Part shown: piece after piece, positions 1 to 64,000 of the stretch
How positions within the stretch are numbered: position 1 is the first letter of the stretch
Layout of the letters: every line of letters starts with the position of its first letter
Translations under genes and position numbers: made by a program
Assembly (NCBI RefSeq): GCF_040111675.1
Contig: NZ_CP157794.1
Coordinates: 248,001 to 312,000, forward strand
Direction of reading: 5' to 3'
DNA length: 64,000 bases
Source of the DNA: Salinarimonas sp.
GTDB taxonomy: Bacteria; Pseudomonadota; Alphaproteobacteria; Rhizobiales; Beijerinckiaceae
Notes under the pieces: model-generated
The model's database searches: none
The model's input: only the letters and a program-made list of their open reading frames with translations
What the model was told of the DNA's origin: nothing

Positions 1-2
1 AC

Positions 3-992
3 CGCGACGACGCCAAGTCCACCGAGGCCGGCCTGAAGTACTTCGTGCTCGGTGCGCTCTCGTCCGGCATGCTGCTCTACGGCGCGTCGCTGGTCTACGG
101 CTTCACGGGAACGGTGTCCTTCGAGGGCATCCAGCTCGCCCTGGCCGGTGGCGCCTCGACGGGCGCGATCTTCGGCCTCGTCTTCGTGGCCGCCGGTCTC
201 GCCTTCAAGATCTCCGCCGTGCCCTTCCACATGTGGACGCCGGACGTCTACGAGGGGGCGCCGACGCCGGTGACGGCGTTCTTCGCCTCCGCGCCGAAGA
301 TGGCGGCGATGGCGCTCGCGGTTCGGGTGTTCATGGACGCCTTCCCGACCATCGTCGAGGAGTGGCGCCAGATCGTGGTGTTCATCTCGCTCGCCTCCGT
401 GATCCTCGGCTCCTTCGCCGCGATCGGCCAGACGAACCTCAAGCGCCTGATGGCCTATTCCTCCATCGGCAATATCGGCTTCGCGCTGGTCGGCCTCGCC
501 GCCGGCACCGAGACCGGCGTGCAGGCCGTCTTGATCTACATGGCGATCTATCTCGTGCTCACGCTGGGCGGCTTCGCGGCGATCCTCGGCATGCGCCGCG
601 GCGGCGTGGTGCTGGAGGACATCAAGGACCTGGCCGGCGTCTACCGCCACCATCCGGGGCTCGCCTTCTGCCTCGCCGCCGTGGTGCTCTCGCTCGCCGG
701 CATCCCGCCGCTCGCCGGCTTCTTCGCCAAGCTCTACGTCTTCCTCGCCGCCGTCGAGGCGGGGCTGATCTGGCTCGCCGTGATCGCCGTCGTCGCCAGC
801 GTGCCGGGGGCGTTCTACTACCTGCGCATCGTCAAGACGATCTACTTCGACGAGCCGGTCGCGGCCTACGACCCGATGCCGGCGCCGATCGGCGGGGTGA
901 TGATCGCATCCAGCGTCTTCAACGTGGTCTTCTGGCTCGTGCCCGCCCCGCTGTTCGCGGCGGCGCTGATCGCGGCCCGGTCGCTGTTCTGA
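3..992 (+). CDS. nuoN: NADH-quinone oxidoreductase subunit N (5' end outside window)
   Basis: Proton-pumping membrane subunit of respiratory complex I. The reading frame is already open at the window edge, so the true start lies upstream; the visible 329 residues are the C-terminal two thirds. The sequence [20 protein letters not shown] near the edge, the conserved lysine in [20 protein letters not shown] and [16 protein letters not shown] are hallmarks of the antiporter-like NuoL/M/N family, and this combination is NuoN. Hydrophobic helices follow one another to the C-terminus. birA starts 5 bases after the stop, as at the end of the nuo operon in many alphaproteobacteria. An internal GTG at 45 is not the real start. 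Confidence 0.95.
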
Positions 993-997
993 GACCG

Positions 998-1783
998 GTG
1001 GAGCTCTCGCCGCACGCCCGCGCCCTCGGCTATCGGCTCGACGCGCGCGCCGTCACCGGGTCGACCAACGACGACGCCGGTGCGGCGCTGCGGGCCGGCG
1101 ATCCGGGCCGGCTCTGGATCGTCGCCGCGCGCCAGGAGACGGGGCGGGGGCGGCTCGGGCGCTCCTGGACCTCGCCGGAGGGGAACCTCTACGCCACGCT
1201 GGCGCTGCGCGACCCGTGCCCCATGCGCGAGGCGCCGCAGCTCGGCTATCTCGCCGGCCTCGCCCTTCTCGACGCCGCCCGCGCGCTCGCGCCCGACGCG
1301 GCGGCGCCGCGGCTGAAGCTGAAATGGCCGAACGATCTGCTCCTCGACGGCGCCAAGATCTCGGGGATCCTGCTCGACGGCGTCGGCCTCCCGGGCGGGG
1401 GCGGCGGTCTCGTGATAGGCTTGGGCGTCAACGTGGCCTGGGCTCCCGAGGGCGCGCCCTATCCGGTGGCGCGCCTGACGGACGTCGCCCCGGGCGCGAC
1501 GCGCGAGAGGCTGTTCCTCGCGCTCTCGGACGCGATGGCCGAGCGCCTCGCGGCGTTCGAGGCGGCGGACCCGAAGACGCGGTTCGCGCGTCTACGTGAG
1601 GACTGGCTGCGCGAGGCCGCGGGCCTCGACGGCGGCGCGCGCGTGCGCGTCGGAGACGGATTCAAGTACGGGCGGGTGGCCGGCCTCGACGCGCAAGGCC
1701 GCCTCCTGCTCGAGACCGAGACCGGCGTCGAGACCATCGACGCCGGCGACCTGACGATCTTGTCCCGTGAGACGAGCGAATGA
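998..1783 (+). CDS. birA: Biotin--[acetyl-CoA-carboxylase] ligase
   Basis: Attaches biotin to the carboxyl-carrier protein of biotin-dependent carboxylases through biotinyl-AMP. The 261-residue protein carries the biotin/AMP loop GRGRLGRSW at residues 49-57 and KWPNDLL at 109-115, both diagnostic of the BPL catalytic domain. There is no N-terminal helix-turn-helix, so it is the short, enzyme-only form rather than the BirA repressor. I chose the GTG at 998 because it follows the nuoN stop by 5 bases and the protein begins just before the usual N-terminal helix; the open frame extends further upstream only as a shadow of nuoN. Probably co-transcribed with nuoN and rnj. Confidence 0.93.
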   Translation: MELSPHARALGYRLDARAVTGSTNDDAGAALRAGDPGRLWIVAARQETGRGRLGRSWTSPEGNLYATLALRDPCPMREAPQLGYLAGLALLDAARALAPDAAAPRLKLKWPNDLLLDGAKISGILLDGVGLPGGGGGLVIGLGVNVAWAPEGAPYPVARLTDVAPGATRERLFLALSDAMAERLAAFEAADPKTRFARLREDWLREAAGLDGGARVRVGDGFKYGRVAGLDAQGRLLLETETGVETIDAGDLTILSRETSE

Positions 1784-1828
1784 CGGGGTTCGCACGACGA
1801 TTATCGAACGAAAAGGTGAAGACCGAAC

Positions 1829-3499
1829 ATGGCTGACAGAAACGACGAGCTCGTCTTCCTGCCCCTCGGCGGGCTGGGCGAGATCGGCATGAACGCGGCG
1901 CTCTACGGCTACGGGCCGGAGAACGACCGCCGATTCGTCCTGGTCGATTGCGGATTGAGCTTCGCGGGCGAGGAGGCGCCGGGCGTCGACCTCGTCCTGC
2001 CCGACCTCTCCTACATCGAGCAGCGCAAGAAGCGCCTCTCGGCGATCTTCATCACCCACGCGCACGAGGACCACATCGGCGCGCTGATCGAGATGTGGCC
2101 GCGCCTGCAGGTGCCGGTCTACATGACCCGCTTCGCCGCGGGCCTGCTCGAGGCGCGCCGCCTCGGCGAGCCGGGCGCCCCGAAGATCGACATCCGGGTG
2201 ATCGAGCCGCGCAAGCGGATCGAGGCGGGGCCGTTCTCGGTGGAATACGTGCCCGTGGCGCATTCGATCCCCGAATCGCACGCGCTCGCCATCCGCTCGC
2301 CGGCGGGTCTCGTCGTCCATACCGGCGACTGGAAGATCGACGCGACGCCCACCGCCGGGGACATCACCGACGAGGCCGATTTCCGCCGCCTCGGCGAGGA
2401 GGGCGTCCTCGCCGCGATCTCCGATTCCACCAACGTCCTGCGCGAGGGCGTCAGCCCCAGCGAGCGCGACGTGGCGGACGGGATCGCCGAGGTGATCCGC
2501 AACTCGCCCTACCGCGTCGCGGTCACCACCTTCGCCTCCAACGTGGCGCGCCTGCGCGCGGTGGCGATGGCGGCGGAGGAGACCGGGCGCGAGGTGATCG
2601 TCGTCGGCCGCGCCATGGAGCGCGTCGTCAACGTCGCCCGCGAGCTCGGCTATCTCGACGGCGTCAAGCCGTTCCGCTCGGCCGACGCCTTCCAGTACCT
2701 GCAGCGCGACAAGGTGGTGGCGATCATCACCGGCTCGCAGGGCGAGCCCCGCGCGGCGCTCGCGCGCATCGCCCGCGACGAGCACCCGACCCTGTCGCTC
2801 GCCGCCGGCGACCGCGTGGTGTTCTCCTCGCGCCAGATCCCCGGCAACGAGAAGGCCATCGGCGACATCATGAACCGCCTGGCCGAGCGCGGCATCGAGA
2901 TCGTCACCGACGCCGACGGGCTCGTCCACGTCTCCGGCCATCCGCGCCGCGGCGAGATGCGGATGATGTACGAGTGGCTCAAGCCCGCCTGCGTCGTGCC
3001 CGCCCACGGCGAGGCCGTGCACATCGCCGAGCACGCCCGCTTCGCCCGCACCTGCGGCGTGCCGCACGCCGTCGTCGCCAAGGACGGCGCCATGGTGCGC
3101 CTCGCGCCGGGCAAGCCCGAGGTGATCGACCACGTCAAGGTCGGGCGGCTCTACAAGGACGGCGAGATCGTCGTCGACGAGGGCGACCGCGCCATCCCCG
3201 AGCGCCGCAAGCTCGCCGCCGCCGGCATCGTCACCATCGCCATCGCCATCGACGACCGCGGCGAGATCCAGGGCGACCCGGCGGTCGACGTCATGGGCCT
3301 GCCGCTCAAGACCCGCGCCGGCGAGGAGCTGATCGACGTCGTCGCCGACGCCGTCGGGCGCACCCTCGACGGGCTGCCCCGGGGCAAGCGCCGCGACAGC
3401 GACTTCGTCGAGACCGCCGTCGCCCGCGCCGTGCGCGCGGCGGTGAACGGGCAATGGGGCAAAAAGCCCGCGTGCCACGTCCTCGTGGTCGAGGTATGA
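1829..3499 (+). CDS. rnj: Ribonuclease J
   Basis: Metallo-beta-lactamase/beta-CASP ribonuclease with 5'-3' exonuclease and endonuclease activity in RNA maturation and decay. The 556-residue length is normal. The zinc-binding motif H-x-H-x-D-H is at residues 77-82 (HAHEDH), with further metal-ligand segments VAHSIPESHA and HTGDWKID. The beta-CASP region follows, with VSGHPRRGEMRMM and PAHGEAVHIAEHA. The start ATG has an AAGG stretch about 12 bases upstream. It lies between birA and the methylmalonyl-CoA epimerase gene, the usual alphaproteobacterial context. Confidence 0.95.
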   Translation: MADRNDELVFLPLGGLGEIGMNAALYGYGPENDRRFVLVDCGLSFAGEEAPGVDLVLPDLSYIEQRKKRLSAIFITHAHEDHIGALIEMWPRLQVPVYMTRFAAGLLEARRLGEPGAPKIDIRVIEPRKRIEAGPFSVEYVPVAHSIPESHALAIRSPAGLVVHTGDWKIDATPTAGDITDEADFRRLGEEGVLAAISDSTNVLREGVSPSERDVADGIAEVIRNSPYRVAVTTFASNVARLRAVAMAAEETGREVIVVGRAMERVVNVARELGYLDGVKPFRSADAFQYLQRDKVVAIITGSQGEPRAALARIARDEHPTLSLAAGDRVVFSSRQIPGNEKAIGDIMNRLAERGIEIVTDADGLVHVSGHPRRGEMRMMYEWLKPACVVPAHGEAVHIAEHARFARTCGVPHAVVAKDGAMVRLAPGKPEVIDHVKVGRLYKDGEIVVDEGDRAIPERRKLAAAGIVTIAIAIDDRGEIQGDPAVDVMGLPLKTRAGEELIDVVADAVGRTLDGLPRGKRRDSDFVETAVARAVRAAVNGQWGKKPACHVLVVEV

Positions 3500-3534
3500 G
3501 GAACGGGTCGAGCTGAACGGGAGGGGTGAACGCG

Positions 3535-3939
3535 ATGATCGGTCGGTTGAACCACGTGGCGATCGCGGTGCGCGACATCGCCGAGGCGAGCGCGGTCTAC
3601 CGCGACACGCTCGGCGCGGAGGTCTCCGCGCCGGTGGCGCAGCACGAGCACGGCGTCACCACCGTGTTCATCACCCTGCCGAACACCAAGATCGAGCTGC
3701 TCGAGCCCCTGGGCGAGGGCTCGCCCATCGCGAACTTCCTCGACCGCAACGCGGACGGCGGCGTCCACCACGTCTGCTACGAGGTGGAGGACATCATCGC
3801 CGCCCGCGACAAGCTGGTCGCGGACGGCGCGCGGGTGCTCGGCGGCGGCGAGCCGAAGATCGGGGCCCACGGCAAGCCGGTGCTGTTCCTGCACCCGAAG
3901 GACTTCTGCGGCACCCTCGTCGAGCTGGAGCAGGCCTGA
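3535..3939 (+). CDS. mce: Methylmalonyl-CoA epimerase
   Basis: Interconverts (R)- and (S)-methylmalonyl-CoA in propionyl-CoA catabolism. The 134-residue protein is a glyoxalase/VOC fold: LNHVAIAV at the N-terminus supplies the first metal histidine, GGVHHVCYEVEDI the second half, and FLHPKDFCGTLVELEQ the C-terminal glutamate ligand. A GTG at 3526 would add three residues (VNA), but the strong Shine-Dalgarno GGGAGGGG at 3519-3526 is 8 bases from the ATG at 3535 and overlaps that GTG, so 3535 is preferred. The following DUF1467 gene begins 5 bases after the stop. Confidence 0.93.
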   Translation: MIGRLNHVAIAVRDIAEASAVYRDTLGAEVSAPVAQHEHGVTTVFITLPNTKIELLEPLGEGSPIANFLDRNADGGVHHVCYEVEDIIAARDKLVADGARVLGGGEPKIGAHGKPVLFLHPKDFCGTLVELEQA

Positions 3940-3944
3940 TCGTC

Positions 3945-4292
3945 ATGCGCTCCCCCGCCGACACCGTGAAGCTGCTGGCGACCTCGCTGCCCGCCGCCGT
4001 GACCGTCATCGTCGCGCTGATCGCGCTCGCGGTCGCGCTCGGCATGATCCTGTTCGGGACGGGCATCGCCGGCGCGCTCGCCTTCTATTTCGTCGTCTGG
4101 TGGATCATGCTCTTCGCCGTGCTGCCCTTCGGCGTGCGCAGCCAGCACGAATCCGACGACATGACCCCCGGCACCGAGCCCGGCGCGCCGGTCTCCCCCG
4201 CCCTCGTCGAGAAGGCGATCTGGACGACGATGGTGGCGGGCGTGGTGTTCCTCATCGCCCTGGCGCTGCTGCCGTTCGCGGGCCTCGCCTGA
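3945..4292 (+). CDS. DUF1467 family membrane protein
   Basis: Small integral membrane protein of unknown function, 115 residues. The core FVVWWIMLFAVLPFGVRSQ, followed by an acidic loop and GTEPGAPVSPALVEKA, is the typical DUF1467 signature. Three hydrophobic segments are visible: residues about 15-35, 38-60 and 88-110. DUF1467 genes usually follow mce in alphaproteobacteria, as here with a 5-base gap, so it is probably part of the same transcript. No catalytic motif is visible and no function should be assumed. Confidence 0.85.
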   Translation: MRSPADTVKLLATSLPAAVTVIVALIALAVALGMILFGTGIAGALAFYFVVWWIMLFAVLPFGVRSQHESDDMTPGTEPGAPVSPALVEKAIWTTMVAGVVFLIALALLPFAGLA

Positions 4293-4310
4293 CCGCCGGA
4301 AGCCCCTCCC

Positions 4311-4715
4311 ATGGCCGACGCCGCGCCCGCCCATGTGAAGACGCTCTACGACGCCATCGGCGGCGCGCCGGCGGTCGCGGCGTTCACGGCGCGGTTCTAC
4401 GAGCTGATGGACACGCTGCCCGAGGCGAAGGCCTGCCGGGACGTGCATCCGCCCTCCCTCGACGAGAGCCGGGAGAAGCTCGCGCTCTACCTCACGGGCT
4501 GGCTCGGCGGCCCGCCGGTCTACGTCGAGCGCCACGGCCCGCCGATGCTGCGCCGCCGCCACCTGCACGCGCCGATCGCCACGGCGGAGATCGAGGGCTG
4601 GCTCGCCTGCTTCGAGCGCGCCTGGGCCGAGACCGTCGCCGACCGGCGGCTCGACGAGGCGATCATGCCGAAGGTGCGGGCGCTCGCCTGGCACATGCGC
4701 AACCGCGAGGGGTGA
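4311..4715 (+). CDS. Group II-like truncated haemoglobin
   Basis: Small haem protein of the truncated 2-on-2 globin family (134 residues), thought in related bacteria to bind oxygen or nitric oxide. Features supporting this are LYDAIGGAPAVAAFTARFYELM at the N-terminus (helix A/B with the FYELM motif), YLTGWLGGPPVYVERHGPPMLRRRHLHAPI, which contains the proximal-histidine region (RRHLHAPI), and WLACFERAW. The start ATG is 19 bases after the DUF1467 stop. The gene ends convergently with the DUF6101-like gene. Ligand and physiological role cannot be read from the sequence. Confidence 0.88.
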   Translation: MADAAPAHVKTLYDAIGGAPAVAAFTARFYELMDTLPEAKACRDVHPPSLDESREKLALYLTGWLGGPPVYVERHGPPMLRRRHLHAPIATAEIEGWLACFERAWAETVADRRLDEAIMPKVRALAWHMRNREG

Positions 4716-4781
4716 GCGCGCGGCGCTTCGCCGTCCCGAGGGCGTCCGGCTGATGCGGGCGGATCGGTGCTGCACGCCGCC

Positions 4782-5288
4782 TCAGCTCAGGCCGGAGACG
4801 ATCTCCCGCTCCTTGAACACGAGCGGGCGCGCCGAGGGGCGCCCGATCTTGCGGCGGGTGAGGAAACGAGGGCGGCGGTGGGCCAGGAGGCCGTGCCGGC
4901 GGCGCTGGCGCACGTCGCCCAGCGCCAGCGGGCCGATCTGCGGATAGGGCGCCATCAGGCTGCCGTCGGGGTTCTGCAGCATCAACGGAAGGCCGCTCGA
5001 CTGGCCGAGCCGGCGCCAGACGGCGACGATCTCCTCCTCGGTGAAGCGCCCGAGCACGGCGGCGATCGCGCCGTCCTCGGCGATCGCCGCGACCTCGAAA
5101 GCGGGGCCGCCCTCGCTCTCCCCCTCGGCGCGATCGGCGATGCGCATCGCGAGGCCGACGAGACGGCCCGGCGGGATGCACAGGCCGAGCGTGTCGAAGG
5201 CGCTCTCGCCGATTTGCGACTCGATCTCCGGTCGGCCGGAGCCGTCGTCGAGGACGGCTCCGGCCATGCGCTTGGTTTCCGCCATCAT
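4782..5288 (-). CDS. DUF6101-like protein
   Basis: Protein of unknown function, about 168 residues from the tandem ATG at 5286-5288. The C-terminus is rich in arginine (QRRRHGLLAHRRPRFLTRRKIG) and ends with KEREIVSG, a pattern I associate with DUF6101 proteins of Methylobacterium and Bosea relatives; the central EEEIVAVWRRLGQSSGLPLM also fits. The assignment rests on recalled family features, not a search. An in-frame ATG at 5351 would add 21 residues and neither start has a convincing ribosome-binding site. The gene is divergent from cysQ and convergent with the globin gene. Confidence 0.65.
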   Translation of the reverse strand: MMAETKRMAGAVLDDGSGRPEIESQIGESAFDTLGLCIPPGRLVGLAMRIADRAEGESEGGPAFEVAAIAEDGAIAAVLGRFTEEEIVAVWRRLGQSSGLPLMLQNPDGSLMAPYPQIGPLALGDVRQRRRHGLLAHRRPRFLTRRKIGRPSARPLVFKEREIVSGLS

Positions 5289-5663
5289 GTTCGACGCCCT
5301 GTCAGCGTGTTGCGGTCGGCGGCTTTTCTTGTCGGAGGCCGCTCGTTCCATGGCCCGACTATGCCGATGCTTCTCCTTCGCGGGCTTAAGCTTTTCGGTT
5401 AAAAGACGCTCAATCGGACCGATGCTGAACGAATGCTTGCGACGCTTGTGGACAATCGAGCGATCGCCGTCACGGTCCTTGCGGGAAAGGCTGCCCGACC
5501 CTACTTTCGACGATGTACGGGACGCTCGCGGCTCGTGCCCGGTCGCCGGCTCGTAACGCCCGCGCGACGCGCGCGTATCCCGCCGCCCGGATAGCCGGGC
5601 GCGGCCCTTCTCGCCCAGCCCCCTCGCCCGGTCTCTCTCCCGGCCGGCGACAGAACGAACCGC
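5289..5663. other. Intergenic region between divergent genes
   Basis: 375 bases separate the DUF6101-like gene and cysQ and should hold both promoters. Overlapping ORFs here are poorly protein-like and none has a ribosome-binding site that convinces me. A local AT-richer stretch at 5385-5410 (containing TTAA twice, 9 bases apart) is the most promoter-like part. A short hairpin with arms CGCCCGG/CCGGGCG and a 4-base loop lies at 5584-5601, upstream of cysQ. No RNA gene was recognised. Confidence 0.5.
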
Positions 5664-6500
5664 ATGACCCTTTCGCACGACGACAAGACCAGGCTGGCCG
5701 CAGCGCTCGAGGAGACCGCCCGCGAGGCGGGCGAGATCGCGCGCGGCTACTTCCGCCACGGCGAGAAGACCTCGGCGCGGATCTGGAACAAGGCCGGCGG
5801 CTCGCCGGTCACCGAGGCGGACGTCTCGGTGGACGCCTTTCTCAAGGTGCGCCTGTCGCAGATCCTGCCGGAAGCCGGCTGGCTCTCGGAGGAGACCCGC
5901 GACGATCCGGCGCGGCTCGAGCGCACGCTCGTCTGGATCGTCGACCCGATCGACGGCACCCGGGCCTTTCTCAACGGCAATCCCGACTGGTCGGTCGCCA
6001 TCGCGCTGCTGGTCGAGGGCCGCCCGACGCTCGGCATCGTCCATGCGCCGGCGCTGGAGAGCCTCTACGACGCCCGCGCCGACGGCGGCGCGCGGCTCAA
6101 CGGCGCGCCCATCGCCGTTTCCGCCCCCCAGGGCGTCGGCGGGACCCGGGTCACCGGCCCCAAGCCGATGATGGACACGCTCGCCCGGCGCGCGGGGCCG
6201 ATCAGCGAGATGCCGAAGGTGCCCTCGCTCGCGCTCCGCATCGCCCGCGTCGCCGCGGGCGACGTCGACGCGGCGCTGGTCACGGCGAATGCGCGGGACT
6301 GGGATCTCGCGGCGGCCGACCTCGTTCTCGCCGAGGCGGGCGGCGCGCTGTCGAGCCTGACGGGCGACGCCCCGGTCTACAACCGCCCGGAGCCGGTCCA
6401 CGGCGCGCTCCTCGCTGCGTCGCGCGCCTTGCATCCGCGGCTGGTTGAGGCCATGACGAGCGACGAGAGCGGCGAGCGGCGGCTCGCGCGGGTCCCCTGA
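5664..6500 (+). CDS. cysQ: Inositol-phosphatase family enzyme, CysQ-like
   Basis: Probable 3'(2'),5'-bisphosphate nucleotidase, which recycles PAP from sulfate assimilation. The 278-residue protein has the lithium-sensitive phosphatase motifs: E76-E77 (SEET), W91-IVDPIDGT with metal-binding D94 and D97, and a C-terminal WDLAAADLVLAEAGG. These define the inositol monophosphatase superfamily; the choice of CysQ over other members rests on the genomic context, since cysQ-DUF4170-DUF374-waaA-lpxK is a recurrent alphaproteobacterial cluster. The start ATG leads directly into the first helix of the family. Confidence 0.85.
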   Translation: MTLSHDDKTRLAAALEETAREAGEIARGYFRHGEKTSARIWNKAGGSPVTEADVSVDAFLKVRLSQILPEAGWLSEETRDDPARLERTLVWIVDPIDGTRAFLNGNPDWSVAIALLVEGRPTLGIVHAPALESLYDARADGGARLNGAPIAVSAPQGVGGTRVTGPKPMMDTLARRAGPISEMPKVPSLALRIARVAAGDVDAALVTANARDWDLAAADLVLAEAGGALSSLTGDAPVYNRPEPVHGALLAASRALHPRLVEAMTSDESGERRLARVP

Positions 6501-6574
6501 GACGTGGCCCGGCGCGGGGCGGCCCGGCCCCCGACCAACGAGAACGGGAGCCCGATCCGATCGGGACGAAGCGA

Positions 6575-6841
6575 ATGACCGAGATCAAGCACGGCGAGCC
6601 CGAGACCAGGAACGCCACGCAGGGCGAGCAGCTCCTGCACCTCGTCTTCGGCGGAGAGCTGGACGACCCCCAGCGGGTGCGTTTTCGCGACCTGAACGCG
6701 CTCGACGTCGTGGGGATCTACCCGAACTACGCCACCGCCTACACCGCCTGGAAGGCCAAGGCGCAGGCCACCGTCGACAATGCGCACATGCGCTACTTCA
6801 TCGTCCACCTGCATCGTCTGCTCGAGCCGCCGGTCGGCTGA
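6575..6841 (+). CDS. DUF4170 family protein
   Basis: Short soluble protein of unknown function, 88 residues. The block QLLHLVFGGELDDP, then VVGIYPNYATAYTAWKAKAQATVDNAHMRYFIVHLHRLLEP, is the characteristic DUF4170 core. It sits between cysQ and the DUF374 acyltransferase-like gene, its usual position in alphaproteobacteria, which suggests a link with lipid A synthesis, although no activity has been assigned that I know of. The gap to the next gene is 30 bases, so co-transcription with the lipid A genes is likely. Confidence 0.85.
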   Translation: MTEIKHGEPETRNATQGEQLLHLVFGGELDDPQRVRFRDLNALDVVGIYPNYATAYTAWKAKAQATVDNAHMRYFIVHLHRLLEPPVG

Positions 6842-6871
6842 TCCGGCGTCGCCAGCCAGGCCCTCCCGCGC

Positions 6872-7621
6872 ATGTCCCTCCTCAAGCGCATCGGCAGGCA
6901 TCCTCGGGTCCAGGCCGCGGCGGGATACCTGTTCGCGCGCTATCTCGGCCTCGTGGGCCGCACCAATCGGTTCGTGATGGAGCCGGCGGACGCGCACGCG
7001 CGCGTCGGCCCGCTGATGCCGGTCGTCGCGGCGATGTGGCACGGGCAGCATTTCCTCATCCACCTCGCGAAACGCCCGCAGGACCCGACCGCCTGCCTCG
7101 TCTCCCGCTCGGGCGACGGGGAGCTGAACGCGCAGGCGCTCGTGCATCTCGGCGTGCGGCCGATCCGCGGCTCCGGCGATCGTGGACGCGGGCGCGCGCG
7201 CGAGAAAGGCGGTGCGCAGGCCCTGCGCGCGATGCTGCGCGCGCTGGAGGGCGGCGAGAGCGTGGTGATGACCGCCGACGTGCCGAAGATCGCCCGGCGC
7301 GCGGGGGAGGGGATCGTCACGCTGGCGCGTCTCTCGGGGCGGCCGATCGTCCCCGTCGCCGTGGTGACGAGCCGCCGCAAGATCTTCGACAGCTGGGACC
7401 GCGCGACGCTGGGGCTGCCCTTCGGCCGCGGCGCCATCGTCATCGGCGAGCCGATCCACGTCGCCCGCGACGCCGACCCCGCGGCGATCGAGGCCGCGCG
7501 GCAGGCCGTCGAGCGCGGCCTCGACGACGTGCACGCCCGCGCCTACGCCCGCATCGGCGCCAGCGACCCGGGCGCCGCGCTCGCCGCCGCCCGCCGGCAG
7601 GCCTCGGAGGAGCGCGCATGA
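6872..7621 (+). CDS. DUF374 lysophospholipid acyltransferase-like protein
   Basis: Predicted membrane-associated acyltransferase of the DUF374 group, 249 residues. It shows MWHGQHFLIHLAKRP, where H57-G-Q-H60 stands at the position of the HX4D-type motif, then VMTADVPKIARRAGEGIVTLARLSGRPIVPVAV, typical of DUF374. The gene immediately precedes waaA and overlaps it by four bases (ATGA at 7618-7621), so the two are translationally coupled; a role in lipid A or phospholipid acylation is inferred from this neighbourhood. The exact acyl donor and acceptor are unknown. Confidence 0.85.
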   Translation: MSLLKRIGRHPRVQAAAGYLFARYLGLVGRTNRFVMEPADAHARVGPLMPVVAAMWHGQHFLIHLAKRPQDPTACLVSRSGDGELNAQALVHLGVRPIRGSGDRGRGRAREKGGAQALRAMLRALEGGESVVMTADVPKIARRAGEGIVTLARLSGRPIVPVAVVTSRRKIFDSWDRATLGLPFGRGAIVIGEPIHVARDADPAAIEAARQAVERGLDDVHARAYARIGASDPGAALAAARRQASEERA

Positions 7622-8910
7622 AGCGCGGCTCGCCGCTCCTGTGGACCTACCGGCTCGGCGTCACCCTGATGACGCCGGCGGCCTCCGGCCTGCTGCTGTG
7701 GCGGCGCGGCAAGGGCAAGGAGGACCCGACCCGCCTCGGCGAGCGCCGCGGCCATGCCGGCCGCGCCCGGCCCGCCGGGCCGCTGGTTTGGCTGCACGGG
7801 GCTTCCGTCGGCGAGACGCTGTCGATCCTGCCCCTGGTGGAGCGCCTGACCCGCCGGGGCGTGACGGTGCTCGTCACGTCGGGCACGCGCACCTCGGCGC
7901 AGCTGGTGGCGCGGCGCCTGCCGCCCGGGGCGATCCACCAGTTCATGCCCCTCGACGTGCCGCTCTACATCAAGCGCTTTCTCGACCATTGGCGGCCGGA
8001 CCTGGCGCTCTTCGCCGAATCGGAGCTGTGGCCGAACTTCGTCCACGCGCTGGACCGGCGCGGCGTGCCGCTGGTCTTGATCAACGCCCGCCTGTCCGAG
8101 CGCTCGTTCCGGCGCTGGATGCGGGTGCCGCAGGCGGCGGAGGCCATGCTCTCGCGCTTCGCGTTCTGCCTCGCCCAGTCCCCCGGCGACGCCGAGCGGC
8201 TGCAGCGGCTCGGCGCGCCGCGGGTCTCGATCGCGGGGAACCTGAAATTCGATTCCCCCGCCCCGCCGGCGGATCCGCGCACGGTCGCGAGCCTGCAGGC
8301 GCTCACCGCCGGCCGGCCGGTCTGGATGGCGGCCTCGACCCATCCCGGCGAGGAGGAGGCCGCGATCGCAGTGCACCGGGCGCTCGCCAAGCGATATCCC
8401 GATCTCCTCACCATCGTCGCGCCGCGCCACCCGCAGCGCGGGCCGGACATCGCCGCGATGGCGCAGGAATCCGGCCTCGTCGCCGTGCGCCGGGCAGAGG
8501 GCATGCAGCCCGACCGCGCCGTGGACTTCTACGTGGCGGACACGATCGGCGAGCTCGGCCTGTTCTACCGGCTCGTGCCGCTCGTCTTCGTCGGCGGCTC
8601 GCTGGTGCCCCACGGCGGGCAGAACCCGATCGAGCCGGCGAAGCTCGGCGCCGCCATCCTGCACGGACCGCACGTGCACAACTTCACCGACGTCTACGCC
8701 GCCATCGACCGCGCCCGCGGCGCCCTGCCGGTGAACGACGCGCGCGCGCTGGCCCAGGCGCTGGCGGATCTCCTCTCCGATCCGGGCCGCATGCGCACCA
8801 TGGGCCGCGCCGGGACGGCGGCGGTCGAGGGGCTCGGCGGCGCGCTCGAGCGCACGATCCGCGCCATCGACCCGTTCCTGGTCGGGCTGCGCGCAAGCGG
8901 GCCGGGCTGA
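7618..8910 (+). CDS. waaA: 3-deoxy-D-manno-octulosonic acid transferase
   Basis: Transfers Kdo from CMP-Kdo to the lipid A precursor at the inner face of the cytoplasmic membrane. The 430-residue GT-B enzyme contains WLHGASVGET near residue 59-67, where E66 is the expected catalytic base, then PDLALFAESELWPNFV, LINARLSERSFRRW and the C-terminal GGSLVPHGGQNPIEPA. An N-terminal hydrophobic helix (residues about 8-25) anchors it. The ATG overlaps the DUF374 stop, and its own stop overlaps the lpxK start by one base, a tight operon. Confidence 0.95.
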   Translation: MKRGSPLLWTYRLGVTLMTPAASGLLLWRRGKGKEDPTRLGERRGHAGRARPAGPLVWLHGASVGETLSILPLVERLTRRGVTVLVTSGTRTSAQLVARRLPPGAIHQFMPLDVPLYIKRFLDHWRPDLALFAESELWPNFVHALDRRGVPLVLINARLSERSFRRWMRVPQAAEAMLSRFAFCLAQSPGDAERLQRLGAPRVSIAGNLKFDSPAPPADPRTVASLQALTAGRPVWMAASTHPGEEEAAIAVHRALAKRYPDLLTIVAPRHPQRGPDIAAMAQESGLVAVRRAEGMQPDRAVDFYVADTIGELGLFYRLVPLVFVGGSLVPHGGQNPIEPAKLGAAILHGPHVHNFTDVYAAIDRARGALPVNDARALAQALADLLSDPGRMRTMGRAGTAAVEGLGGALERTIRAIDPFLVGLRASGPG

Positions 8911-9911
8911 TGCGCGCGCCGGGCTTCTGGTCGGCGCAGAGCCCTGGCTGGCCGGCGCGCCTGCTCCAGCCGGCCGCCGCGATCTATGGCGCGATCGCCG
9001 CACGGCGCATGGCGCGGGACGGCGCCCGCGCCGCGCTGCCGGTGATCTGCATCGGCAACTTCACCGCCGGCGGCGCCGGCAAGACGCCGACCGCGCTCGC
9101 GCTGGCGGCCCTCCTGCGCGAGATCGGCGAGCGCCCCGCCTTCCTGACCCGCGGGCATGGCGGGCGGGCGCGGACGCCGCTCCTCGTCGACCCGGCCGTC
9201 CACGACCACCGCGCGGTGGGCGACGAGCCCCTCCTCCTCGCCCGCGCCGGGCCGACAATCGTCTCGCCCGATCGCCCCGCCGGCGCGGCGCTCGCGGCGA
9301 CGACCGGGGCGAGCCTCGTCCTCATGGACGACGGGCTGCAGAACCCCTCGCTGAAGAAGGATCTCGCCCTCGCCGTCGTCGACGGCGAGACGGGGGCCGG
9401 CAACGGCCTGTGCCTGCCCGCCGGGCCGCTCCGCGCGCCGCTCTCCGCGCAATGGCCGCGTGTCGACGGGCTCGTGCTGATGGGCCGCGGCGCCGCCGGG
9501 GCGCGGCTCGCGGCGGAGGCGCAGGCGCGCGGCCTGCCGGTCTTTCGCGCCCGGCTCGCGCCCGATCCCGCGGTCTCGGAGCGGCTCGACGGCGCGCGCG
9601 TGCTCGCCTTCGCCGGCATCGGCCGGCCGGAGAAGTTCTTCCGGACGCTGGAGGATTGCGGGGCGACGGTGGTCGAGCGCGTGGCGCTGGCCGACCATCA
9701 CGTCTATCGGCCGGGGGAGGCGCAGGCCCTCCTGGCGCATGCCCGCGCGAAGGGGCTCCTCGCCGTCACCACCGAGAAGGACGCGGCGCGGCTTCCCGCG
9801 CTCGAGGGCCTCCTCGCGCTGCCGGTGACGGCGCGGCTCGAGGACCCGGCCGGCCTGCGCGCGCTGCTCGCGGCCGCCCTGGCGCGCCGGCGCGCCGCCG
9901 CTCAGCCCTGA
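8910..9911 (+). CDS. lpxK: Tetraacyldisaccharide 4'-kinase
   Basis: Phosphorylates the 4' position of the tetraacyl-disaccharide in lipid A biosynthesis. The 333-residue protein has an unusual P-loop GNFTAGGAGKTPT (residues 49-61, K58-T59), the GHGGR loop, DEPLLLAR, and LMDDGLQNPSLKKD, where the DDG aspartates are catalytic in this family. FAGIGRPEKFF and TTEKDAARLP complete the LpxK pattern. The ATG at 8910 shares its first base with the waaA stop. Its 3' end overlaps the convergent DUF2093 gene by 10 bases. Confidence 0.95.
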   Translation: MRAPGFWSAQSPGWPARLLQPAAAIYGAIAARRMARDGARAALPVICIGNFTAGGAGKTPTALALAALLREIGERPAFLTRGHGGRARTPLLVDPAVHDHRAVGDEPLLLARAGPTIVSPDRPAGAALAATTGASLVLMDDGLQNPSLKKDLALAVVDGETGAGNGLCLPAGPLRAPLSAQWPRVDGLVLMGRGAAGARLAAEAQARGLPVFRARLAPDPAVSERLDGARVLAFAGIGRPEKFFRTLEDCGATVVERVALADHHVYRPGEAQALLAHARAKGLLAVTTEKDAARLPALEGLLALPVTARLEDPAGLRALLAAALARRRAAAQP

Positions 9912-10129
9912 TCCAGCCCGTCCGCCGGCGCGCGGCCGAGCCGCGCCAGCGCCGCCTGCGGCGAGGCATAGGCCTCCTGCCGCTCGACGCTCCAATAGCG
10001 CAGCTGGTCGAGCGGGATCGCCGCCCCGGTCACGCCGCAGCGCACGTAGGAGCCGGGCTTCACCACCCGGATCGTGGAATCGAGATACTCGACCTCGGCC
10101 TCGCCGCCCGGCCGTTCCAGCTTGTTCAT
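9902..10129 (-). CDS. DUF2093 family protein
   Basis: Small soluble protein of unknown function, 75 residues from the ATG at 10127-10129. The segment EYLDSTIRVVKPGSYVRCGVTGAAIPLDQLRYWSVERQEAYASPQAALAR is spread over the family core and is typical of DUF2093. The single cysteine in VRCGVTG recalls a metal-binding turn but has no partner cysteine. A longer frame reaches 10177, but the added N-terminus is unlike the family. The gene converges on lpxK with a 10-base overlap, an arrangement common for DUF2093. Confidence 0.82.
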   Translation of the reverse strand: MNKLERPGGEAEVEYLDSTIRVVKPGSYVRCGVTGAAIPLDQLRYWSVERQEAYASPQAALARLGRAPADGLDQG

Positions 10130-10199
10130 GCGCCCATCCGTCTCGCGCGCCGCCTCGCGCGCCCTCGCGCAGAGCAATAGCGGAAAGGGGCGTGCGGGT

Positions 10200-10538
10200 T
10201 CAACTCGGGTCGGCGACCTTCATCGACACGCGCCCGGACTCGCCCGGCTTACCGTGCGGCCGAACCACGATCTCGACGTCCCGCTCGAAAGCGGTGAGGA
10301 ATCCGAGCAGGCGCTCCACGCTGTACTCCCGGAAGTGGCCGCGGAAGAGCCGCGACACTTCCGGCTGGGAAATGCCCATCTCCGCGCCGGCGGCCGTCTG
10401 CGTCAACCCTCGTGCGGTGACGAGCCGGTACAGCTCGGTGACGATCTGCGCCTTCAGGTGGTGGACGTCCGCATCGGGACGGCCGAGATCGGCGAACACG
10501 CTCCCGCGGGTCTCGTGGACGTCGGTTCCAGGGCTCAT
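10200..10538 (-). CDS. XRE-family antitoxin of a HigBA-like pair
   Basis: 112-residue DNA-binding protein, predicted to neutralise the preceding toxin and repress the operon. A Cro/C1 helix-turn-helix occupies residues about 43-68 (LTQTAAGAEMGISQPEVSRLF), followed by YSVERLLGFLTAFERDVEIVVRP, characteristic of XRE antitoxins paired with Gp49-like toxins. The ATG at 10536-10538 overlaps the last codons of the toxin gene by four bases, so translation is coupled. Toxin-before-antitoxin order is that of higBA. Confidence 0.85.
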   Translation of the reverse strand: MSPGTDVHETRGSVFADLGRPDADVHHLKAQIVTELYRLVTARGLTQTAAGAEMGISQPEVSRLFRGHFREYSVERLLGFLTAFERDVEIVVRPHGKPGESGRVSMKVADPS

Positions 10539-10918
10539 CGCATTTTCTCCTTCCCGAAGCGCTGTGCGTGGTCCGCTTCGGCGTCGCGTAACCGTCGTCG
10601 GATCAGTTCGATGTCGGTCTGCGGCGTCGCGTTGCCTCGCTTCGACTTCTTCTTGAACGCGTGCAGCACGTAAACGCACTCGGCGAACCGCACGGTGTAC
10701 ACCGCACGGTAGGCATCGCCGTCGTGTTCGTCGACCAGCTCCACGACCCCACTGCCCAATCCTCGCAAGAGCTTCGCTTCTGGCGGCTGAAGCCCCTCCT
10801 GGGCGAGGTGAAGGGCAAAGCCGAAGACATCCTGAACTTCTCCCGGGAATTCCAGGTAGTCGCGCCTGCTGGAGGCGATCCACAGCAACGGGCGGGGCTG
10901 CAGGAACGGTAGCGGCAT
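10535..10918 (-). CDS. RelE/HigB-type toxin, Gp49-like
   Basis: 127-residue protein of the phage Gp49-like (DUF891) branch of the RelE/ParE toxin superfamily, expected to cleave ribosome-associated mRNA. Supporting segments are the N-terminal WIASSRRDYLEFPGEVQDVFGFALHLAQEG, the beta-hairpin ELVDEHDGDAYRAVYTVRF and the basic VYVLHAFKKKSKRGNATPQTDIELIRRRL that carries the likely catalytic lysines and arginines. It is the first gene of a two-gene operon with the XRE antitoxin. The cellular target is inferred from the family only. Confidence 0.86.
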   Translation of the reverse strand: MPLPFLQPRPLLWIASSRRDYLEFPGEVQDVFGFALHLAQEGLQPPEAKLLRGLGSGVVELVDEHDGDAYRAVYTVRFAECVYVLHAFKKKSKRGNATPQTDIELIRRRLRDAEADHAQRFGKEKMR

Positions 10919-10924
10919 GAGATC

Positions 10925-10953
10925 ACTATGAGCTTATACTCATGTTTCGTCAA
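10925..10953 (-). promoter_or_regulatory. Putative autoregulated promoter of the toxin-antitoxin operon
   Basis: Read on the minus strand there is a -35-like TTGACG (10953-10948), a 17-base spacer and a -10-like CATAGT (10930-10925). Inside the spacer sits a dyad ATGAG-N6-CTCAT (10943-10928), the kind of site an XRE antitoxin binds to block RNA polymerase. Transcription would begin at about 10918, the first base of the toxin ATG, giving a leaderless mRNA, which fits the lack of a Shine-Dalgarno sequence. Confidence 0.5.
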
Positions 10954-11040
10954 GGCGGAGAGCCGCCGGAAAACATGCGAACTTCGAGATACGTCCCGCG
11001 TTCTCCCGGCGATCCCACCCCGTGCCGAAGGGAGCGCGCC

Positions 11041-11439
11041 ATGGCCTACACCATCTCCACCACCGTCTCGATGCCGTTCGAGGAGGCCGTTACCGCCGCG
11101 ACCGAGGCGTTGAAGGCGCATGGATTCGGGGTCCTGACCACGATCGACGTGAAGGACACGCTGAAGCAGAAGATCGGCGCCGAGTTCCGTCCCTACCGCA
11201 TCCTCGGCGCCTGCAATCCGCAGATGGCGCATCAGGCGCTGCAGGCGGAGGACAAGATCGGCGTGATGCTGCCCTGCAACGTCATCGTCCAGGAGCACGC
11301 GCCCGGCCGGGTCGAGATCGCGGCGGTGGACCCCGTCGCCTCCATGCAGGCGGTGGAGAACCCGTCGCTGGGCGAGGTCGCCGGGTCGGTCCGCGAGGGC
11401 CTGCGTCAGGCGATCGCCGATCTCGAGGCCCGCTCCTGA
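11041..11439 (+). CDS. DUF302 domain protein
   Basis: 132-residue protein consisting of one DUF302 domain, a small alpha/beta fold of unknown function. The pattern SMPFEEAVTAATEALKAHGFGVLTTIDVKDTLKQKIG, followed by YRILGACNPQMAHQAL and GVMLPCNVIVQE, is the family signature. The start ATG is preceded by AAGGGAG at 11029-11035; the frame is open upstream but only this start has a ribosome-binding site. The stop lies 4 bases from the convergent xseA stop. No signal peptide is present. Confidence 0.88.
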   Translation: MAYTISTTVSMPFEEAVTAATEALKAHGFGVLTTIDVKDTLKQKIGAEFRPYRILGACNPQMAHQALQAEDKIGVMLPCNVIVQEHAPGRVEIAAVDPVASMQAVENPSLGEVAGSVREGLRQAIADLEARS

Positions 11440-11443
11440 CGCC

Positions 11444-13099
11444 TCACAGGTCGAACAGGCTGCCCTGCGCCTTGGATTGCGCCTTGCCCTGCGCCTTGGC
11501 CGGCGCGGGGCGGGGCTTGCGCGCCGCTGGTGGCTGAGACGGCCTCTCGACGGGCTCGGCCGGTGCGGCCTGCGGCCCGGGCGCGTGCGGCTCGCCGGCG
11601 CCCTCCGCCCGCGCGGCGACGCGGCCATCGGCGAATTCCAGCGTCAGCGCCGCACCCGGCGCGATATCGCCCGCCGCGCGCAGCGGCCGGTCGGCGGCGT
11701 CGCGCACGAGCGCGTAGCCGCGCGAGAGCACCGACTTGTAGCTCAGGCTCTCGGCGAGCTGCCAGAGGCTCGCCAGCGCGCGGCGACGCTCGCGCACGCC
11801 GGCCTTCGCCAGAGATTTCAGCCGATCACCGCAGGCGTCGACCTGCTTGCGGCCGTGGTCGATGCGAGCGCGCTCCAGCGCGACGATGCGCCCGCGCCCG
11901 GCGACGAGCCGGGCGGAGAGCGCCTCCAGCCGGTCGCGCCTGCGCTCGAGCCCTGCGCGGAGCGCCCGTCCGGGACGCTCGGCCAGCGCGTCGAGCCGCC
12001 CGCGCTCGCGGGTGAGGCGCACGCGCGGCGAGGCGCGGTCGAGGAGCCGGCTCGCCGCGGCGAGGCGCTGCTCGTAGGCGCGCGCGTTGGCGGCGAGCGC
12101 CGGGCCGAGCCGCGCGGCGGCGAGGTCGAGCCGCTGGCGCTGCGTGGCGGTGAGATCCTCCGGCCGCGGCAGGGCGCGGGCCGCAGAGCGCAGGTCCGCG
12201 CGCAGGCGCTCGACGCGGCGAAGCCACGCCTCCTCGTGCCGCCGCGCCCGGTCGTGGACGATGGCGAGCAGCTCCGCGCGCACGGGGACCACCATCTCGG
12301 CCGCGCCGGTGGGTGTCGGCGCGCGCACGTCCGCGGCGAGGTCGATCAGCGTCCAGTCGGTCTCGTGGCCCACGGCCGAGACGACCGGGATCGCGCTCTC
12401 GGCCACGGCGCGGACCAGGTCCTCGTCGTTGAAGCCCCACAGGTCCTCGATCGAGCCACCGCCGCGGGCGACGACGATGACGTCCGGGCGCGGCAGGGGT
12501 CCGCCCGCGGAGAGGGCGTTCAAGCCGCGCACGCCGGCGGCGACCTCCTCGGCGCAGGTCTCGCCCTGCACCCGCGCCGGCCAGACCAGCACATGCCGCG
12601 GAAAGCGGTCCTGCAGCCTGTGCAGGATGTCGCGAATCACCGCGCCCGTCGGCGAGGTGACGACGCCGATCACCCGCGGCAGGTAGGGCAGCGGCCGCTT
12701 GCGCTCGGGCGCGAACAGGCCGGCTGCGGCGAGCTTCCTCTTGCGCTCCTCGAGCAGCGCCATCAGCGCGCCGACGCCGGCGGGGGCGATCTGGTCGATG
12801 ACGATCTGGTAGCTCGACTTGCCGGGGAAGGTGGTGATCTTGCCCGTGGCGATCACCTCGAGCCCTTCCTGAGGCTTGGTCTTCAGCCGCGCGTAGGTGC
12901 CCTTCCAGACCACCGCGTCGATCTTCGCCCCCTCGTCCTTGAGCGAGAAATAGCAGTGCCCGGAGGAATGCGGGCCGCGGAAGCCCGAGATCTCGCCGCG
13001 CAGGCGGACATAGCCGTAGGCGTCCTCGATCGTGCGCTTGAGCGCGCTCGAGAGCTCGGAGACGGACCATTCGGGGGCGTTGGATGCGGAGCCGGCCAT
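11444..13099 (-). CDS. xseA: Exodeoxyribonuclease VII large subunit
   Basis: Large subunit of the single-strand-specific exonuclease VII. The 551-residue protein begins with an OB-fold (WSVSELSSALKRTIEDAYGYVRLRGEISG, then GHCYFSLKDEGAKIDAVVWKG), followed by the catalytic region PYLPRVIGVVTSPTGAVIRDILHRLQDRFPRHVLVWPARVQG, ARGGGSIEDLWGFNDEDLVRA and SAVGHETDWTLIDLAADVRAPTPTGAAE, then a long coiled-coil stretch. The C-terminus has an alanine/proline/lysine-rich tail beyond the usual end. ATG 13099 was chosen because the conserved N-terminus starts just after it; the frame continues upstream without family similarity. Confidence 0.95.
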   Translation of the reverse strand: MAGSASNAPEWSVSELSSALKRTIEDAYGYVRLRGEISGFRGPHSSGHCYFSLKDEGAKIDAVVWKGTYARLKTKPQEGLEVIATGKITTFPGKSSYQIVIDQIAPAGVGALMALLEERKRKLAAAGLFAPERKRPLPYLPRVIGVVTSPTGAVIRDILHRLQDRFPRHVLVWPARVQGETCAEEVAAGVRGLNALSAGGPLPRPDVIVVARGGGSIEDLWGFNDEDLVRAVAESAIPVVSAVGHETDWTLIDLAADVRAPTPTGAAEMVVPVRAELLAIVHDRARRHEEAWLRRVERLRADLRSAARALPRPEDLTATQRQRLDLAAARLGPALAANARAYEQRLAAASRLLDRASPRVRLTRERGRLDALAERPGRALRAGLERRRDRLEALSARLVAGRGRIVALERARIDHGRKQVDACGDRLKSLAKAGVRERRRALASLWQLAESLSYKSVLSRGYALVRDAADRPLRAAGDIAPGAALTLEFADGRVAARAEGAGEPHAPGPQAAPAEPVERPSQPPAARKPRPAPAKAQGKAQSKAQGSLFDL

Positions 13100-13233
13100 G
13101 GCGGCGACATTGGACGAGCCGCGCGCCGGCGGCAACCCGCGCGGGGTCGCGGGCCCGCGATCACGCGATGGTGTGTTTCGCGGCGCGCGGCAGGGCGGCA
13201 CTCTCTGCCGCGGCCCCGTTCCTGGAGACGCGC

Positions 13234-13824
13234 ATGACCACCGACCCGCTGACACTCCTCGTCGTCTACGGCTCCGTCCGCTCCGAGCGCCAGGGCATCG
13301 GGCTCGCGCGGCTGATCGAGCGGCGCATCGGCGAGGCGGGCCACCGTGCGCTCCTCGCCGACCCGCTGGAGATCCGGCTGCCGCTGCTCGACCGGATGTA
13401 CAAGGAATACCCGAAAGGCGAGGCGCCCGAGCCGATGGAGCGGATGGCGGGGATGATCCGCCAGGCCGACGGGGTCTGCGTCGTCTCGGGCGAGTACAAT
13501 CACGGCATCCCGCCGGCGCTGAAGAACCTGCTCGATCACTACCTGGAGGAGTGGTTCTTCAAGCCCGCGGGCATCGCCTGCTACTCGGCTGGCCGCTACG
13601 GCGGCGTGCGCGCGGCGATGCAGCTGCGCATGACGCTGGCCGAGCTCGGCATGCCGACGATCTCCTCGCTGCTGCCCGTGCCGCAGGTGGGATCGGCGGT
13701 CACGCCCGATGGCGAGGACAAGTCGGACTTCCTCGGCAAGGCGAGCGCCAAGTTCCTCGGCGACCTGTTCTGGTGGGCGGAGGCGGCGCGGGCGCAGAAG
13801 CGCGCGGCGGGGACGCCTTATTGA
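13234..13824 (+). CDS. NADPH-dependent FMN reductase family protein
   Basis: Predicted flavodoxin-like FMN-binding reductase, 196 residues. The N-terminal phosphate-binding segment VVYGSVRSERQG and the later SGEYNHGIPPALKNLLDHY place it in the NADPH-dependent FMN reductase family, with AGIACYSAGRYGGVRAAMQLR typical of the C-terminal half. GGAGAC lies 6 bases before the ATG. The gene is divergent from xseA, with about 135 bases between the starts. The physiological electron acceptor (quinone, azo compound or chromate) cannot be deduced. Confidence 0.88.
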   Translation: MTTDPLTLLVVYGSVRSERQGIGLARLIERRIGEAGHRALLADPLEIRLPLLDRMYKEYPKGEAPEPMERMAGMIRQADGVCVVSGEYNHGIPPALKNLLDHYLEEWFFKPAGIACYSAGRYGGVRAAMQLRMTLAELGMPTISSLLPVPQVGSAVTPDGEDKSDFLGKASAKFLGDLFWWAEAARAQKRAAGTPY

Positions 13825-13927
13825 CGAATCGCTGATCGTCAGGCCGGAAATTCGCCAGCCGCGTCAAGCGGACGGAAAGGTCGGTCGTGGCAGGCTCGTA
13901 GGCGTCGGCCCCCTCGGAGACGCCGCC

Positions 13928-14083
13928 ATGATCGTCGCATCCTCCGGGTCCCTCGACGGGATCCTCGTCTTCCTCCTCGTCACCGGCGGCGTGCTGGCGC
14001 TGCTCGCGCTCCTCGGCGCCTTCGTCCGCCCAGGCGGCGAGCTCGGGATCGAGCTCGACGGTGACGGCGACGGCGGCGACTGA
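13928..14083 (+). CDS. Small single-pass membrane protein, unknown
   Basis: A 51-residue protein with one hydrophobic helix (residues about 10-33, ILVFLLVTGGVLALLALLGAFV) and an acidic, glycine-rich tail ending in DGDGDGGD. GGAGAC stands about 7 bases upstream of the ATG, supporting translation. A strong hairpin with a T-rich tail follows at 14093. I do not recognise the family; the topology suggests an envelope or stress-type small membrane protein. Confidence 0.55.
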   Translation: MIVASSGSLDGILVFLLVTGGVLALLALLGAFVRPGGELGIELDGDGDGGD

Positions 14084-14092
14084 GCGCGCGAC

Positions 14093-14131
14093 GGCCCGCC
14101 GGGACGCGCGTCCCGACGGGCCTGCTTTCTT
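14093..14131 (+). terminator. Rho-independent terminator
   Basis: An almost perfect dyad with 15-base arms and a single mismatch (14093-14122, GGCCCG...CGGGCC) is followed by TGCTTTCTT. It lies directly after the 51-residue membrane protein gene and before the convergent exported-protein gene, the right place for an intrinsic terminator of the plus-strand unit. Confidence 0.7.
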
Positions 14132-14147
14132 GCGGTGGAGCAAGACG

Positions 14148-14405
14148 TCAGCCGTTGTCCTCGGCGCTCTTGCGGACGTATTCGTGCGCGCCGTAGAAGT
14201 CGCCGCCCGTGCCGCGCGGGGCGCCGATCGAGCCCGTCGCCGAGACGTCCGGCACGAGGCCGCCGCGCTGCGACTGGAAGAAGAAGTCCTGCTGCTGCGG
14301 CTGATCGTAGAGGGTGATCTCGCCGTTCACCTGCTGCGCGAGGGCGGGCGAGGAAGCCGTGGCGGCGAGGGCGGCGACGGCGAGGAAGCGGGTCAGCTTG
14401 GTCAT
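14148..14405 (-). CDS. Small exported protein, unknown
   Basis: An 85-residue protein with a clear signal peptide (basic MTKLTR, hydrophobic FLAVAALAATASSPALA, cleavage expected after ALA before QQVNGE). The mature part is about 60 residues, hydrophilic, with QPQQQDFFFQSQRGG and no cysteine. AAGGAG is placed 6-7 bases upstream of the ATG, a strong ribosome-binding site. I know no named family for it; periplasmic location is inferred from the signal sequence. Confidence 0.7.
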   Translation of the reverse strand: MTKLTRFLAVAALAATASSPALAQQVNGEITLYDQPQQQDFFFQSQRGGLVPDVSATGSIGAPRGTGGDFYGAHEYVRKSAEDNG

Positions 14406-14636
14406 GGCGTGTCTCCTTGATGCGTTGGGGGGCGGCGTCCATCGTCGCCCGATGCCCCTTCTTCGCAGGGAGACGCCCGATCTTACCGCAGAGCGCGCAG
14501 CCGCTCGCTTGCATCCATGCATGTAACGAATTCGGCATGGGCGACTCGGCAGCCGCGCGCTTCCTCGCTGACAGGACGGCCCGGGAGCGGTACGCTCGCG
14601 ATCGGGTATGCAACGAGGCGGGGGAAGGGCAGAGCC

Positions 14637-15551
14637 ATGCGGATCGCGATCGTGGGAGCGGGCGGGGTCGGCGCGGCCTACGGCGCGCTGCTCGCCGAGG
14701 CGGGGCACGACGTGCGTCTGCTCGCGCGCGGGGCGCATCTCGCGGCCATGCGCGAGCGCGGCCTCACCGTGGTGCGCGACGGCGTTGCGCGCACCCCGAC
14801 CCTGACCGCGAGCGACGTCGCCGCCGATCTCGGCGTCGCCGACGTCGCGATCCTCGCGGTGAAGCTCTGGGGCACGGAGGAGGCCGGCGAGGCGGCGCGT
14901 GAGCTGGTCGGGCCGGACACTCTCGTGATCACCCTGCAGAACGGCGTCGACAGCCGCGACCGGCTGGCCCCGATCCTCGGCGCGGACCGCGTCGTCGCCG
15001 GCATCGCCCAGATCTCGGCGGTGATCGACGAGCCGGGCGTCGTCGTCCACCGCAGCCCGTTCGCGCGCATCATCGTCGGCGAGCCGGACGGGCGCCCGAG
15101 CGCGCGGCTCGACCGCTTCGTCGCGGCCTGCATCGATGCGGGCATCGAGGCGCGGCAGACGCCCGAGATCGACGTCGAGCTGTGGGCGAAATTCGTCTTC
15201 ATCGCCTCGCTCAGCTCCGCCTGCGGCGTCTTCCGCGCCGGCGTCGGGCCGATCCTCGCGGATGCGGAGACCCGCGCCTTCCTGATCCGGCTCTTCGAGG
15301 AGGCCGTCGCGGTGGGGCGCGCGGAGGGCGTGGCCCTTCCCGACGACCAGGTCGCGCGCACGCTGGCCTTCACCGAGGCCCTGCCGCCGACCATGCGCGC
15401 CTCGATGCTGGACGATCTCGAGCGCGGCGCGCGGCTCGAGCTGCCTTGGCTCGGCGGCAGGGTCGTCGCCGGCGGACGCCGCGCCGGCGTGCCGACCCCC
15501 GCGCACGAGACCGCGGCGCTCGCCTTGAAGCTGCACGCCGAAGGACGCTAG
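14637..15551 (+). CDS. panE: 2-dehydropantoate 2-reductase family protein
   Basis: NADPH-dependent ketopantoate reductase-type enzyme (ApbA/PanE), 304 residues. It begins MRIAIVGAGGVGAAYGALLAEAGHDV, a Rossmann nucleotide-binding motif, and contains ILAVKLWGT, with the lysine expected in catalysis, LQNGVDSRD, and ELWAKFVFIASLSSACGVFRAGVG in the C-terminal helical domain. It may act in pantothenate synthesis, but paralogues of this family are common, so the substrate is uncertain. The ATG is preceded by GGGAAGGG. The gene ends with a 4-base overlap of the convergent aidB-like gene. Confidence 0.85.
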   Translation: MRIAIVGAGGVGAAYGALLAEAGHDVRLLARGAHLAAMRERGLTVVRDGVARTPTLTASDVAADLGVADVAILAVKLWGTEEAGEAARELVGPDTLVITLQNGVDSRDRLAPILGADRVVAGIAQISAVIDEPGVVVHRSPFARIIVGEPDGRPSARLDRFVAACIDAGIEARQTPEIDVELWAKFVFIASLSSACGVFRAGVGPILADAETRAFLIRLFEEAVAVGRAEGVALPDDQVARTLAFTEALPPTMRASMLDDLERGARLELPWLGGRVVAGGRRAGVPTPAHETAALALKLHAEGR

Positions 15552-17275
15552 CGCACCTCCGTCATCCGCGCCACGATCGCGCCCGCGTCGATCCCGCCCG
15601 GCAGCGCGCCGTAGGTCAGCGTCGGCCCGCCGGCGAGGCGCGTGGCGCAGAACGCGTCGGCGACGGCCGCCGGGGCGTGGCGCACCAGGAGCGCGCCTTG
15701 AAGGGCGAGGGCCAGCCGCTCGGCCACGTGGCGCGCCGAGGCTTCGCAAAGGCGCCCGCCCCCGAGGTCGCGCTCCAGCGCCGCGACCGCCGCGTCGAGC
15801 CGCGGGTCCGCCCCGCGGGCGAGGGCGAGCTCGGCCCGCACCGCATCGAGCGCCTCGGGGCTCCTCGCCAGCGTGCGCAGCACGTCGAGCGCGATGACGT
15901 TGCCCGAGCCCTCCCAGATCGCGTTGAGCGGGGCCTCGCGGTAGAGGAGCGGCATGCCGCTCTCCTCGACGTAGCCGGAGCCGCCCAGGCATTCGAGGCA
16001 TTCCGCCACGAAGGGCGCGCAGCTCTTGTTCAGCAGGTACTTGCCGAGCGCCACGGCGAGCCGGGCGAAGGCGCGCTCTCCGGGATCCGCGCCCTCCACC
16101 GCCCGGGCGATCCGGAAGGCGAGAACCACGGCCGCTTCGTACGCGATCTGCAGGTCGGCGATGACGGCGCGCATCAGCGGCTGGTCGACGAGCGTCTTCT
16201 GGAAGGCGCGACGGTGCGAGACGTGATGATGCGCCCGCGCCAGGGCCGCGCGCATGATGCCGAGCGAGCCGAAGATCGTGTCGAGCCGCGTGCCGTGCAC
16301 CATCTCGATGATGGTCGCGACCCCGCGCCCCTCCTCGCCGACGAGGAGCGCCCAGGCGCCGTGATACTCGATCTCGGCGGAGGCGTTGGAGCGGTTGCCG
16401 AGCTTGTCCTTGAGCCGCATCAGGTGGATGGCGTTGCGCGCGCCGTCCGGCGTCACGCGCGGCACGAAAAAGCAGGACAGGCCGCCCGGCGCATGGGCCA
16501 GCGTGAAGAAGGCGTCGGACATCGGCGCCGAGCAGAACCATTTGTGGCCGGTGAGCCGATACGGCGCGCCCTCGCCGCCGGCGCCATCGGGCGCGGCGCG
16601 CGTCTCGTTGGCGCGCACGTCCGAGCCGCCCTGCTTCTCCGTCATCGCCATGCCGATGGTGATCCCGGCCTTCTCGGAGACCGGCAGAAGCCGCGGGTCG
16701 TAGCGCCCGCCCACCAGCTTCGGCAGCCATGCCTCGGCGAGGGCCGGCGTGCGCCGAATGAGCGGCGCGCTCGCATAGGTCATCGAGATCGGGCACATCA
16801 CCCCGGGCTCGGCCTGGGTGAAGAGCGCGAGCAGGCCGGCATGCAGCACGTGCCCGCCGCTCTTCCCCTCGGCGTCGCGCGCCCAGGCGATGTCGTGGAT
16901 GCGGTGCGCCGTCGCGAGCGCCATCAGCGCGTGATAGCTCGGGTGGACGCGCACCTCGTCGAGGCGCATGCCGGTCCTGTCGAAGGTGGCGAGCTCCGGC
17001 GGGTGGCGATTGGCGAGGGCGCCCGCCTCCAGCACCGCGGCCGAGCCGACCTCCGCGCCGAGCGCCGTCAGCGCGGGCTCCGCCCATTCCCGCGCCCCGC
17101 CCGCCTCGCGCAGGGCGGCCTCGCGGAAGGCGGGATCGGTGGTGAAGGCGTTGCGGCCGGCGAAGAGCGGCGGCTGGTTCGCGACGGCGTGCGTCGCGAG
17201 CTCGGCCCGCGGCGGCGCGGCGTCGAGCCCGTAGACGCCGAAGCCGGCGGCGGGATCGTCGAGAGGCCCTGTCAT
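15548..17275 (-). CDS. aidB: AidB-like acyl-CoA dehydrogenase
   Basis: Flavoprotein of the AidB branch of the acyl-CoA dehydrogenase superfamily, 575 residues. Recognisable blocks are HPSYHALM, WARDAEGKSGGHVLHAGLL, CPISMTYA, GMAMTEKQGGSDVRANETRA, TGHKWFCSAPMSDAFFTLA, MVHGTRLDTIFGSLGIMR, and CLECLGGSGYVEESGMPLLYREAPLNAIWEGSGNV. In E. coli, AidB is part of the adaptive response to alkylation and binds DNA; no Ada-type regulator is seen here. It lies 50 bases downstream of, and in the same orientation as, the LysR gene. Confidence 0.88.
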   Translation of the reverse strand: MTGPLDDPAAGFGVYGLDAAPPRAELATHAVANQPPLFAGRNAFTTDPAFREAALREAGGAREWAEPALTALGAEVGSAAVLEAGALANRHPPELATFDRTGMRLDEVRVHPSYHALMALATAHRIHDIAWARDAEGKSGGHVLHAGLLALFTQAEPGVMCPISMTYASAPLIRRTPALAEAWLPKLVGGRYDPRLLPVSEKAGITIGMAMTEKQGGSDVRANETRAAPDGAGGEGAPYRLTGHKWFCSAPMSDAFFTLAHAPGGLSCFFVPRVTPDGARNAIHLMRLKDKLGNRSNASAEIEYHGAWALLVGEEGRGVATIIEMVHGTRLDTIFGSLGIMRAALARAHHHVSHRRAFQKTLVDQPLMRAVIADLQIAYEAAVVLAFRIARAVEGADPGERAFARLAVALGKYLLNKSCAPFVAECLECLGGSGYVEESGMPLLYREAPLNAIWEGSGNVIALDVLRTLARSPEALDAVRAELALARGADPRLDAAVAALERDLGGGRLCEASARHVAERLALALQGALLVRHAPAAVADAFCATRLAGGPTLTYGALPGGIDAGAIVARMTEVR

Positions 17276-17325
17276 GCCGCACTCTAGCGCCGCGGCGGGC
17301 GCGCACCAAGCGGGGCGGCGGGAGG

Positions 17326-18231
17326 TCAGAGCGCCAGCCCCGCGTCCCAGTACGGCGTCGCGCCGTACAGCCCCTCCAGGAAGCCGATGAAGGCCCGCGT
17401 CTTCTGCTCGAGATGCCGCCGGCTCGGATAGACCGCGTGGATGGCGACGCGGCTCGAGGAACGCCAGGCGGGGAGGACACGCACCAGCGCGCCGGTCTGC
17501 AGCTCGGGCCCGACGTCCCAGGTGGAGCGCAGCGCGATGCCGGCGCCGGCGATCACGGCCTCGCGCACCACCTCGCTCGAATTCGTGCGCAGCGGCGAGG
17601 CGATGCGCACCGTCTCGGGGCCGTCCGGCCCCTCGAGCCGCCATTCGGGCGTCCCGTGGACGAGGAGCGTGTGGCCGGCGAGGTCTGCGAGGGTCGAAGG
17701 CGTGCCGTGGGAGGCGAGGTAGCCCGGCGTCGCGACGAGGAGGCGGTGGTTCGGCGCGAGCTTCTTGGCGATGAGGCTCGAGTCGGAGAGGTCGGCGATG
17801 CGGATGGCGAGGTCGAAGCCCTCGCCCACCACGTCGACGAAGCCGTCGGAGAGGGCGAGCTCCACGGAGACGTGCGGCTCGGCGTCGAGGAAGCGCACGA
17901 GATGGGGGGCGATGTGCATGCGCCCGAAGGAGGTGGGCGCCGAGACGCGCAGCAGCCCGCGCGCCTCCGCCGCGCCGGAGGACGCCCACGCCTCCGCCTC
18001 CTCCACCGAGGCGAGGATCGCCACCACCCGCTCGTGGAAGCCCTTGCCCACCTCGGTGAGCGCCAATTGCCGCGTCGTGCGCTGGATGAGGCGCACGCCG
18101 AGCCGCTCCTCCAGCCGGCGCATGCGCTTCGAGATCACCGCGGGCGAGAGCCCCAGATCGCGCCCCGCGGCGGACATGGAGCGCGCCGCGACGATGCGTG
18201 CGAAGATGTCGAGATCACCCAGACGGTCCAT
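17326..18231 (-). CDS. LysR-family transcriptional regulator
   Basis: 301-residue LysR-type regulator. The winged helix-turn-helix is at residues 1-60 (MDRLGDLDIFARIVAARSMS, then GLSPAVISKRMRRLEERLGVRLIQRTTRQLALTEVG), and the effector-binding domain follows with the usual SAPTSFGRMHIAPHL segment. It is divergent from glcDEF and shares with it a 137-base intergenic region that contains a perfect 25-base inverted repeat. It likely autoregulates and controls glc and/or the downstream aidB-like gene. The effector is unknown. Confidence 0.93.
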   Translation of the reverse strand: MDRLGDLDIFARIVAARSMSAAGRDLGLSPAVISKRMRRLEERLGVRLIQRTTRQLALTEVGKGFHERVVAILASVEEAEAWASSGAAEARGLLRVSAPTSFGRMHIAPHLVRFLDAEPHVSVELALSDGFVDVVGEGFDLAIRIADLSDSSLIAKKLAPNHRLLVATPGYLASHGTPSTLADLAGHTLLVHGTPEWRLEGPDGPETVRIASPLRTNSSEVVREAVIAGAGIALRSTWDVGPELQTGALVRVLPAWRSSSRVAIHAVYPSRRHLEQKTRAFIGFLEGLYGATPYWDAGLAL

Positions 18232-18240
18232 AAATGCCCC

Positions 18241-18265
18241 GATTGTTTCCGTGGGGGAAACAATC
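18241..18265. promoter_or_regulatory. Perfect inverted repeat, candidate LysR operator
   Basis: GATTGTTTCC (18241-18250) and its exact reverse complement GGAAACAATC (18256-18265) are separated by 5 bases. The dyad stands 9 bases upstream of the lysR start and about 100 bases before glcD. It is AT-rich compared with its surroundings and contains a T-N11-A core, both expected of a LysR-type binding site. Its position over the lysR leader suggests autorepression as well. Confidence 0.6.
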
Positions 18266-18368
18266 TAACGCAGGCCGCGCCCCTGTTAAGCGGGAAACGT
18301 TCGGCCTATGTTGCGGGTCGAAGCCGTCCCCTGGAACCGGTCCAGAAGAGACGCGAGGAGGAGCGCCG

Positions 18369-19832
18369 ATGTCGATCGCCTTCCCGACCCCAGACGAGGC
18401 CGTCCTGGCGCGCCGCGACGCGATCCTGGAGGGGCTCGCCCCGCTCGTCGCGCCGGACGCGCTCATCGTCACAGAGGACGAGCGCCGCGCCTTCGACACC
18501 GACGCGCTGACCGCCTATCGCAAGCTCCCGCTCGCCGTGGTGCTGCCGTCGACGACCGAGGAGGTCTCGGCGGTGATGCGCTTCTGCAGCGAGAACGGCG
18601 TGAAGGTGGTCGCGCGCGGCGCCGGGACCTCGCTCGCCGGCGGGGCGATCCCGCAGGAGGACGCCGTCGTCATCGGCGTCTCGAAGCTCAACCGGGTGCT
18701 GGAGACGAATTTCGCCGACCGCACCATGCGGGTGCAGTCGGGCATCACCAACCTCGCCATCTCGCAGGCCGTGGCGCACGAGGGCTTCTTCTACGCCCCC
18801 GACCCGTCGAGCCAGCTCGCCTGCACCATCGCCGGCAACGTCGCCATGAATTCCGGCGGCGCGCATTGCCTGAAATACGGCGTGACCACCAACAACCTTC
18901 TCGGCCTCACGGTCGTGCTCGTCGACGGCACCGTGGTCGAGATCGGCGGCGACATGCTGGACGCGCCGGGCTACGACTTCCTGGGCCTGATGACGGGCTC
19001 GGAGGGCCAGCTCGGCATCGTGACGGAAGCGACCGTGCGCATCCTGCGCGCGGCCGAGGGCGCCCGCCCGGCGCTGATGGGCTTCGAGAGCATCGAGGAG
19101 TGCGGCGCCTGCGTCGCGGCGATCATCGGCGCGGGGATCATCCCCGTCGCGCTCGAATACATGGACAAGCCCGCGATCGAGATCTGCGAGGCCTTCGCCC
19201 ATGCCGGCTACCCGCTCGACGTCGAGGCCATGCTGATCATCGAGGTCGAGGGCTCGGACGAGGAGATGGAGGACGCGCTCGCGCGCATCGTCGAGATCGC
19301 GAAGCCCTTCAACCCGCGGGCGCTCAAGGTGGCGCAGACCGAGGCCGAGGCCGCCGCGATCTGGAAGGGCCGCAAGTCCGCCTTCGGCGCCACCGGCCGC
19401 GTCGCCGACTACATCTGCATGGACGGCACCATCCCCACCGGCCAGCTGAAATACGTGCTCAAGCGCATCGACGAGATCGTGAAGGGCTACGGGCTCGGCG
19501 TCGCCAACGTCTTCCACGCCGGCGACGGCAACCTGCATCCGCTCGTGATGTTCGACACCAACAAGCCGGGCGAGATGGAGAAGGCCGAGGAGGCGGGGGC
19601 CGACATCCTCAAGCTCTGCGTCGAGGTCGGCGGCTGCCTCACCGGGGAGCACGGGGTCGGCATCGAGAAGCGCGACCTGATGACGACGCAGTACAACCGG
19701 GAGGATCTGCGCCAGCAGCTGCGGGTGCGCGGCGTGTTCGATCCGATGTGGCTGCTCAACCCGGCCAAGGTGTTTCCGCTCGAGGGGCGCGATCTCGACG
19801 AGGCGGGCGCGAACGGGCGGGAGGCGGCGTGA
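18369..19832 (+). CDS. glcD: Glycolate oxidase subunit GlcD
   Basis: FAD-binding catalytic subunit of glycolate oxidase, 487 residues, oxidising glycolate to glyoxylate. An N-terminal PCMH-type FAD domain contains VVARGAGTSLAGGAIPQEDAVV and PDPSSQLACTIAGNVAMNSGGAHCLKYGVT. The C-terminal cap carries FHAGDGNLHP, with likely metal-binding histidines, and CLTGEHGVGIEKRD. GAGGAGGAG stands just upstream of the ATG at 18369. The open frame begins earlier, at 18234, but that region is not protein-like and covers the lysR operator. It is the first gene of glcDEF. Confidence 0.93.
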   Translation: MSIAFPTPDEAVLARRDAILEGLAPLVAPDALIVTEDERRAFDTDALTAYRKLPLAVVLPSTTEEVSAVMRFCSENGVKVVARGAGTSLAGGAIPQEDAVVIGVSKLNRVLETNFADRTMRVQSGITNLAISQAVAHEGFFYAPDPSSQLACTIAGNVAMNSGGAHCLKYGVTTNNLLGLTVVLVDGTVVEIGGDMLDAPGYDFLGLMTGSEGQLGIVTEATVRILRAAEGARPALMGFESIEECGACVAAIIGAGIIPVALEYMDKPAIEICEAFAHAGYPLDVEAMLIIEVEGSDEEMEDALARIVEIAKPFNPRALKVAQTEAEAAAIWKGRKSAFGATGRVADYICMDGTIPTGQLKYVLKRIDEIVKGYGLGVANVFHAGDGNLHPLVMFDTNKPGEMEKAEEAGADILKLCVEVGGCLTGEHGVGIEKRDLMTTQYNREDLRQQLRVRGVFDPMWLLNPAKVFPLEGRDLDEAGANGREAA

Positions 19833-21007
19833 CGACCCATCGCCCCGCGAGCGAGGACGACGTCCGCGCCCTCGTCTCCGACGCCGCCGCCCGCGCCGTC
19901 CCGCTCGCACTCGCCGGCGGCGCGACGAAGCGCGCCGTCGGCCGCCCGGCGCAGACCCAGGAGACCGTCTCCACCGCGGGTCTCACCGGCGTGACGCTCT
20001 ACGAGCCGGCGGAGCTCGTCATCGGCGCGCGCGCCGGCACGCCGCTCGCCGAGGTGGAGCGGACGCTCGCGGAGAAGAACCAGCGCCTCGCCTTCGAGCC
20101 GGCGGACTGGCGCGCGCTGCTCGGGTCCGAGGGCGAGCCGACGATCGGCGCGGTGGCGGCGGGCAACATTTCCGGCCCGCGCCGGATCATGGTGGGCGCG
20201 GCGCGCGACGCGCTGATCGGCGTGCGTTTCGTCAACGGTCGCGGCGAGGCGGTGAAGAACGGCGGGCGGGTGATGAAGAACGTCACCGGGCTCGACCTCG
20301 TGAAGCTCGTCGCCGGCGCCTGGGGCACGCTCGGCGTCCTCACCGAGGTGACCTTCAAGGTGCTACCGATCCCGGAGCGCACGGCGACGCTGGTCTTCAG
20401 CGGGCTGGACGACGAGCGGGCGATCGCGGCGCTCTCGGCGGCTCTGGGCTCGCCCTACGAGGTGACGGGCGCGGCCCATATCCCGGGCGATGGCGGCGGG
20501 GCGGGCACGCTGGTGCGCATCGAGGGCTTCGAGGCCTCCGTGCGCTACCGGCTCGGCGAATTGAAGACGCTCCTCTCCGAATACGGCGAGCCGGGGCTCG
20601 TCGAGGGGGAGGACGGCGCGGCGCTCTGGCGCGGCGTGCGCGACGCGGCCCCGCTCGTGCAGCCCTCCGAGCGCGCCGTGTGGAAGATCTCCACCGCGCC
20701 CTCCCGCGGCCCGGCGCTCGCCGCCGCGATCGGCGCGGCCTGCGAGGCGCGCTGGTTCTACGACTGGGGCGGCGGGCTGATCTGGCTCGCGACGGCGGCC
20801 GACGAGGCGGCCGCGGCGGCGGTGCGCGAGGCGACCCGGGCGCACCGCGGCCACGCGACGCTCGTGCGCGCCCCGGCTGATCTGCGCGCGGCGGTCGACG
20901 TGTTCGAGCCGCTGCCGGCGCCCATGATGACGCTGACGAGGGGCATCAAGGCGAGCTTCGATCCGAAGGGGATCTTCGAGCCGGGGCGGATGTATGCGGG
21001 GGTGTGA
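19829..21007 (+). CDS. glcE: Glycolate oxidase subunit GlcE
   Basis: Second FAD-binding subunit of glycolate oxidase, 392 residues. The FAD-domain signature is degenerate relative to GlcD: PLALAGGATKRAVGRP, GARAGTPLAEVERTLAEKNQ, and PRRIMVGAARDALIGVRFVNGRGEAVKNGGRVMKNVTGLDLVKLVAGAWGTLGV are typical of GlcE. It begins at a GTG overlapping the glcD stop (GTGA, 19829-19832), which implies translational coupling. The stop is followed by a palindromic element before glcF. Confidence 0.92.
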   Translation: MTTHRPASEDDVRALVSDAAARAVPLALAGGATKRAVGRPAQTQETVSTAGLTGVTLYEPAELVIGARAGTPLAEVERTLAEKNQRLAFEPADWRALLGSEGEPTIGAVAAGNISGPRRIMVGAARDALIGVRFVNGRGEAVKNGGRVMKNVTGLDLVKLVAGAWGTLGVLTEVTFKVLPIPERTATLVFSGLDDERAIAALSAALGSPYEVTGAAHIPGDGGGAGTLVRIEGFEASVRYRLGELKTLLSEYGEPGLVEGEDGAALWRGVRDAAPLVQPSERAVWKISTAPSRGPALAAAIGAACEARWFYDWGGGLIWLATAADEAAAAAVREATRAHRGHATLVRAPADLRAAVDVFEPLPAPMMTLTRGIKASFDPKGIFEPGRMYAGV

Positions 21008-21033
21008 GGACGGGACCGCGGGCCGTTCCTTGT

Positions 21034-21222
21034 CCTTCCCTGTAGGGGAAGGTGGCTCGGCGAAGCCGAGACGGATGGGGCGCGCGGGACGCGCGTTCGG
21101 CGAAGCCGAAGAATGGCTCGACCTCCGGCAGACGTCGCGCCGCTTCCGCTTCGCGGAACGCGCTTCGCGCGCCCCATCCGTCACCGCGCTTCGCGCGGCG
21201 CCACCTTCCCCTACAGGGAAGG
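21034..21222. repeat. Palindromic intergenic element (inverted pair)
   Basis: A 23-base arm at 21034-21056 (beginning CCTTCCCTGTAGGGGAAGG) is repeated exactly, in inverted orientation, at 21200-21222. Inside each arm the sequence ACGGATGGGGCGCGCG follows in mirror order, so the element is made of two inverted copies of a roughly 60-base unit around a centre with smaller hairpins (such as TTCGGCGAAGCCGAA). Units of this look are familiar as dispersed intergenic palindromes of alphaproteobacteria. It fills most of the 254 bases between glcE and glcF and encodes no convincing protein. Confidence 0.75.
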
Positions 21223-21261
21223 AGAGACGATGCGTTGTTCGGATAGGGTGAGAGCAGGGCC

Positions 21262-22623
21262 ATGCAAACCAACTTCACCGAAGAGCAGCTCCGCGATCCC
21301 GCCACGCGCGAATCCGAGAAGATCCTGCGCACCTGCGTGCATTGCGGGTTCTGCACGGCGACGTGCCCGACCTACCTCCTGCTCGGCGACGAGCTCGACT
21401 CGCCGCGCGGCCGCATCTACCTGATGAAGGACATGCTGGAGAACGGCAAGCCGGCGAACGCCGAGGTCGTCAAGCACGTCGACCGCTGCCTCTCCTGCCT
21501 CTCCTGCATGACGACCTGCCCCTCGGGGGTGCACTACATGCACCTCGTCGATCACGCGCGGGCCTATATCGAGCAGACCTACCAGCGCCCCTGGCACGAC
21601 CGGTTGCTGCGCTCGGTGCTCGCCGCGATCCTGCCCTATCCGAACCGCTTCCGGCTGGCGCTTCTCGGCGCGAAGCTCGGCGCGCCGTTCAAGGGCGTGG
21701 CGCGGGCGATCCCGCTCGTCGGCCAGCGCCTCGCCGGCATGCTCGACCTCGCGCCCAGGCGCCTGCCGGCGCGCTCGGCGATCGACGGGCCGCAGGTGTT
21801 CCCCGCGGTCGGGGAGCGCCGCGGGCGCGTGGCGATCCTCCAGGGCTGCGCCCAGCGCGTGCTCGATCCGGGCATCAACGAGGCGGCGATCCGGCTCCTC
21901 ACCAGGAACGGCATCGAGGTGGTGCAGGCCAAGGGCGAGGGCTGCTGCGGCGCGCTCGTCCACCACATGGGCCGCGAGCACGACGGCCACGCCTTCGCCA
22001 AGCGCGCCATCGACGTGTGGACCCGCGAGATCGAGGGCGAGGGGCTCGACGCCATCGTGATCACGGCGTCGGGCTGCGGCACGACGATCAAGGATTACGG
22101 CTTCATGCTGCGCGAGGATGCGGCCTACGCCGACAAGGCGAAGCGCGTCTCCGGGCTGGCCAAGGACGTCACCGAGTACCTCACCACGCTGAAGGTGGTG
22201 GCGCCCGGCCGCGACGTCTCGGGGCTCACGGTGGCCTACCATTCCGCCTGCTCGATGCAGCACGGCCAGCAGATCCGGCTCGAGCCGAAGACGCTGCTCA
22301 AGAAGGCGGGCTTTGCGGTCAAGGACGTGCCGGAGGGGCACATCTGCTGCGGCTCGGCCGGCACCTACAACCTGCTCCAGCCCGAGATCGCCGGCCAGCT
22401 GCGCGCCCGCAAGGTGGCGAACATCGAGAAGACGAAGCCCGACCTGATCGCCACCGGCAATATCGGCTGCATGACGCAGATCGGGAAGGGCACCGACATC
22501 CCCATCGTCCACACCGCCGAATTGATCGACTGGGCCGGCGGCGGCCCGCTGCCGCGGGCGCTGGAGGCGGCCGGGTGGGAGGACCGCCCGATGGCGGTCG
22601 CCGCGCGGCAGGCGGCGGAATGA
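21262..22623 (+). CDS. glcF: Glycolate oxidase iron-sulfur subunit GlcF
   Basis: Electron-transfer subunit of glycolate oxidase, 453 residues. Two 4Fe-4S motifs are visible: C25-x2-C28-x2-C31-x3-C35-P and C76-x2-C79-x2-C82-x3-C86-P. The C-terminal half has two cysteine-rich domains with GEGCCGALVHHMG, ASGCGTT, YHSACSMQHGQ and HICCGSAGTYN, as in the heterodisulfide-reductase-like proteins. It completes glcDEF, though separated from glcE by the palindromic element, so whether one mRNA covers all three depends on read-through of that structure. Confidence 0.94.
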   Translation: MQTNFTEEQLRDPATRESEKILRTCVHCGFCTATCPTYLLLGDELDSPRGRIYLMKDMLENGKPANAEVVKHVDRCLSCLSCMTTCPSGVHYMHLVDHARAYIEQTYQRPWHDRLLRSVLAAILPYPNRFRLALLGAKLGAPFKGVARAIPLVGQRLAGMLDLAPRRLPARSAIDGPQVFPAVGERRGRVAILQGCAQRVLDPGINEAAIRLLTRNGIEVVQAKGEGCCGALVHHMGREHDGHAFAKRAIDVWTREIEGEGLDAIVITASGCGTTIKDYGFMLREDAAYADKAKRVSGLAKDVTEYLTTLKVVAPGRDVSGLTVAYHSACSMQHGQQIRLEPKTLLKKAGFAVKDVPEGHICCGSAGTYNLLQPEIAGQLRARKVANIEKTKPDLIATGNIGCMTQIGKGTDIPIVHTAELIDWAGGGPLPRALEAAGWEDRPMAVAARQAAE

Positions 22624-22651
22624 CGCCGCCGTCTCCCCTCTGCCTCGCGGC

Positions 22652-23782
22652 TCACCCCTCCCCTGCGCTCCGCGCCGCGGCGGCCGCGCGCACCGGCGGC
22701 CCCTCGTCGAGCGAGCGCGTGCGCACCTGCGGCAGGGCGTTCGGATGGGTCTCCCGCAGCCAGGCGACCATCGCCTCGCGCACGGCGCAGCGCAGGTCCC
22801 AGGCCTCGCCGGGCGTGCGCGCGCTCATGATGCAGCGCACCGTGATCGTGTGCCGGTCGGCGTCGACGACCTGAAGCCCGACGGTCTCGCCGTCCCAGAG
22901 CGGGGAGGCCCGCACCAGCGCCTCGAACCTCTCGCGCACGGCGTCCACCGGCGTCGAATAGTCGAGATACCAGTAGACCGAGCCGATCAGCGTGTGCTCG
23001 TGGCGCGTCCAGTTCTGGAACGGCTGCTCGATGAAGCGCTTGAGCGGGATCACGAGGCGACGCAGGTCCCAGGTGCGCACCACGACGTAGCTCGTGCGGA
23101 TGTCCTCGATGAAGCCGAACTCGCCCTCGATGATCACCGCGTCGTCGATGCGCATGGGCTGGGTGATGGCGATCTGCAGGCCGGCGATGATGTTGGAGAG
23201 CACCGGCTGCGCGGCGAGCCCGATGACGAGGCCCGCGACGCCGGCGGAGGCGAACAGGCTCGTCCCGTATTGCCGCGCGACGGGGCTCGTCGTCAGCAGC
23301 GCGGCGAAGGTGAGGAAGCCCACCAGGATCACCGCGATCCGGCGCAGCAGCCGCACCTGCGTCTGCGCCTTGCGGGCGAGCGTCACGTCCTCGCTCTCGC
23401 CCGGCAGCCGCGCCAGGTAGATCTCGGCCGAGACGTCGACGACCACGATCGCCGCCCATCCGCAGACCACGATGAAGGCGAGGAGGAGCCCGTAGGCGAA
23501 CCAGCCGCGGACCTCCGGATCGAGCGGGGTCGCGGGAAGCGCGCCGGCGAGGAAGACGAGGACGAGGGCGAGCCGGGTCGGCCGGCGGATGCGGGCGAGG
23601 AGGCCGCGGCCGAGCTCGCCCATCCGCCGCCCGAAGCTCGCCCGGATCGCCCGGACGGCGATGCCGTGCAGCACCAGGGCGGCGAGCGCGAACAGCGCCA
23701 GCACGAGCGTGGCTTCCGCCCAGGCGGGCAGGCCTTCGATCAGCAGGCCCGCGTCGCGCGCGAGCCGCGACAGCGTCTCCAC
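22652..23782 (-). CDS. MscS-family mechanosensitive channel
   Basis: 376-residue small-conductance mechanosensitive channel family protein, a safety valve against hypo-osmotic shock. Several N-terminal transmembrane helices (residues about 20-45, 65-85, 95-125, 155-175) lead to the pore helix SLFASAGVAGLVIGLAAQPVLSNIIAGLQIA, and then a beta domain with IDDAVIIEGEFGFIEDI and VIPLKRFIEQPFQNW. The C-terminal part is a soluble vestibule. The gene runs opposite to glcF and is not obviously in an operon. Confidence 0.92.
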   Translation of the reverse strand: METLSRLARDAGLLIEGLPAWAEATLVLALFALAALVLHGIAVRAIRASFGRRMGELGRGLLARIRRPTRLALVLVFLAGALPATPLDPEVRGWFAYGLLLAFIVVCGWAAIVVVDVSAEIYLARLPGESEDVTLARKAQTQVRLLRRIAVILVGFLTFAALLTTSPVARQYGTSLFASAGVAGLVIGLAAQPVLSNIIAGLQIAITQPMRIDDAVIIEGEFGFIEDIRTSYVVVRTWDLRRLVIPLKRFIEQPFQNWTRHEHTLIGSVYWYLDYSTPVDAVRERFEALVRASPLWDGETVGLQVVDADRHTITVRCIMSARTPGEAWDLRCAVREAMVAWLRETHPNALPQVRTRSLDEGPPVRAAAAARSAGEG

Positions 23783-23869
23783 GGTGCCTCTCCCCTCGTC
23801 GCCTGGATTGTCGAACGCGAGGGGAGCTTGGCGGTTCCGCCGCCGCCGAGGCGGAGCGGCGGCGCGCGG

Positions 23870-25441
23870 TCAGCGCGAGATCGCGATGCGCCGGTCGGCG
23901 ATGTCGTTCGCGATCGTCTCGAAATGCGAGACCAGCGTCTTCACCTCCGAGCGGAACACGTGGGCGGGCGACGTGGCGCATCCCTTCAGCAGCGAGTGGG
24001 CGCTGTTCGAGTTCAGCGCGAAGCCGACGGTGAAAATCTCGATGCCCTGCGCGCGCATGGCGGCGCAGACCGTCTGCATCTTGTCGTCGAGAGCGTCGCG
24101 GTTGTTGGAGCGGGTGAGGCCGTCGGTGTCGGACAGGCGGCCGTAGGCGGTGAAGTCGCTGTCGCCCGCCGGCGCCATGCCGCTGAAGAAGTTGTTCTCG
24201 CCGTCGGTCATGAAGACCACGATCTTCTCCGTCTCCCCCCGGTCGAAGGCGTGCGGCCAGCCCTCGTCGCCCCACAGGCCTTGCCAGCTCAGCATGCGCC
24301 AGCCCCAGAGCATGCCGATATGCCCCAACGTGCCGCCCCGGTGCCAGGCTTCGAAGTCGTCGATCTCGTCGACGAGCCGCCGGCGGTCGTTCGTGAAGGC
24401 GATGATCTCGTTCTTGGGGCAGCCGAGATTGGGGCCGCGGCCGTTGTTGGAGCTGGCGTTGGTGTTCCACTCCTCGTCGATCGGTCCGGGGAGGTAGGAA
24501 TTGAAGCGGGCGCTGCCGCCGCCGAGGCCCCGCCAGGACGGCCAATAGAACGGCCGGAAGGGCTCCGTCGCGGGCGTGTCGGCGGTCAGCTCGTAGTCGG
24601 TCCGATAGCGCTCCATCACGCAGCCGGCCCAGCCGTCGGCGACGTGGCAGGCGCCGTCGACCTCGACCCCCGGGCAGGCGCCCGCCGCGGTCCATTCGTG
24701 CAGCTCGCCGATGTAGCAGAGCTCCAGATCGGCGTCCCAGGTCACGTTCGTGCCCCGGCAATGCGGCTTGGGCACCTCGTCGCCGGAGAAGACGTAGCGG
24801 TTCTCCACGATCGCCGAGAGGCCGCCGGGGGCGGGCCCGAGCCAGTCCTGGCGGGCGCGGCCGATGTTCACGGCGGAGGAATAGGGAACCATGCCGACGC
24901 GGATGCGGTCGTCGGTGCGCCCCTCCGGGAGGAGCGTCTCGACGAAGCGCCTGGCGGAATCGCGCAGGGCCCGCATCTTGCTGCCCTTCATCGATCCGGT
25001 GACGTCGACGACGAGCACGATCTCGTAGCTCTTGTCGGACGTCGTGACCTCGCTCTCCACGGTGAAGTCGATCTCCTCGACGCCGATCAGCCCGGCGAAG
25101 GAGGTGCGCATGCGCAGGTCCGCTTCGACCCGAAGGCGCGGCGCGCCGGTTTCGGGATCGACCACGTCCGTGGGCCGCACGGCGACGAGCGTCGTGCCCC
25201 CGGAAAGGTCGCCGAGCCGCGCTTCGACGAATTCCTCGGCGGCGGTCTTGCGGGCGAAGGTCGTCTCGCGCGAGATGGCGGCGAGCGCGGCGGCGTCGAC
25301 CAGGGCCTGAGCCTGCGCCCGGGCTCCGTTCACGCGCGAATAGTCGACCGCGGCCCCCGCCATGGCGATGACGGGCACGATCGCGAGCCCGAGAGCGACG
25401 CCGACGGCGCCGCGTCGATCCTTGCGAAAGGTCTCGAACAT
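23870..25441 (-). CDS. TadG-like pilus protein with VWA domain
   Basis: 523-residue envelope protein. The N-terminus has the TadE/TadG type membrane anchor (RKDRRGAVGVALGLAIVPVI followed by AMAGAAVDYSRV), then a soluble part with a von Willebrand A domain: D146-x-T148-G-S150 is the MIDAS motif, and VVFMTDGENNF the second metal segment. About a dozen cysteines lie in the insert between them, implying an oxidised, periplasmic protein. It is the TadG-related type found in Flp pilus systems, but no other tad gene is visible here. GAGGA and AGAGGG precede the ATG. Confidence 0.85.
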   Translation of the reverse strand: MFETFRKDRRGAVGVALGLAIVPVIAMAGAAVDYSRVNGARAQAQALVDAAALAAISRETTFARKTAAEEFVEARLGDLSGGTTLVAVRPTDVVDPETGAPRLRVEADLRMRTSFAGLIGVEEIDFTVESEVTTSDKSYEIVLVVDVTGSMKGSKMRALRDSARRFVETLLPEGRTDDRIRVGMVPYSSAVNIGRARQDWLGPAPGGLSAIVENRYVFSGDEVPKPHCRGTNVTWDADLELCYIGELHEWTAAGACPGVEVDGACHVADGWAGCVMERYRTDYELTADTPATEPFRPFYWPSWRGLGGGSARFNSYLPGPIDEEWNTNASSNNGRGPNLGCPKNEIIAFTNDRRRLVDEIDDFEAWHRGGTLGHIGMLWGWRMLSWQGLWGDEGWPHAFDRGETEKIVVFMTDGENNFFSGMAPAGDSDFTAYGRLSDTDGLTRSNNRDALDDKMQTVCAAMRAQGIEIFTVGFALNSNSAHSLLKGCATSPAHVFRSEVKTLVSHFETIANDIADRRIAISR

Positions 25442-25654
25442 TCCTCGACCCTCTTGGCGTTCGATCGTCGGCGCGATCCGCGCCGGTCGGTGGCGACACT
25501 GCACCGGAACACGTTGCGATCGCGCGGACGATTTCGCTAAAATGCGATGCATCTCCCCGAAATGCCGGACCGCTCCAGCGCGCAGCGGTCCAGAGGCAGA
25601 CGATCGCCCTCGTCGCTGCTGGCGTCGCGGCCCGGTTCTGGCTAGAGATCGCGC

Positions 25655-26539
25655 ATGGCGGACGGCGACGACGAGATCTGGCGGGACGAGGCGGGCTTGC
25701 GCGACGCCCTGATCGCGCTCGTCGACTTCCACGTGGCGGCGGGCGTCGACCTGGCGCTCGACGAGACGCCGCACGACCGCTTCGCCGACGAAGCCGCCCG
25801 CCGCGCCGGCGAGGCGGCGGCGCGCGAGGCCGCCTCCCGCGACCGCCTCCCGCTCCCGCCCCGGACCCCGGCGCCGGCGGCGAACGCCGCGCCCGTCTCG
25901 CGGGGGCCTGCCGTCCCGCCCGGCGCGCTCGACGCCGAGGAGGCCGCCGCGAGCGCGCGCGCCCTCGCCGAGGCGGCGGGGGATCTCGCGGCGCTCGAGG
26001 CCGCGCTCGCGGGCTTCGACGGCTGCGCGCTCAAGGCCTCGGCCAAGAGCCTGGTCTTCGCCGACGGCACGCCGGGCGCGCGGGTGATGATCGTGGGCGA
26101 GGCGCCGGGCGCCGACGAGGACCGCACCGGCAAGCCCTTCGTCGGCCGCGCGGGGCAGCTCCTCGACCGGATGCTGGCGGCGATCGATCTCGCCCGCACG
26201 GACGTCTACATCGCCAACGTCATTCCCTGGCGGCCTCCGGGAAACCGCACGCCGACGACCCAGGAGGTCGCGGCCTGCCTGCCCTTCACCCGCCGCCAGA
26301 TCGCGCTGGCCGATCCGGACATCCTGGTCTGCATGGGCGCGCCGGCGACGCAGACGCTGCTCGGCGTCAAGGACGGCATCCTGCGCGCCCGCGGGCGCTG
26401 GCTCGCCTACGATACCGGCCGGCGCGAGATCCGCGCCCTGCCGATGCTCCACCCGGCCTACCTGCTGCGCCAGCCGCTGCAGAAGCGCCTCGCCTGGCGG
26501 GATCTCCGCGCGCTGAGGAAGGCGCTGCGGGAGAGCTGA
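25655..26539 (+). CDS. Uracil-DNA glycosylase-like protein (family 4 relative)
   Basis: 294-residue protein of the UDG superfamily, expected to remove uracil from DNA. The active-site region [25 protein letters not shown] begins at residue 147, and [24 protein letters not shown] and [11 protein letters not shown] follow, matching the family 4 framework. The usual iron-sulfur ligands are incomplete: the C-x-x-C pair near the N-terminus is reduced to GCALK and the ligand before RPPGNRTP is a tryptophan. The N-terminal 100 residues are alanine/proline rich. The stop is directly adjacent to the convergent CoA-transferase stop. Confidence 0.85.
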
Positions 26540-27796
<1,257 letters not shown>

Positions 27797-27951
27797 CGGG
27801 GCTCCTCGCGAGGGGACGCGCCGCCCGGCTTAGCCGACCGCTCCCCGCGACGGAAGCCGCCGGGCGTTCGCAAGGGCGAATTCCGCTTTCGCGCGCCGTC
27901 GCGAGGCGGTAAATCTTGCGTGAAGCGCAAAGACGGCCGAGGGGGGGCGGG

Positions 27952-29100
27952 ATGATCGGACGAGCGGCGGGCCGCGCAGGCGGGTTCACCAGCGCGGCGG
28001 GGCGCGCTCTTCTCATCGCGGCGATCGGCGTCGGGCTCGGCGCTGCGACGACGGCGACGAGAGGCTGGGCGCAAGCCCCCGACATCGATTGGGGCGCCGA
28101 CACGAGCGCCTTCGCCAACGACCGCGAATGCGACGATCCGCGCTTCGAGGGACCCGGCATGGCCAAGGTCCTCGACGACGCGAATATCGGCGCGGACGCG
28201 AGCGACTGCTTCGAGCTGTTCAAGCGCGGCCGCATCGTCCTGCGCGCGGACGCCCCGTCCGTCGCCGTCGCCGGCACGGACCTCGATTTCGGCGACGACA
28301 CGGGCCGCTGGGCGAACGACGGCGAATGCGACGACCCGCGCTTCGAGGGCGAGGGCATGGCGGCGGTGCTGGTCGAGGAGGATCGGCTGCGCGACGCCAG
28401 CGACTGCCGCCGGCTCTACGAGCAGGGCGCGATCGCCCTGCGCGGCGACGCCGCGCCGGCCGCGCCCGGGCGACCGGACGTCGCCGGCGTCGATTTCGGC
28501 GACGACACGGGCCGCTGGGCGAACGACGGCGAATGCGACGACCCGCGCTTCGACGGCGAGGGCATGGCGGCGGTGCTGGTCGAGGAGGATCGGCTGCGCG
28601 ACGCCAGCGACTGCCGCCGGCTCTACGAGCAGGGCGCGATCGCCCTGCGCGGCGACGCCGCGCCGGCCGCACCCGGGCGACCGGACGTCGCCGGCGTCGA
28701 TTTCGGCGACGACACGGGGCGCTGGGCCAACGACGGCGAATGCGACGACCCGCGCTTCGAGGGCGAGGGCATGGCGGCGGTGCTGGTCGAGGAGGATCGG
28801 CTGCGCGACGCCACCGATTGCCGCCGGCTCTACGAGCTGGGCGCCATCGACCTGATCGGGGAGACGCGGGCCGACGTCGCCCCGGCCGCACCGGCCATGC
28901 CCGCGGCCCCGGCGGCGCCGTCAGCCCCGGCGGGCATCGATTTCGGCGACGATTCGAGCCGCTGGGCCAACGACGGGGAGTGCGACGACCCGCGCTTCGA
29001 GGGTGAAGGCATGGCCGTCGCCACCGTGGAGGACGACCGGATGCGCGACGCCAGCGATTGCAGCCGGCTCTTCGCCGAGGGGCGCATCACCCTGCGCTGA
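27952..29100 (+). CDS. Secreted protein with five DFGDD/NDGECDDPRF repeats
   Basis: 382-residue protein with a signal peptide (basic, then ALLIAAIGVGLGAATTATRGWAQA, cleavage likely after AQA). The mature part is five repeats with consensus DFGDDTGRWANDGECDDPRF, then GxGMA, a variable VEEDRLRDASDCRRLYEQG and IxLRGD. The repeats start at codons 28087, 28285, 28492, 28699 and 28939; each has two cysteines, one in GEC and one in SDC, which may pair. Acidic DDxxRWANDGECDD segments suggest metal binding, which is inference. The repeat motif occurs in many alphaproteobacterial exported proteins. GGGGGGCGGG precedes the ATG. Confidence 0.75.
   Translation: MIGRAAGRAGGFTSAAGRALLIAAIGVGLGAATTATRGWAQAPDIDWGADTSAFANDRECDDPRFEGPGMAKVLDDANIGADASDCFELFKRGRIVLRADAPSVAVAGTDLDFGDDTGRWANDGECDDPRFEGEGMAAVLVEEDRLRDASDCRRLYEQGAIALRGDAAPAAPGRPDVAGVDFGDDTGRWANDGECDDPRFDGEGMAAVLVEEDRLRDASDCRRLYEQGAIALRGDAAPAAPGRPDVAGVDFGDDTGRWANDGECDDPRFEGEGMAAVLVEEDRLRDATDCRRLYELGAIDLIGETRADVAPAAPAMPAAPAAPSAPAGIDFGDDSSRWANDGECDDPRFEGEGMAVATVEDDRMRDASDCSRLFAEGRITLR
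28285..28853 (+). repeat. Near-identical 207-bp tandem repeats inside a gene
   Basis: Copies at 28285-28491 and 28492-28698 are both 207 bases (69 codons) and differ at only a few positions; a third copy starts at 28699 and shares about the first 150 bases before diverging. The linkers (GDAAPAAPGRPDVAGV) are also duplicated. The near identity at DNA level means recent expansion by unequal recombination, so copy number may vary between strains. Confidence 0.9.
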
Positions 29101-29145
29101 GGCGCGCGCTTTCCTCCGGGCCGTCGTGCGCCTACATGGGACGCG

Positions 29146-29865
29146 ATGGCCCGTCTCCTGACCTACAACGTCCATTCCTTCATCGGCACCGACCGCAAGC
29201 GCGACCCGCGCCGCATCGAGCACGTGATCCGCGAGAGCGGCGCGCGCGTCGTGGCGCTCCAGGAGGTGCGCTGGAGCGCGCGCCACGAGGGCGCGCACGC
29301 GCTGCAAACGCTCGCGCGCGACCTGAAGATGGACTTCCGCTTCCAGCGCACCGCCACCTTCGCCGGCGAGCAGTTCGGGCTCGCTATTCTCTCGGACCTG
29401 CCCATGCGGCTCGTGAAGGGCGGCCCGCTGCCGCGGCTCGGGCCGGCCCTGCCGGAGCGGCGCTCGGCGCTGTGGGTGGAGGTCGAGACGGCGCAGGGGA
29501 CGCTGCAGGTGATCTGCACGCACCTCGCGGTGCTCTCGCGCCGCGACCGCATGGCCCAGGCCGAGGCGCTGCTCGGGCCCGACTGGCTCGGCGGCGCGGA
29601 GGGGCCGGCGGTGCTGATGGGCGATCTCAACGCCGGCATGCGCGCCCCCGCCTACAAGCGCCTCGCCGCCGCCCTCGCCTGCGCCCGCAGCGACCTGCCG
29701 GACCGGCACCCGACCTTTCCCTCCTGGATGCCGCTGACGCGCATCGACCACATCATGGGCGCCAACGGGGCGCGGCTCGAGAACGCGCATGCGCTGCGCA
29801 CCGCGCTCACCCGCGTCGCCTCCGACCACCTCCCCTTCGTCGCCGAGCTCGCCCCGCCTCACTGA
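29146..29865 (+). CDS. Endonuclease/exonuclease/phosphatase family protein
   Basis: 239-residue metal-dependent phosphoesterase of the EEP superfamily. All motif groups are present: LTYNVHSF at the N-terminus, VVALQEVRW with the metal-binding glutamate, ICTHLAV, MGDLNAG (the D-x-N catalytic pair), TRIDHIMG and ASDHLPFVAELA at the C-terminus. There is no signal peptide, so it is probably cytoplasmic. The family covers nucleases, sphingomyelinases and inositol phosphatases; the substrate is not resolved. It precedes an ABC exporter gene by 60 bases. Confidence 0.9.
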   Translation: MARLLTYNVHSFIGTDRKRDPRRIEHVIRESGARVVALQEVRWSARHEGAHALQTLARDLKMDFRFQRTATFAGEQFGLAILSDLPMRLVKGGPLPRLGPALPERRSALWVEVETAQGTLQVICTHLAVLSRRDRMAQAEALLGPDWLGGAEGPAVLMGDLNAGMRAPAYKRLAAALACARSDLPDRHPTFPSWMPLTRIDHIMGANGARLENAHALRTALTRVASDHLPFVAELAPPH

Positions 29866-29925
29866 GCGGGCGTGCCATCGCGGGCGAAAGCGTGCTAGAC
29901 GCGCTCGCGGAGGCCTGAAGACCCG

Positions 29926-31704
29926 ATGGCGAAGAAAAAGAACGTCCTCATGTCCGGCGACACCTGGCCGATGATGCGCCGGCTGTGGCGCGATCGCATG
30001 CGCGCGCATCGCGGCACCCTCGCCATCGTCCTCGTGCTGATCGCCATCGGCGCGGCGGCGACGGCGCTCTACCCGCTCCTGATCCGCGAGGCCTTCGACG
30101 CCTTCGACCGGCGTGACCTCGACCTGATCTTCTGGGCGCCTCTCGTCGTCGTCGTGGTCACCTCGATCAAGGGCTTCGCCCTGTTCGGCCAGACCGCGCT
30201 GACCCAGCGCACGGTGGCCCGCATCGAGGCCGACATGCAGGCCGCGCTCTACGCGCGCCTCCTGTCCTTCGACCTCGCCCAGCTCGGGCGCGAGAGCCCC
30301 GCCTCGCTGACCCAGCGCTTCACCACGGACTTCACCTACATCCGCGAGGCGATGGTGCGGATCTTCACGGTGTTCTTCCGCGACATCGCCACCATCCTCG
30401 CCCTCGTCGTGGCGATGATCGTGATCGACCCGTGGATGACGCTCATCGCCGCCCTGGTCGCGCCCTTCATCGCGCCGCCCATCGCGCGGATCGGCAAGCG
30501 CCTGCGCCGCGTCTCGACGGCGACGCAGGAGCAGATCGGCGACATGGCGGGCCTCGTCTCGGAGAGCCTCTCCGGCGTGCGCATCGCCAAGACCTACCGG
30601 ATGGAGCCCTATCTCGAGGGGCGCGCGCGGGCCGCCTTCGACCAGGTACGCGACCTCAAGATCAAGGCCGCGACCCAGCGCGCGCGGCTCGACCCGCTGC
30701 TCGAGATCGCCGGGGGCGCCGCCGTCGCCGCGGTGCTCGCGCTGATCGGCTTTCGTATCGGGCGCGGCGAGACCACGATCGGCGACTTCACCGGCTTCGT
30801 CACGGCGCTGCTGATGGCGGCGCAGCCGATCCGCGCGCTCGGCAACCTCAACGCCATCGTGCAGGAGGCCGTCGCCGCGCTCCACCGCCATTGGGCGATC
30901 CTCGACGAGGCGCCGCGCATCCAGGATCCGCCGGCGCCGGAGCCCCTCCACCTCGTCAAGGGCGAGGTGCGCTTCGCGGACGTGCGCTTCCGCTATCGCC
31001 CGGACGCACCGGCGCTGGAGGGCATCGATCTCGTCGCCCGCGGCGGCGGGACGACGGCGCTCGTCGGCCGCTCGGGCTCGGGCAAGTCGACGCTGCTCGC
31101 CCTCGTCCCGCGCCTCTACGACCCGACCGAGGGCGCGGTCCTGATCGACGGGCAGGACGTGCGCGGCCTGTCGCTCGAGAGCCTGCGCGGCGCCATCTCC
31201 GTCGTGTCGCAGGACGCGATCCTGTTCGACGACACGATCCGCGCCAACATCGCCTTCGGCCGCCCCGGGGCGAGCGAGGCGGAGATCGTCGCGGCGGCGC
31301 AGGCGGCGGCGGCGCACGACTTCATCGCCGCCCTCCCCGACGGCTACGACACCCGCGTCGGCTCGGCCGGCGGGCGGCTCTCCGGCGGCGAGCGCCAGCG
31401 CGTGGCGCTCGCCCGCGCCTTCCTGAAGGACGCGCCGATCCTCCTCCTCGACGAGCCGACGAGCGCGCTCGACGCCCAGTCCGAGCGGCTCGTCCAGGAC
31501 GCCCTCGAGCGGCTGATGGCGGGGCGCACGACGCTCGTCGTCGCCCACCGCCTCTCCACCGTGCGCGACGCCGACGAGATCGTGGTGCTGGAGGCCGGCC
31601 GCATCGTCGAGCGCGGGACGCATGCGGCGCTCGTCGCCGCCGGCGGCGCCTATGCGCGGTTGGAGCGCCTGCAGTTCACGGGCGAACACCTCGACGCCGG
31701 CTGA
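29926..31704 (+). CDS. ABC exporter, fused membrane and ATPase domains
   Basis: 592-residue half-transporter expected to act as a homodimer. Residues about 25-310 form the six-helix type I exporter membrane domain, with a conserved coupling-helix region RVSTATQEQIGDMAGLVSESLSG. The nucleotide-binding domain has Walker A GRSGSGKST near residue 380, the signature LSGGERQ near 484 and Walker B ILLLDEPTS near 504, followed by the H-loop AHRLST. MsbA-like organisation is evident, but the cargo (lipid, peptide or drug) cannot be assigned. The ATG follows the EEP gene by 60 bases. Confidence 0.92.
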   Translation: MAKKKNVLMSGDTWPMMRRLWRDRMRAHRGTLAIVLVLIAIGAAATALYPLLIREAFDAFDRRDLDLIFWAPLVVVVVTSIKGFALFGQTALTQRTVARIEADMQAALYARLLSFDLAQLGRESPASLTQRFTTDFTYIREAMVRIFTVFFRDIATILALVVAMIVIDPWMTLIAALVAPFIAPPIARIGKRLRRVSTATQEQIGDMAGLVSESLSGVRIAKTYRMEPYLEGRARAAFDQVRDLKIKAATQRARLDPLLEIAGGAAVAAVLALIGFRIGRGETTIGDFTGFVTALLMAAQPIRALGNLNAIVQEAVAALHRHWAILDEAPRIQDPPAPEPLHLVKGEVRFADVRFRYRPDAPALEGIDLVARGGGTTALVGRSGSGKSTLLALVPRLYDPTEGAVLIDGQDVRGLSLESLRGAISVVSQDAILFDDTIRANIAFGRPGASEAEIVAAAQAAAAHDFIAALPDGYDTRVGSAGGRLSGGERQRVALARAFLKDAPILLLDEPTSALDAQSERLVQDALERLMAGRTTLVVAHRLSTVRDADEIVVLEAGRIVERGTHAALVAAGGAYARLERLQFTGEHLDAG

Positions 31705-31813
31705 GGGGCGACCCGCGCACCGGTAGCGCCGCCTTGGGGATAACCTGCATCCGCGAGTTTCGTGGCGTGCGCCCCTGCGCTATCCCTGTCTCGTCGAGGC
31801 GAGGGAGGGGCGC

Positions 31814-32131
31814 ATGCTGGACCAGCTGACCTACGAGGATTTCAAGGACGACATCGGCAAGACCTTCGTGCTCGAAGGCATCGGCGGGCGCGTCGAGATG
31901 GAGCTGATCGCCGCCCGGCTCTCGCCCTATCCGGCGCTGCCCGCCCGCCGACGCGGCTTCGCCATCCTCTTCGTCACCGCGCCCACCCCGGCGCTCGACA
32001 ACCAGATGTACAACATCCGCCACCCCCGCCGGGGCCTGATGGAAGGCGTCTTCATCACCCCCGTCTTCCCCGCCGCCGAGGACATGGAGAAGCTCAACGG
32101 CAGGCGCGTCTACGAGGCGGTGTTCAACTGA
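31814..32131 (+). CDS. DUF6916-like small protein
   Basis: 105-residue soluble protein with MLDQLTYEDFKDDIGKTFVLE at the N-terminus, a middle GFAILFVTAPTPALDNQMYNIRHPRRGLMEGVFITPVFP and the terminal YEAVFN. This layout resembles DUF6916, a family of beta-rich proteins of unknown role. The assignment comes from recalled features only. It is preceded by GAGGGGCGC and its stop is 19 bases from the convergent CHAT gene stop. No signal peptide. Confidence 0.6.
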   Translation: MLDQLTYEDFKDDIGKTFVLEGIGGRVEMELIAARLSPYPALPARRRGFAILFVTAPTPALDNQMYNIRHPRRGLMEGVFITPVFPAAEDMEKLNGRRVYEAVFN

Positions 32132-32150
32132 GGGCGGCGGCCCCTCGGGC

Positions 32151-35100
32151 TCACCCCTCGAACAGCACGAAGGCCGCCCAGGTCGCCGGATCGGCCTCGA
32201 CCGGGTCGGCGCTCCCGGCGAACTCCCGCTGCGTGGCCTGCAGGGCGGCGGCGGGGTCGCTGGGGCCGGTCTGGGTGAGCCAATTCCAGTAGAAGCTGGC
32301 CATGAAGCGCTGGGTCAGAAGATCGTCGATGTTCCACAACGCAAGGAGCACGTTCCGAGCGCCGGCGACGTAGAAGGCGCGCGGCAGCCCCTCGAGGCCC
32401 TCCGAATAGTCCACGGCACCCAGCGCCGTCCGACAGGCCGACACGACCACGAGCTCCGTCCCACGAAGGTCCAGCGCCTGCGCCTCGAAGGCGTGGAGGA
32501 TACCGTTCTCACCATCGGCGCCGGTGCCGCCGTCCAGTGCGCGGTTCGCGTCCGCGAGCGCGACCCCCGCCTGAAGAAGCGGACGGCCCGGAACGAGCAT
32601 GTCGTCGAGATAATACCCGTGCGTCGCGAGATGCAGGACGCGCGGCGCTTGAGCGAGGGACATCAGCGCCGCCTCGCTGGCGTCGCGACCGAGCCGAGGA
32701 GGCGAAACCGGCTCCTCCGGCCGTAACGCGGCGTACAGCTCGGTGATCGCCTCGGCTTCCGCCCCGCTGTAGGCGAGCGGTGCGAATCCCGTCAGGTCGC
32801 CGGCGCGCAGCGCCCCGAGCGCGGCGCGAGACTCCGGACCGGCGCTCGTGACGCCCGCGGGAACGAGGAGCGCCGCCGAAGCGTCGGTGCTTCGAGGGAG
32901 GGGGCCGTAGTCGATCCCGCCGAATACCAGGAGACCGTTCGCGTTCAAGGGCGTCTTCGGCGCCGCGAGATCACGTCCGGTCTGAAGCAGGCGCAGGTCG
33001 AAGCGATCGATCAGGAGCCGCCCCTGCCGGTCCTTCAGCGCGGCGAACGGCATCGCGTTGAAGGCGCCGTCCGGCACGAGGTAGAGACGATCGACACCGT
33101 CCAGGTGCGGCAGGAGCGGGGCGATCAGCGCCGCATCGAGGTCTCGCGCCGCCGTGACCTGTCGCGCGCGCCCCTGCGCGTCGTCGCCGGGCTGGACGAT
33201 CCGTTCGCGGAGGGCTTCGAGCGGCGCGGCCTCGCCGAGGTCGACGAGCGTCGGCGCGCCGTCCGCACGCAGGACGCCGGCGAGGAGACGCCATGCGCCG
33301 GGGCGCGCGGCGGGAACCTCGGGCTGCCGATAAAGACGAAGCTCGACGAGCGCTTCGTCCGATTCGAGCGCGGCCTGAACGTCCGTCGTGCCGACCGCGC
33401 CCCGCTGTTGCGCTTCCGCGTATTCGGGCGAACGCAGACGCAGCCGCGCCTCCGCGGCGTCGAGCGCTTCGATGACGTCGTTCACTCCCTCGGGATCCTG
33501 CTCGGCGTCGAAGACAGCCCGCGACAGAGCGCGTGCGCCGTCGCGGACGGCTCGCGCCGCCTCCACGGCCTCGGGGTCGTCGCTCTCGTTCAGCAGACGC
33601 ACGACGACGGCGTCGTCGAGCGCACGGCGCATCTTCCAGCGCAAGAGGAGATCGAAGGCGAACGTCGTCGCCTCGGGGGCGGGATGCGCGACGGCGAGCG
33701 AGAAGGCGGCGTCTTGGTAGCGGGACGCGGCCTCCAGAGCCGTGCGGCGCGTAGGCTCGGCGTGCGTTGTCCGCAGCTCGACTGTGAGCGCTCTCGCAAG
33801 GCGTTCGTCCGCAAGCCGAAGCTGAGCGAGCGCGCGGCTCGGAAGACCGCGATATTGATAGAGCGCGGCGAGATTCGCGCGAGCGGCGACGGCGGCCAAG
33901 GGAGGCAACAGGTCGGCCCTGGTCGGCTCGTTGAGAAGCCGCTCGAACATGGATTGCGCCTCTCGGATGCGGCCAGAAGAAAACAGAATCGCGGCTCTCG
34001 CCGCCCGCGAGCTCAACGTCTGCGGATGCTCGCGCCCGAAGCGCCGCTCGAAGCTTTCCAGCGCACGTTGGGAGAGGTGTTGCGCATCGTCGTGCTGACC
34101 AAGACGGCCGAGGTAAATCGAGTAATTATGCATGATATTTGCAGAGATCGTAGAGTTCATGGAGGATAGTTCTTCTGAGAGGACTAAAGCCCTTAGGTAA
34201 AAAAGGCCAGCTTCCTTCAGATGCTCTCTCTCCAGAAGTACTAAAGCAAGATTATTCAATGTAATTGCTTTCTCGATACTCAAAGACTCTGTAGTTGCGT
34301 TCTGCGCATCCAGGGCACGAGCGATCAGCTCTTCGGCCTCTTCGTATCTCTCCTGGGCGAGGTAGATCAGCCCTAGATTGTTCAGCGCGCGAACGATATC
34401 CGGGTGGTCCGGCCGCAGCACGTCCTCGCGGGACCGAAGGACCCGCAGAAGCAGGGTCTCTGCTTCGCCGAACCTGCCTCGATCCCAATAGTTCCCTGCC
34501 AGGTTGGAAAGGACCCGCAGAAGCGTGTGGCGATCAAGGCCGCCGCCGTCGCTCGACCTGCTTATGACTGATATATAAAGCTCTTCTGCTTCCGAGTAAT
34601 TGCCGACAATATCGAGAATATAGGCAAGATTTGAGATCGCTTCGAGCGTTGCCGGATTGTCTTCTCCGTAGGTCGTCTCGTTCATCTCGACTATCTGAAG
34701 AAACAGCTTCTCGGCTCGATCGAGCTGCTCTCTCTCGAGATGATGACGTGCCAATGCGGTCAATGCGGAGCGGCTTCGTTCGTGTTCCGCCCCGAGCGTC
34801 CGCTCGTAGGCGGCGAGGACACGTCGTCTGAGCAGCTCGGCCTCCGGGAAGCGTCTTTCCTGCTCCAGCAAGCCTGCGAGGCTCTCGAAGACAACGAGCG
34901 TATCCCGGTGTTCAGGGCCGAATTTCTTACTCGATCCCTGAAGTACCCATCTGTAGATCGGCTCGGCCTCACGAAGGCGCGCCTGCCGCGAGTAAGCTCC
35001 GGCGAGTTCATAAGCTGCGGCAAGCGTACCCTCGTGCCATACACCGAGAGTCTTGGCGCGTATCTTCACCACCGCTCGAAGCAGCTTTTCCGCCGCTGTA

Positions 35101-35492
35101 TTCTGGTCCAATCGGAGATTCACCATAGCGAGATCGAACATGGCTGCCGTCGTCTCCGGGTGCGGCAGTCCGTGAACACGCAGGCGAATTTCGAACGCCC
35201 GTCTCGTCAGCGGCCTCGCCTCTGCATCGCGACCTCTCAGGCTGAGGATCGCCGCGTAGAGATTCAGACCTTCGACCGTGCGCAGATGACGCGTGCCGAA
35301 TTCGACCTCCAGCGAAGCGAGGTGGGCACGGGCAAGCGAGAGGGCGCCGGCGTAGTCACCGGCTCGGTACAGCTCGACGACGCGCGCCTGCACGTCGCCC
35401 ATCCCGCCCGGAACTTCGCCGTCCTGCGCCGGTGCGCGCGCGACGGCGAGAACCAGCAGCAGGCAGAGGAGGGCGGAGGCGAGGCGGCGCAT
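32151..35492 (-). CDS. Exported TPR-CHAT caspase-like protein
   Basis: 1113-residue protein with a signal peptide (MRRLASALLCLLLVLAVARA, cleavage near APAQ), a long tetratricopeptide superhelix (residues about 30-560, including LYAAILSLRG, LNNLGLIYLAQERYEEAEEL and LERAHRSRSAL-type helices), and a C-terminal CHAT domain. The caspase-like dyad is H958 (LHLATHGYY) and C1020 (VVSACRTALG), and AFYVAGARNVLLALWNI and WAAFVLFEG complete the fold. CHAT proteases cut partner proteins; here the partner is unknown and the active domain would be periplasmic. The middle of the gene (about 34.1-34.8 kb) has far lower GC than its flanks. Confidence 0.9.
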   Translation of the reverse strand: MRRLASALLCLLLVLAVARAPAQDGEVPGGMGDVQARVVELYRAGDYAGALSLARAHLASLEVEFGTRHLRTVEGLNLYAAILSLRGRDAEARPLTRRAFEIRLRVHGLPHPETTAAMFDLAMVNLRLDQNTAAEKLLRAVVKIRAKTLGVWHEGTLAAAYELAGAYSRQARLREAEPIYRWVLQGSSKKFGPEHRDTLVVFESLAGLLEQERRFPEAELLRRRVLAAYERTLGAEHERSRSALTALARHHLEREQLDRAEKLFLQIVEMNETTYGEDNPATLEAISNLAYILDIVGNYSEAEELYISVISRSSDGGGLDRHTLLRVLSNLAGNYWDRGRFGEAETLLLRVLRSREDVLRPDHPDIVRALNNLGLIYLAQERYEEAEELIARALDAQNATTESLSIEKAITLNNLALVLLEREHLKEAGLFYLRALVLSEELSSMNSTISANIMHNYSIYLGRLGQHDDAQHLSQRALESFERRFGREHPQTLSSRAARAAILFSSGRIREAQSMFERLLNEPTRADLLPPLAAVAARANLAALYQYRGLPSRALAQLRLADERLARALTVELRTTHAEPTRRTALEAASRYQDAAFSLAVAHPAPEATTFAFDLLLRWKMRRALDDAVVVRLLNESDDPEAVEAARAVRDGARALSRAVFDAEQDPEGVNDVIEALDAAEARLRLRSPEYAEAQQRGAVGTTDVQAALESDEALVELRLYRQPEVPAARPGAWRLLAGVLRADGAPTLVDLGEAAPLEALRERIVQPGDDAQGRARQVTAARDLDAALIAPLLPHLDGVDRLYLVPDGAFNAMPFAALKDRQGRLLIDRFDLRLLQTGRDLAAPKTPLNANGLLVFGGIDYGPLPRSTDASAALLVPAGVTSAGPESRAALGALRAGDLTGFAPLAYSGAEAEAITELYAALRPEEPVSPPRLGRDASEAALMSLAQAPRVLHLATHGYYLDDMLVPGRPLLQAGVALADANRALDGGTGADGENGILHAFEAQALDLRGTELVVVSACRTALGAVDYSEGLEGLPRAFYVAGARNVLLALWNIDDLLTQRFMASFYWNWLTQTGPSDPAAALQATQREFAGSADPVEADPATWAAFVLFEG

Positions 35493-35557
35493 GGCGTCCC
35501 TCTTTCGCGCTTCGATCTGATCAATTAAGCATGAGTTGCGAGATAACTCTATTCCGG

Positions 35558-35908
35558 ATGGTTCCGATGATCGTCGCGCCGTGGCGCCTCGCGCTCCTGC
35601 TGCTGCCGCTCCTCGCCGCCCCCGCGGCGGCGCAGGCGCCGCTGTGCTTCTGCCTCGCGGAGCGGGGAACCGAGTTCGTCACATATCGCAATTGCACGGA
35701 GGCGACGCCGCCGACGGGGGGGACGCCGGTCGCGCAATGCACCGACCTGCGCACCGGCGCGATCGGCACCATCCGCGACGTCGCCGCCTTCGATCGCCTG
35801 CCCGCCGGCGAGGCGGGGTGCAACCCGTGCCGGCCGCGGATCTCGCTCGACGATCGCGAGACCCGTCCGCGCGGCGAGGACGAAGACGACGAGGCCGCCA
35901 CGCAATGA
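35558..35908 (+). CDS. Small exported cysteine-containing protein, unknown
   Basis: About 116 residues, beginning with a signal peptide (PWRLALLLLPLLAAPAAAQA) and continuing APLCFCLAERGTEFVTYRNC, with C in CTDLRTG and the pair CNPC later, six cysteines in all. The tail is very acidic (RGEDEDDEAATQ). In-frame ATGs at 35531, 35558 and 35567 are all possible; the later ones put the hydrophobic core nearest the N-terminus. The gene is divergent from the CHAT gene, and its stop overlaps the next start (ATGA), suggesting a two-gene unit. Confidence 0.55.
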   Translation: MVPMIVAPWRLALLLLPLLAAPAAAQAPLCFCLAERGTEFVTYRNCTEATPPTGGTPVAQCTDLRTGAIGTIRDVAAFDRLPAGEAGCNPCRPRISLDDRETRPRGEDEDDEAATQ

Positions 35909-36627
35909 GCGCCGGCACGCCCCCGGTCGCCCCGCCGCCATCCCTGCCCGCGATCTTCGGGGAGGCCGGCGTGCTCACCGCCTACGCCGCCGCCCTCGCC
36001 TACGTGGCCGGGTGGTCCTATGCCGATCGCTGGTTCGCGGAGCTCGGCATCGGGCTCTCCGAGCTCGACGGGTTCGGCGTCGAGGACGTTGCCGTCTACG
36101 CGCTTTGGGTGCTGCGCGACGCCTGGGCTTGGAGCCTCGGCTTCCTCGCGCTCGCGGTGGGCCTGCTCGTCGCGCTGTGGCGCTGGCGCGGGAGGCTCGG
36201 CGGCGGGCCGGAGCCGGTGGCGCTCGGCGCGGTGGTGCTGGCGCTCGCCTCGCTGCTCGGCGCCGCCCAGCTCGGCGCCATGCGGGCGAGCGATCAGGTC
36301 GAGCGGCTGTTCGAGACCGGCTACGTCGACTTCCCCCGCATCGCCGTGATCCCGCTGCCCGAAAGCCCGCTCCAGGCGGTGCTCGGGCCGCCGCGCGACA
36401 TCGGCGCGAGCACCTGCCTGCGCGAGATCTTCGCCGATCGCACCAACGTCTACGCCTATCTCGGCTACGCGCCGCCGCCATCGGCGCCCCCTCCGGCGCG
36501 CCCGGACATCCTGGTGCTGCCGCGCGCCGAGATCGCCTACGTCCGTATCGTCACCGGCGTCGCCGACCTGTGCGAGCGGCCCTCTACTGAATCACCAGAT
36601 CCGCCTGCAGCGCCCCCGCCGACTTGA
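35905..36627 (+). CDS. Membrane protein of unknown function
   Basis: 240-residue protein with hydrophobic segments at residues about 20-42, 68-100 and 112-132, then a soluble C-terminal region of roughly 100 residues containing DFPRIAVIPLPESP, ASTCLREIFADRTNVYAYLGY and a proline-rich tail. I recognise no family. The ATG overlaps the stop of the exported cysteine protein (35905-35908), so the two are co-translated. The 3' end overlaps the convergent flgI gene by 44 bases, which is unusual and may reflect a late insertion. Confidence 0.6.
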   Translation: MSAGTPPVAPPPSLPAIFGEAGVLTAYAAALAYVAGWSYADRWFAELGIGLSELDGFGVEDVAVYALWVLRDAWAWSLGFLALAVGLLVALWRWRGRLGGGPEPVALGAVVLALASLLGAAQLGAMRASDQVERLFETGYVDFPRIAVIPLPESPLQAVLGPPRDIGASTCLREIFADRTNVYAYLGYAPPPSAPPPARPDILVLPRAEIAYVRIVTGVADLCERPSTESPDPPAAPPPT

Positions 36628-37741
36628 TCGCCTGGAGGATGGCGATGATCCCGGCGGGGCGCAGGCCGATCTGGTTGAGGCCGGCGACGAGGGTCTGGAG
36701 GGACGAGCCCTGGAGGATGGCGAGGCGGCCTTCCTCCTGGGCGACCTCGACGCGGGTGTCGGGGAGGACCACCGTCTGCCCGTCCGAGAAGGGCGCCGGC
36801 TGCGAGGCGACCGGCAATTCGGTGATGCGCACGGTGAGGTTCCCGTGGGTGACGGCCACCGTCGAGATCCGAACGTCCGCGCCGATGACGACGGTGCCGG
36901 TGCGCTCGTCGACGACGACGCGGGCGGGCGTGTCCGGCTGGACGATCAAGTCGCCGATCTCGGCGAGGAAGCGCACGGGGCTCACCTCCGGCGGGTTCAC
37001 CAGGAGCACCGAGCGGTAGTCGCGCTCGTAGGCGCCGCGCCCGCCGAAGCGCGCCTGGGTGTAGACGTTGATGGCGTCGGCGATGCGCACCGCCGTGCGG
37101 AAATCCGGGTTCCTGAGCTCGAGGATCAGCGAGCGCATGTTGCCGAAATGGTCGGGCAGCTCCCGCTCGATCAGCGCGCCGTTCGGCACGCGGCCCGTGG
37201 TCGGCACGCCCTGCGTGACGATCTCGGCCTCGCCGGCGGCGGAGAAGCCGGTGACGGCGACGGGCCCTTGCGCGACGGCGTAGATCTGCCCGTCGGCGCC
37301 CATGAGCGGCGTGATCACGAGCGTGCCGCCGAGCAGCGAGCGCGCGTCTCCCAAGGCCGAGACCGTGACGTCGATGCGCGAGCCGCGCCCGATGAAGGGC
37401 GGCAATTCCGCCGTGACCACGACGGCGGCGACGTTGCGGGCGCGCAGGGAGCTGCCCTGCGTGTTCACGCCCATGCGGTCGAGCATGGAGGCGAGCGACT
37501 GCTCGGTGAAGGGCGCGTTGCGCAGCGTGTCGCCGGTATTGGCGAGCCCCACCACGAGCCCGTAGCCGACGAGCTGGTTCTCGCGCATGCCCTTGAGGGT
37601 GGTGATGTCCTTGATGCGGGTCGCGCCGGAGAGGAAGGCGTCGGCCTGTGCCGTCGTGGGGCTCGCGAGGGCGAGGGCGAGCCCGATGACGAGCGCGCGC
37701 GCGCGCGCGCCGGCGCGCCGCAGGCGGGGGAGGCGGATCAT
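36584..37741 (-). CDS. flgI: Flagellar P-ring protein
   Basis: Forms the P ring in the peptidoglycan layer around the flagellar rod. The 385-residue protein has a signal peptide ([20 protein letters not shown], cleavage after AQA) and the FlgI core: ATRIKDITTLKGMRENQLVGYGLVVGLANTGDTL, SLASMLDRMGVNT, RNVAAVVVTAELPPF and VVDERTGTVVIGADVRISTVAVTHGNLTVRI. Its ATG overlaps the flgA stop by four bases. It is the last gene of this cluster; flgH, often next in other species, is absent from this side. Confidence 0.95.
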   Translation of the reverse strand: MIRLPRLRRAGARARALVIGLALALASPTTAQADAFLSGATRIKDITTLKGMRENQLVGYGLVVGLANTGDTLRNAPFTEQSLASMLDRMGVNTQGSSLRARNVAAVVVTAELPPFIGRGSRIDVTVSALGDARSLLGGTLVITPLMGADGQIYAVAQGPVAVTGFSAAGEAEIVTQGVPTTGRVPNGALIERELPDHFGNMRSLILELRNPDFRTAVRIADAINVYTQARFGGRGAYERDYRSVLLVNPPEVSPVRFLAEIGDLIVQPDTPARVVVDERTGTVVIGADVRISTVAVTHGNLTVRITELPVASQPAPFSDGQTVVLPDTRVEVAQEEGRLAILQGSSLQTLVAGLNQIGLRPAGIIAILQAIKSAGALQADLVIQ

Positions 37742-38211
37742 CGGGCGGCCCCCACCCGCAGGGTGCCGTCCTCGTGGACGGTGCCGACGATCACGAGGCC
37801 CGAATCGAGGTTGCGCGCGCGCACCTGCTCGCCCGCCCCGCCGGATTCGAGCGGGGTGACCAGGGTCGAGATCACGAGGCCGTCGGCCTCGAACACGATC
37901 TGCGTCGTCTCGCCGCGCAGGACGAGCTTGGCGTCCTCCACCGCGTTCTGCGGCACGAGCTGGCCGGGGAGCAGCGTGCGGCGCGCGACCTTGCCGACGA
38001 GGGCGCGCATGTCGTGCACGACCGGCATCCGCCCGGCGCTGCGGGGGAATTCGCGCTCGGCCAAGACCGTCTCCTTGATCGTCTCGCCGGGATAGATGGT
38101 GATGGTCGGCACCGGCATGGTCACGCCGCCGGCGGCGCGCGCGGGAAGCGGGGCGAGGCTCGCGACGAGCGCGAGGGCGGCCGCGGCGAGCGCGGGGAGG
38201 AGGCGGGGCAT
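37738..38211 (-). CDS. flgA: Flagella basal body P-ring formation protein FlgA
   Basis: Periplasmic chaperone for P-ring assembly, 157 residues with a signal peptide (LLPALAAAALALVASLAPLPARAA). The SAF-like core RTLLPGQLVPQNAVEDAKLVLRGETTQIVFEADGLVISTLVTPLESG and the C-terminal VRARNLDSGLVIVGTVHEDGTLRV are typical of FlgA. It lies between flgG (44-base gap) and flgI (4-base overlap), the usual order in Rhizobiales. Confidence 0.93.
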   Translation of the reverse strand: MPRLLPALAAAALALVASLAPLPARAAGGVTMPVPTITIYPGETIKETVLAEREFPRSAGRMPVVHDMRALVGKVARRTLLPGQLVPQNAVEDAKLVLRGETTQIVFEADGLVISTLVTPLESGGAGEQVRARNLDSGLVIVGTVHEDGTLRVGAAR

Positions 38212-38255
38212 CGATCGGGGCTCCGGTCGTCTCGGGAGGGGCGCCTCGGGCGGGA

Positions 38256-39041
38256 TCAGCGGACGTTGGTGACGGTGGCGGCCATCTGGTCGGCGGCCTG
38301 GATCACCTTGGAATTCATCTCGTAGGCGCGCTGGGCCGAGATGAGCTGGGTGATCTCCTTCACCGGATCGACGTTGGACGCCTCGAGATAGCCCTGGTGG
38401 ATCTTGGCGTAGCCGGGATCGGCCGGGACGCCCACCACCGGCTGGCCGGAGGCGACGGTCTCGCGATAGAGGTTGCCGCCCATCGGCTCGAGGCCGGTCT
38501 CGTTGGCGAAGTTGGCGAGGGTCAGCTGGCCGAGCTCCTCCAGCTGCTGCTGGTCCGGCACGCGAGCGAAGACCTGGCCAGACTGGTTGACCACGATCTC
38601 CACCGTGTTCTGCGGCACCAGGATCGCCGGCTCGACGAGAAAGCCCTCGATGGTGACGAGCTGGCCCTCGGCGTTGGTGTTGAACGAGCCGGCGCGGGTG
38701 TAGAGGATCTCGCCCTCGGGGCCCTGCACCTGGAACCAGCCGCGCCCGTCGAGCGCGAGGTCGAGCTTGTTGCCGGTCTGCGAGAGGGCGCCCTGCATGT
38801 GCAGGTTCCGGATCGCGGCGGCGCGCACGCCGAGCCCGAGATTGGCGCCCTCCGGGATCGCCGCCTCGCCGCCGCGCATGGGCACGCCCTGGAGCCGCTC
38901 GGTCTGGTAGAGCAGATCCGTGAACTCGGCCCGCGCCCGCTTGAAGGCGGTGGTGTTGATGTTGGCGATGTTGTTGGCGATGACCTCGACGTTGAGCTGC
39001 TGGGCGTTCATGCCCGTGGCGGCGATGGCGAGCGCTTTCAT
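38256..39041 (-). CDS. flgG: Flagellar distal rod protein
   Basis: Distal rod subunit, 261 residues, exported by the flagellar type III system. N-terminal [40 protein letters not shown] and C-terminal [38 protein letters not shown] are the coiled regions that stack in the rod, and the centre has GRGWFQV and [16 protein letters not shown]. Length equals that of FlgG (about 260) rather than the shorter FlgF. It follows fliE after 14 bases. Confidence 0.95.
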
Positions 39042-39055
39042 GGCTGAGATCCTCC

Positions 39056-39400
39056 TCAGATCTGCATCCGGCTGATTTCCTGGTACGCCTGGACCACCTT
39101 GTCGCGGACCGCGATGGCGGTCTGGAGGGTGCGCTCGGCGTTCATCACGGCCTCGACCACCTGCTGGACGGAGGCCTTGCCGTTCATGCCCGCGAGCGAG
39201 GCCGCCTCGGCCTCGCGGACGGCGGTGACGCCCTGGTTCGCGACGTCCGCGAGGACGCTGCCGAAATCGGGCAGCCCGGTGGACGAGGCGGGCGCGATCG
39301 GCCCCGCGGGGGAGCCGGCGGCGAGGCGCTCGGCCGCGCGGGTCGCGGCGGCGCCGCCGGGGCCGACGAGGGAGGAGAGCGAGGAGACGGCGTCGATCAT
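39056..39400 (-). CDS. fliE: Flagellar hook-basal body complex protein FliE
   Basis: Joins the MS ring to the proximal rod. The 114-residue protein ends with the FliE signature: [62 protein letters not shown], where the EIxRMxI terminus is conserved. The N-terminus is variable and low in complexity. The ATG (39400) touches the flgC stop, sharing one base (TGATG), so the two are translationally coupled. Confidence 0.93.
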
Positions 39401-39819
39401 CAGGAGCTCCTGAGGAGGTCGATGGTGGCGGCGACCATGCCGCGGGTCTGCTTGATGACGGAGAGGTTGGCCTCGTAGGCGCGGTTCGCCTCGCGCATGT
39501 CGGCCATCTCGACCAACATGTTGACGTTGGGCAGCTTGACCATGCCGTTCTCGTCGGCGGCCGGGTGCGAGGGATCGTACTCGGTACGGAACGCGGCCTC
39601 GTCGGCGCCGACGCCCTCGACCTGGACGAGGCTCGCGCCCGAGGCGCGATCGAGCGCGCTCTCGAAGGTCACGGTCTTGCGCCGATAGGGATCCGCGCCG
39701 GCGGTCTCGCCGGTGGAGTTCGCGTTGGCCAGGTTCTCGGCGATGATGCGCATGCGGGTGGAGAGGGCCTCGAGGCCCGAGCCGGCGATGCGCGAGGCGG
39801 ACGTCAGCGGGTCGATCAT
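39400..39819 (-). CDS. flgC: Flagellar proximal rod protein FlgC
   Basis: Proximal rod subunit, 139 residues. It begins [37 protein letters not shown], has [12 protein letters not shown], and ends [41 protein letters not shown], all standard for FlgC. The frame extends upstream to 40155 through flgB, but that is a shadow; the ATG at 39819 is 2 bases after the flgB stop. Confidence 0.95.
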
Positions 39820-39821
39820 GC

Positions 39822-40202
39822 TCACCCCCGGACCGATTGCAGGATCATGCGGTGGAAGGACTTCACGACGGAGGTCGCGAGCGTGTGCTCGCGGCTGTTG
39901 GAGGAGGCCTTGATCAGCTCCTCCTCGACGCTCACCGAGTTGCCCGAATGCGTGATCGCCCAGCCGTCGCGCGTGCGGGTCTCGGAGACGCGCGGATCGC
40001 CGTCGGGAATCAGGTGGTCGGGGCTGGTCGCGGCCAGCCGCAGATGCGTGCGGTCGAGCACGTCGACGAAGGGCTCGACGTCGCGGGCGCGGAAGCCCGG
40101 CGTGTGGGCGTTCGCCACGTTCTCGGCGATCGTCGCCTGGCGCACGGACAGCCACTCGGACTTGCGCGAGGCGAGGCTGAAGAGATGGATGCCGTCCAGC
40201 AC
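39822..40202 (-). CDS. flgB: Flagellar basal body rod protein FlgB
   Basis: First rod protein and first gene of the flgBC-fliE-flgGAI cluster, 126 residues. The sequence [39 protein letters not shown] is typical of FlgB, as is the C-terminal [29 protein letters not shown]. No ATG stands at the conserved N-terminus; the GTG at 40202 gives VLDGIHLFS and has GGGAG 8 bases upstream, so it is the best start. That GGGAG lies in a potential hairpin. Confidence 0.92.
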
Positions 40203-40209
40203 GTGCGGG

Positions 40210-40236
40210 GCTCCCGGTCGTGTTGCGATCGGGAGC
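40210..40236 (-). promoter_or_regulatory. Possible Shine-Dalgarno-masking hairpin before flgB
   Basis: On the minus strand GCTCCCGATC (40236-40227) can pair with GACCGGGAGC (40219-40210) with one mismatch and a 7-base loop. The right arm holds the only plausible flgB ribosome-binding site, GGGAG at 40215-40211, 8 bases before the GTG start. Such a structure could limit translation of the first rod gene. It is inference from complementarity only. Confidence 0.4.
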
Positions 40237-40300
40237 GAGGCTAGGCGGCGTGGCTTGCGCCTGGCTTGCGGGGAGGGCCGGGGCGGGGACGGAGGCCTGG

Positions 40301-40341
40301 GAGCCGGGGGACGGGTCCCGCCGGCCCGCCGCCCCCGGCTC
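40301..40341 (-). terminator. Stem-loop at the end of the radical SAM gene
   Basis: GAGCCGGGGG (40301-40310) and CCCCCGGCTC (40332-40341) are exact reverse complements separated by 21 bases that can fold further. One arm overlaps the stop codon of the radical SAM gene. No T-run follows on the minus strand, so this may act with Rho or merely stabilise the mRNA end. Confidence 0.4.
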
Positions 40342-41578
40342 AGGCGAAGAGCGAGAGCTGGTCCGCGTCGGCGCGCTTGCGCTCGCGGGCCGGCGGCGTG
40401 AACAGGTCCGTGCGCAGGCGCGCGCGGCGCTCGTTCATGCCGAGCCGTTTCGCGGCGGTCTCGAAACGCCGGCCGATCATCCAGGCGTAGGGGCCCTGGC
40501 CCGTCTGCCGCGCGCCCCAGGTCGCGTCGTATTCCTTGCCGCCGCGCGTATCGCGCACCAGCGACAGGACGCGGTCGAGCCGGTCGGGATAATGGTCGAT
40601 GAGCCAGTCCCGCGCGAGATTCTTCAGCTCGTGCGGAAGCCGCAGCAGGACGTAGCCCGCCTCCCGCGCCCCGGCGGCGTGCGCCGCCTCCAGGATGCGC
40701 TCGATCTCGTGGTCGTTGATCGCCGGGACGATCGGCGCGACGAGCACGGTGACCGGGACGCCCTCGTCCGTGAGGCGCTTGATGGCGTCGAGCCGACGTG
40801 CCGGCGAGGCCGCCCGCGGCTCCATCTTCCGCGCCAGGACGGGGTCGAGCGTGGTGAGCGAGATCGCCACCTTGGCGAGGCCGCGCTCGGCCATCGGGCC
40901 GAGGATGTCGATGTCGCGCGTGACGAGATGCGACTTGGTGACGATCCCCACCGGGTGATCGCGCCGGGAGAGGACCTCCAGGATGCCGCGCGTGATGCGG
41001 TAGCGCCGCTCGACGGGCTGGTAGGGATCGGTGTTGGCCCCGAGCGCGATCGCCTTGGGGACGTAGCCCTTGGCGGCGAGCTCGCGCTCGAGCAGCTCGG
41101 CCGCGTTCGGCTTGGCGAAGAGCTTCGTCTCGAAATCGAGCCCGGCGGAGAGGCCGTGATAGGCGTGGGTCGGGCGGGCGAAGCAGTAGAAGCACCCGTG
41201 CTCGCAGCCGCGATAGGGATTGATCGAGCGGTCGAAGCCGATGTCGGGCGAATCGTTCCGCGCGATGATCGTGCGCGGGCGCTCCTCGATCACCTCCGTG
41301 CGCAGCGGACGCGGCTCGTCCTCCTCCTCGCCCGGCATCTCCTCGACGAAGGCCTCGCGCGCGATGCGCTCGAAGCGGCCGGTCTCGTTCGTCGGCGCGC
41401 CGCGGCCGCGGCGCAGGACGTCCGCCAGCGCCTCCGGCCGGCCGGTGTCGCGCAGGAGCGCGCGGCGCTGCAGATCGCGCGCGGAGGGCTCGCGGACGCC
41501 CTCGCGGGGCCCCGGAACGATGACGTGCCGGCGCGGGCTCTCTGCACGTGGCGTTTCGGCGAGCGCGGCAGGGCTCAT
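40340..41578 (-). CDS. PA0069-type radical SAM protein
   Basis: 412-residue radical S-adenosylmethionine enzyme related to spore photoproduct lyase. The cluster motif C-x3-C-x2-C is [18 protein letters not shown], and the family blocks [54 protein letters not shown] and [16 protein letters not shown] are all present. The start ATG at 41578 has GAGGAGG upstream; the longer frame to 41656 has no ribosome-binding site. A LexA-type box stands about 86 bases upstream. The substrate of this group is unknown; nucleic-acid repair is suggested by the relation to SplB. Confidence 0.88.
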
Positions 41579-41663
41579 GACGACCTCCTCGGAAATCCCG
41601 TCGTGACGTGACGACCGGCGGTGGAACGACGCGTACCGTCTTTGTTCTTGTTCCATACGTTAT

Positions 41664-41678
41664 GAACGAATGCGGAAC
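41664..41678. promoter_or_regulatory. Candidate LexA (SOS) box
   Basis: GAAC-N7-GAAC (41664-41678; on the other strand GTTC-N7-GTTC) is the direct-repeat operator reported for alphaproteobacterial LexA. It lies between the divergent radical SAM gene (start 41578, minus strand) and the glycosyltransferase-like gene (start 41815). The AT-richer surroundings at 41640-41700 look like a promoter. Binding by LexA is inferred from the match to the consensus only. Confidence 0.55.
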
Positions 41679-41814
41679 ATTGCAAGCCCCTTTTTCGAAT
41701 CCGCGATCCGGATGCGCTTCGCGGCCGATACCCGCACCGATGTCGCCTCCGCAGGCCGCCTGTCGCGGACCCGCGGCCTACCCGCCCGCCCGAGGCCGCG
41801 CTATACACGCCGCC

Positions 41815-42315
41815 ATGATCACGGCCCTCATCCGCGCGGGCGACGACCCGCGTCCCCTCGCCGCCACGATCTCCGCCCTCGTCGCCGGCGTCGCCGACGG
41901 CGTGATCGGGGATGCCGTGGTGATCGCCCCCGCCCGCGCGGCGGCGATCGAGGCGCTCGCCGACGCCGCCGGTGCGGAGCTCGTGATCGCCGGGGCCGGC
42001 GAGGATCCCTGGCGCGTCGGCGCCCGCGCGGCGCGGCGGGACTGGCTGTTCTGCCTCGATGCCGGCGACGTGCCCCTCGACGGCTGGGCGCGGGCGGTCG
42101 AGCGTTTCGCCACGGCCGCGCCCGCCCCGGCGCCGCCCGCCATGGCCCGCCTGCACCGGCGCGTGGAGGGGCTCGGGCCGCGCCTGCGCGAGGCCTTGCG
42201 CGCCCGCACCCCCCGCATCCGCGCGGGCGACCTCGTCCATGTCGGCCATCTGAAGCCGGGCGCCCGCCCGAAGGTCGTTCGCCTCCCGGCGAGCGTGACG
42301 CGGGAGGAAGGCTAG
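41815..42315 (+). CDS. Small glycosyltransferase-like protein
   Basis: 166-residue protein resembling the N-terminal half of family 2 glycosyltransferases: MITALIRAGDDPRPLAATISALVAGVADGVIGDAVVIAP gives the first beta-alpha-beta unit, and RDWLFCLDAGDVPLDGWARAVERF occupies the place of the D-x-D region, here LDAGD. The remainder is too short for a complete GT-A enzyme, so activity is doubtful. Proteins like this stand beside moaB in other Hyphomicrobiales as far as I recall. The 3' end overlaps moaB by four bases. Confidence 0.6.
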   Translation: MITALIRAGDDPRPLAATISALVAGVADGVIGDAVVIAPARAAAIEALADAAGAELVIAGAGEDPWRVGARAARRDWLFCLDAGDVPLDGWARAVERFATAAPAPAPPAMARLHRRVEGLGPRLREALRARTPRIRAGDLVHVGHLKPGARPKVVRLPASVTREEG

Positions 42316-42863
42316 GACCTCAGCTTCCCGCGCTTCAGGTGCTCGTCGAGCCGGGGCATGATCTCGACGAAGTTGCAGGGCCGATGGCGATAGTCGAGCT
42401 GGGGCTGGAGGATGCCGTCCCAGGCGTCCTTGCAGGCGCCGGGCGAGCCCGGCAGCACGAACACGTAGGTCGCGCCCGCGACGCCGGCGGTGGCGCGCGA
42501 CTGCAGCGTGGAGGTGCCGATCTTGTCGTAGCTGATGCGGTGGAACACCGCCGAGAAGCCCTCCATGCGCTTCTCGAAGAGCGGCTCGATCGCCTCGGGC
42601 GTGACGTCGCGGCCGGTGAAGCCGGTGCCGCCCGTGGTGACGATCACGTCGACGCCCGGGTCGGCGATCCAGCCCTGCACGCGCGCGCGGACCTCGGCCA
42701 CCTCGTCCTTGACGATCGCCCGATCCGCCAGAACGTGTCCCGCCGCCTCGATGCGCGCGGCGAGCGTATCGCCGGAGCGGTCCTGCGCGAGTTCCCGGGT
42801 GTCGGAGACGGTGAGCACCGCGATCCGCACGGGGACGAAGGGAAGGCTGTCGTCGATGGGCAT
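42312..42863 (-). CDS. moaB: Molybdenum cofactor biosynthesis protein B
   Basis: Molybdopterin adenylyltransferase-type protein (MoaB/MogA family), 183 residues. The conserved blocks are RIAVLTVSDTRELAQDRSGDTLAARIEAAGH, VDVIVTTGGTGFTGRDVTPEAIEPLFEKRMEGFSAVFHRISYDKIGTSTLQSRATAG and VFVLPGSPGACKDAWDGIL; TTGGTG is the nucleotide-binding loop. The ATG is at 42863. It converges with the glycosyltransferase-like gene and follows nothing obviously related to molybdenum within the window. Confidence 0.93.
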   Translation of the reverse strand: MPIDDSLPFVPVRIAVLTVSDTRELAQDRSGDTLAARIEAAGHVLADRAIVKDEVAEVRARVQGWIADPGVDVIVTTGGTGFTGRDVTPEAIEPLFEKRMEGFSAVFHRISYDKIGTSTLQSRATAGVAGATYVFVLPGSPGACKDAWDGILQPQLDYRHRPCNFVEIMPRLDEHLKRGKLRS

Positions 42864-42918
42864 GGTCGGTCTCCGGCGGGGCGCGCGGCCTGCAGATGGC
42901 CACGCCCCGCGCCCGATT

Positions 42919-43968
42919 TCAAGGAAGGGCGCGCCCGGTCTGCGGGTCGAAGCCGAGCCGCGCCTTGTTGAGCTCCCGCAGGCGCGCGAGCACGTCGACG
43001 CCGATCTGGTCGTGCAGGTGGAGGAGGTCGACGAGGACCCAGTTCTCGCGGATCAGCCCGTCCTCCATGCGCCAGAAATCGAGGCTGCGCAGGGTGATCT
43101 CGGCGCCCGTGGGCGGCAGCCCGAGCCAGCCGCCGCCGGTGAGCGTCTGGCGCATGTTCGGCCAGCCGGTGACGGCGGCGTAGGGGCCGTCCCCGAAGAA
43201 GTGGTGCGTCGTCCCCTCCGGGCGCCGCCCGCGATCGGGCATGGCGGCGAGGAAGGGGATCTGGTGGAAGGCGCGAAAGCCGCGCACGCCTCGCGCCGTG
43301 CCGATCCCGGCGGGGCCGTACCAGGTGAAGCGCGGGTGCCAGTAGCGCTCGAGCTCCATCACCTCCGGCCCGCCTTCGGCCGGGTGGCGGATCATGGCGG
43401 CGAGCATCGCCACGACGTGCGCCCGCGACGCCTCGCTCGCCTCGGGGTCGTAGGGCCCCGGCGCGAGCCCGTCCTGCGTCGCCGGCGCCGGCGCGCGCCG
43501 GTCCGCGCCGAGGCCCGGCGCCAACGGCCAGGCGTTCGCCTGCATCATCAATTCGGGCAGATCCCAGACCGCCTGCATCTCGACGACGCGCCCCTCCACG
43601 AACCGGTAGAACTCGTGGAACCGGAAGGACGCGAGATGCCCGGTCGGCGGGATGTCGAGGAAGGGCCGCGCGAACGTGCCGCAATAATCCCCCGCGCAGC
43701 CGACCCAGTCCTCCCCCTCCGGCGTCGGCCCCGCGACGACGATGTAGTCCCGCCGCTCCAGATCGGGGAAGGCGGCGAGGAGCGGCGCATAGGCCGCCTC
43801 GTAGAGCGCCTCCGGCCCGGCGCGATCCCCGAACGGATGGCACAGCCGCACCCGGGCGTCGGGCGCGAAGAGCCCCTCCAGCGCCGCGCGCACGGGCGCC
43901 TCCGCGAAGTCGCGCATGGCGCGGCGCAGGGGGGCGAGGAGGGCCTTGTGGCGGGTGGGGAGGTCCAT
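42919..43968 (-). CDS. Protein with two SnoaL-like domains
   Basis: 349-residue protein made of two NTF2/SnoaL-like halves. The first (residues about 15-160) has ALEGLFAPDARVRLCHPFGDRAGPEALYEAAYAPLLAAFPDLERRDYIVVAG and FRFHEFYRFVEGRVVEMQAVWDLPELM; the second (about 185-345) has ELERYWHPRFTWYGPAGIGTARGVRGFRAFHQIPFLAAMPDR and FWRMEDGLIRENWVLVDLLHLHDQIG. SnoaL-type folds include polyketide cyclases and many small-molecule isomerases; the substrate is unknown. A low-GC 294-base gap separates it from the divergent nuclease-like gene. Confidence 0.82.
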   Translation of the reverse strand: MDLPTRHKALLAPLRRAMRDFAEAPVRAALEGLFAPDARVRLCHPFGDRAGPEALYEAAYAPLLAAFPDLERRDYIVVAGPTPEGEDWVGCAGDYCGTFARPFLDIPPTGHLASFRFHEFYRFVEGRVVEMQAVWDLPELMMQANAWPLAPGLGADRRAPAPATQDGLAPGPYDPEASEASRAHVVAMLAAMIRHPAEGGPEVMELERYWHPRFTWYGPAGIGTARGVRGFRAFHQIPFLAAMPDRGRRPEGTTHHFFGDGPYAAVTGWPNMRQTLTGGGWLGLPPTGAEITLRSLDFWRMEDGLIRENWVLVDLLHLHDQIGVDVLARLRELNKARLGFDPQTGRALP

Positions 43969-44262
43969 CGGGGGCCTCGTTGGTGAAGGCGGCATGCGTG
44001 CGCGTGTGGGTGTAGCCGAACGCCATTCAAGGGCCGAGCGCAACAGGAAAAGACGCTTCCTCGTCCAGGTTACGACGGGCGTCTCACGTCGCCCAGGCCT
44101 TCGCGCCGCCGCGCCTTCGCTTGCTCCGCTGCCCGGTAGACAGAGGCGTCGACGACGGCCCGGCCGCAGTTCCACAGAGACCGTGCGGCGATCTCTGGCT
44201 TGCCTTCTTCTAGATGCGCGCAGCAGATTACGAAGTAAGGGAGCTGCGTTTCGAGGGAAGCC
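43969..44262. other. Intergenic region with a possible small antisense ORF
   Basis: 294 bases between the SnoaL-like gene and the PD-(D/E)XK-like gene, which are divergent. The minus strand holds a 64-codon frame (44070-44264) beginning MASLETQLPYFVICCAHLEE, with protein-like composition, whose ATG overlaps the plus-strand start (CCATGG). It has no ribosome-binding site on its own strand, so I do not call it a gene. No RNA or repeat was recognised. Confidence 0.45.
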
Positions 44263-45228
44263 ATGGCGGACGAAGACGTGTGTGCGATCCACCGTTTCGA
44301 AGAGCGCGACATCGATCTCCTCCTGGCCGAGGAGCTCAGGGTGCAGCCCGCGTTCGCGTCCTGGTTCGCGTCGCAGGCGCTGACGGGGCTGTCGCTTCGG
44401 GTACCCGCATGCAGGACACGGGTGTCCATCGTCTCCGATTCCAGCGAGGCCGACGTGATCGCGTGCTTCGAGGTCCATGGAGGCGGTATCTTCCGCATCT
44501 ACATCGAGGACAAGATCAGCGCGGGAATGATGCCCCTTCAGCTCGAACGATATCTCGCCCGCGCAGAGGCGGACCGAGGCCGCGGAGAGATCGTCGGGTA
44601 TGCGGTCGTCCTGTTCGCACCTCTGACGTATGCGGCCGCGATTCCCGAACGGGTCGCTCGAATTTCGTTCGAGGCCGCAGCGGCCGCCCTGCGGCGCCTG
44701 TGCGGAGACGCTCGATCTCGCTACCGCGCCTCCTTTCTCGAGCGCGCCGCCCTCGGACGCCTGGCGCAGGAGACTCGATTGCTCGAAGCGGAGCCTTACT
44801 TGGTCGAATGGTGGGACGCGGTCTACGCGATGCTGGACCGTGAATTCGCCGGGTTCTTCATCGCTCCGAAGGTGCGCTATCCGCGGAGCGTCTTCATCGC
44901 TCCGCGGACGGCAGGAATGCCTGACTACATTCGCGTCGATCTCAAGGGTCACAAGGGAGAGGTCGACCTCGCGTTCAAGAACGTCCCCTTTCAAGATCTG
45001 GCAGCGGCGCTCGCCGGCAAATCGGCCCCGGGCGTCCTCGTCGAGAACGAGAAGTCGGCGGCGATCCGCATCGGCGGCCTAGCACCGTTTCGTCTCGCCG
45101 ACGGCGCCGAGGTGATTGAGACGAACGTTCGCGAAGCGTACGCGGCCGCCCGGGATCTCCTCCTGTTCTGGAGGGCGCACCGACACGTGTTCGACGAGCT
45201 GTCGCCGGAACGCGCGCCCGCGTCTTAG
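44263..45228 (+). CDS. PD-(D/E)XK nuclease-like protein
   Basis: 321-residue protein with the core of a PD-(D/E)XK nuclease: D64 (SEADVIACFEVHG), then E82-D-K84 in FRIYIEDKISAG, then Q93-x3-Y97 in PLQLERYLARAE, the order and spacing of this superfamily (PDDEXK_4-like). The C-terminal 150 residues have no family I recognise. GAGGG precedes the ATG. Codon use is less GC-biased than in its neighbours and no partner gene (methylase, helicase or toxin) is adjacent, which suggests a horizontally acquired orphan. Confidence 0.7.
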   Translation: MADEDVCAIHRFEERDIDLLLAEELRVQPAFASWFASQALTGLSLRVPACRTRVSIVSDSSEADVIACFEVHGGGIFRIYIEDKISAGMMPLQLERYLARAEADRGRGEIVGYAVVLFAPLTYAAAIPERVARISFEAAAAALRRLCGDARSRYRASFLERAALGRLAQETRLLEAEPYLVEWWDAVYAMLDREFAGFFIAPKVRYPRSVFIAPRTAGMPDYIRVDLKGHKGEVDLAFKNVPFQDLAAALAGKSAPGVLVENEKSAAIRIGGLAPFRLADGAEVIETNVREAYAAARDLLLFWRAHRHVFDELSPERAPAS

Positions 45229-45321
45229 AAGCGGGCAAGCGCCTCCGCGCGAACCCCGCCCGCCGTGGCGAGACGGGACACCCCCAGCAGGCTGCCGCGC
45301 CCGCGACGCCCGCCCCTCACC

Positions 45322-47280
<1,959 letters not shown>

Positions 47281-47531
47281 GCGTCCCTCCCGCGTCGTGC
47301 TCGCCCCGCACGCGCCCTGCCGGCCCGCTTGCGGGGATTGTTGCGCCGCACGTTAAAGGAGGGGATGGCGCGGCGGCAAGGTAGGGCGAACTCGCACTTT
47401 GGTGGGGCGACGGAAGGCGCACGCGAGGACACGCGGCCGCGCGGACGAGATGTCGCGCCGCGCGCGGTCATCCGATCGGGCGCAGGCGGCGTAGCCGTGT
47501 GGTACGGGTCGACGAGCGGGTGGAGCGGACG

Positions 47532-47903
47532 ATGGTCGCGTATGGTACGAAACAACGCACGCAGACGATGCGGGCGCAGGCGCTGCGGCTTCTGGCCTGG
47601 GCGGCCTTCACGCCGGTGCTGGCGCTGTGGCCCTTCCTCTCGACGCTGCCGCTCGTCGACCTCGCGGCCGGCGGCGCCAGCGCCGGGTGGGTGGCGATGA
47701 ACCTGTTCCTCCTCGCCACCGGTTTCTGGACCGTGCTCGCCGGCTGGCTCGCCTGGCGGCTGCTGCGGCCAACGCCGCCGGCCCAGGCGCCCGGGCCGGA
47801 CGAAGCCAGCCGCGTGCTCGCCAAGGAACGCCGCGGGCTCGTCCTCGGCGCCTATGCGAGCGTCTGGACCGTGGTCTACATGGGCGTGGCCGTGATCGCC
47901 TGA
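47532..47903 (+). CDS. Small membrane protein of unknown function
   Basis: 123-residue protein with three hydrophobic segments (about 18-38, 50-75 and 98-120) and a polar linker [25 protein letters not shown] is 6 bases before the ATG; the frame upstream has no other credible start. I recognise no domain. The gene overlaps the end of anmK by 28 bases in convergent orientation. Nearest functional context is acs and the cell-wall kinase anmK. Confidence 0.6.
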
Positions 47904-49015
47904 GCGGGGCTGGCGATGCGCCCGCCGCGCGTCGGCGCGGGCACGCCCGTCGTCGTCGGGAAGGACAGCGGCAGGCCGGCGCGGCTGCGCGCGGCGAGGA
48001 AGGCGAAGCACTCGGCCTCGATCGCGTCCCCGCGCCAGCCGACGGCCTCGGCGGGAACCGCCTCGACATCCGCCCGCTCGGCGAGGAACCGCATCAGCGT
48101 CGGGTTGCGCCGCCCGCCGCCGGAGACGACCAGCCGGCGGGGACGTCCGGGCAGGCGCTCGAGCGCGCGCGCCACCGCCGCCGCCGAGAAGGCGGTGAGC
48201 GTCGCGGCGCCGTCCTCGAGCGAGAGCCCGTCGGCCATGGCGGCGGGAAAGTCGAAGCGGTCGAGGCTCTTCGGATAGGGCGCGGCGAGGTAGGGGTGCG
48301 CCAGTAGCCGCGCCAGCCGCACCTCGTCGACGGCGCCGCGCGCGGCGAGCCCGCCGTCGACGTCGAAGGCGCCGGCGTCGTGACGGGACACCCAGTCGTT
48401 CACGGGCGCGTTGGCGGGGCCGGTGTCGAAGGCGTGCAGCCGGCCGTCGCCATCGCGCCAGGTCAGGTTCGCGACGCCGCCGAGATTGAGCACCGCGTCG
48501 TCCGGGCCGGCGCCGATCGCATCGAGCAGGGCGGCATGGTAGACCGGCGCCAGCGGCGCGCCCTGGCCGCCGGCCGCGACGTCGGCCGAGCGGAAGTCGT
48601 AGACCGTCTCGATGCCGGTGAGCGCCGCCATCAGGACGCCGTCGCCGAGCTGGCGCGTGGCGCCGCAGCGGCCGTCGCCGGGCCCGCGATGCAGCACGGT
48701 CTGGCCGTGGAAGCCGATCGCCGCGACCTCGCCGGCGGGGATGCCGTGCGCGGCGAGGAACGCCGTCACCGCAGCCGATTGCGCGCGGGTGAGCGCGTCC
48801 TCCGCCTCGGCGAAGAGCGCCGGCTCCGGCCCCTCGAAGTTCCACGCCCGCGCGGCCGCGAGCGTGCGCGCGAGCAGCGGCCGCAGGTCGGTGGGGTAGG
48901 GGGCGAGCGTCCACGGCCCGAAGGCGGCGATCCGCACGCCGTCGGTGTCGAGCGCCGCGATGTCGACGTTCCCGTCGAGCACCGTTCCGGTCATCAGGCC
49001 CAGCGTCCAGGGCAT
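47876..49015 (-). CDS. anmK: Anhydro-N-acetylmuramic acid kinase
   Basis: Phosphorylates 1,6-anhydro-MurNAc released by peptidoglycan turnover, allowing recycling into GlcNAc-6-P. The 379-residue protein starts [22 protein letters not shown], has [75 protein letters not shown] and [16 protein letters not shown], all AnmK motifs. The expected D-G-V-D motif for the nucleotide is LDGNVD here. The gene converges with a small membrane-protein gene. Confidence 0.93.
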
Positions 49016-49165
49016 CCCGCGCCTCTCGCGATTCGTCCTCCCGCCGGCATAGCACGCGCCGCGTCTCGATGCAGCGGCCACACGGGCACGGAACGGGCGA
49101 GCGGTCCGGCGCGTCCTCATCCCACGGGGCGACCGCGCAGCCGCGAGACCGAAGGAGGACATCCG

Positions 49166-49393
49166 ATGCCGAGCGAGACGCCGAACGCGGAGGTCGAGGT
49201 GCGCCTGACCAGCTTCCAGGACGGCGAGGCCGTGCTGCACGTCGCCTACGGGACGCACACGGCCCGGATCGAGATCGACCGGGTCGCGACCGGCGGCCCC
49301 GCGCCGGAGGCGGCGCGGCGGGCGCTCGGTCCGCTGGTGGAGAGCCTCTCCCGCTGGCTCGCGTCCGGCGGCTCGATGGTCGACGAACGCTGA
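49166..49393 (+). CDS. Small soluble protein of unknown function
   Basis: 75-residue protein, acidic and predicted mostly beta followed by a helix ([32 protein letters not shown], then a helix [21 protein letters not shown]). A perfect ribosome-binding site GAAGGAGG lies 7 bases before the ATG, so it is very probably expressed. No domain recognised. It stands between anmK and the PRC-barrel gene. Confidence 0.6.
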
Positions 49394-49416
49394 AGACGCC
49401 GCGCGCGGCCCGCTTC

Positions 49417-49893
49417 TCAGCGCGCCGGGGCGGCGCGCACCAGGGCGTCGAGCTGGTCCTGCGTCCGCACGGTCTCGATCACGGCCTCGAGCGTCGCCTC
49501 GCGGCCGGTCTGCGCCTGGCGGAAGGCGAGCGCGCCGAAGGGGACCGTGATCTCGGTGTCGCCCAGTCCCAGGATGCCACCGATGGAGATGCGCGCGTAG
49601 ACGACCCTGTCGCCCTGGACCACGTAGCCGTCCACCTCCCCGATCTCCTCGCCCAGCGCGTTGACCACGCTGACGTCGGTGATCTCCTCCAGGCGATAGA
49701 GCGGCGCGTCCCCCGTGACCGCGAGCGGCCCCGCGCCTGTCGCGACAGCGTCGGCGGCCTCGCCGGGCGCGAGCGGCGTGATCGGCGCCGTGACGGCCTC
49801 GTCCGTCTGCGCGACGGCGGGGCCTGCGCAGAGCGGGGCGGCGAGGGCGAGACAGGCGGCGACGGCGAAGCGAGCGGTCGGGGCGGGGGGCAC
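49417..49893 (-). CDS. Exported PRC-barrel domain protein
   Basis: 158-residue protein with a signal peptide ([18 protein letters not shown], cleavage after AVAQ) and a PRC-barrel domain from about residue 70: [61 protein letters not shown] take the GTG at 49893 because AGGAG lies 7-8 bases before it; another GTG is five codons upstream. PRC-barrel proteins occur in ribosome assembly, photosynthesis and envelope stress; an exported one suggests a stress role. Confidence 0.78.
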
Positions 49894-50037
49894 GGGCGCA
49901 CTCCTCACGATGGGGCGGCGGGTCCTGGGCGAAACGCCACAGCCCGCCCCTCCGTTTCGCGACGGCTCGACGGCCGAGCGGCCGGCTGCGCCCTCGCGCC
50001 GCGGGAACGGAGCGGGACGGCGAAGGTTCGCCCACCG

Positions 50038-50061
50038 GGCCCGCCCGGCGCCGGGCGGGCC
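50038..50061. promoter_or_regulatory. 24-bp perfect palindrome between divergent genes
   Basis: Bases 50038-50061 form an exact 24-base palindrome, with half-site GGCCCGCCCGGC. It lies in the 204-base gap between the PRC-barrel gene (start 49893) and the lipoprotein gene (start 50098), 37 bases before the latter. Such a site could bind a dimeric repressor acting on both promoters or form a hairpin in the leader. GC richness makes chance palindromes more likely here than elsewhere. Confidence 0.4.
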
Positions 50062-50097
50062 GCATCCGACTTCCCCCGAACGCGATGGAGCGTATCG

Positions 50098-50385
50098 ATG
50101 CCGCGTCCCCTTCTGCTCGCCGCCCTTCTTCCTCTCGGCCTCGCCGCCTGCGCTTCCGATCCGACCTTCGGCGAGCGCCTGCTCGCCCGCGGCGAGGCGA
50201 CCGCGGCGCTCGGCGAGCGGGCGGTCGCCGGCGAGCGTGCGGTGGCCCGCGGCGAGACCCTGGTGGAGCGCGGCCGCGCGCGCGTCCGCGAGGGCGAGGC
50301 GCTCGTCGACGAAGGGCTCGAGCTCATCCAGGAGGGCCGCCGCGAGCAGGCCGCGGTGCGCCGCGCCCTCGCCGAGGAAGGCTGA
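50098..50385 (+). CDS. Small lipoprotein with heptad-like repeats
   Basis: 95-residue protein with a lipoprotein signal: [18 protein letters not shown], lipobox LAAC with the lipidated C18. The mature part is one long charged helix built from seven-residue repeats such as [35 protein letters not shown] and LELIQEG. This looks like a rod or linker anchored in the outer membrane, similar in design to Lpp-type lipoproteins, though it has no sequence similarity I can see to Lpp. GGAG is about 9 bases upstream. Confidence 0.65.
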
Positions 50386-50470
50386 ATCCGATCTTTCCTC
50401 CCCGCGCACGGTCTGCGATCATCCGAACGCTGCGGCAACCCGCCCGGCGCGACGTTCGGAGACGCTCCCC

Positions 50471-51304
50471 GTGCCCCACGATCCCGGTCCCGCCTTCCGC
50501 GCCCTCCACAGGCCGGGCGATCCCTTCGTCCTCGCCAATGCCTGGGACCTCGGCTCCGCCCGCATGCTCGCCGCCCTCGGGGCCCAGGCGATCGGGACGT
50601 CGTCGGCGGCCCACGCCTTCACCCTGGGCCTGCCCGACATGGGGCGGGTGACGCGCGAGGACGCGCTCGCCCATGCCGAGGCGCTGGTCGCGGCGACGCC
50701 GCTGCCGGTCTCGGGCGACTTCGAGAACGGCTTCGGGGACGCGCCGGACATCGTGGCGGGGACGGTGCGGCTGTCCTGCGAGGCGGGCCTCGCCGGCCTC
50801 TCCATCGAGGACACGATGCCGCCGGACGGCGCGGCCTATCCGTTCGATCTCGCCGTGGAGCGCATCCGCGCCGCGGCCGCGGCGGCGCGCGCCTGCCCGC
50901 GCGATCTCGTCCTCGTCGCCCGCGCCGACGGGGTGATGACCGGCGTCTACGATCTCGAGGAAGGCATCCGCCGCCTGCGGGCCTTCGCGGCGGCGGGGGC
51001 GGATTGCCTCTACCTGCCGATGCCGCCGTCCATGGAGGACGTGGCCCGCATCTGCGCCGGCGTGGACAAGCCGGTCAACGCCATCGCCGCGGGGTCCTTC
51101 ACGGCCGCGACGCGCGCCGACTTCGCCCGGGCCGGCGTCGCGCGCATCTCGCTCGGCTCGGCGCTCGCCCGCGCCACGCACCGGCTGATCCGCGACGCGG
51201 CGGAGGCGATGCTGGGCCCCGCGGGAGACTTCTCGGCTCTGTCGCGCTCGGTCCCGGGCGGCGATGTCGACGCGCTGCTCGCCCGCGGCGCGCGGGAGGG
51301 GTGA
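50471..51304 (+). CDS. Isocitrate lyase/PEP mutase family protein
   Basis: 277-residue member of the PEP mutase/isocitrate lyase superfamily, TIM-barrel enzymes that break or form C-C or C-P bonds. Motifs: FVLANAWDLGSARMLAALGAQAIGTSSAAHAFTLGLPD, PLPVSGDFENGFGD with the metal-binding acidic cluster, GLSIEDT, LVLVARADG, and GADCLYLPMPP. It starts at a GTG with GGAG 8 bases upstream. The exact reaction is open, since oxaloacetate hydrolases and carboxyphosphoenolpyruvate mutases share the same motifs. Confidence 0.85.
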   Translation: MPHDPGPAFRALHRPGDPFVLANAWDLGSARMLAALGAQAIGTSSAAHAFTLGLPDMGRVTREDALAHAEALVAATPLPVSGDFENGFGDAPDIVAGTVRLSCEAGLAGLSIEDTMPPDGAAYPFDLAVERIRAAAAAARACPRDLVLVARADGVMTGVYDLEEGIRRLRAFAAAGADCLYLPMPPSMEDVARICAGVDKPVNAIAAGSFTAATRADFARAGVARISLGSALARATHRLIRDAAEAMLGPAGDFSALSRSVPGGDVDALLARGAREG

Positions 51305-51319
51305 GGCCGCCGGATCGGG

Positions 51320-52381
51320 TCACCACCAGGGGGGCGGCTCGTCGCCGCCGGAGGACGCCTCCGGTCCGTGCGGCGACGGCAAGGCGGCCGCTCGTTCCCG
51401 CAGCACCGCCGGCAAGGCCGAAAGTGCGGGATCGTCCATGTCGAGCCCGAGATGGCGCTGCGCGATCGTCGCGGCGGCGCGCGCCTGAGCGGCGTCCCGC
51501 CCGCGCTTGACCGGATCGCGCGCGGGCTGGTCCGCGAGCCATGCCTTGTGCAGGGCGAAGGCGCGGGGGTCGATCGTGTCGACCACGACGGGATAGCCGG
51601 CGTCGTCGAAGCACGTCTCCGAGAACGACGGCGCGCTGACCAGCCAGTCCAGGCCTGCGATCGGCGCCGCGCGCAGGTCGGCGGGCGCCTCGCCGATCCG
51701 ATCCCGCTTGCGCGAGCGGACCTCGTCCTTCGCCTGCGGGCGAACCATGTCGACGAAGAAACCGTCGCGGTTGACGGCGCGAAAGTCCCCGGCGGAGCGC
51801 GGGGCGAACGAACGGTCCACCTGGCGCAGGACGCCGAGGACGCCTTCCCGACGGGTGTCGTCGGAAAGGAGCCGCAGGCTGCGGCGCGCATCGAGGAGGA
51901 GATCCGCATCGCCGGTAGCGAGGAGCTCCGCTCCGACGAGCACGCCCGCGCGCGCCTCGTAGGCGAAGAGCGCGTTCGTGCCGACCACGCGCAGGTGTGA
52001 TCCCGAGAGGCCCTTGTCGCGAAGGCGTCGGAGTATGCGCGCCGTGACGCGGGGCACGCGTGCGAGCCCGAGCGCGACGTTGACCGGCGCCATGCGCGCG
52101 AGGCGCTCCTCGAGCCGCGCGATCTCGTCCTGGACCTCGGCGCGACCCGTCTCGAAACGGGCGAGGATGGCCTCGGTGCCTGCGCTGCGGGGCCCGATGC
52201 TCCGCTCGACGCTGCGGCGCTTGTGCAGGAGGTAGTCCTTGCCGGACCGCGCGGCCCAGCGCATGCTCCCGGCATAATGCGCCGCGAGCCTCCCGCGCGC
52301 GGCGTCCCAGGCCTCGAAGACCTGGCGCGCGTCGATCAGCTGACGGCGCTGCTCATTGCTCAAGCTGTTGAGATAGAACAC
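51320..52381 (-). CDS. GSU2403-type nucleotidyltransferase-fold protein
   Basis: 353-residue protein. Residues about 128-230 show a nucleotidyltransferase core: LRVVGTNALFAYEA (G134-T-N) followed by ELLATGDADLLLDARRSLRLL, where D158-x-D160 would bind metal. This pattern belongs to the GSU2403/NTP_transf_8-like group, known only from sequence. The gene begins at GTG 52381 and is preceded immediately by a 42-base palindrome that includes its ribosome-binding site, a sign of autoregulation. No antitoxin-like partner is adjacent on the same strand. Confidence 0.7.
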   Translation of the reverse strand: MFYLNSLSNEQRRQLIDARQVFEAWDAARGRLAAHYAGSMRWAARSGKDYLLHKRRSVERSIGPRSAGTEAILARFETGRAEVQDEIARLEERLARMAPVNVALGLARVPRVTARILRRLRDKGLSGSHLRVVGTNALFAYEARAGVLVGAELLATGDADLLLDARRSLRLLSDDTRREGVLGVLRQVDRSFAPRSAGDFRAVNRDGFFVDMVRPQAKDEVRSRKRDRIGEAPADLRAAPIAGLDWLVSAPSFSETCFDDAGYPVVVDTIDPRAFALHKAWLADQPARDPVKRGRDAAQARAAATIAQRHLGLDMDDPALSALPAVLRERAAALPSPHGPEASSGGDEPPPWW

Positions 52382-52423
52382 TTTTCCACTCTCCCGCCCG
52401 AATTCGGGAAGGATAGTGGAAAA
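52382..52423. promoter_or_regulatory. 42-bp interrupted palindrome over the nucleotidyltransferase leader
   Basis: Outer arms TTTTCCACT (52382-52390) and AGTGGAAAA (52415-52423) and an inner palindrome CCCGAATTCGGG (52397-52408) share the same centre. The structure abuts the GTG start of the nucleotidyltransferase gene, and its ribosome-binding site GGGAG (52395-52391, minus strand) lies between the arms. This is the best operator-like site in the window and is markedly AT-richer than its surroundings. Confidence 0.6.
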
Positions 52424-52458
52424 CCATTTCGAATCAAGACCCTAGCCGGTCTGCGGGC

Positions 52459-53550
52459 TCAGCGGTCGATCACCACGTCCGACAGCGGCTTCGCGCAGCA
52501 CAAGAGCACCATGCCGGCGTCGATCTCGCGCTGGCGGATGCCGCCGGCGTGGGTCATCTCGACCTGGCCTTCGCGCTTCTTGGTCTTGCAGGTGCCGCAC
52601 AGGCCCTTGGTGCACGAGGCCGGCAGGCGCATGCCCGCGAGGCGCGCGGCGGCGAGGATCGTGGTGTTCTCGTCGCAGGGGACCGTGCGCCCCGACTTGG
52701 TGAAGGTGATCTCGTAGGTCTTGAGCGTCTCGTCCGGCGGCGGCGGCGCGGCCTGCTGCTCGGCCGGGGAGAGCGCGTCGAAGTCGAAGCTCTCCTCGTG
52801 ATAGCGCCGCATGTCGTGGCCGGCGCTCTCGAAGAAGTAGCGCACGGCCGCCATGAAGGCGGGCGGTCCGCAGCAGAAGATCTCGCGCTCGGCGAAATCG
52901 GGCGTGATGTTGGAGACGAGATCCGGGGAGAAGCGCCCGCGATAGCCCGACCAGGAGCGCTCGCCCTCCACGTTCTCCACCACGTGCGCGACCTTCAGCC
53001 CGAGACGGCGATGCGCCATCAGCTCGAGCTCGGTGCGGAACATGATGTCGCGCGGGGTGCGCGCGAAGTGCAGGTAGACCGTGTCGAGATCCTCGCCCAC
53101 GTCGAAGTCGCGCCGCACGTGGCTGATCAACGGGGTGGCGCCGACGCCGCCCGAGACGAACAGGCGCTTCTTGTTCGGATGCGCCCAGGTCGAGAACTCG
53201 CCCATGGGGCCGATGGCGCGCACCACGTCGCCGACGCGCAGGTTGTCGTGCAGCCAGTTCGAGACGACGCCCTGTGGCGTGCGCTTGACCGTGATCGCCA
53301 CCGTATGCGGGCGCGTCGGCGAGGAGGCGATGGTGTAGGAGCGGTTCACCGCCTCGCCGTCGATCTGGAACTCGAAGGTGAGGAACTGGCCCGGCGCGAA
53401 GTTGAACTGCCGCGGTTCCGGGGAGACGAAGACGAAGGTCCTGACGTCGTGCGTCTCCTCGTAGACCGCCCGGCAGATCAGGCGGTCGTCTTCCTCGCAA
53501 TCCCAGACGGGATAGAGCGCCTCGAGAACGAGATTGTGGCGCTGGGGCAT
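52459..53550 (-). CDS. gbcB: Reductase of a Rieske N-demethylase (GbcB-like)
   Basis: 363-residue FAD/NAD reductase with a C-terminal plant-type 2Fe-2S ferredoxin domain. The N-terminal flavin region has NRSYTIASSPT, VFVSPEPRQFNFAPGQF and the NADH-binding LFVSGGVGATPLISHVR, and the C-terminal cluster motif is SCTKGLCGTCKTKK with a last cysteine pair (LLCC). This architecture, next to a Rieske oxygenase gene, matches GbcB of glycine betaine demethylase. Relatives act on stachydrine or carnitine, so the substrate is inferred. Confidence 0.85.
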   Translation of the reverse strand: MPQRHNLVLEALYPVWDCEEDDRLICRAVYEETHDVRTFVFVSPEPRQFNFAPGQFLTFEFQIDGEAVNRSYTIASSPTRPHTVAITVKRTPQGVVSNWLHDNLRVGDVVRAIGPMGEFSTWAHPNKKRLFVSGGVGATPLISHVRRDFDVGEDLDTVYLHFARTPRDIMFRTELELMAHRRLGLKVAHVVENVEGERSWSGYRGRFSPDLVSNITPDFAEREIFCCGPPAFMAAVRYFFESAGHDMRRYHEESFDFDALSPAEQQAAPPPPDETLKTYEITFTKSGRTVPCDENTTILAAARLAGMRLPASCTKGLCGTCKTKKREGQVEMTHAGGIRQREIDAGMVLLCCAKPLSDVVIDR

Positions 53551-53593
53551 CGGCGTCGGCTTTCGTGTGGGGGTGTCGAGAGGGCGTCTCTAG

Positions 53594-54862
53594 TCAGGCC
53601 CGCGCGGCGGCGAGAGCGGCCGAGAGGCGCTCGACGTACCAGACGCAGAACTTCTCCACGAGGCCTTCCGTGTAGGGCGAGTACGGGCCGGGCACGTAGG
53701 CCGGGCTCACCACGCCCTTGTGGGTGAGGCCGACGAGGCGGCCGTCCTGGGCGTTGGTCTCGCGCCACACCTCGGTGAGGTTGTCGACGTCGTAGTCGAG
53801 GCCCTCGACGGCGTCCTTGTGGACGAGCCACTTGGTGCGCAGGAGCGTGCGGTCCGGAGAGAGCGGGATCGCCATGAACACCACCACGTGGTCGCTCATG
53901 AAGTGGAACCAGGCGTTCGGCTGGGTCCAGAACGACAGCCCGCCGAGCCGCGGCTCGGACAGCGCGCCGAGGAGCCGCTTGCAGGCGACCTTGGTGTCCA
54001 TCGTCTGCGATTCGCCGGCGCGATCGATGGCGAGGCGCTGCGTGCGGAAACCGGTGGCGCAGCCGGAGAGACGGTCGACCTCGGCGAAGGGCAGGCCCTC
54101 GCGGGTCCAGCGGCTCTCGAACTCGCCGCAGATGCGCTCGTATTCCGCCATCGCCGCCTCGCGGTCGGAATCGGCGTCCTCCGGCGCGAAGCCGAAGCCG
54201 TACTCGAACAGCGAAATGGTGAGCTCGGGATGGTTCGTCGCGCAGTGATAGCACTCGCGATTGTTCTCCATCGTGAGCTTCCAGTTGCCCTCCTCGATCA
54301 GGTCGATCGAGGCCGCGACCTTGGCCTCGCGCAGGCCGTGCGGGGCGAGATAGGGGCTCATGGCCTCCTCCATCTCGTCGAAATCCGCCGGCGCCTCCTC
54401 GGCGATGCAGATGTAGATCAGCCCCGCGAGGCTGCGCACGTGCACGGTCTTGAGATTGTGGCAGGTCCGGTCGAAATCCGCGCCCATGTGCTCGGCGTGG
54501 ATCAGGCTGCCGTCGAGCTCGTAGGTCCACTGGTGATAGGGGCAGACCAGCTTGCCGAGCACGCCCTGCGGCTCCTCCACGAGGCGCGCGCCGCGATGAC
54601 GGCAGACGTTGTGGAAGGCGGCGACGTTCATGTCGTCGTCGCGCAGCACGATCACCGAGGCCGAGCCGATGTCCACGGTGAAGTAGTCGCCGGGCTCGGG
54701 CAGGTCGGCCTCGACGCCGACGAAGATCCAGTGCTTCTGGAAGATGTGCTCCAGGTCGAGCTTGTAGATGTCGGGATCGGTGTAGAACGGCGCCTCGAGC
54801 GCGTAGCCGCGGCGGCGGGCCGCGAGGAGGGATTCGACCGACTTCGGGGTGAGGCTTGCCAT
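53594..54862 (-). CDS. gbcA: Rieske oxygenase (GbcA-like demethylase)
   Basis: Catalytic subunit, 422 residues. The Rieske 2Fe-2S ligands are C87-x-H89 (CRHRGA) and C107-x2-H110 (CPYHQW), and the mononuclear iron site is near NRECYHCATNHPEL. The family of quaternary-ammonium N-demethylases fits this pattern. It removes a methyl group as formaldehyde with electrons from the adjacent gbcB-like gene. The ATG at 54860-54862 is divergent from the formaldehyde dehydrogenase gene, a sensible pairing. Confidence 0.88.
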   Translation of the reverse strand: MASLTPKSVESLLAARRRGYALEAPFYTDPDIYKLDLEHIFQKHWIFVGVEADLPEPGDYFTVDIGSASVIVLRDDDMNVAAFHNVCRHRGARLVEEPQGVLGKLVCPYHQWTYELDGSLIHAEHMGADFDRTCHNLKTVHVRSLAGLIYICIAEEAPADFDEMEEAMSPYLAPHGLREAKVAASIDLIEEGNWKLTMENNRECYHCATNHPELTISLFEYGFGFAPEDADSDREAAMAEYERICGEFESRWTREGLPFAEVDRLSGCATGFRTQRLAIDRAGESQTMDTKVACKRLLGALSEPRLGGLSFWTQPNAWFHFMSDHVVVFMAIPLSPDRTLLRTKWLVHKDAVEGLDYDVDNLTEVWRETNAQDGRLVGLTHKGVVSPAYVPGPYSPYTEGLVEKFCVWYVERLSAALAAARA

Positions 54863-55172
54863 GGCGTTACTCTCGGCGCGTCCGCTACGAAACGACATTG
54901 CGCGACACGGGCCGTCTTCGCCTTTCACGCGAGCGACGTTCGCTGTCGCTTTTACGCCATCGGCTCGCTTCGTCCGGCCGGCCGGCTGCGGGTGATCGCC
55001 GCAGGGGGCTGGACCGGCGATGCGACCGCTCCACAGCGTCGCTCCAGCGTCAATCGATGTCGCCTGCGTACTGGCGTTCGCGCGGCGGCGCGCCGATGAT
55101 CGCGCGAGCCCGGCCGCACGCCGGAGCGAGGACGAACCGACCCTCACGACACCAGTTTCCGGAGAGACGCTC
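54863..55172. other. Intergenic region between the demethylase and frmA
   Basis: 310 bases separating the divergent gbcA-like and frmA genes and holding both promoters. The stretch nearest gbcA is less GC-rich, with a short dyad AGCGA-CGT-TCGCT near 54932. No open frame here has a ribosome-binding site. No regulator gene is found beside it in the window. Confidence 0.5.
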
Positions 55173-56285
<1,113 letters not shown>

Positions 56286-56523
56286 TCGCGGACGGCGCCT
56301 CCGAGACGAAGGGGTCTCCGCGACCTCGCGAGACCGGAGGCGCCTCCATGCTCCCCCCCGCCTCCCTCCCGCTCGTTCGCATGGCCGCGACCTCGGCTTC
56401 GTCACCGTGACGGACGCCCGTGCCCTCACCGAGCGCGGCCTGATCCGCCGGCGCGACGATGCGGGGGAAGGCTGAGCGCGCGCCGGGCGCGAACCCGCGG
56501 GGCGCGGCGGGCGTTGCCGGCCA
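56286..56523 (+). other. Gap with a possible gene remnant
   Basis: No complete gene is present. One frame ending at a TGA near 56475 reads GRDLGFVTVTDARALTERGL and a few more residues, which looks like the C-terminus of some protein, but no start or upstream coding sequence supports it. It may be the tail of a deleted gene between frmA and the CAP-domain gene. Nothing else was recognised. Confidence 0.3.
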
Positions 56524-57483
56524 ATGGACACGCTCGCCCCGTTCGCCCGCGCCGCGTCGCTCGCGGCGCTCCTCACCGTGGCGCCGGTGGCCGCGCAGGA
56601 CGCGGGCCGCTTCGTCACCGGCGACCTCGCCGCCCTGCGCGCGGCGGCGCTCGCGGAGGCGAACGCCGATCGCCGCGAGGCGGGGCTCGCCCCCCTCGAG
56701 CCGGGCGCCGTCCTCGACGAGATCGCCCAGGCGCACGCGCACGACATGCTCGCGCGCGACTATTTCTCCCACGCCTCGCCGGACGGGGAGGGCGTCGGTG
56801 CGCGCTTCCGCGAGGCCGGCGGGTCCCGCAGCGCCGTCGTCGCCGAGAACCTCGCAACCTGCACGGGCTGCCCGATTCCGCCGACGCGGGCGCGCGTCGA
56901 GGCCTTCGAGGCCGGCTGGATGGACAGCCCCGAGCATCGCGAGAACCTGCTGCGCCGCGGGGTCGCTCGCTTCGGGTTCGGCATCGCCGCCGACCCCGAG
57001 ACCGAGCGCGTCGTCGCCGTGCAGACCTTCGCCGGCCCGGGCGTCCCGCGCGGCCTCGCGGCAGGCGAGGAGCCCGAGCCGCTCGACGAGGCCGGGCGCG
57101 CCGCGGCCGCCGTCGACGCGGTGAACGGGCTGCGCAAGGCCGCCGAGGTCGCGCCGCTGCAGGCGAGCGACTCGTTGACGCGAGCGGCCCGATCCATGCT
57201 GCCCGAGGGCGGCGCCAGCCCCGACGCGCCCGCGCTCGATCTCGACGCGGCGCTGCCCGCGGGCGCCCGCGCGGATTTCGGCGCCGTCGCCGTCCTCGCC
57301 GGGACCTGCTCCGGCTGCGGCGCGACGCCGACCCGCACCGATGTCGCCGACTTCGTCGCGCAATGGGCCGAGAGCCGCCGGGACCGGCTGACGGCATCCG
57401 GCTTCGACCGCCTCGGCTTCGCGCTCGGCGCGGACGGGGAGGGCGCCAAGACCGCGGTCCTCGTCCTGGCGCGGAGCCGCTGA
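56524..57483 (+). CDS. Exported protein with two CAP-type halves
   Basis: 319-residue protein with a signal peptide ([19 protein letters not shown]). The first half (residues about 40-180) is a CAP/SCP-like domain with [58 protein letters not shown] and [17 protein letters not shown]. The second half repeats this layout ([50 protein letters not shown]) but lacks the histidine and acidic residues of the CAP cleft. The cysteine pairs C-x-G-C lie at matching places in both halves. Function unknown. Confidence 0.8.
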
Positions 57484-57515
57484 GGCACGGGCGAAGAAAC
57501 ACGGGCTTTCCCGCA

Positions 57516-57546
57516 TTGACCTTCCCATGATGGGAGACTTTATCAG
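57516..57546 (+). promoter_or_regulatory. CueR-type promoter of copA
   Basis: TTGACC (57516-57521) and TATCAG (57541-57546) are separated by 19 bases, the long spacer typical of MerR-family promoters. The spacer contains the dyad CTTCCC-ATGA-TGGGAG, close to the CueR box consensus. It lies 53 bases before the copA start, and cueR is encoded downstream of copA, so copper-dependent activation is expected. Confidence 0.8.
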
Positions 57547-57598
57547 GAGCGGGACACGAGACGCGGGACCCCACCCGCGCCGTCCCCGGAGCCTGCTC

Positions 57599-60034
57599 AT
57601 GACCGTCGCCCACAAGACGCCGACCGCCGCCGCACCCCTCGCCAGCCTCGATTTCGAGGTCGAGGAGATGACCTGCGCGTCCTGCGTCCGCCATGTCGAG
57701 CGCGCGGCCGGCGCCCTGCCGGGCGTCGCCGGCGTCTCCGTCAATCTCGGCGCCGAGCGCGTGTCGGTGGACTTCGACCCCCGCCAAGTCGGCGCCGCCG
57801 CGATCGCGCAAGCCATCGACGACGCCGGCTACGAGCCGAAGCTGCGCACGATCGAGCTCGCGGTGGAAGGCATGACCTGCGCCTCCTGCGTCGCGCGCAT
57901 CGAGACGGCGCTGAAGGCGACGCCGGGCATCGTCGAGGCCAGCGTCAACCTCGGCAACGAGCGCGCCCGCGTCACCGGCCTCGGCCGCGACCTCGAGAGC
58001 GCCGCGCGCCTCGCCATCGAGGAAGCGGGCTACGAGGCGAAGCCGATCGCCGACGAGGCCGAGACGACCCGCGAGGCGGCGATCGCCGAGGCCGAGCGGC
58101 GCGAGCGCACGCAGGTCGCGATCGGCGTCCTGCTGACGCTCCCCCTCGTCCTGCCGATGCTCGCCATTCCCTTCGGCGTGCACTGGATGCCGCCCGGCTG
58201 GGTGCAGTTCCTGCTGGCGACGCCGGTGCAGTTCTGGCTGGGCTGGCGCTTCTACAAGGCGGGTTTCAAGGCGTTGAAGGCCGGCTCCGGCAACATGGAC
58301 CTGCTCGTCGCCATCGGCACGAGCGCGGCCTACTTCCTGTCGGTCTACGTGCTGCTGACGGCCTCCGGCCACCACATGCCGGAATACTATTTCGAAGCGT
58401 CGGCCGTGATCATCACGCTGGTGCTGCTCGGCAAGCATCTCGAGGCCCGCGCCAAGCGCAAGACGGCCGACGCCGTGCGCGCGCTGATGGCGCTGCGGCC
58501 CGACACGGCCCGCATCCGCCGGCCCGACGGATCCGAGGTCGAGGTGCCGGTCTCGGATGTCGCCCGCGGCGACGTCGTCGTCGTGCGGCCCGGCGAGCGC
58601 GTGCCCGTCGACGCGACGATCCGCGAGGGCGCGTCCGAGATGGACGAGAGCATGGTCACGGGCGAGAGCCTCCCCGTCCTGCGCGAGCGGGGCGCGCCGA
58701 TCATCGGCGGCTCGGTGAACGGCACGGGCGTCCTCGCCGCCGAGGCGACCGCGGTGGGCGCCGACACGACGCTCGCGCGCATCGTGCGCCTCGTCGAGAA
58801 CGCCCAGGCCTCGAAGGCGCCGATCCAGAAGCTGGTCGACCGGGTGGCGGCGATCTTCGTGCCCGTCGTGGTCGCGATCGCGATCCTCACCTTCGCGGCC
58901 TGGTTCTGGGCGACGGGGAACCTCGAGCTCTCCATCGTCACGGCGGTGGCCGTGCTCGTCATCGCCTGCCCCTGCGCGCTCGGCCTCGCCACGCCCGCCG
59001 CGATCATGGCCGGCACCGGCGCCGCCGCCCGCGGCGGCGTGCTGATCAAGGACGCCGAGAGCCTCGAGCGCGCCAAGGCCATCCGCGCCGTGGCCTTCGA
59101 CAAGACCGGCACCCTCACCGAGGGCAGGCCCGAGCTCGCCGAATTCGAGGCGCTCGACGGCGACCGCGCCGCCGCGCTCGGCATCGCCGCCGCGCTCCAG
59201 GCCGGCAGCGAGCATCCGCTCGCCCGCGCCGTCGTCGACGCCGCCGTCGCGGAGGGCGTCACCGTCTCCTCCGCCGCCGACGTGAAGGCGATCGCCGGCC
59301 GCGGGCTCGAGGGCCGCGTCGGCGAGGCCCGATACGCGGTCGGCAGCGCCCGGCATATGGGCGATCTCGGCCTCTCCCTGGACGCTGTGGCCGATCGGGC
59401 CGCCGCGCAGCAGGCGGAGGGCCGGTCGGTCTCCTACCTCGCCGCGCTCGGCGAGACGCCGCGCCTCGTCGCGCTCCTCGCCTTCGCCGACCTGCCGCGC
59501 CCGAGCGCCGCGGATGCGGTGGCGCGCCTGAAGGCCATGGGCATCACGAGCGTCATGGTCACGGGCGACAACAAGGGCTCCGCCCACGCGGTCGCCCGCG
59601 CCATCGGCGTCGACGAGGTCGTGGCCGAGGTGCTCCCCGAGGACAAGGCGCGCATCGTCTCCGAGCTGAAGATCCGCTTCGGCGAGGTCGCCATGGTCGG
59701 CGACGGCATCAACGACGCCCCCGCGCTCGTCGCGGCCGATCTCGGCATCGCCATGGGCTCGGGCACCGACGTCGCCATGGAGGCGGCCGGCGTCACCCTG
59801 ATGCGCGCCGACCCGGAAGCGGTGGCGGACGCCATCGAGATCGCCCGGGCGACCCAGGCGAAGATCCGCCAGAACCTGTTCTGGGCCTTCGCCTACAACA
59901 CGGCGGGCATCCCGCTCGCGGCGCTGGGCTTCCTCAGCCCGATCATCGCCGGCGCGGCCATGGCGTTCTCGAGCGTCTCGGTGGTCACGAACGCGCTGCT
60001 GCTGCGCCGGTGGAAGCCGGCCGGCGAGCGCTGA
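57599..60034 (+). CDS. copA: Copper-exporting P1B-type ATPase
   Basis: Exports Cu(I) from the cytoplasm; 811 residues. Two N-terminal metal-binding domains have C26-AS-C29 and C94-AS-C97 (MTCASC). The transmembrane copper site C457-P-C459 follows several helices, D501 in DKTGTLTEG is phosphorylated, EHPLA is the SEHPL loop and [24 protein letters not shown] closes the P domain. The ATG at 57599 has GGAG 8 bases upstream. An earlier ATG at 57527 lies inside the MerR-type promoter and is rejected. cueR follows after 15 bases. Confidence 0.97.
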
Positions 60035-60049
60035 GGGGAGGGCCGAGCC

Positions 60050-60439
60050 ATGAAGATCGGCGAAGCGGCCAAGCGCTCCGGCGTCTCGGCCAAGATGATC
60101 CGCTACTACGAGGAGATCGGCCTCTTGAAGCCCGCGGGGCGGGCGGGGAACTCCTACCGCGACTTCGACGACCGCGAGGTGCACGAGCTCGTCTTCATCC
60201 GCCGGGCGAGGGCGCTCGGCTTCTCCATCGACGAGATCACGCGGCTCCTCGCGCTGTGGCGCGACCGCGGGCGGCCGAGCCGGGAGGTGAAGCAGATCGC
60301 CGACCGGCACGTGGCCGAGCTGAAGACGCGCATCGCGGACCTGCAGGGCATGGTCGACCAGCTCGAGCATCTCTCGCATTGCTGCGCCGGCGACGATCGC
60401 CCGGACTGCCCGATCCTCGCCGATCTCGCCGAGGCCTGA
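60050..60439 (+). CDS. cueR: Copper-responsive MerR-family regulator
   Basis: 129-residue activator of copper export. The N-terminal helix-turn-helix is MKIGEAAKRSGVSAKMIRYYEEIGLL, followed by a dimerisation helix. The metal loop HCCAGDDRPDCPIL carries C112 and C120 at the same positions as the Cu(I) ligands of E. coli CueR. It sits downstream of copA on the same strand, 15 bases after its stop, and should act on the promoter at 57516-57546. Confidence 0.95.
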   Translation: MKIGEAAKRSGVSAKMIRYYEEIGLLKPAGRAGNSYRDFDDREVHELVFIRRARALGFSIDEITRLLALWRDRGRPSREVKQIADRHVAELKTRIADLQGMVDQLEHLSHCCAGDDRPDCPILADLAEA

Positions 60440-60670
60440 TCGCGATCCCGTGAACGGCGCTGCCCTGGCGCGGACCGGCGCGCCCCCGTAAAGCCGCATT
60501 CAGGATCGATTAACCCTGACCGAATCGTGATGCGGCGACGCGGATTCGCGCGCCTCCGGGTAAGGCTTCGTCAACCACGAGGGCCGAAGACGGGAGGGTG
60601 TGGCGGCGTTGCGCGAACGGGGCACGCCCGCGCCGCCGCACGATCGCAAGCCGAGGAGCTCACCCCCGCC

Positions 60671-61186
60671 ATGTTCGCGTCCGCCATGTCCTTCCGCGGC
60701 CTCCGGCTCGCCGCCGCGCTCGCCCTGACCCTCGGCGCCGCCGCCTGCGCCGCGACCCCGCCCGACGTCGACACGGCGCTCAACGGCGGCCCCGGCGCAC
60801 CCGGCGCGGCCACGCCCGGCTCGGCGCAGGACTTCACCGTCAACGTCGGCGACCGCGTCTTCTTCGAGACCGACCAGTCGACCCTCACGCCCACCGCCCA
60901 GGCGACGCTCGACCTCCAGGCCCAGTGGCTCGCGCGCTATCCGCGCTACGCGGTCCTGATCGAGGGGCACGCCGACGAGCGCGGCACGCGCGAGTACAAT
61001 TTCGCGCTCGGCGCCCGGCGCGCCCAGGCGGTGCGCGACTATCTCGCCGCCCGCGGCGTCGATGCCGGCCGCATCCGCACCGTCTCCTACGGCAAGGAGC
61101 GCCCCGTCGCCGCCTGCGCCGATCCGTCCTGCCAGTCGCAGAACCGCCGCGCGGTGACCGTGCTGGAGGGTGGCGCGGGGGTGTGA
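60671..61186 (+). CDS. pal: Peptidoglycan-associated lipoprotein Pal
   Basis: Outer membrane lipoprotein of the Tol-Pal system that binds peptidoglycan; 171 residues. The signal peptide ends at the lipobox GAAAC with C26 lipidated. The OmpA-like domain has VNVGDRVFFETDQSTLTPTAQATLDLQAQWLARYPRYAVLIEGHADERGTREYNFALGARRAQAVRDYLAARGV, the usual GHADERGT ligand-binding motif. Two starts are possible (60671 and 60686); the first keeps GAGGAG within reach. Followed by cpoB, as in other Tol-Pal loci; tolB lies outside this window if present. Confidence 0.95.
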   Translation: MFASAMSFRGLRLAAALALTLGAAACAATPPDVDTALNGGPGAPGAATPGSAQDFTVNVGDRVFFETDQSTLTPTAQATLDLQAQWLARYPRYAVLIEGHADERGTREYNFALGARRAQAVRDYLAARGVDAGRIRTVSYGKERPVAACADPSCQSQNRRAVTVLEGGAGV

Positions 61187-61296
61187 GCGCCGGCGCTCGC
61201 CGGAGCGCGAGCGGGGGCCGACCCGCCACATTTTGGCCCCCGCCGCCGTCTGTGGTATCGAACGAGCCACTCCCCACAGATCGGCCTTCCATCCCG

Positions 61297-62211
61297 ATGC
61301 GATTCGCCCCCCCCGTTCCCGCGCGCGCCTTCGCCCTCGCGGCCCTGTGCCTCACCGGTCTCGTCGCCGGCCTCCTCGCCGTCGCGCCCGGCGCGCGCGC
61401 GCAGAGCGCGAGCGAGATCGTGCTGCGTCTCAACCAGCTCGAGGAGACGGTGCGCAGCCTCTCCGGCCAGGTCGAGGAGCTGCAGTTCGAGAACCGGCAG
61501 CTGCGCGACCAGCTCTCGCGCCTGCAGCAGGACGTCGACTTCCGCTTCGACGAGCTCGGCGCGCCGCCCTCGACCCTTCCGCCGCCGGGCCAGGACGCGA
61601 CGGGGCAGCGCTCCGACGCGTTCGACCCGACGGCGAGCCCCTCGGCGGCCGGCGCGCCGCAGCCGCTCGGCACGACGACGCCCTCCGCGCCGCTGGCCGG
61701 CGTCGAGGCGCCTCCGCCGGAGGGCGGCGGCGCGCCGCTCGACATCGCCGCGATCCTGCGCGGCGAGGCGCCCCTCCCCTCGGTGGAGCCGCGCACCGGC
61801 CCCTCCATCGCCGCCACCGGCACCGAGGACCCGCGCTTCGACTACGAGAGCGCCTACGCCTACCTGCTGCAGCGCCAGTACGAGCGCGCCGAGATGGGCT
61901 TTCGCCAGTTCCTCCAGTCGCATCCGCGCGACGCGCTGGTGCCGGAGGCGACCTTCTGGCTCGGCGAGACCTACGCCCAGCGCGGCCGCCATCGCGAGGC
62001 GGCCGAGCAGTTCCTGAAGGTCGCGACCGAGCACGAGGAGAGCGCCAAGGCGCCCGAGGCCATGCTCAAGCTCGGCACCTCGCTGATCGAGCTCGGCGCC
62101 CGCGAGCAGGCCTGCGCCACCTTCTCCGAGCTGACGCGCCGCTACGACGACGCCGCCTTGCCGGTGCGCGAGGCGGTGGAGCGCGAGCGCCGGCGCGCCT
62201 CCTGCGCCTGA
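61297..62211 (+). CDS. cpoB: Tol-Pal accessory protein CpoB (YbgF)
   Basis: Periplasmic protein linking Tol-Pal with peptidoglycan synthesis at division; 304 residues. After a signal peptide (FALAALCLTGLVAGLLAVAP, cleavage near ARAQ) comes a coiled coil (LNQLEETVRSLSGQVEELQFENRQLRDQLSRLQQDVDFRFDE, residues about 44-87), a proline-rich linker, and TPR repeats (YESAYAYLLQRQYERAEMGFRQFLQSHP, PEATFWLGETYAQRGRHREAAEQFL, APEAMLKLGTSLIELGAREQACATF). This is the CpoB/YbgF architecture. Confidence 0.93.
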   Translation: MRFAPPVPARAFALAALCLTGLVAGLLAVAPGARAQSASEIVLRLNQLEETVRSLSGQVEELQFENRQLRDQLSRLQQDVDFRFDELGAPPSTLPPPGQDATGQRSDAFDPTASPSAAGAPQPLGTTTPSAPLAGVEAPPPEGGGAPLDIAAILRGEAPLPSVEPRTGPSIAATGTEDPRFDYESAYAYLLQRQYERAEMGFRQFLQSHPRDALVPEATFWLGETYAQRGRHREAAEQFLKVATEHEESAKAPEAMLKLGTSLIELGAREQACATFSELTRRYDDAALPVREAVERERRRASCA

Positions 62212-62222
62212 GGCGCCCCGCC

Positions 62223-63236
62223 ATGGGGGAGCGTGAAGACGCGCCGCTCTCGGACGCCGAGGCGAATGCGCGCCTCGCGCCGCTCCTCGCCGAGCGCGCC
62301 GAGACCGGCCTTCTCCTCGCCGTCTCCGGCGGCCCCGATTCCGTCGCGCTGATGCGTCTCGCCGCGCCGCTCGCCCGCGACGCCGGCGCGCGCCTGTCCG
62401 TCGCCACCGTCGATCACGGCCTGCGCGAGGGCTCCGCCGCCGAGGCCGAGACCGTCGCCCGATGGGCCCGCGACGCCGGCCTGCCGCATCGGACCCTCGC
62501 CTGGACGGGCGAAAAGCCGCATGCCGGCCTCCAGGACGCCGCCCGCGCGGCGCGCTACGCCCTCCTCGCGGTCCATGCCCGGGAGATCGGCGCCGGCGCC
62601 CTCGCCACCGCGCATCACCGCGACGACCAGGCCGAGACCGTCCTCATGCGCCTCGCCGCCGGCTCCGGCATCGCCGGGCTCGCGGGCATGCGCGCCCGCG
62701 CCGACCTCGACGGCCTCGTGCTGGCGCGGCCCTTCCTCGACCTGCCGAAGGCCCGCCTCGTCGCCACCTGCCGGGCGCGGGGCTGGCCCCACGTCGAGGA
62801 CCCGTCCAACGCGGCCGCGCGCTTCGCCCGGGCGCGCCTGCGCGGAATCGCCCCGCTGCTGGCGGCCGAGGGGCTCGACGCCGCGCGGCTCGCCCGCCTC
62901 GCCGGTCGCGCCGCCCGCGCCGACGACGCCCTCGAGGCCGCGACGGAGGCGGCCTTCGCGCGTATCCGGATCGGCGAGGCCCCGCTTCTCCTCGACGCAG
63001 GGCTCCTGCGCGCCGAGCCGGAGGAGATCGCCCTGCGCGTCCTCGCCCGCGCGTTGCGCGAGGCGGGCGGCGGCGTCGGCTACGATCGTTTGCTGCGTCT
63101 CGAAGCTCTGTGGGCGCGGCTCGCCCCGGCGCTCGACGCGAACGCGCCCTTCCGGGCGACTCTCGCGGGCGCCCTCGTCGACGCCGCCGGGGGCCGCATC
63201 CGCGTCGCGCCCGAGCCGCCGCGGCGGCATCGCTGA
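62223..63236 (+). CDS. tilS: tRNA(Ile)-lysidine synthase
   Basis: Modifies the anticodon C34 of tRNA-Ile2 to lysidine, making it read AUA; 337 residues. The PP-loop S35-GGPDS40 is at the N-terminus (LLLAVSGGPDSVALMRL), with VATVDHGLREGSAAEAE, TAHHRDDQAETVLMRLAAGSG and RPFLDLPKARLVATCRARGWPHVEDPSN following. The C-terminal domain is shorter than in E. coli. It starts 11 bases after cpoB and is followed by ftsH, the alphaproteobacterial order. Confidence 0.95.
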   Translation: MGEREDAPLSDAEANARLAPLLAERAETGLLLAVSGGPDSVALMRLAAPLARDAGARLSVATVDHGLREGSAAEAETVARWARDAGLPHRTLAWTGEKPHAGLQDAARAARYALLAVHAREIGAGALATAHHRDDQAETVLMRLAAGSGIAGLAGMRARADLDGLVLARPFLDLPKARLVATCRARGWPHVEDPSNAAARFARARLRGIAPLLAAEGLDAARLARLAGRAARADDALEAATEAAFARIRIGEAPLLLDAGLLRAEPEEIALRVLARALREAGGGVGYDRLLRLEALWARLAPALDANAPFRATLAGALVDAAGGRIRVAPEPPRRHR

Positions 63237-63266
63237 CCCGGACCCGCGTCGCGAGGGCGCAGAAAT

Positions 63267-63290
63267 GCCGCAGGAGCGCCCTCCTGCGGC
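63267..63290 (+). terminator. Stem-loop after tilS
   Basis: GCCGCAGGAG (63267-63276) and CTCCTGCGGC (63281-63290) are perfect reverse complements around a 4-base loop. It lies 30 bases after the tilS stop and 10 bases before the -35 of the predicted ftsH promoter. There is no T-run after it (CGGTTCC), so termination may be partial. Confidence 0.5.
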
Positions 63291-63299
63291 CGGTTCCAC

Positions 63300-63328
63300 T
63301 TGGCACGCAAGACGCGCGCACCTAGATT
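63300..63328 (+). promoter_or_regulatory. Predicted promoter of ftsH
   Basis: TTGGCA (63300-63305), a 17-base spacer and TAGATT (63323-63328) form a good housekeeping sigma-factor promoter about 90 bases before ftsH. The flanking CTTGGCA and CACCTAGAT also resemble the CTTG...-type heat-shock sigma-32 promoter, which would suit ftsH; the two cannot be separated by eye. Confidence 0.5.
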
Positions 63329-63418
63329 GAGGCTTGCGAGCGTCTCCTGTCGGGCGAGGGCTCGCGGCAGGCCCGCCGAAGAGCGGCACGCACACAGCCC
63401 GGCGACGAACGGACCGCG

Positions 63419-64000
63419 ATGAACCCGAACTTCAGAAACTTCGCCCTGTGGGTCATCATCTTCCTGCTGGTGCTCGCGCTCGTGACGCTGTTCCAGTCGC
63501 CGAGCCAGCGCGTCCAGGGTCGCGAGATCGCCTACAGCCAGCTGCTGACGGCCGCCGAGTCGGGCCGCATCTCGTCCGTCACCATTTCCGGCAACGAGGT
63601 CACCGGCGTCTACCAGGACGGCACGGCCTTCTCCACCTACGCGCCCGAGGACGCCACGCTCGTCCCGACGCTGCAGGAGAACGGCGTGCAGATCAACGCG
63701 CGCCCGCCCCAGGACAACACGCCCTGGTTCATCGCGCTCCTGATCAACTGGCTGCCGATCCTGATCTTCATCGCCGCCTGGATCTTCCTGTCGCGCCAGA
63801 TGCAGTCCGGCGCGGGCCGCGCCATGGGCTTCGGCAAGTCGAAGGCCAAGCTGCTGACGGAGGCGCACGGGCGCGTCACCTTCGACGACGTCGCCGGCAT
63901 CGACGAGGCCAAGGAGGATCTCCAGGAGATCGTCGAGTTCCTGCGCGATCCGCAGAAGTTCCAGCGCCTCGGCGGGCGCATCCCGCGCGGCGTGCTGCTC
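63419..64000 (+). CDS. ftsH: ATP-dependent zinc metalloprotease FtsH (3' end outside window)
   Basis: Membrane-anchored AAA+ protease controlling quality of membrane proteins and LpxC/sigma-32 levels. The first 194 residues are visible: transmembrane helix about 7-25 (NFALWVIIFLLVLALVTLF), the periplasmic domain with REIAYSQLLTAAESGRISSVTISGNEVTG, a second helix at about 102-122 (WFIALLINWLPILIFIAAWIFL), then MGFGKSKAKLL and VTFDDVAGIDEAKEDLQEIVEFLRDP, the start of the AAA domain. The window ends before the Walker A and HEXXH motifs. Confidence 0.96.
   Translation, partial: MNPNFRNFALWVIIFLLVLALVTLFQSPSQRVQGREIAYSQLLTAAESGRISSVTISGNEVTGVYQDGTAFSTYAPEDATLVPTLQENGVQINARPPQDNTPWFIALLINWLPILIFIAAWIFLSRQMQSGAGRAMGFGKSKAKLLTEAHGRVTFDDVAGIDEAKEDLQEIVEFLRDPQKFQRLGGRIPRGVLL

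Follow-up and report, generated by a model that had tools for sequence, protein, structure and literature searches.

A signal-bearing TPR-CHAT protein is genetically linked to a six-cysteine protein and a membrane protein across distant Proteobacteria

The window, a stretch of 64,000 nucleotides from a contig of a Salinarimonas species, contains a gene for a long TPR-CHAT protein with a signal-like N-terminus and, divergent to it, two overlapping frames for a cysteine-rich protein and a membrane protein. This arrangement raises the question of whether the three genes belong together and, if they do, what a CHAT protease might do with such partners outside the cytoplasm. The features of the locus are collected in Table 1.

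Table 1. Features of the TPR-CHAT locus, in window coordinates
Feature	Position	Strand	Basis
TPR-CHAT protein, 1113 aa	32151..35492	-	ORF; Pfam TPR_12 E 3.1e-66, CHAT E 1.8e-55
Signal-peptide-like N-terminus, residues 1-23	35424..35492	-	Sequence and hydropathy rule
CHAT (caspase-like) domain, residues 781-1110	32163..33152	-	Pfam PF12770 match
H958, putative catalytic His (HLATHG)	32619..32621	-	Kept in 11/11 CHATs compared
C1020, putative catalytic Cys (SAC.T)	32433..32435	-	Kept in 11/11 CHATs compared
Six-cysteine exported protein of 116 aa with a predicted five-stranded beta core	35558..35908	+	Six Cys invariant in 10 rows of A6; AlphaFold mean pLDDT 76.6
R105, invariant tail Arg (PRGE here), candidate cleavage or docking site	35870..35872	+	R[GQS] in 10 rows of A6
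Membrane protein, 240 aa, probably three helices, C-terminal domain predicted periplasmic (about residues 139-224; Cys171, Cys223)	35905..36627	+	ATGA overlap; family A4; model; hydropathy and loop charge
Block absent here from the congeners G001 and G002: ABC transporter (29926-31704), DUF6916 protein (31814-32131), trio	29866..36573	.	Gene 29146-29865 joins flgI directly there

The initial annotation had described a protein of 1113 residues with a signal peptide, TPRs and a CHAT domain retaining H958 and C1020, and the reading frame, Pfam and the motifs confirm this description, with export judged from sequence and hydropathy. The Pfam search of the window protein matched TPR_12 over nine stretches and gave the CHAT domain a score of 188.9 bits, against a curated cut-off of 24 for PF12770, and the His/Cys dyad of the family is present. 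By sequence and a crude hydropathy rule, the N-terminus MRRLASALLCLLLVLAVARAPAQ is Sec-like, making the window CHAT protein a putative periplasmic protease. A genome search returned this protein as the single CHAT match of the window genome, and the genomes of loci L049, L054 and L056 likewise contain one CHAT match each, always beside the pair.

CHAT proteases had also been described in the initial annotation as mostly cytoplasmic, a statement that fails for this branch. Two short peptide patterns yielded 187 relatives, of which the best 80 were kept with a CHAT-domain alignment. The signal count comprised 82 CHAT rows, of which 11 were cut by a contig end and left out; 54 of the 71 assessed passed a crude and liberal hydropathy rule for a signal-like N-terminus. 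Eight of the ten CHAT rows from trio-type loci passed the same rule, the other two starting in masked or N-rich stretches. TPR-CHAT proteins bearing signals look common in bacteria, and no partner or substrate is given for any of them in the titles and opening lines of abstracts surveyed.

The frame of the small protein has two possible starts, 35531 and 35558. The latter yields exactly six cysteines, all downstream of a signal-like N-terminus; the former adds a seventh (MSCEI). With start 35558, the earlier claim of a small exported six-cysteine protein divergent to the CHAT gene holds, the export signal being read from the sequence. In alignment A6, whose ten rows include neither L055 nor the L137 protein's first module, the six cysteines and one tail arginine are present in every row, and R[GQS] always sits 11-14 residues past the last cysteine. 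A naive shuffle product for the motif at this spacing was 8e-10, the motif having been picked after the data were seen. Judged from this alignment, the invariant arginine fits a cleavage or docking site and proves neither. Pfam gave no consistent match for the family (NeA_P2 at E 0.073 in one of eight proteins).

The second frame of the divergent unit overlaps the first by ATGA at 35905-35908 and encodes a membrane protein, as had been annotated. In its AlphaFold model (pLDDT 82), long helices fall into three groups and the C-terminus forms a beta domain; by the hydropathy rule, the window protein has just two membrane stretches and five of the nine family members tested have three, and the number of helices predicted is uncertain. 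In the family alignment A4, both cysteines of a C-terminal pair are found in six of the seven trio members and both are absent from that of L053. Being kept or lost together is consistent with a disulfide, hence with an exported C-terminal domain. As for the cysteine family, Pfam gave no consistent match, the best being TgpA_N (E 0.0032) in one of seven proteins; two partner families are now described, neither with a consistent Pfam match.

Fold identities sought for the partners with Foldseek and VIA-align were not used, since neither the cysteine-protein nor the membrane-protein model had a PDB match at E 0.001 or better and the Z scores were only middling. The VIA-align comparisons, not taken as evidence, placed the cysteine core nearest to SH3 domains (best Z 4.8, rmsd 2.4, 48 aligned), the membrane model nearest to a helical bundle (best Z 6.0, rmsd 10.2, 107 aligned) and its C-terminal domain near Hfq/Sm barrels (Z about 5).

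The full trio was found in seven lineages (the window, Pararoseomonas, Rubrivivax, Venteria, Competibacteraceae, Rhodospira and Minwuiaceae) spanning Alpha-, Beta- and Gammaproteobacteria, and an eighth, Bradyrhizobium, has a modified form. The order is CHAT-cysteine-membrane in L049 and L054, cysteine-membrane-CHAT in L050, L052, L053 and L056, and divergent in the window, a variation that argues against a plain inherited neighbourhood. The cysteine and membrane frames overlap in six of the seven trios, through ATGA in four. Neighbourhoods were counted in 79 CHAT loci, fetched by CHAT similarity among the best 80 of 187 relatives. The seeds of cysteine-module profile A1 were the window and G203, whose locus is that of L051; with E values no higher than 6e-5 it matched L049, L050, L052, L053, L054 and L056, plus its own seed L051, and these loci, L051 included, are rows 1-6 and 8 of the 79. 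The membrane profile, built from the window, L049 and L052, matched L050, L053, L054 and L056 with E values of at most 2.2e-30; elsewhere in the CHAT loci it found nothing better than E 0.4, bar a remnant in L051/L036 (0.047). In the 70 more distant loci (L058-L127), 41 of which extend more than 5 kb before and more than 2.5 kb after the CHAT domain, the best match of a wider cysteine profile, A3, reached only E 0.6. L107, at E 0.053 with A1, fell to 0.82 with A3 and was dropped, as were frames of L071 and L101 showing a loose six-cysteine pattern and no profile support. Genetic linkage joins the TPR-CHAT group, the six-cysteine family and the membrane family in Proteobacteria that are only distantly related. 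The signal-like N-terminus and CHAT domain are shared by exported TPR-CHAT proteins at large, whereas the six-cysteine and membrane pair is linked only to this group among the loci fetched from the best 80 of 187 relatives.

The idea of a linked system proposed in the initial annotation is supported by the seven lineages with the trio in changed order, but the set is not typical of Hyphomicrobiales: a single-sequence query of 297 sampled genomes gave a sound small-protein match in the window genome and one other. Strong cysteine-module matches occurred in 4 of 398 Pseudomonadota genomes, and a scan of genome contigs with the window membrane protein alone as query gave no match. At class level, a two-sequence cysteine profile matched 8 of 385 genomes besides the window (E 0.002-0.009), several with internal stops, and these were taken as chance. 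A match in G1097 (E 3.7e-4) was rejected after reading of the ORFs, and one in G110 (E 7.7e-4) proved to be an alternative frame of a 651-aa ORF. Among 48 genomes of the class of G1037, only G922 and G1037 matched, both already in the profile. G1037 carries the pair (L138) in a stretch free of CHAT genes for about 8 kb in both directions, and has CHAT matches elsewhere in the genome; in G922 (C27, L136) the membrane protein stands alone. Two-partner secretion (TPS domain) was rejected as a required companion because four of the ten genomes searched, the window's included, have no TPS match yet keep the CHAT gene and the pair.

The identity matrices of CHAT and membrane proteins correlate strongly (r 0.85; 1 of 5040 permutations), those of CHAT and cysteine proteins less so (r 0.60; 57 of 5040) and those of membrane and cysteine proteins weakly (r 0.44; 247 of 5040). 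The alphaproteobacterial Pararoseomonas and the betaproteobacterial Rubrivivax group as sisters in the CHAT tree (support 96/94), the membrane tree (86/88) and, weakly, the cysteine tree (61/82), which suggests joint transfer. On a tree of 82 CHAT domains, from which the L051 copies were left out as duplicates of L036, the pair-linked label can be explained by 3 changes, where shuffled labels average 9.6 and none of 500 shuffles is as low. The linked CHATs cluster but form no single strongly supported clade, and the window branch is long; on this tree the window CHAT belongs to the linked group, its exact position being unsure since no starred branch holds it. In Salinarimonas, the trio lies within a block of ~6.7 kb absent at this site from two congeners, and the Pfam-scanned neighbours (window 28000-41000) are flagellar, ABC transporter, nuclease/phosphatase and DUF6916 proteins. 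Plasmid records contained no match for the window's two partners or the L049 and L052 membrane proteins, and viral contigs no relatives of the membrane family or the CHAT alignment. The trio has the look of a single small, mobile module of the cell envelope.

Fused forms of the cysteine module were also observed. In Bradyrhizobium it is part of a larger exported protein (706 aa), where the tail motif is internal, between the module and a large C-terminal region; the membrane gene is a remnant, L051 having no intact copy. Against 198 genomes of its family, the 706-aa protein matched itself and one weak sequence (E 6.8e-4, with stops inside). A caspase-like character of its C-terminal part, suggested by eye from ASCATG, was dropped, as profile comparison and a PDB sequence search gave no support. 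In L055, all that resembles the module is a degenerate stretch (E 0.078) within a fusion that also contains TPRs and a DUF900 hydrolase.

The reading that we tentatively prefer, giving it a little less than an even chance, is that the trio is one functional cell-envelope module, whose periplasmic CHAT protease acts on, or docks to, the tail of the cysteine protein at its inner-membrane partner. All three proteins would work on the periplasmic side of the inner membrane, where the membrane protein (N-in, three helices, outside C-terminal beta domain) would anchor the site and the TPR-CHAT protein would have the disulfide-stabilised cysteine protein as its direct partner. The flexible C-terminal tail of this partner would be gripped by the TPR part and cut by the CHAT domain at the conserved Arg-Gly-type motif once the module is triggered, leading to an altered state of the membrane protein; in the Bradyrhizobium fusion, a cut at the motif would free the large C-terminal region. 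We infer this cleavage of the cysteine protein by the CHAT domain, and R105 is a single residue on which it could be directly tested. The sporadic, apparently horizontal distribution suggests a role in conflict or stress response rather than housekeeping, which is the weakest step. A partner pair travelling with one CHAT group opens exported CHAT function to laboratory test.

That the pair and the CHAT gene are merely unrelated neighbours, as might be suggested by G1037, where the stretch read contains the pair and no CHAT gene, is extremely improbable: seven trios in changed order stand against none in 70 more distant CHAT loci, and we judge this explanation refuted by the profile searches and the co-variation of identities. 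A small, exported, cysteine-rich protein, co-encoded with a putative protease and overlapping the membrane gene in six of seven trios, could also be a disulfide-rich inhibitor or lid of CHAT, its conserved tail arginine entering the active site uncut; the membrane protein would then sense envelope stress and withdraw the inhibitor, and the true substrate would lie elsewhere. We find this quite unlikely, the fusions to a large extra region in Bradyrhizobium and to TPRs and a DUF900 hydrolase in L055 being more like those of a targeting or substrate module than of an inhibitor.

TPR domains commonly bind short C-terminal tails, and the motif of the non-fused proteins follows the core at a narrowly constrained distance, close to the C-terminus, as would suit a structural adaptor whose tail docks in the TPR groove and tethers CHAT to the membrane protein, neither partner being cleaved. 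The internal position of the motif in the Bradyrhizobium fusion speaks against such an adaptor, which we regard as somewhat unlikely. It is also rather doubtful that the trio is a housekeeping module for envelope maintenance or protein processing, spread by transfer and with no tie to phage or stress: the neighbours in L052, L053, L056 and L138 look metabolic and ordinary by eye, and none of the three window proteins matches a PADLOC 2023 defence model at an E threshold of 0.01, but the rarity of the cysteine module and the missing block in the two congeners do not fit this role.

Beyond the preferred cell-envelope module, the trio might be a periplasmic cassette for caspase-type signalling or self-killing, passed on horizontally, in which the exported TPR-CHAT protein cuts its disulfide-knotted partner after the invariant arginine at the inner membrane and the module is reused as a protease-releasable prodomain in fusions. 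This is unlikely in our estimation; if true, it would place Craspase- or gasdermin-like logic outside the cytoplasm. In bacterial gasdermin systems, a caspase-type protease is linked to a gasdermin. Here too the protease gene adjoins that of a membrane-acting or membrane protein, but the membrane partner is integral and the CHAT protein predicted exported; no gasdermin appeared among the Pfam matches (E up to 1) of either partner family, bacterial gasdermins being possibly too divergent for Pfam. The Craspase CRISPR complex (Csx29 TPR-CHAT, Cas7-11, substrate Csx30) is cytoplasmic. It shares with the trio a TPR array ahead of a CHAT domain that carries the His/Cys pair, and a co-encoded partner as possible substrate. 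Unlike Craspase, the window CHAT has a signal-like N-terminus (sequence and hydropathy), Cas7-11 (gRAMP) is not among the window ORFs at 28000-41000 (eight Pfam-scanned), and the partner is an exported six-cysteine protein with no Pfam match, set apart from Csx30 by description. Craspase cleavage sites differ between orthologs (PMC11106740, PMC10028731), whereas the tail arginine of the trio's cysteine protein is conserved; the absence of a conserved cleavage sequence in Craspase CHATs (PMC11106740) counts against cleavage at this arginine. Among the other trio-type CHATs, that of L049 has weak PADLOC matches to a general TPR model (3.5e-8), PDC-M71B (7.7e-4) and BovA (0.0022).

The TPR-CHAT protein is the sole CHAT match in its single-contig 5.35 Mb genome, of which the window covers bases 248001-312000. 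Pfam analysis found TPR_12 in nine stretches and assigned residues 781-1110 to a CHAT domain, with the dyad residues H958 (within HLATHG) and C1020 (within SAC.T), while the N-terminus is Sec-like, so that the initial annotation of an 1113-residue, signal-bearing TPR-CHAT protein was borne out. The divergent pair that it described, a small six-cysteine protein and a membrane protein in overlapping frames, was also confirmed, the divergent starts being separated by 38 or 65 bases depending on the start codon chosen. Elsewhere in the window, the repeat protein listed in the table produced a ladder of repeat matches in DNA comparisons with both same-genus genomes of the sample (G001 and G002), and its repeat copy number may differ between the window and these congeners.

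Features of the window and of related loci
Feature	Locus	Coordinates	Strand	Description
TPR-CHAT ORF	window	32151-35492	-	1113 residues
Small six-cysteine protein	window	start 35558, alternatively 35531		six Cys, all past the signal-like stretch
Membrane protein	window	ATGA overlap with small-protein frame at 35905-35908		240 aa
Repeat protein	window	27916-29100	+	exported-looking, ~69-residue repeats around GDDTGRWANDGECDDPRFEGEGMA
Gene left of block	window	29146-29865
flgI	window	36584-37741
Cysteine-module fusion	L036 (L051)	9999-12116 (2949-5069)	-	six-Cys module N-terminal in 706-aa exported protein
SAR324 fusion	L055	5686-7356	+	degenerate cysteine-like N-terminus, TPRs, DUF900 alpha/beta hydrolase
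TPR ORF	L052	7071-8036		signal-like start
CHAT ORF	L052	8009-11020		overlaps TPR ORF in a different frame
Region upstream of trio	L049	577-7851		Pararoseomonas
Double cysteine-module-like protein	L137 (G922:C127)	340-7195	-	two cysteine-module-like parts

Used as a single query, the small protein gave one weak match in the 297 genomes of the order (G203, Bradyrhizobium; 34% identity, E 5.9e-5), located in the N-terminal part of an exported protein (706 aa) encoded directly downstream of a TPR-CHAT gene, whose CHAT domain is 48% identical to that of the window. Scanning a CHAT-domain alignment against 84,980 species yielded 79 loci from the best 80 of 187 relatives. Among these, a cysteine-module profile (A1) seeded with the window and G203 sequences matched L049, L050, L052, L053, L054 and L056, plus its own seed L051. 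The membrane profile, seeded with the window, L049 and L052, also matched L050, L053, L054 and L056 at E 2.2e-30 or better; in L051 the membrane gene is reduced to a 47-residue remnant. The cysteine module is thus present in 7 of the 9 closest loci (L049-L057, among the best 80 of 187 relatives). L055 retains a degenerate cysteine-like stretch (E 0.078), and the upstream side of L057 is unreadable because its CHAT ORF begins at the contig edge. At the 70 other loci (L058-L127, with ample flanks at 41), neither the cysteine module (best E 0.6) nor the membrane protein (best E 1.7) was matched convincingly. When 82 CHAT domains were placed in a tree, those with the linked label clustered, needing 3 changes versus a shuffled mean of 9.6 (0/500 shuffles as low); no single clade uniting them is strongly supported, and the window sits on a long branch. 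The genetic linkage suspected in the initial annotation is strongly supported by these results.

Pairwise identities co-vary between the CHAT and membrane proteins (r 0.85, 1/5040 permutations), between the CHAT and cysteine proteins (r 0.60, 57/5040) and between the membrane and cysteine proteins (r 0.44, 247/5040). Pararoseomonas (alpha) and a Rubrivivax MAG (beta) are sisters in the CHAT and membrane-protein trees, and weakly in the cysteine-protein tree, as would be expected if the set had moved together; a binning error in the MAG could also produce this placement. Regarding the window itself, the gene left of the block abuts flgI in both congeners and the intervening DNA is absent at the site, while whole-genome searches found no relative of the CHAT or membrane protein anywhere in G001 or G002. 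DNA similarity picks up again at window 36553 (G002) and 36574 (G001), and the last conserved cysteine of the membrane-protein relatives aligns with window Cys223 (codon 36571-36573). Since the relatives end where congener similarity resumes, the extra tail of the window protein seems to be translated flanking DNA, which favours a gain of the block in the window over its loss from the congeners.

Three gene orders were observed: CHAT-Cys-Mem in L049 and L054, Cys-Mem-CHAT in L050, L052, L053 and L056, and the divergent arrangement of the window. The pair frames overlap in 6/7 trios, as ATGA in the window, L049, L050 and L053, and are separated by a 2-base gap in L052. The overlapping TPR and CHAT ORFs of L052, which lie close to masked or N-rich sequence, could result from a frameshift or an assembly effect. 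In L050, an IS-like transposase frame is separated from the pair by what we read as the end of a further CHAT gene. The region upstream of the Pararoseomonas trio includes resolvase-like and methyltransferase-like genes, identified by eye, and one of its encoded proteins matches PDC-M33A, a candidate defence model (E 2.5e-18).

In the enlarged cysteine-module profile (A6), the six cysteines and one tail arginine are invariant in all ten rows. This arginine lies 11-14 residues past the last cysteine, after an unconserved linker, with G, Q or S as the next residue; a naive shuffle gave 8e-10 for the motif in all ten rows, the motif having been picked after the alignment was seen. AlphaFold models displayed a five-stranded core (block pLDDT 80-89) with an unstructured tail (55-56) for the cysteine protein, and helices 14-46, 59-95 and 103-137 with a C-terminal beta domain (pLDDT 82) for the membrane protein. 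By a hydropathy rule, three membrane stretches were found in 5/9 members, two in three members including the window, and four that overlap in L056. In the members with three, the TM2-TM3 loop tends towards positive charge (3 K/R versus 0 D/E in L049 and L050), so the C-terminal domain would tend to lie outside by the positive-inside rule. Both cysteines of this domain occur in 6/7 trio members and both are missing in L053, which fits a possible disulfide. Signal-like N-termini were detected in 8/10 CHAT rows at trio-type loci, the other two starting where the sequence is masked or N-rich. For both partner families, Pfam gave no consistent match and the PDB no sequence relative (best E 0.63 and 0.95), and no PHROGs match was obtained for the window proteins and one L049 protein.

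Across a 398-genome phylum sample, six genomes matched the membrane-protein profile A4 with E values of 0.01 or below, three strongly (G000, which includes the window, G922 and G1037) and three at E 6.5e-6 to 0.008. Around these matches, profile A3, built independently of them, placed a cysteine module adjoining the membrane gene at two sites, G1037 (E 2.4e-11) and G922:C127 (E 3.9e-9). In a second search of 398 genomes of the phylum, A6 matched 9 at E up to 0.01; the four strong ones (G000, G203, G922 and G1037) are all A6 seeds, so this search yielded no new member and no strong module beyond them. All four contain CHAT matches. However, no CHAT gene lies near the G1037 pair within the stretch read, the G922:C27 membrane-gene copy is solitary, and at G922:C127 the double-module protein and a membrane-gene fragment neighbor an RCC1-repeat protein that matches Peptidase_C13 (E 6.4e-9) and a protein with a TPS domain. 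The tie between the pair and a CHAT gene is therefore not a strict one.

The signal-like CHAT N-termini, the loop charge and the cysteine pattern together place all three proteins, by prediction, at the periplasmic face. In our preferred mechanism, the CHAT protein would cleave, or dock to, the tail of the cysteine protein at its invariant arginine, the candidate site. In mode of working, the trio would most resemble Craspase Csx29-Csx30, in which a TPR-CHAT protease is described as cutting a co-encoded protein (PMC10028731). The absence of Cas7-11 from the annotated genes flanking the CHAT gene, the different partners and the signal-like N-terminus set the trio outside Craspase, whose cleavage sites are reported to vary between orthologs (PMC11106740), whereas the trio arginine is conserved. 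CHAT domains also occur in bacterial conflict systems (PMC10907252). Pfam, not decisive for gasdermins, revealed no gasdermin partner, and a search of titles and abstract starts of open-licence papers found no description of the trio. It is a variant on the known arrangement of a CHAT protease with co-encoded partners, and exported CHAT proteins thereby gain a concrete, testable partner.

In the Bradyrhizobium fusion, the motif, here VPRGE, separates the cysteine module from the remaining protein, and a cut there would release a large downstream region. After this fusion come the genes for a 551-aa metallophosphatase-like protein and for a second TPR-CHAT protein. The SAR324 fusion is flanked by two CHAT-bearing ORFs. 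Three Bacteroidota loci (L063, L099 and L103) carry several CHAT ORFs per short stretch, with three tree rows each, 8/9 having signal-like N-termini and one being cut by a contig end.
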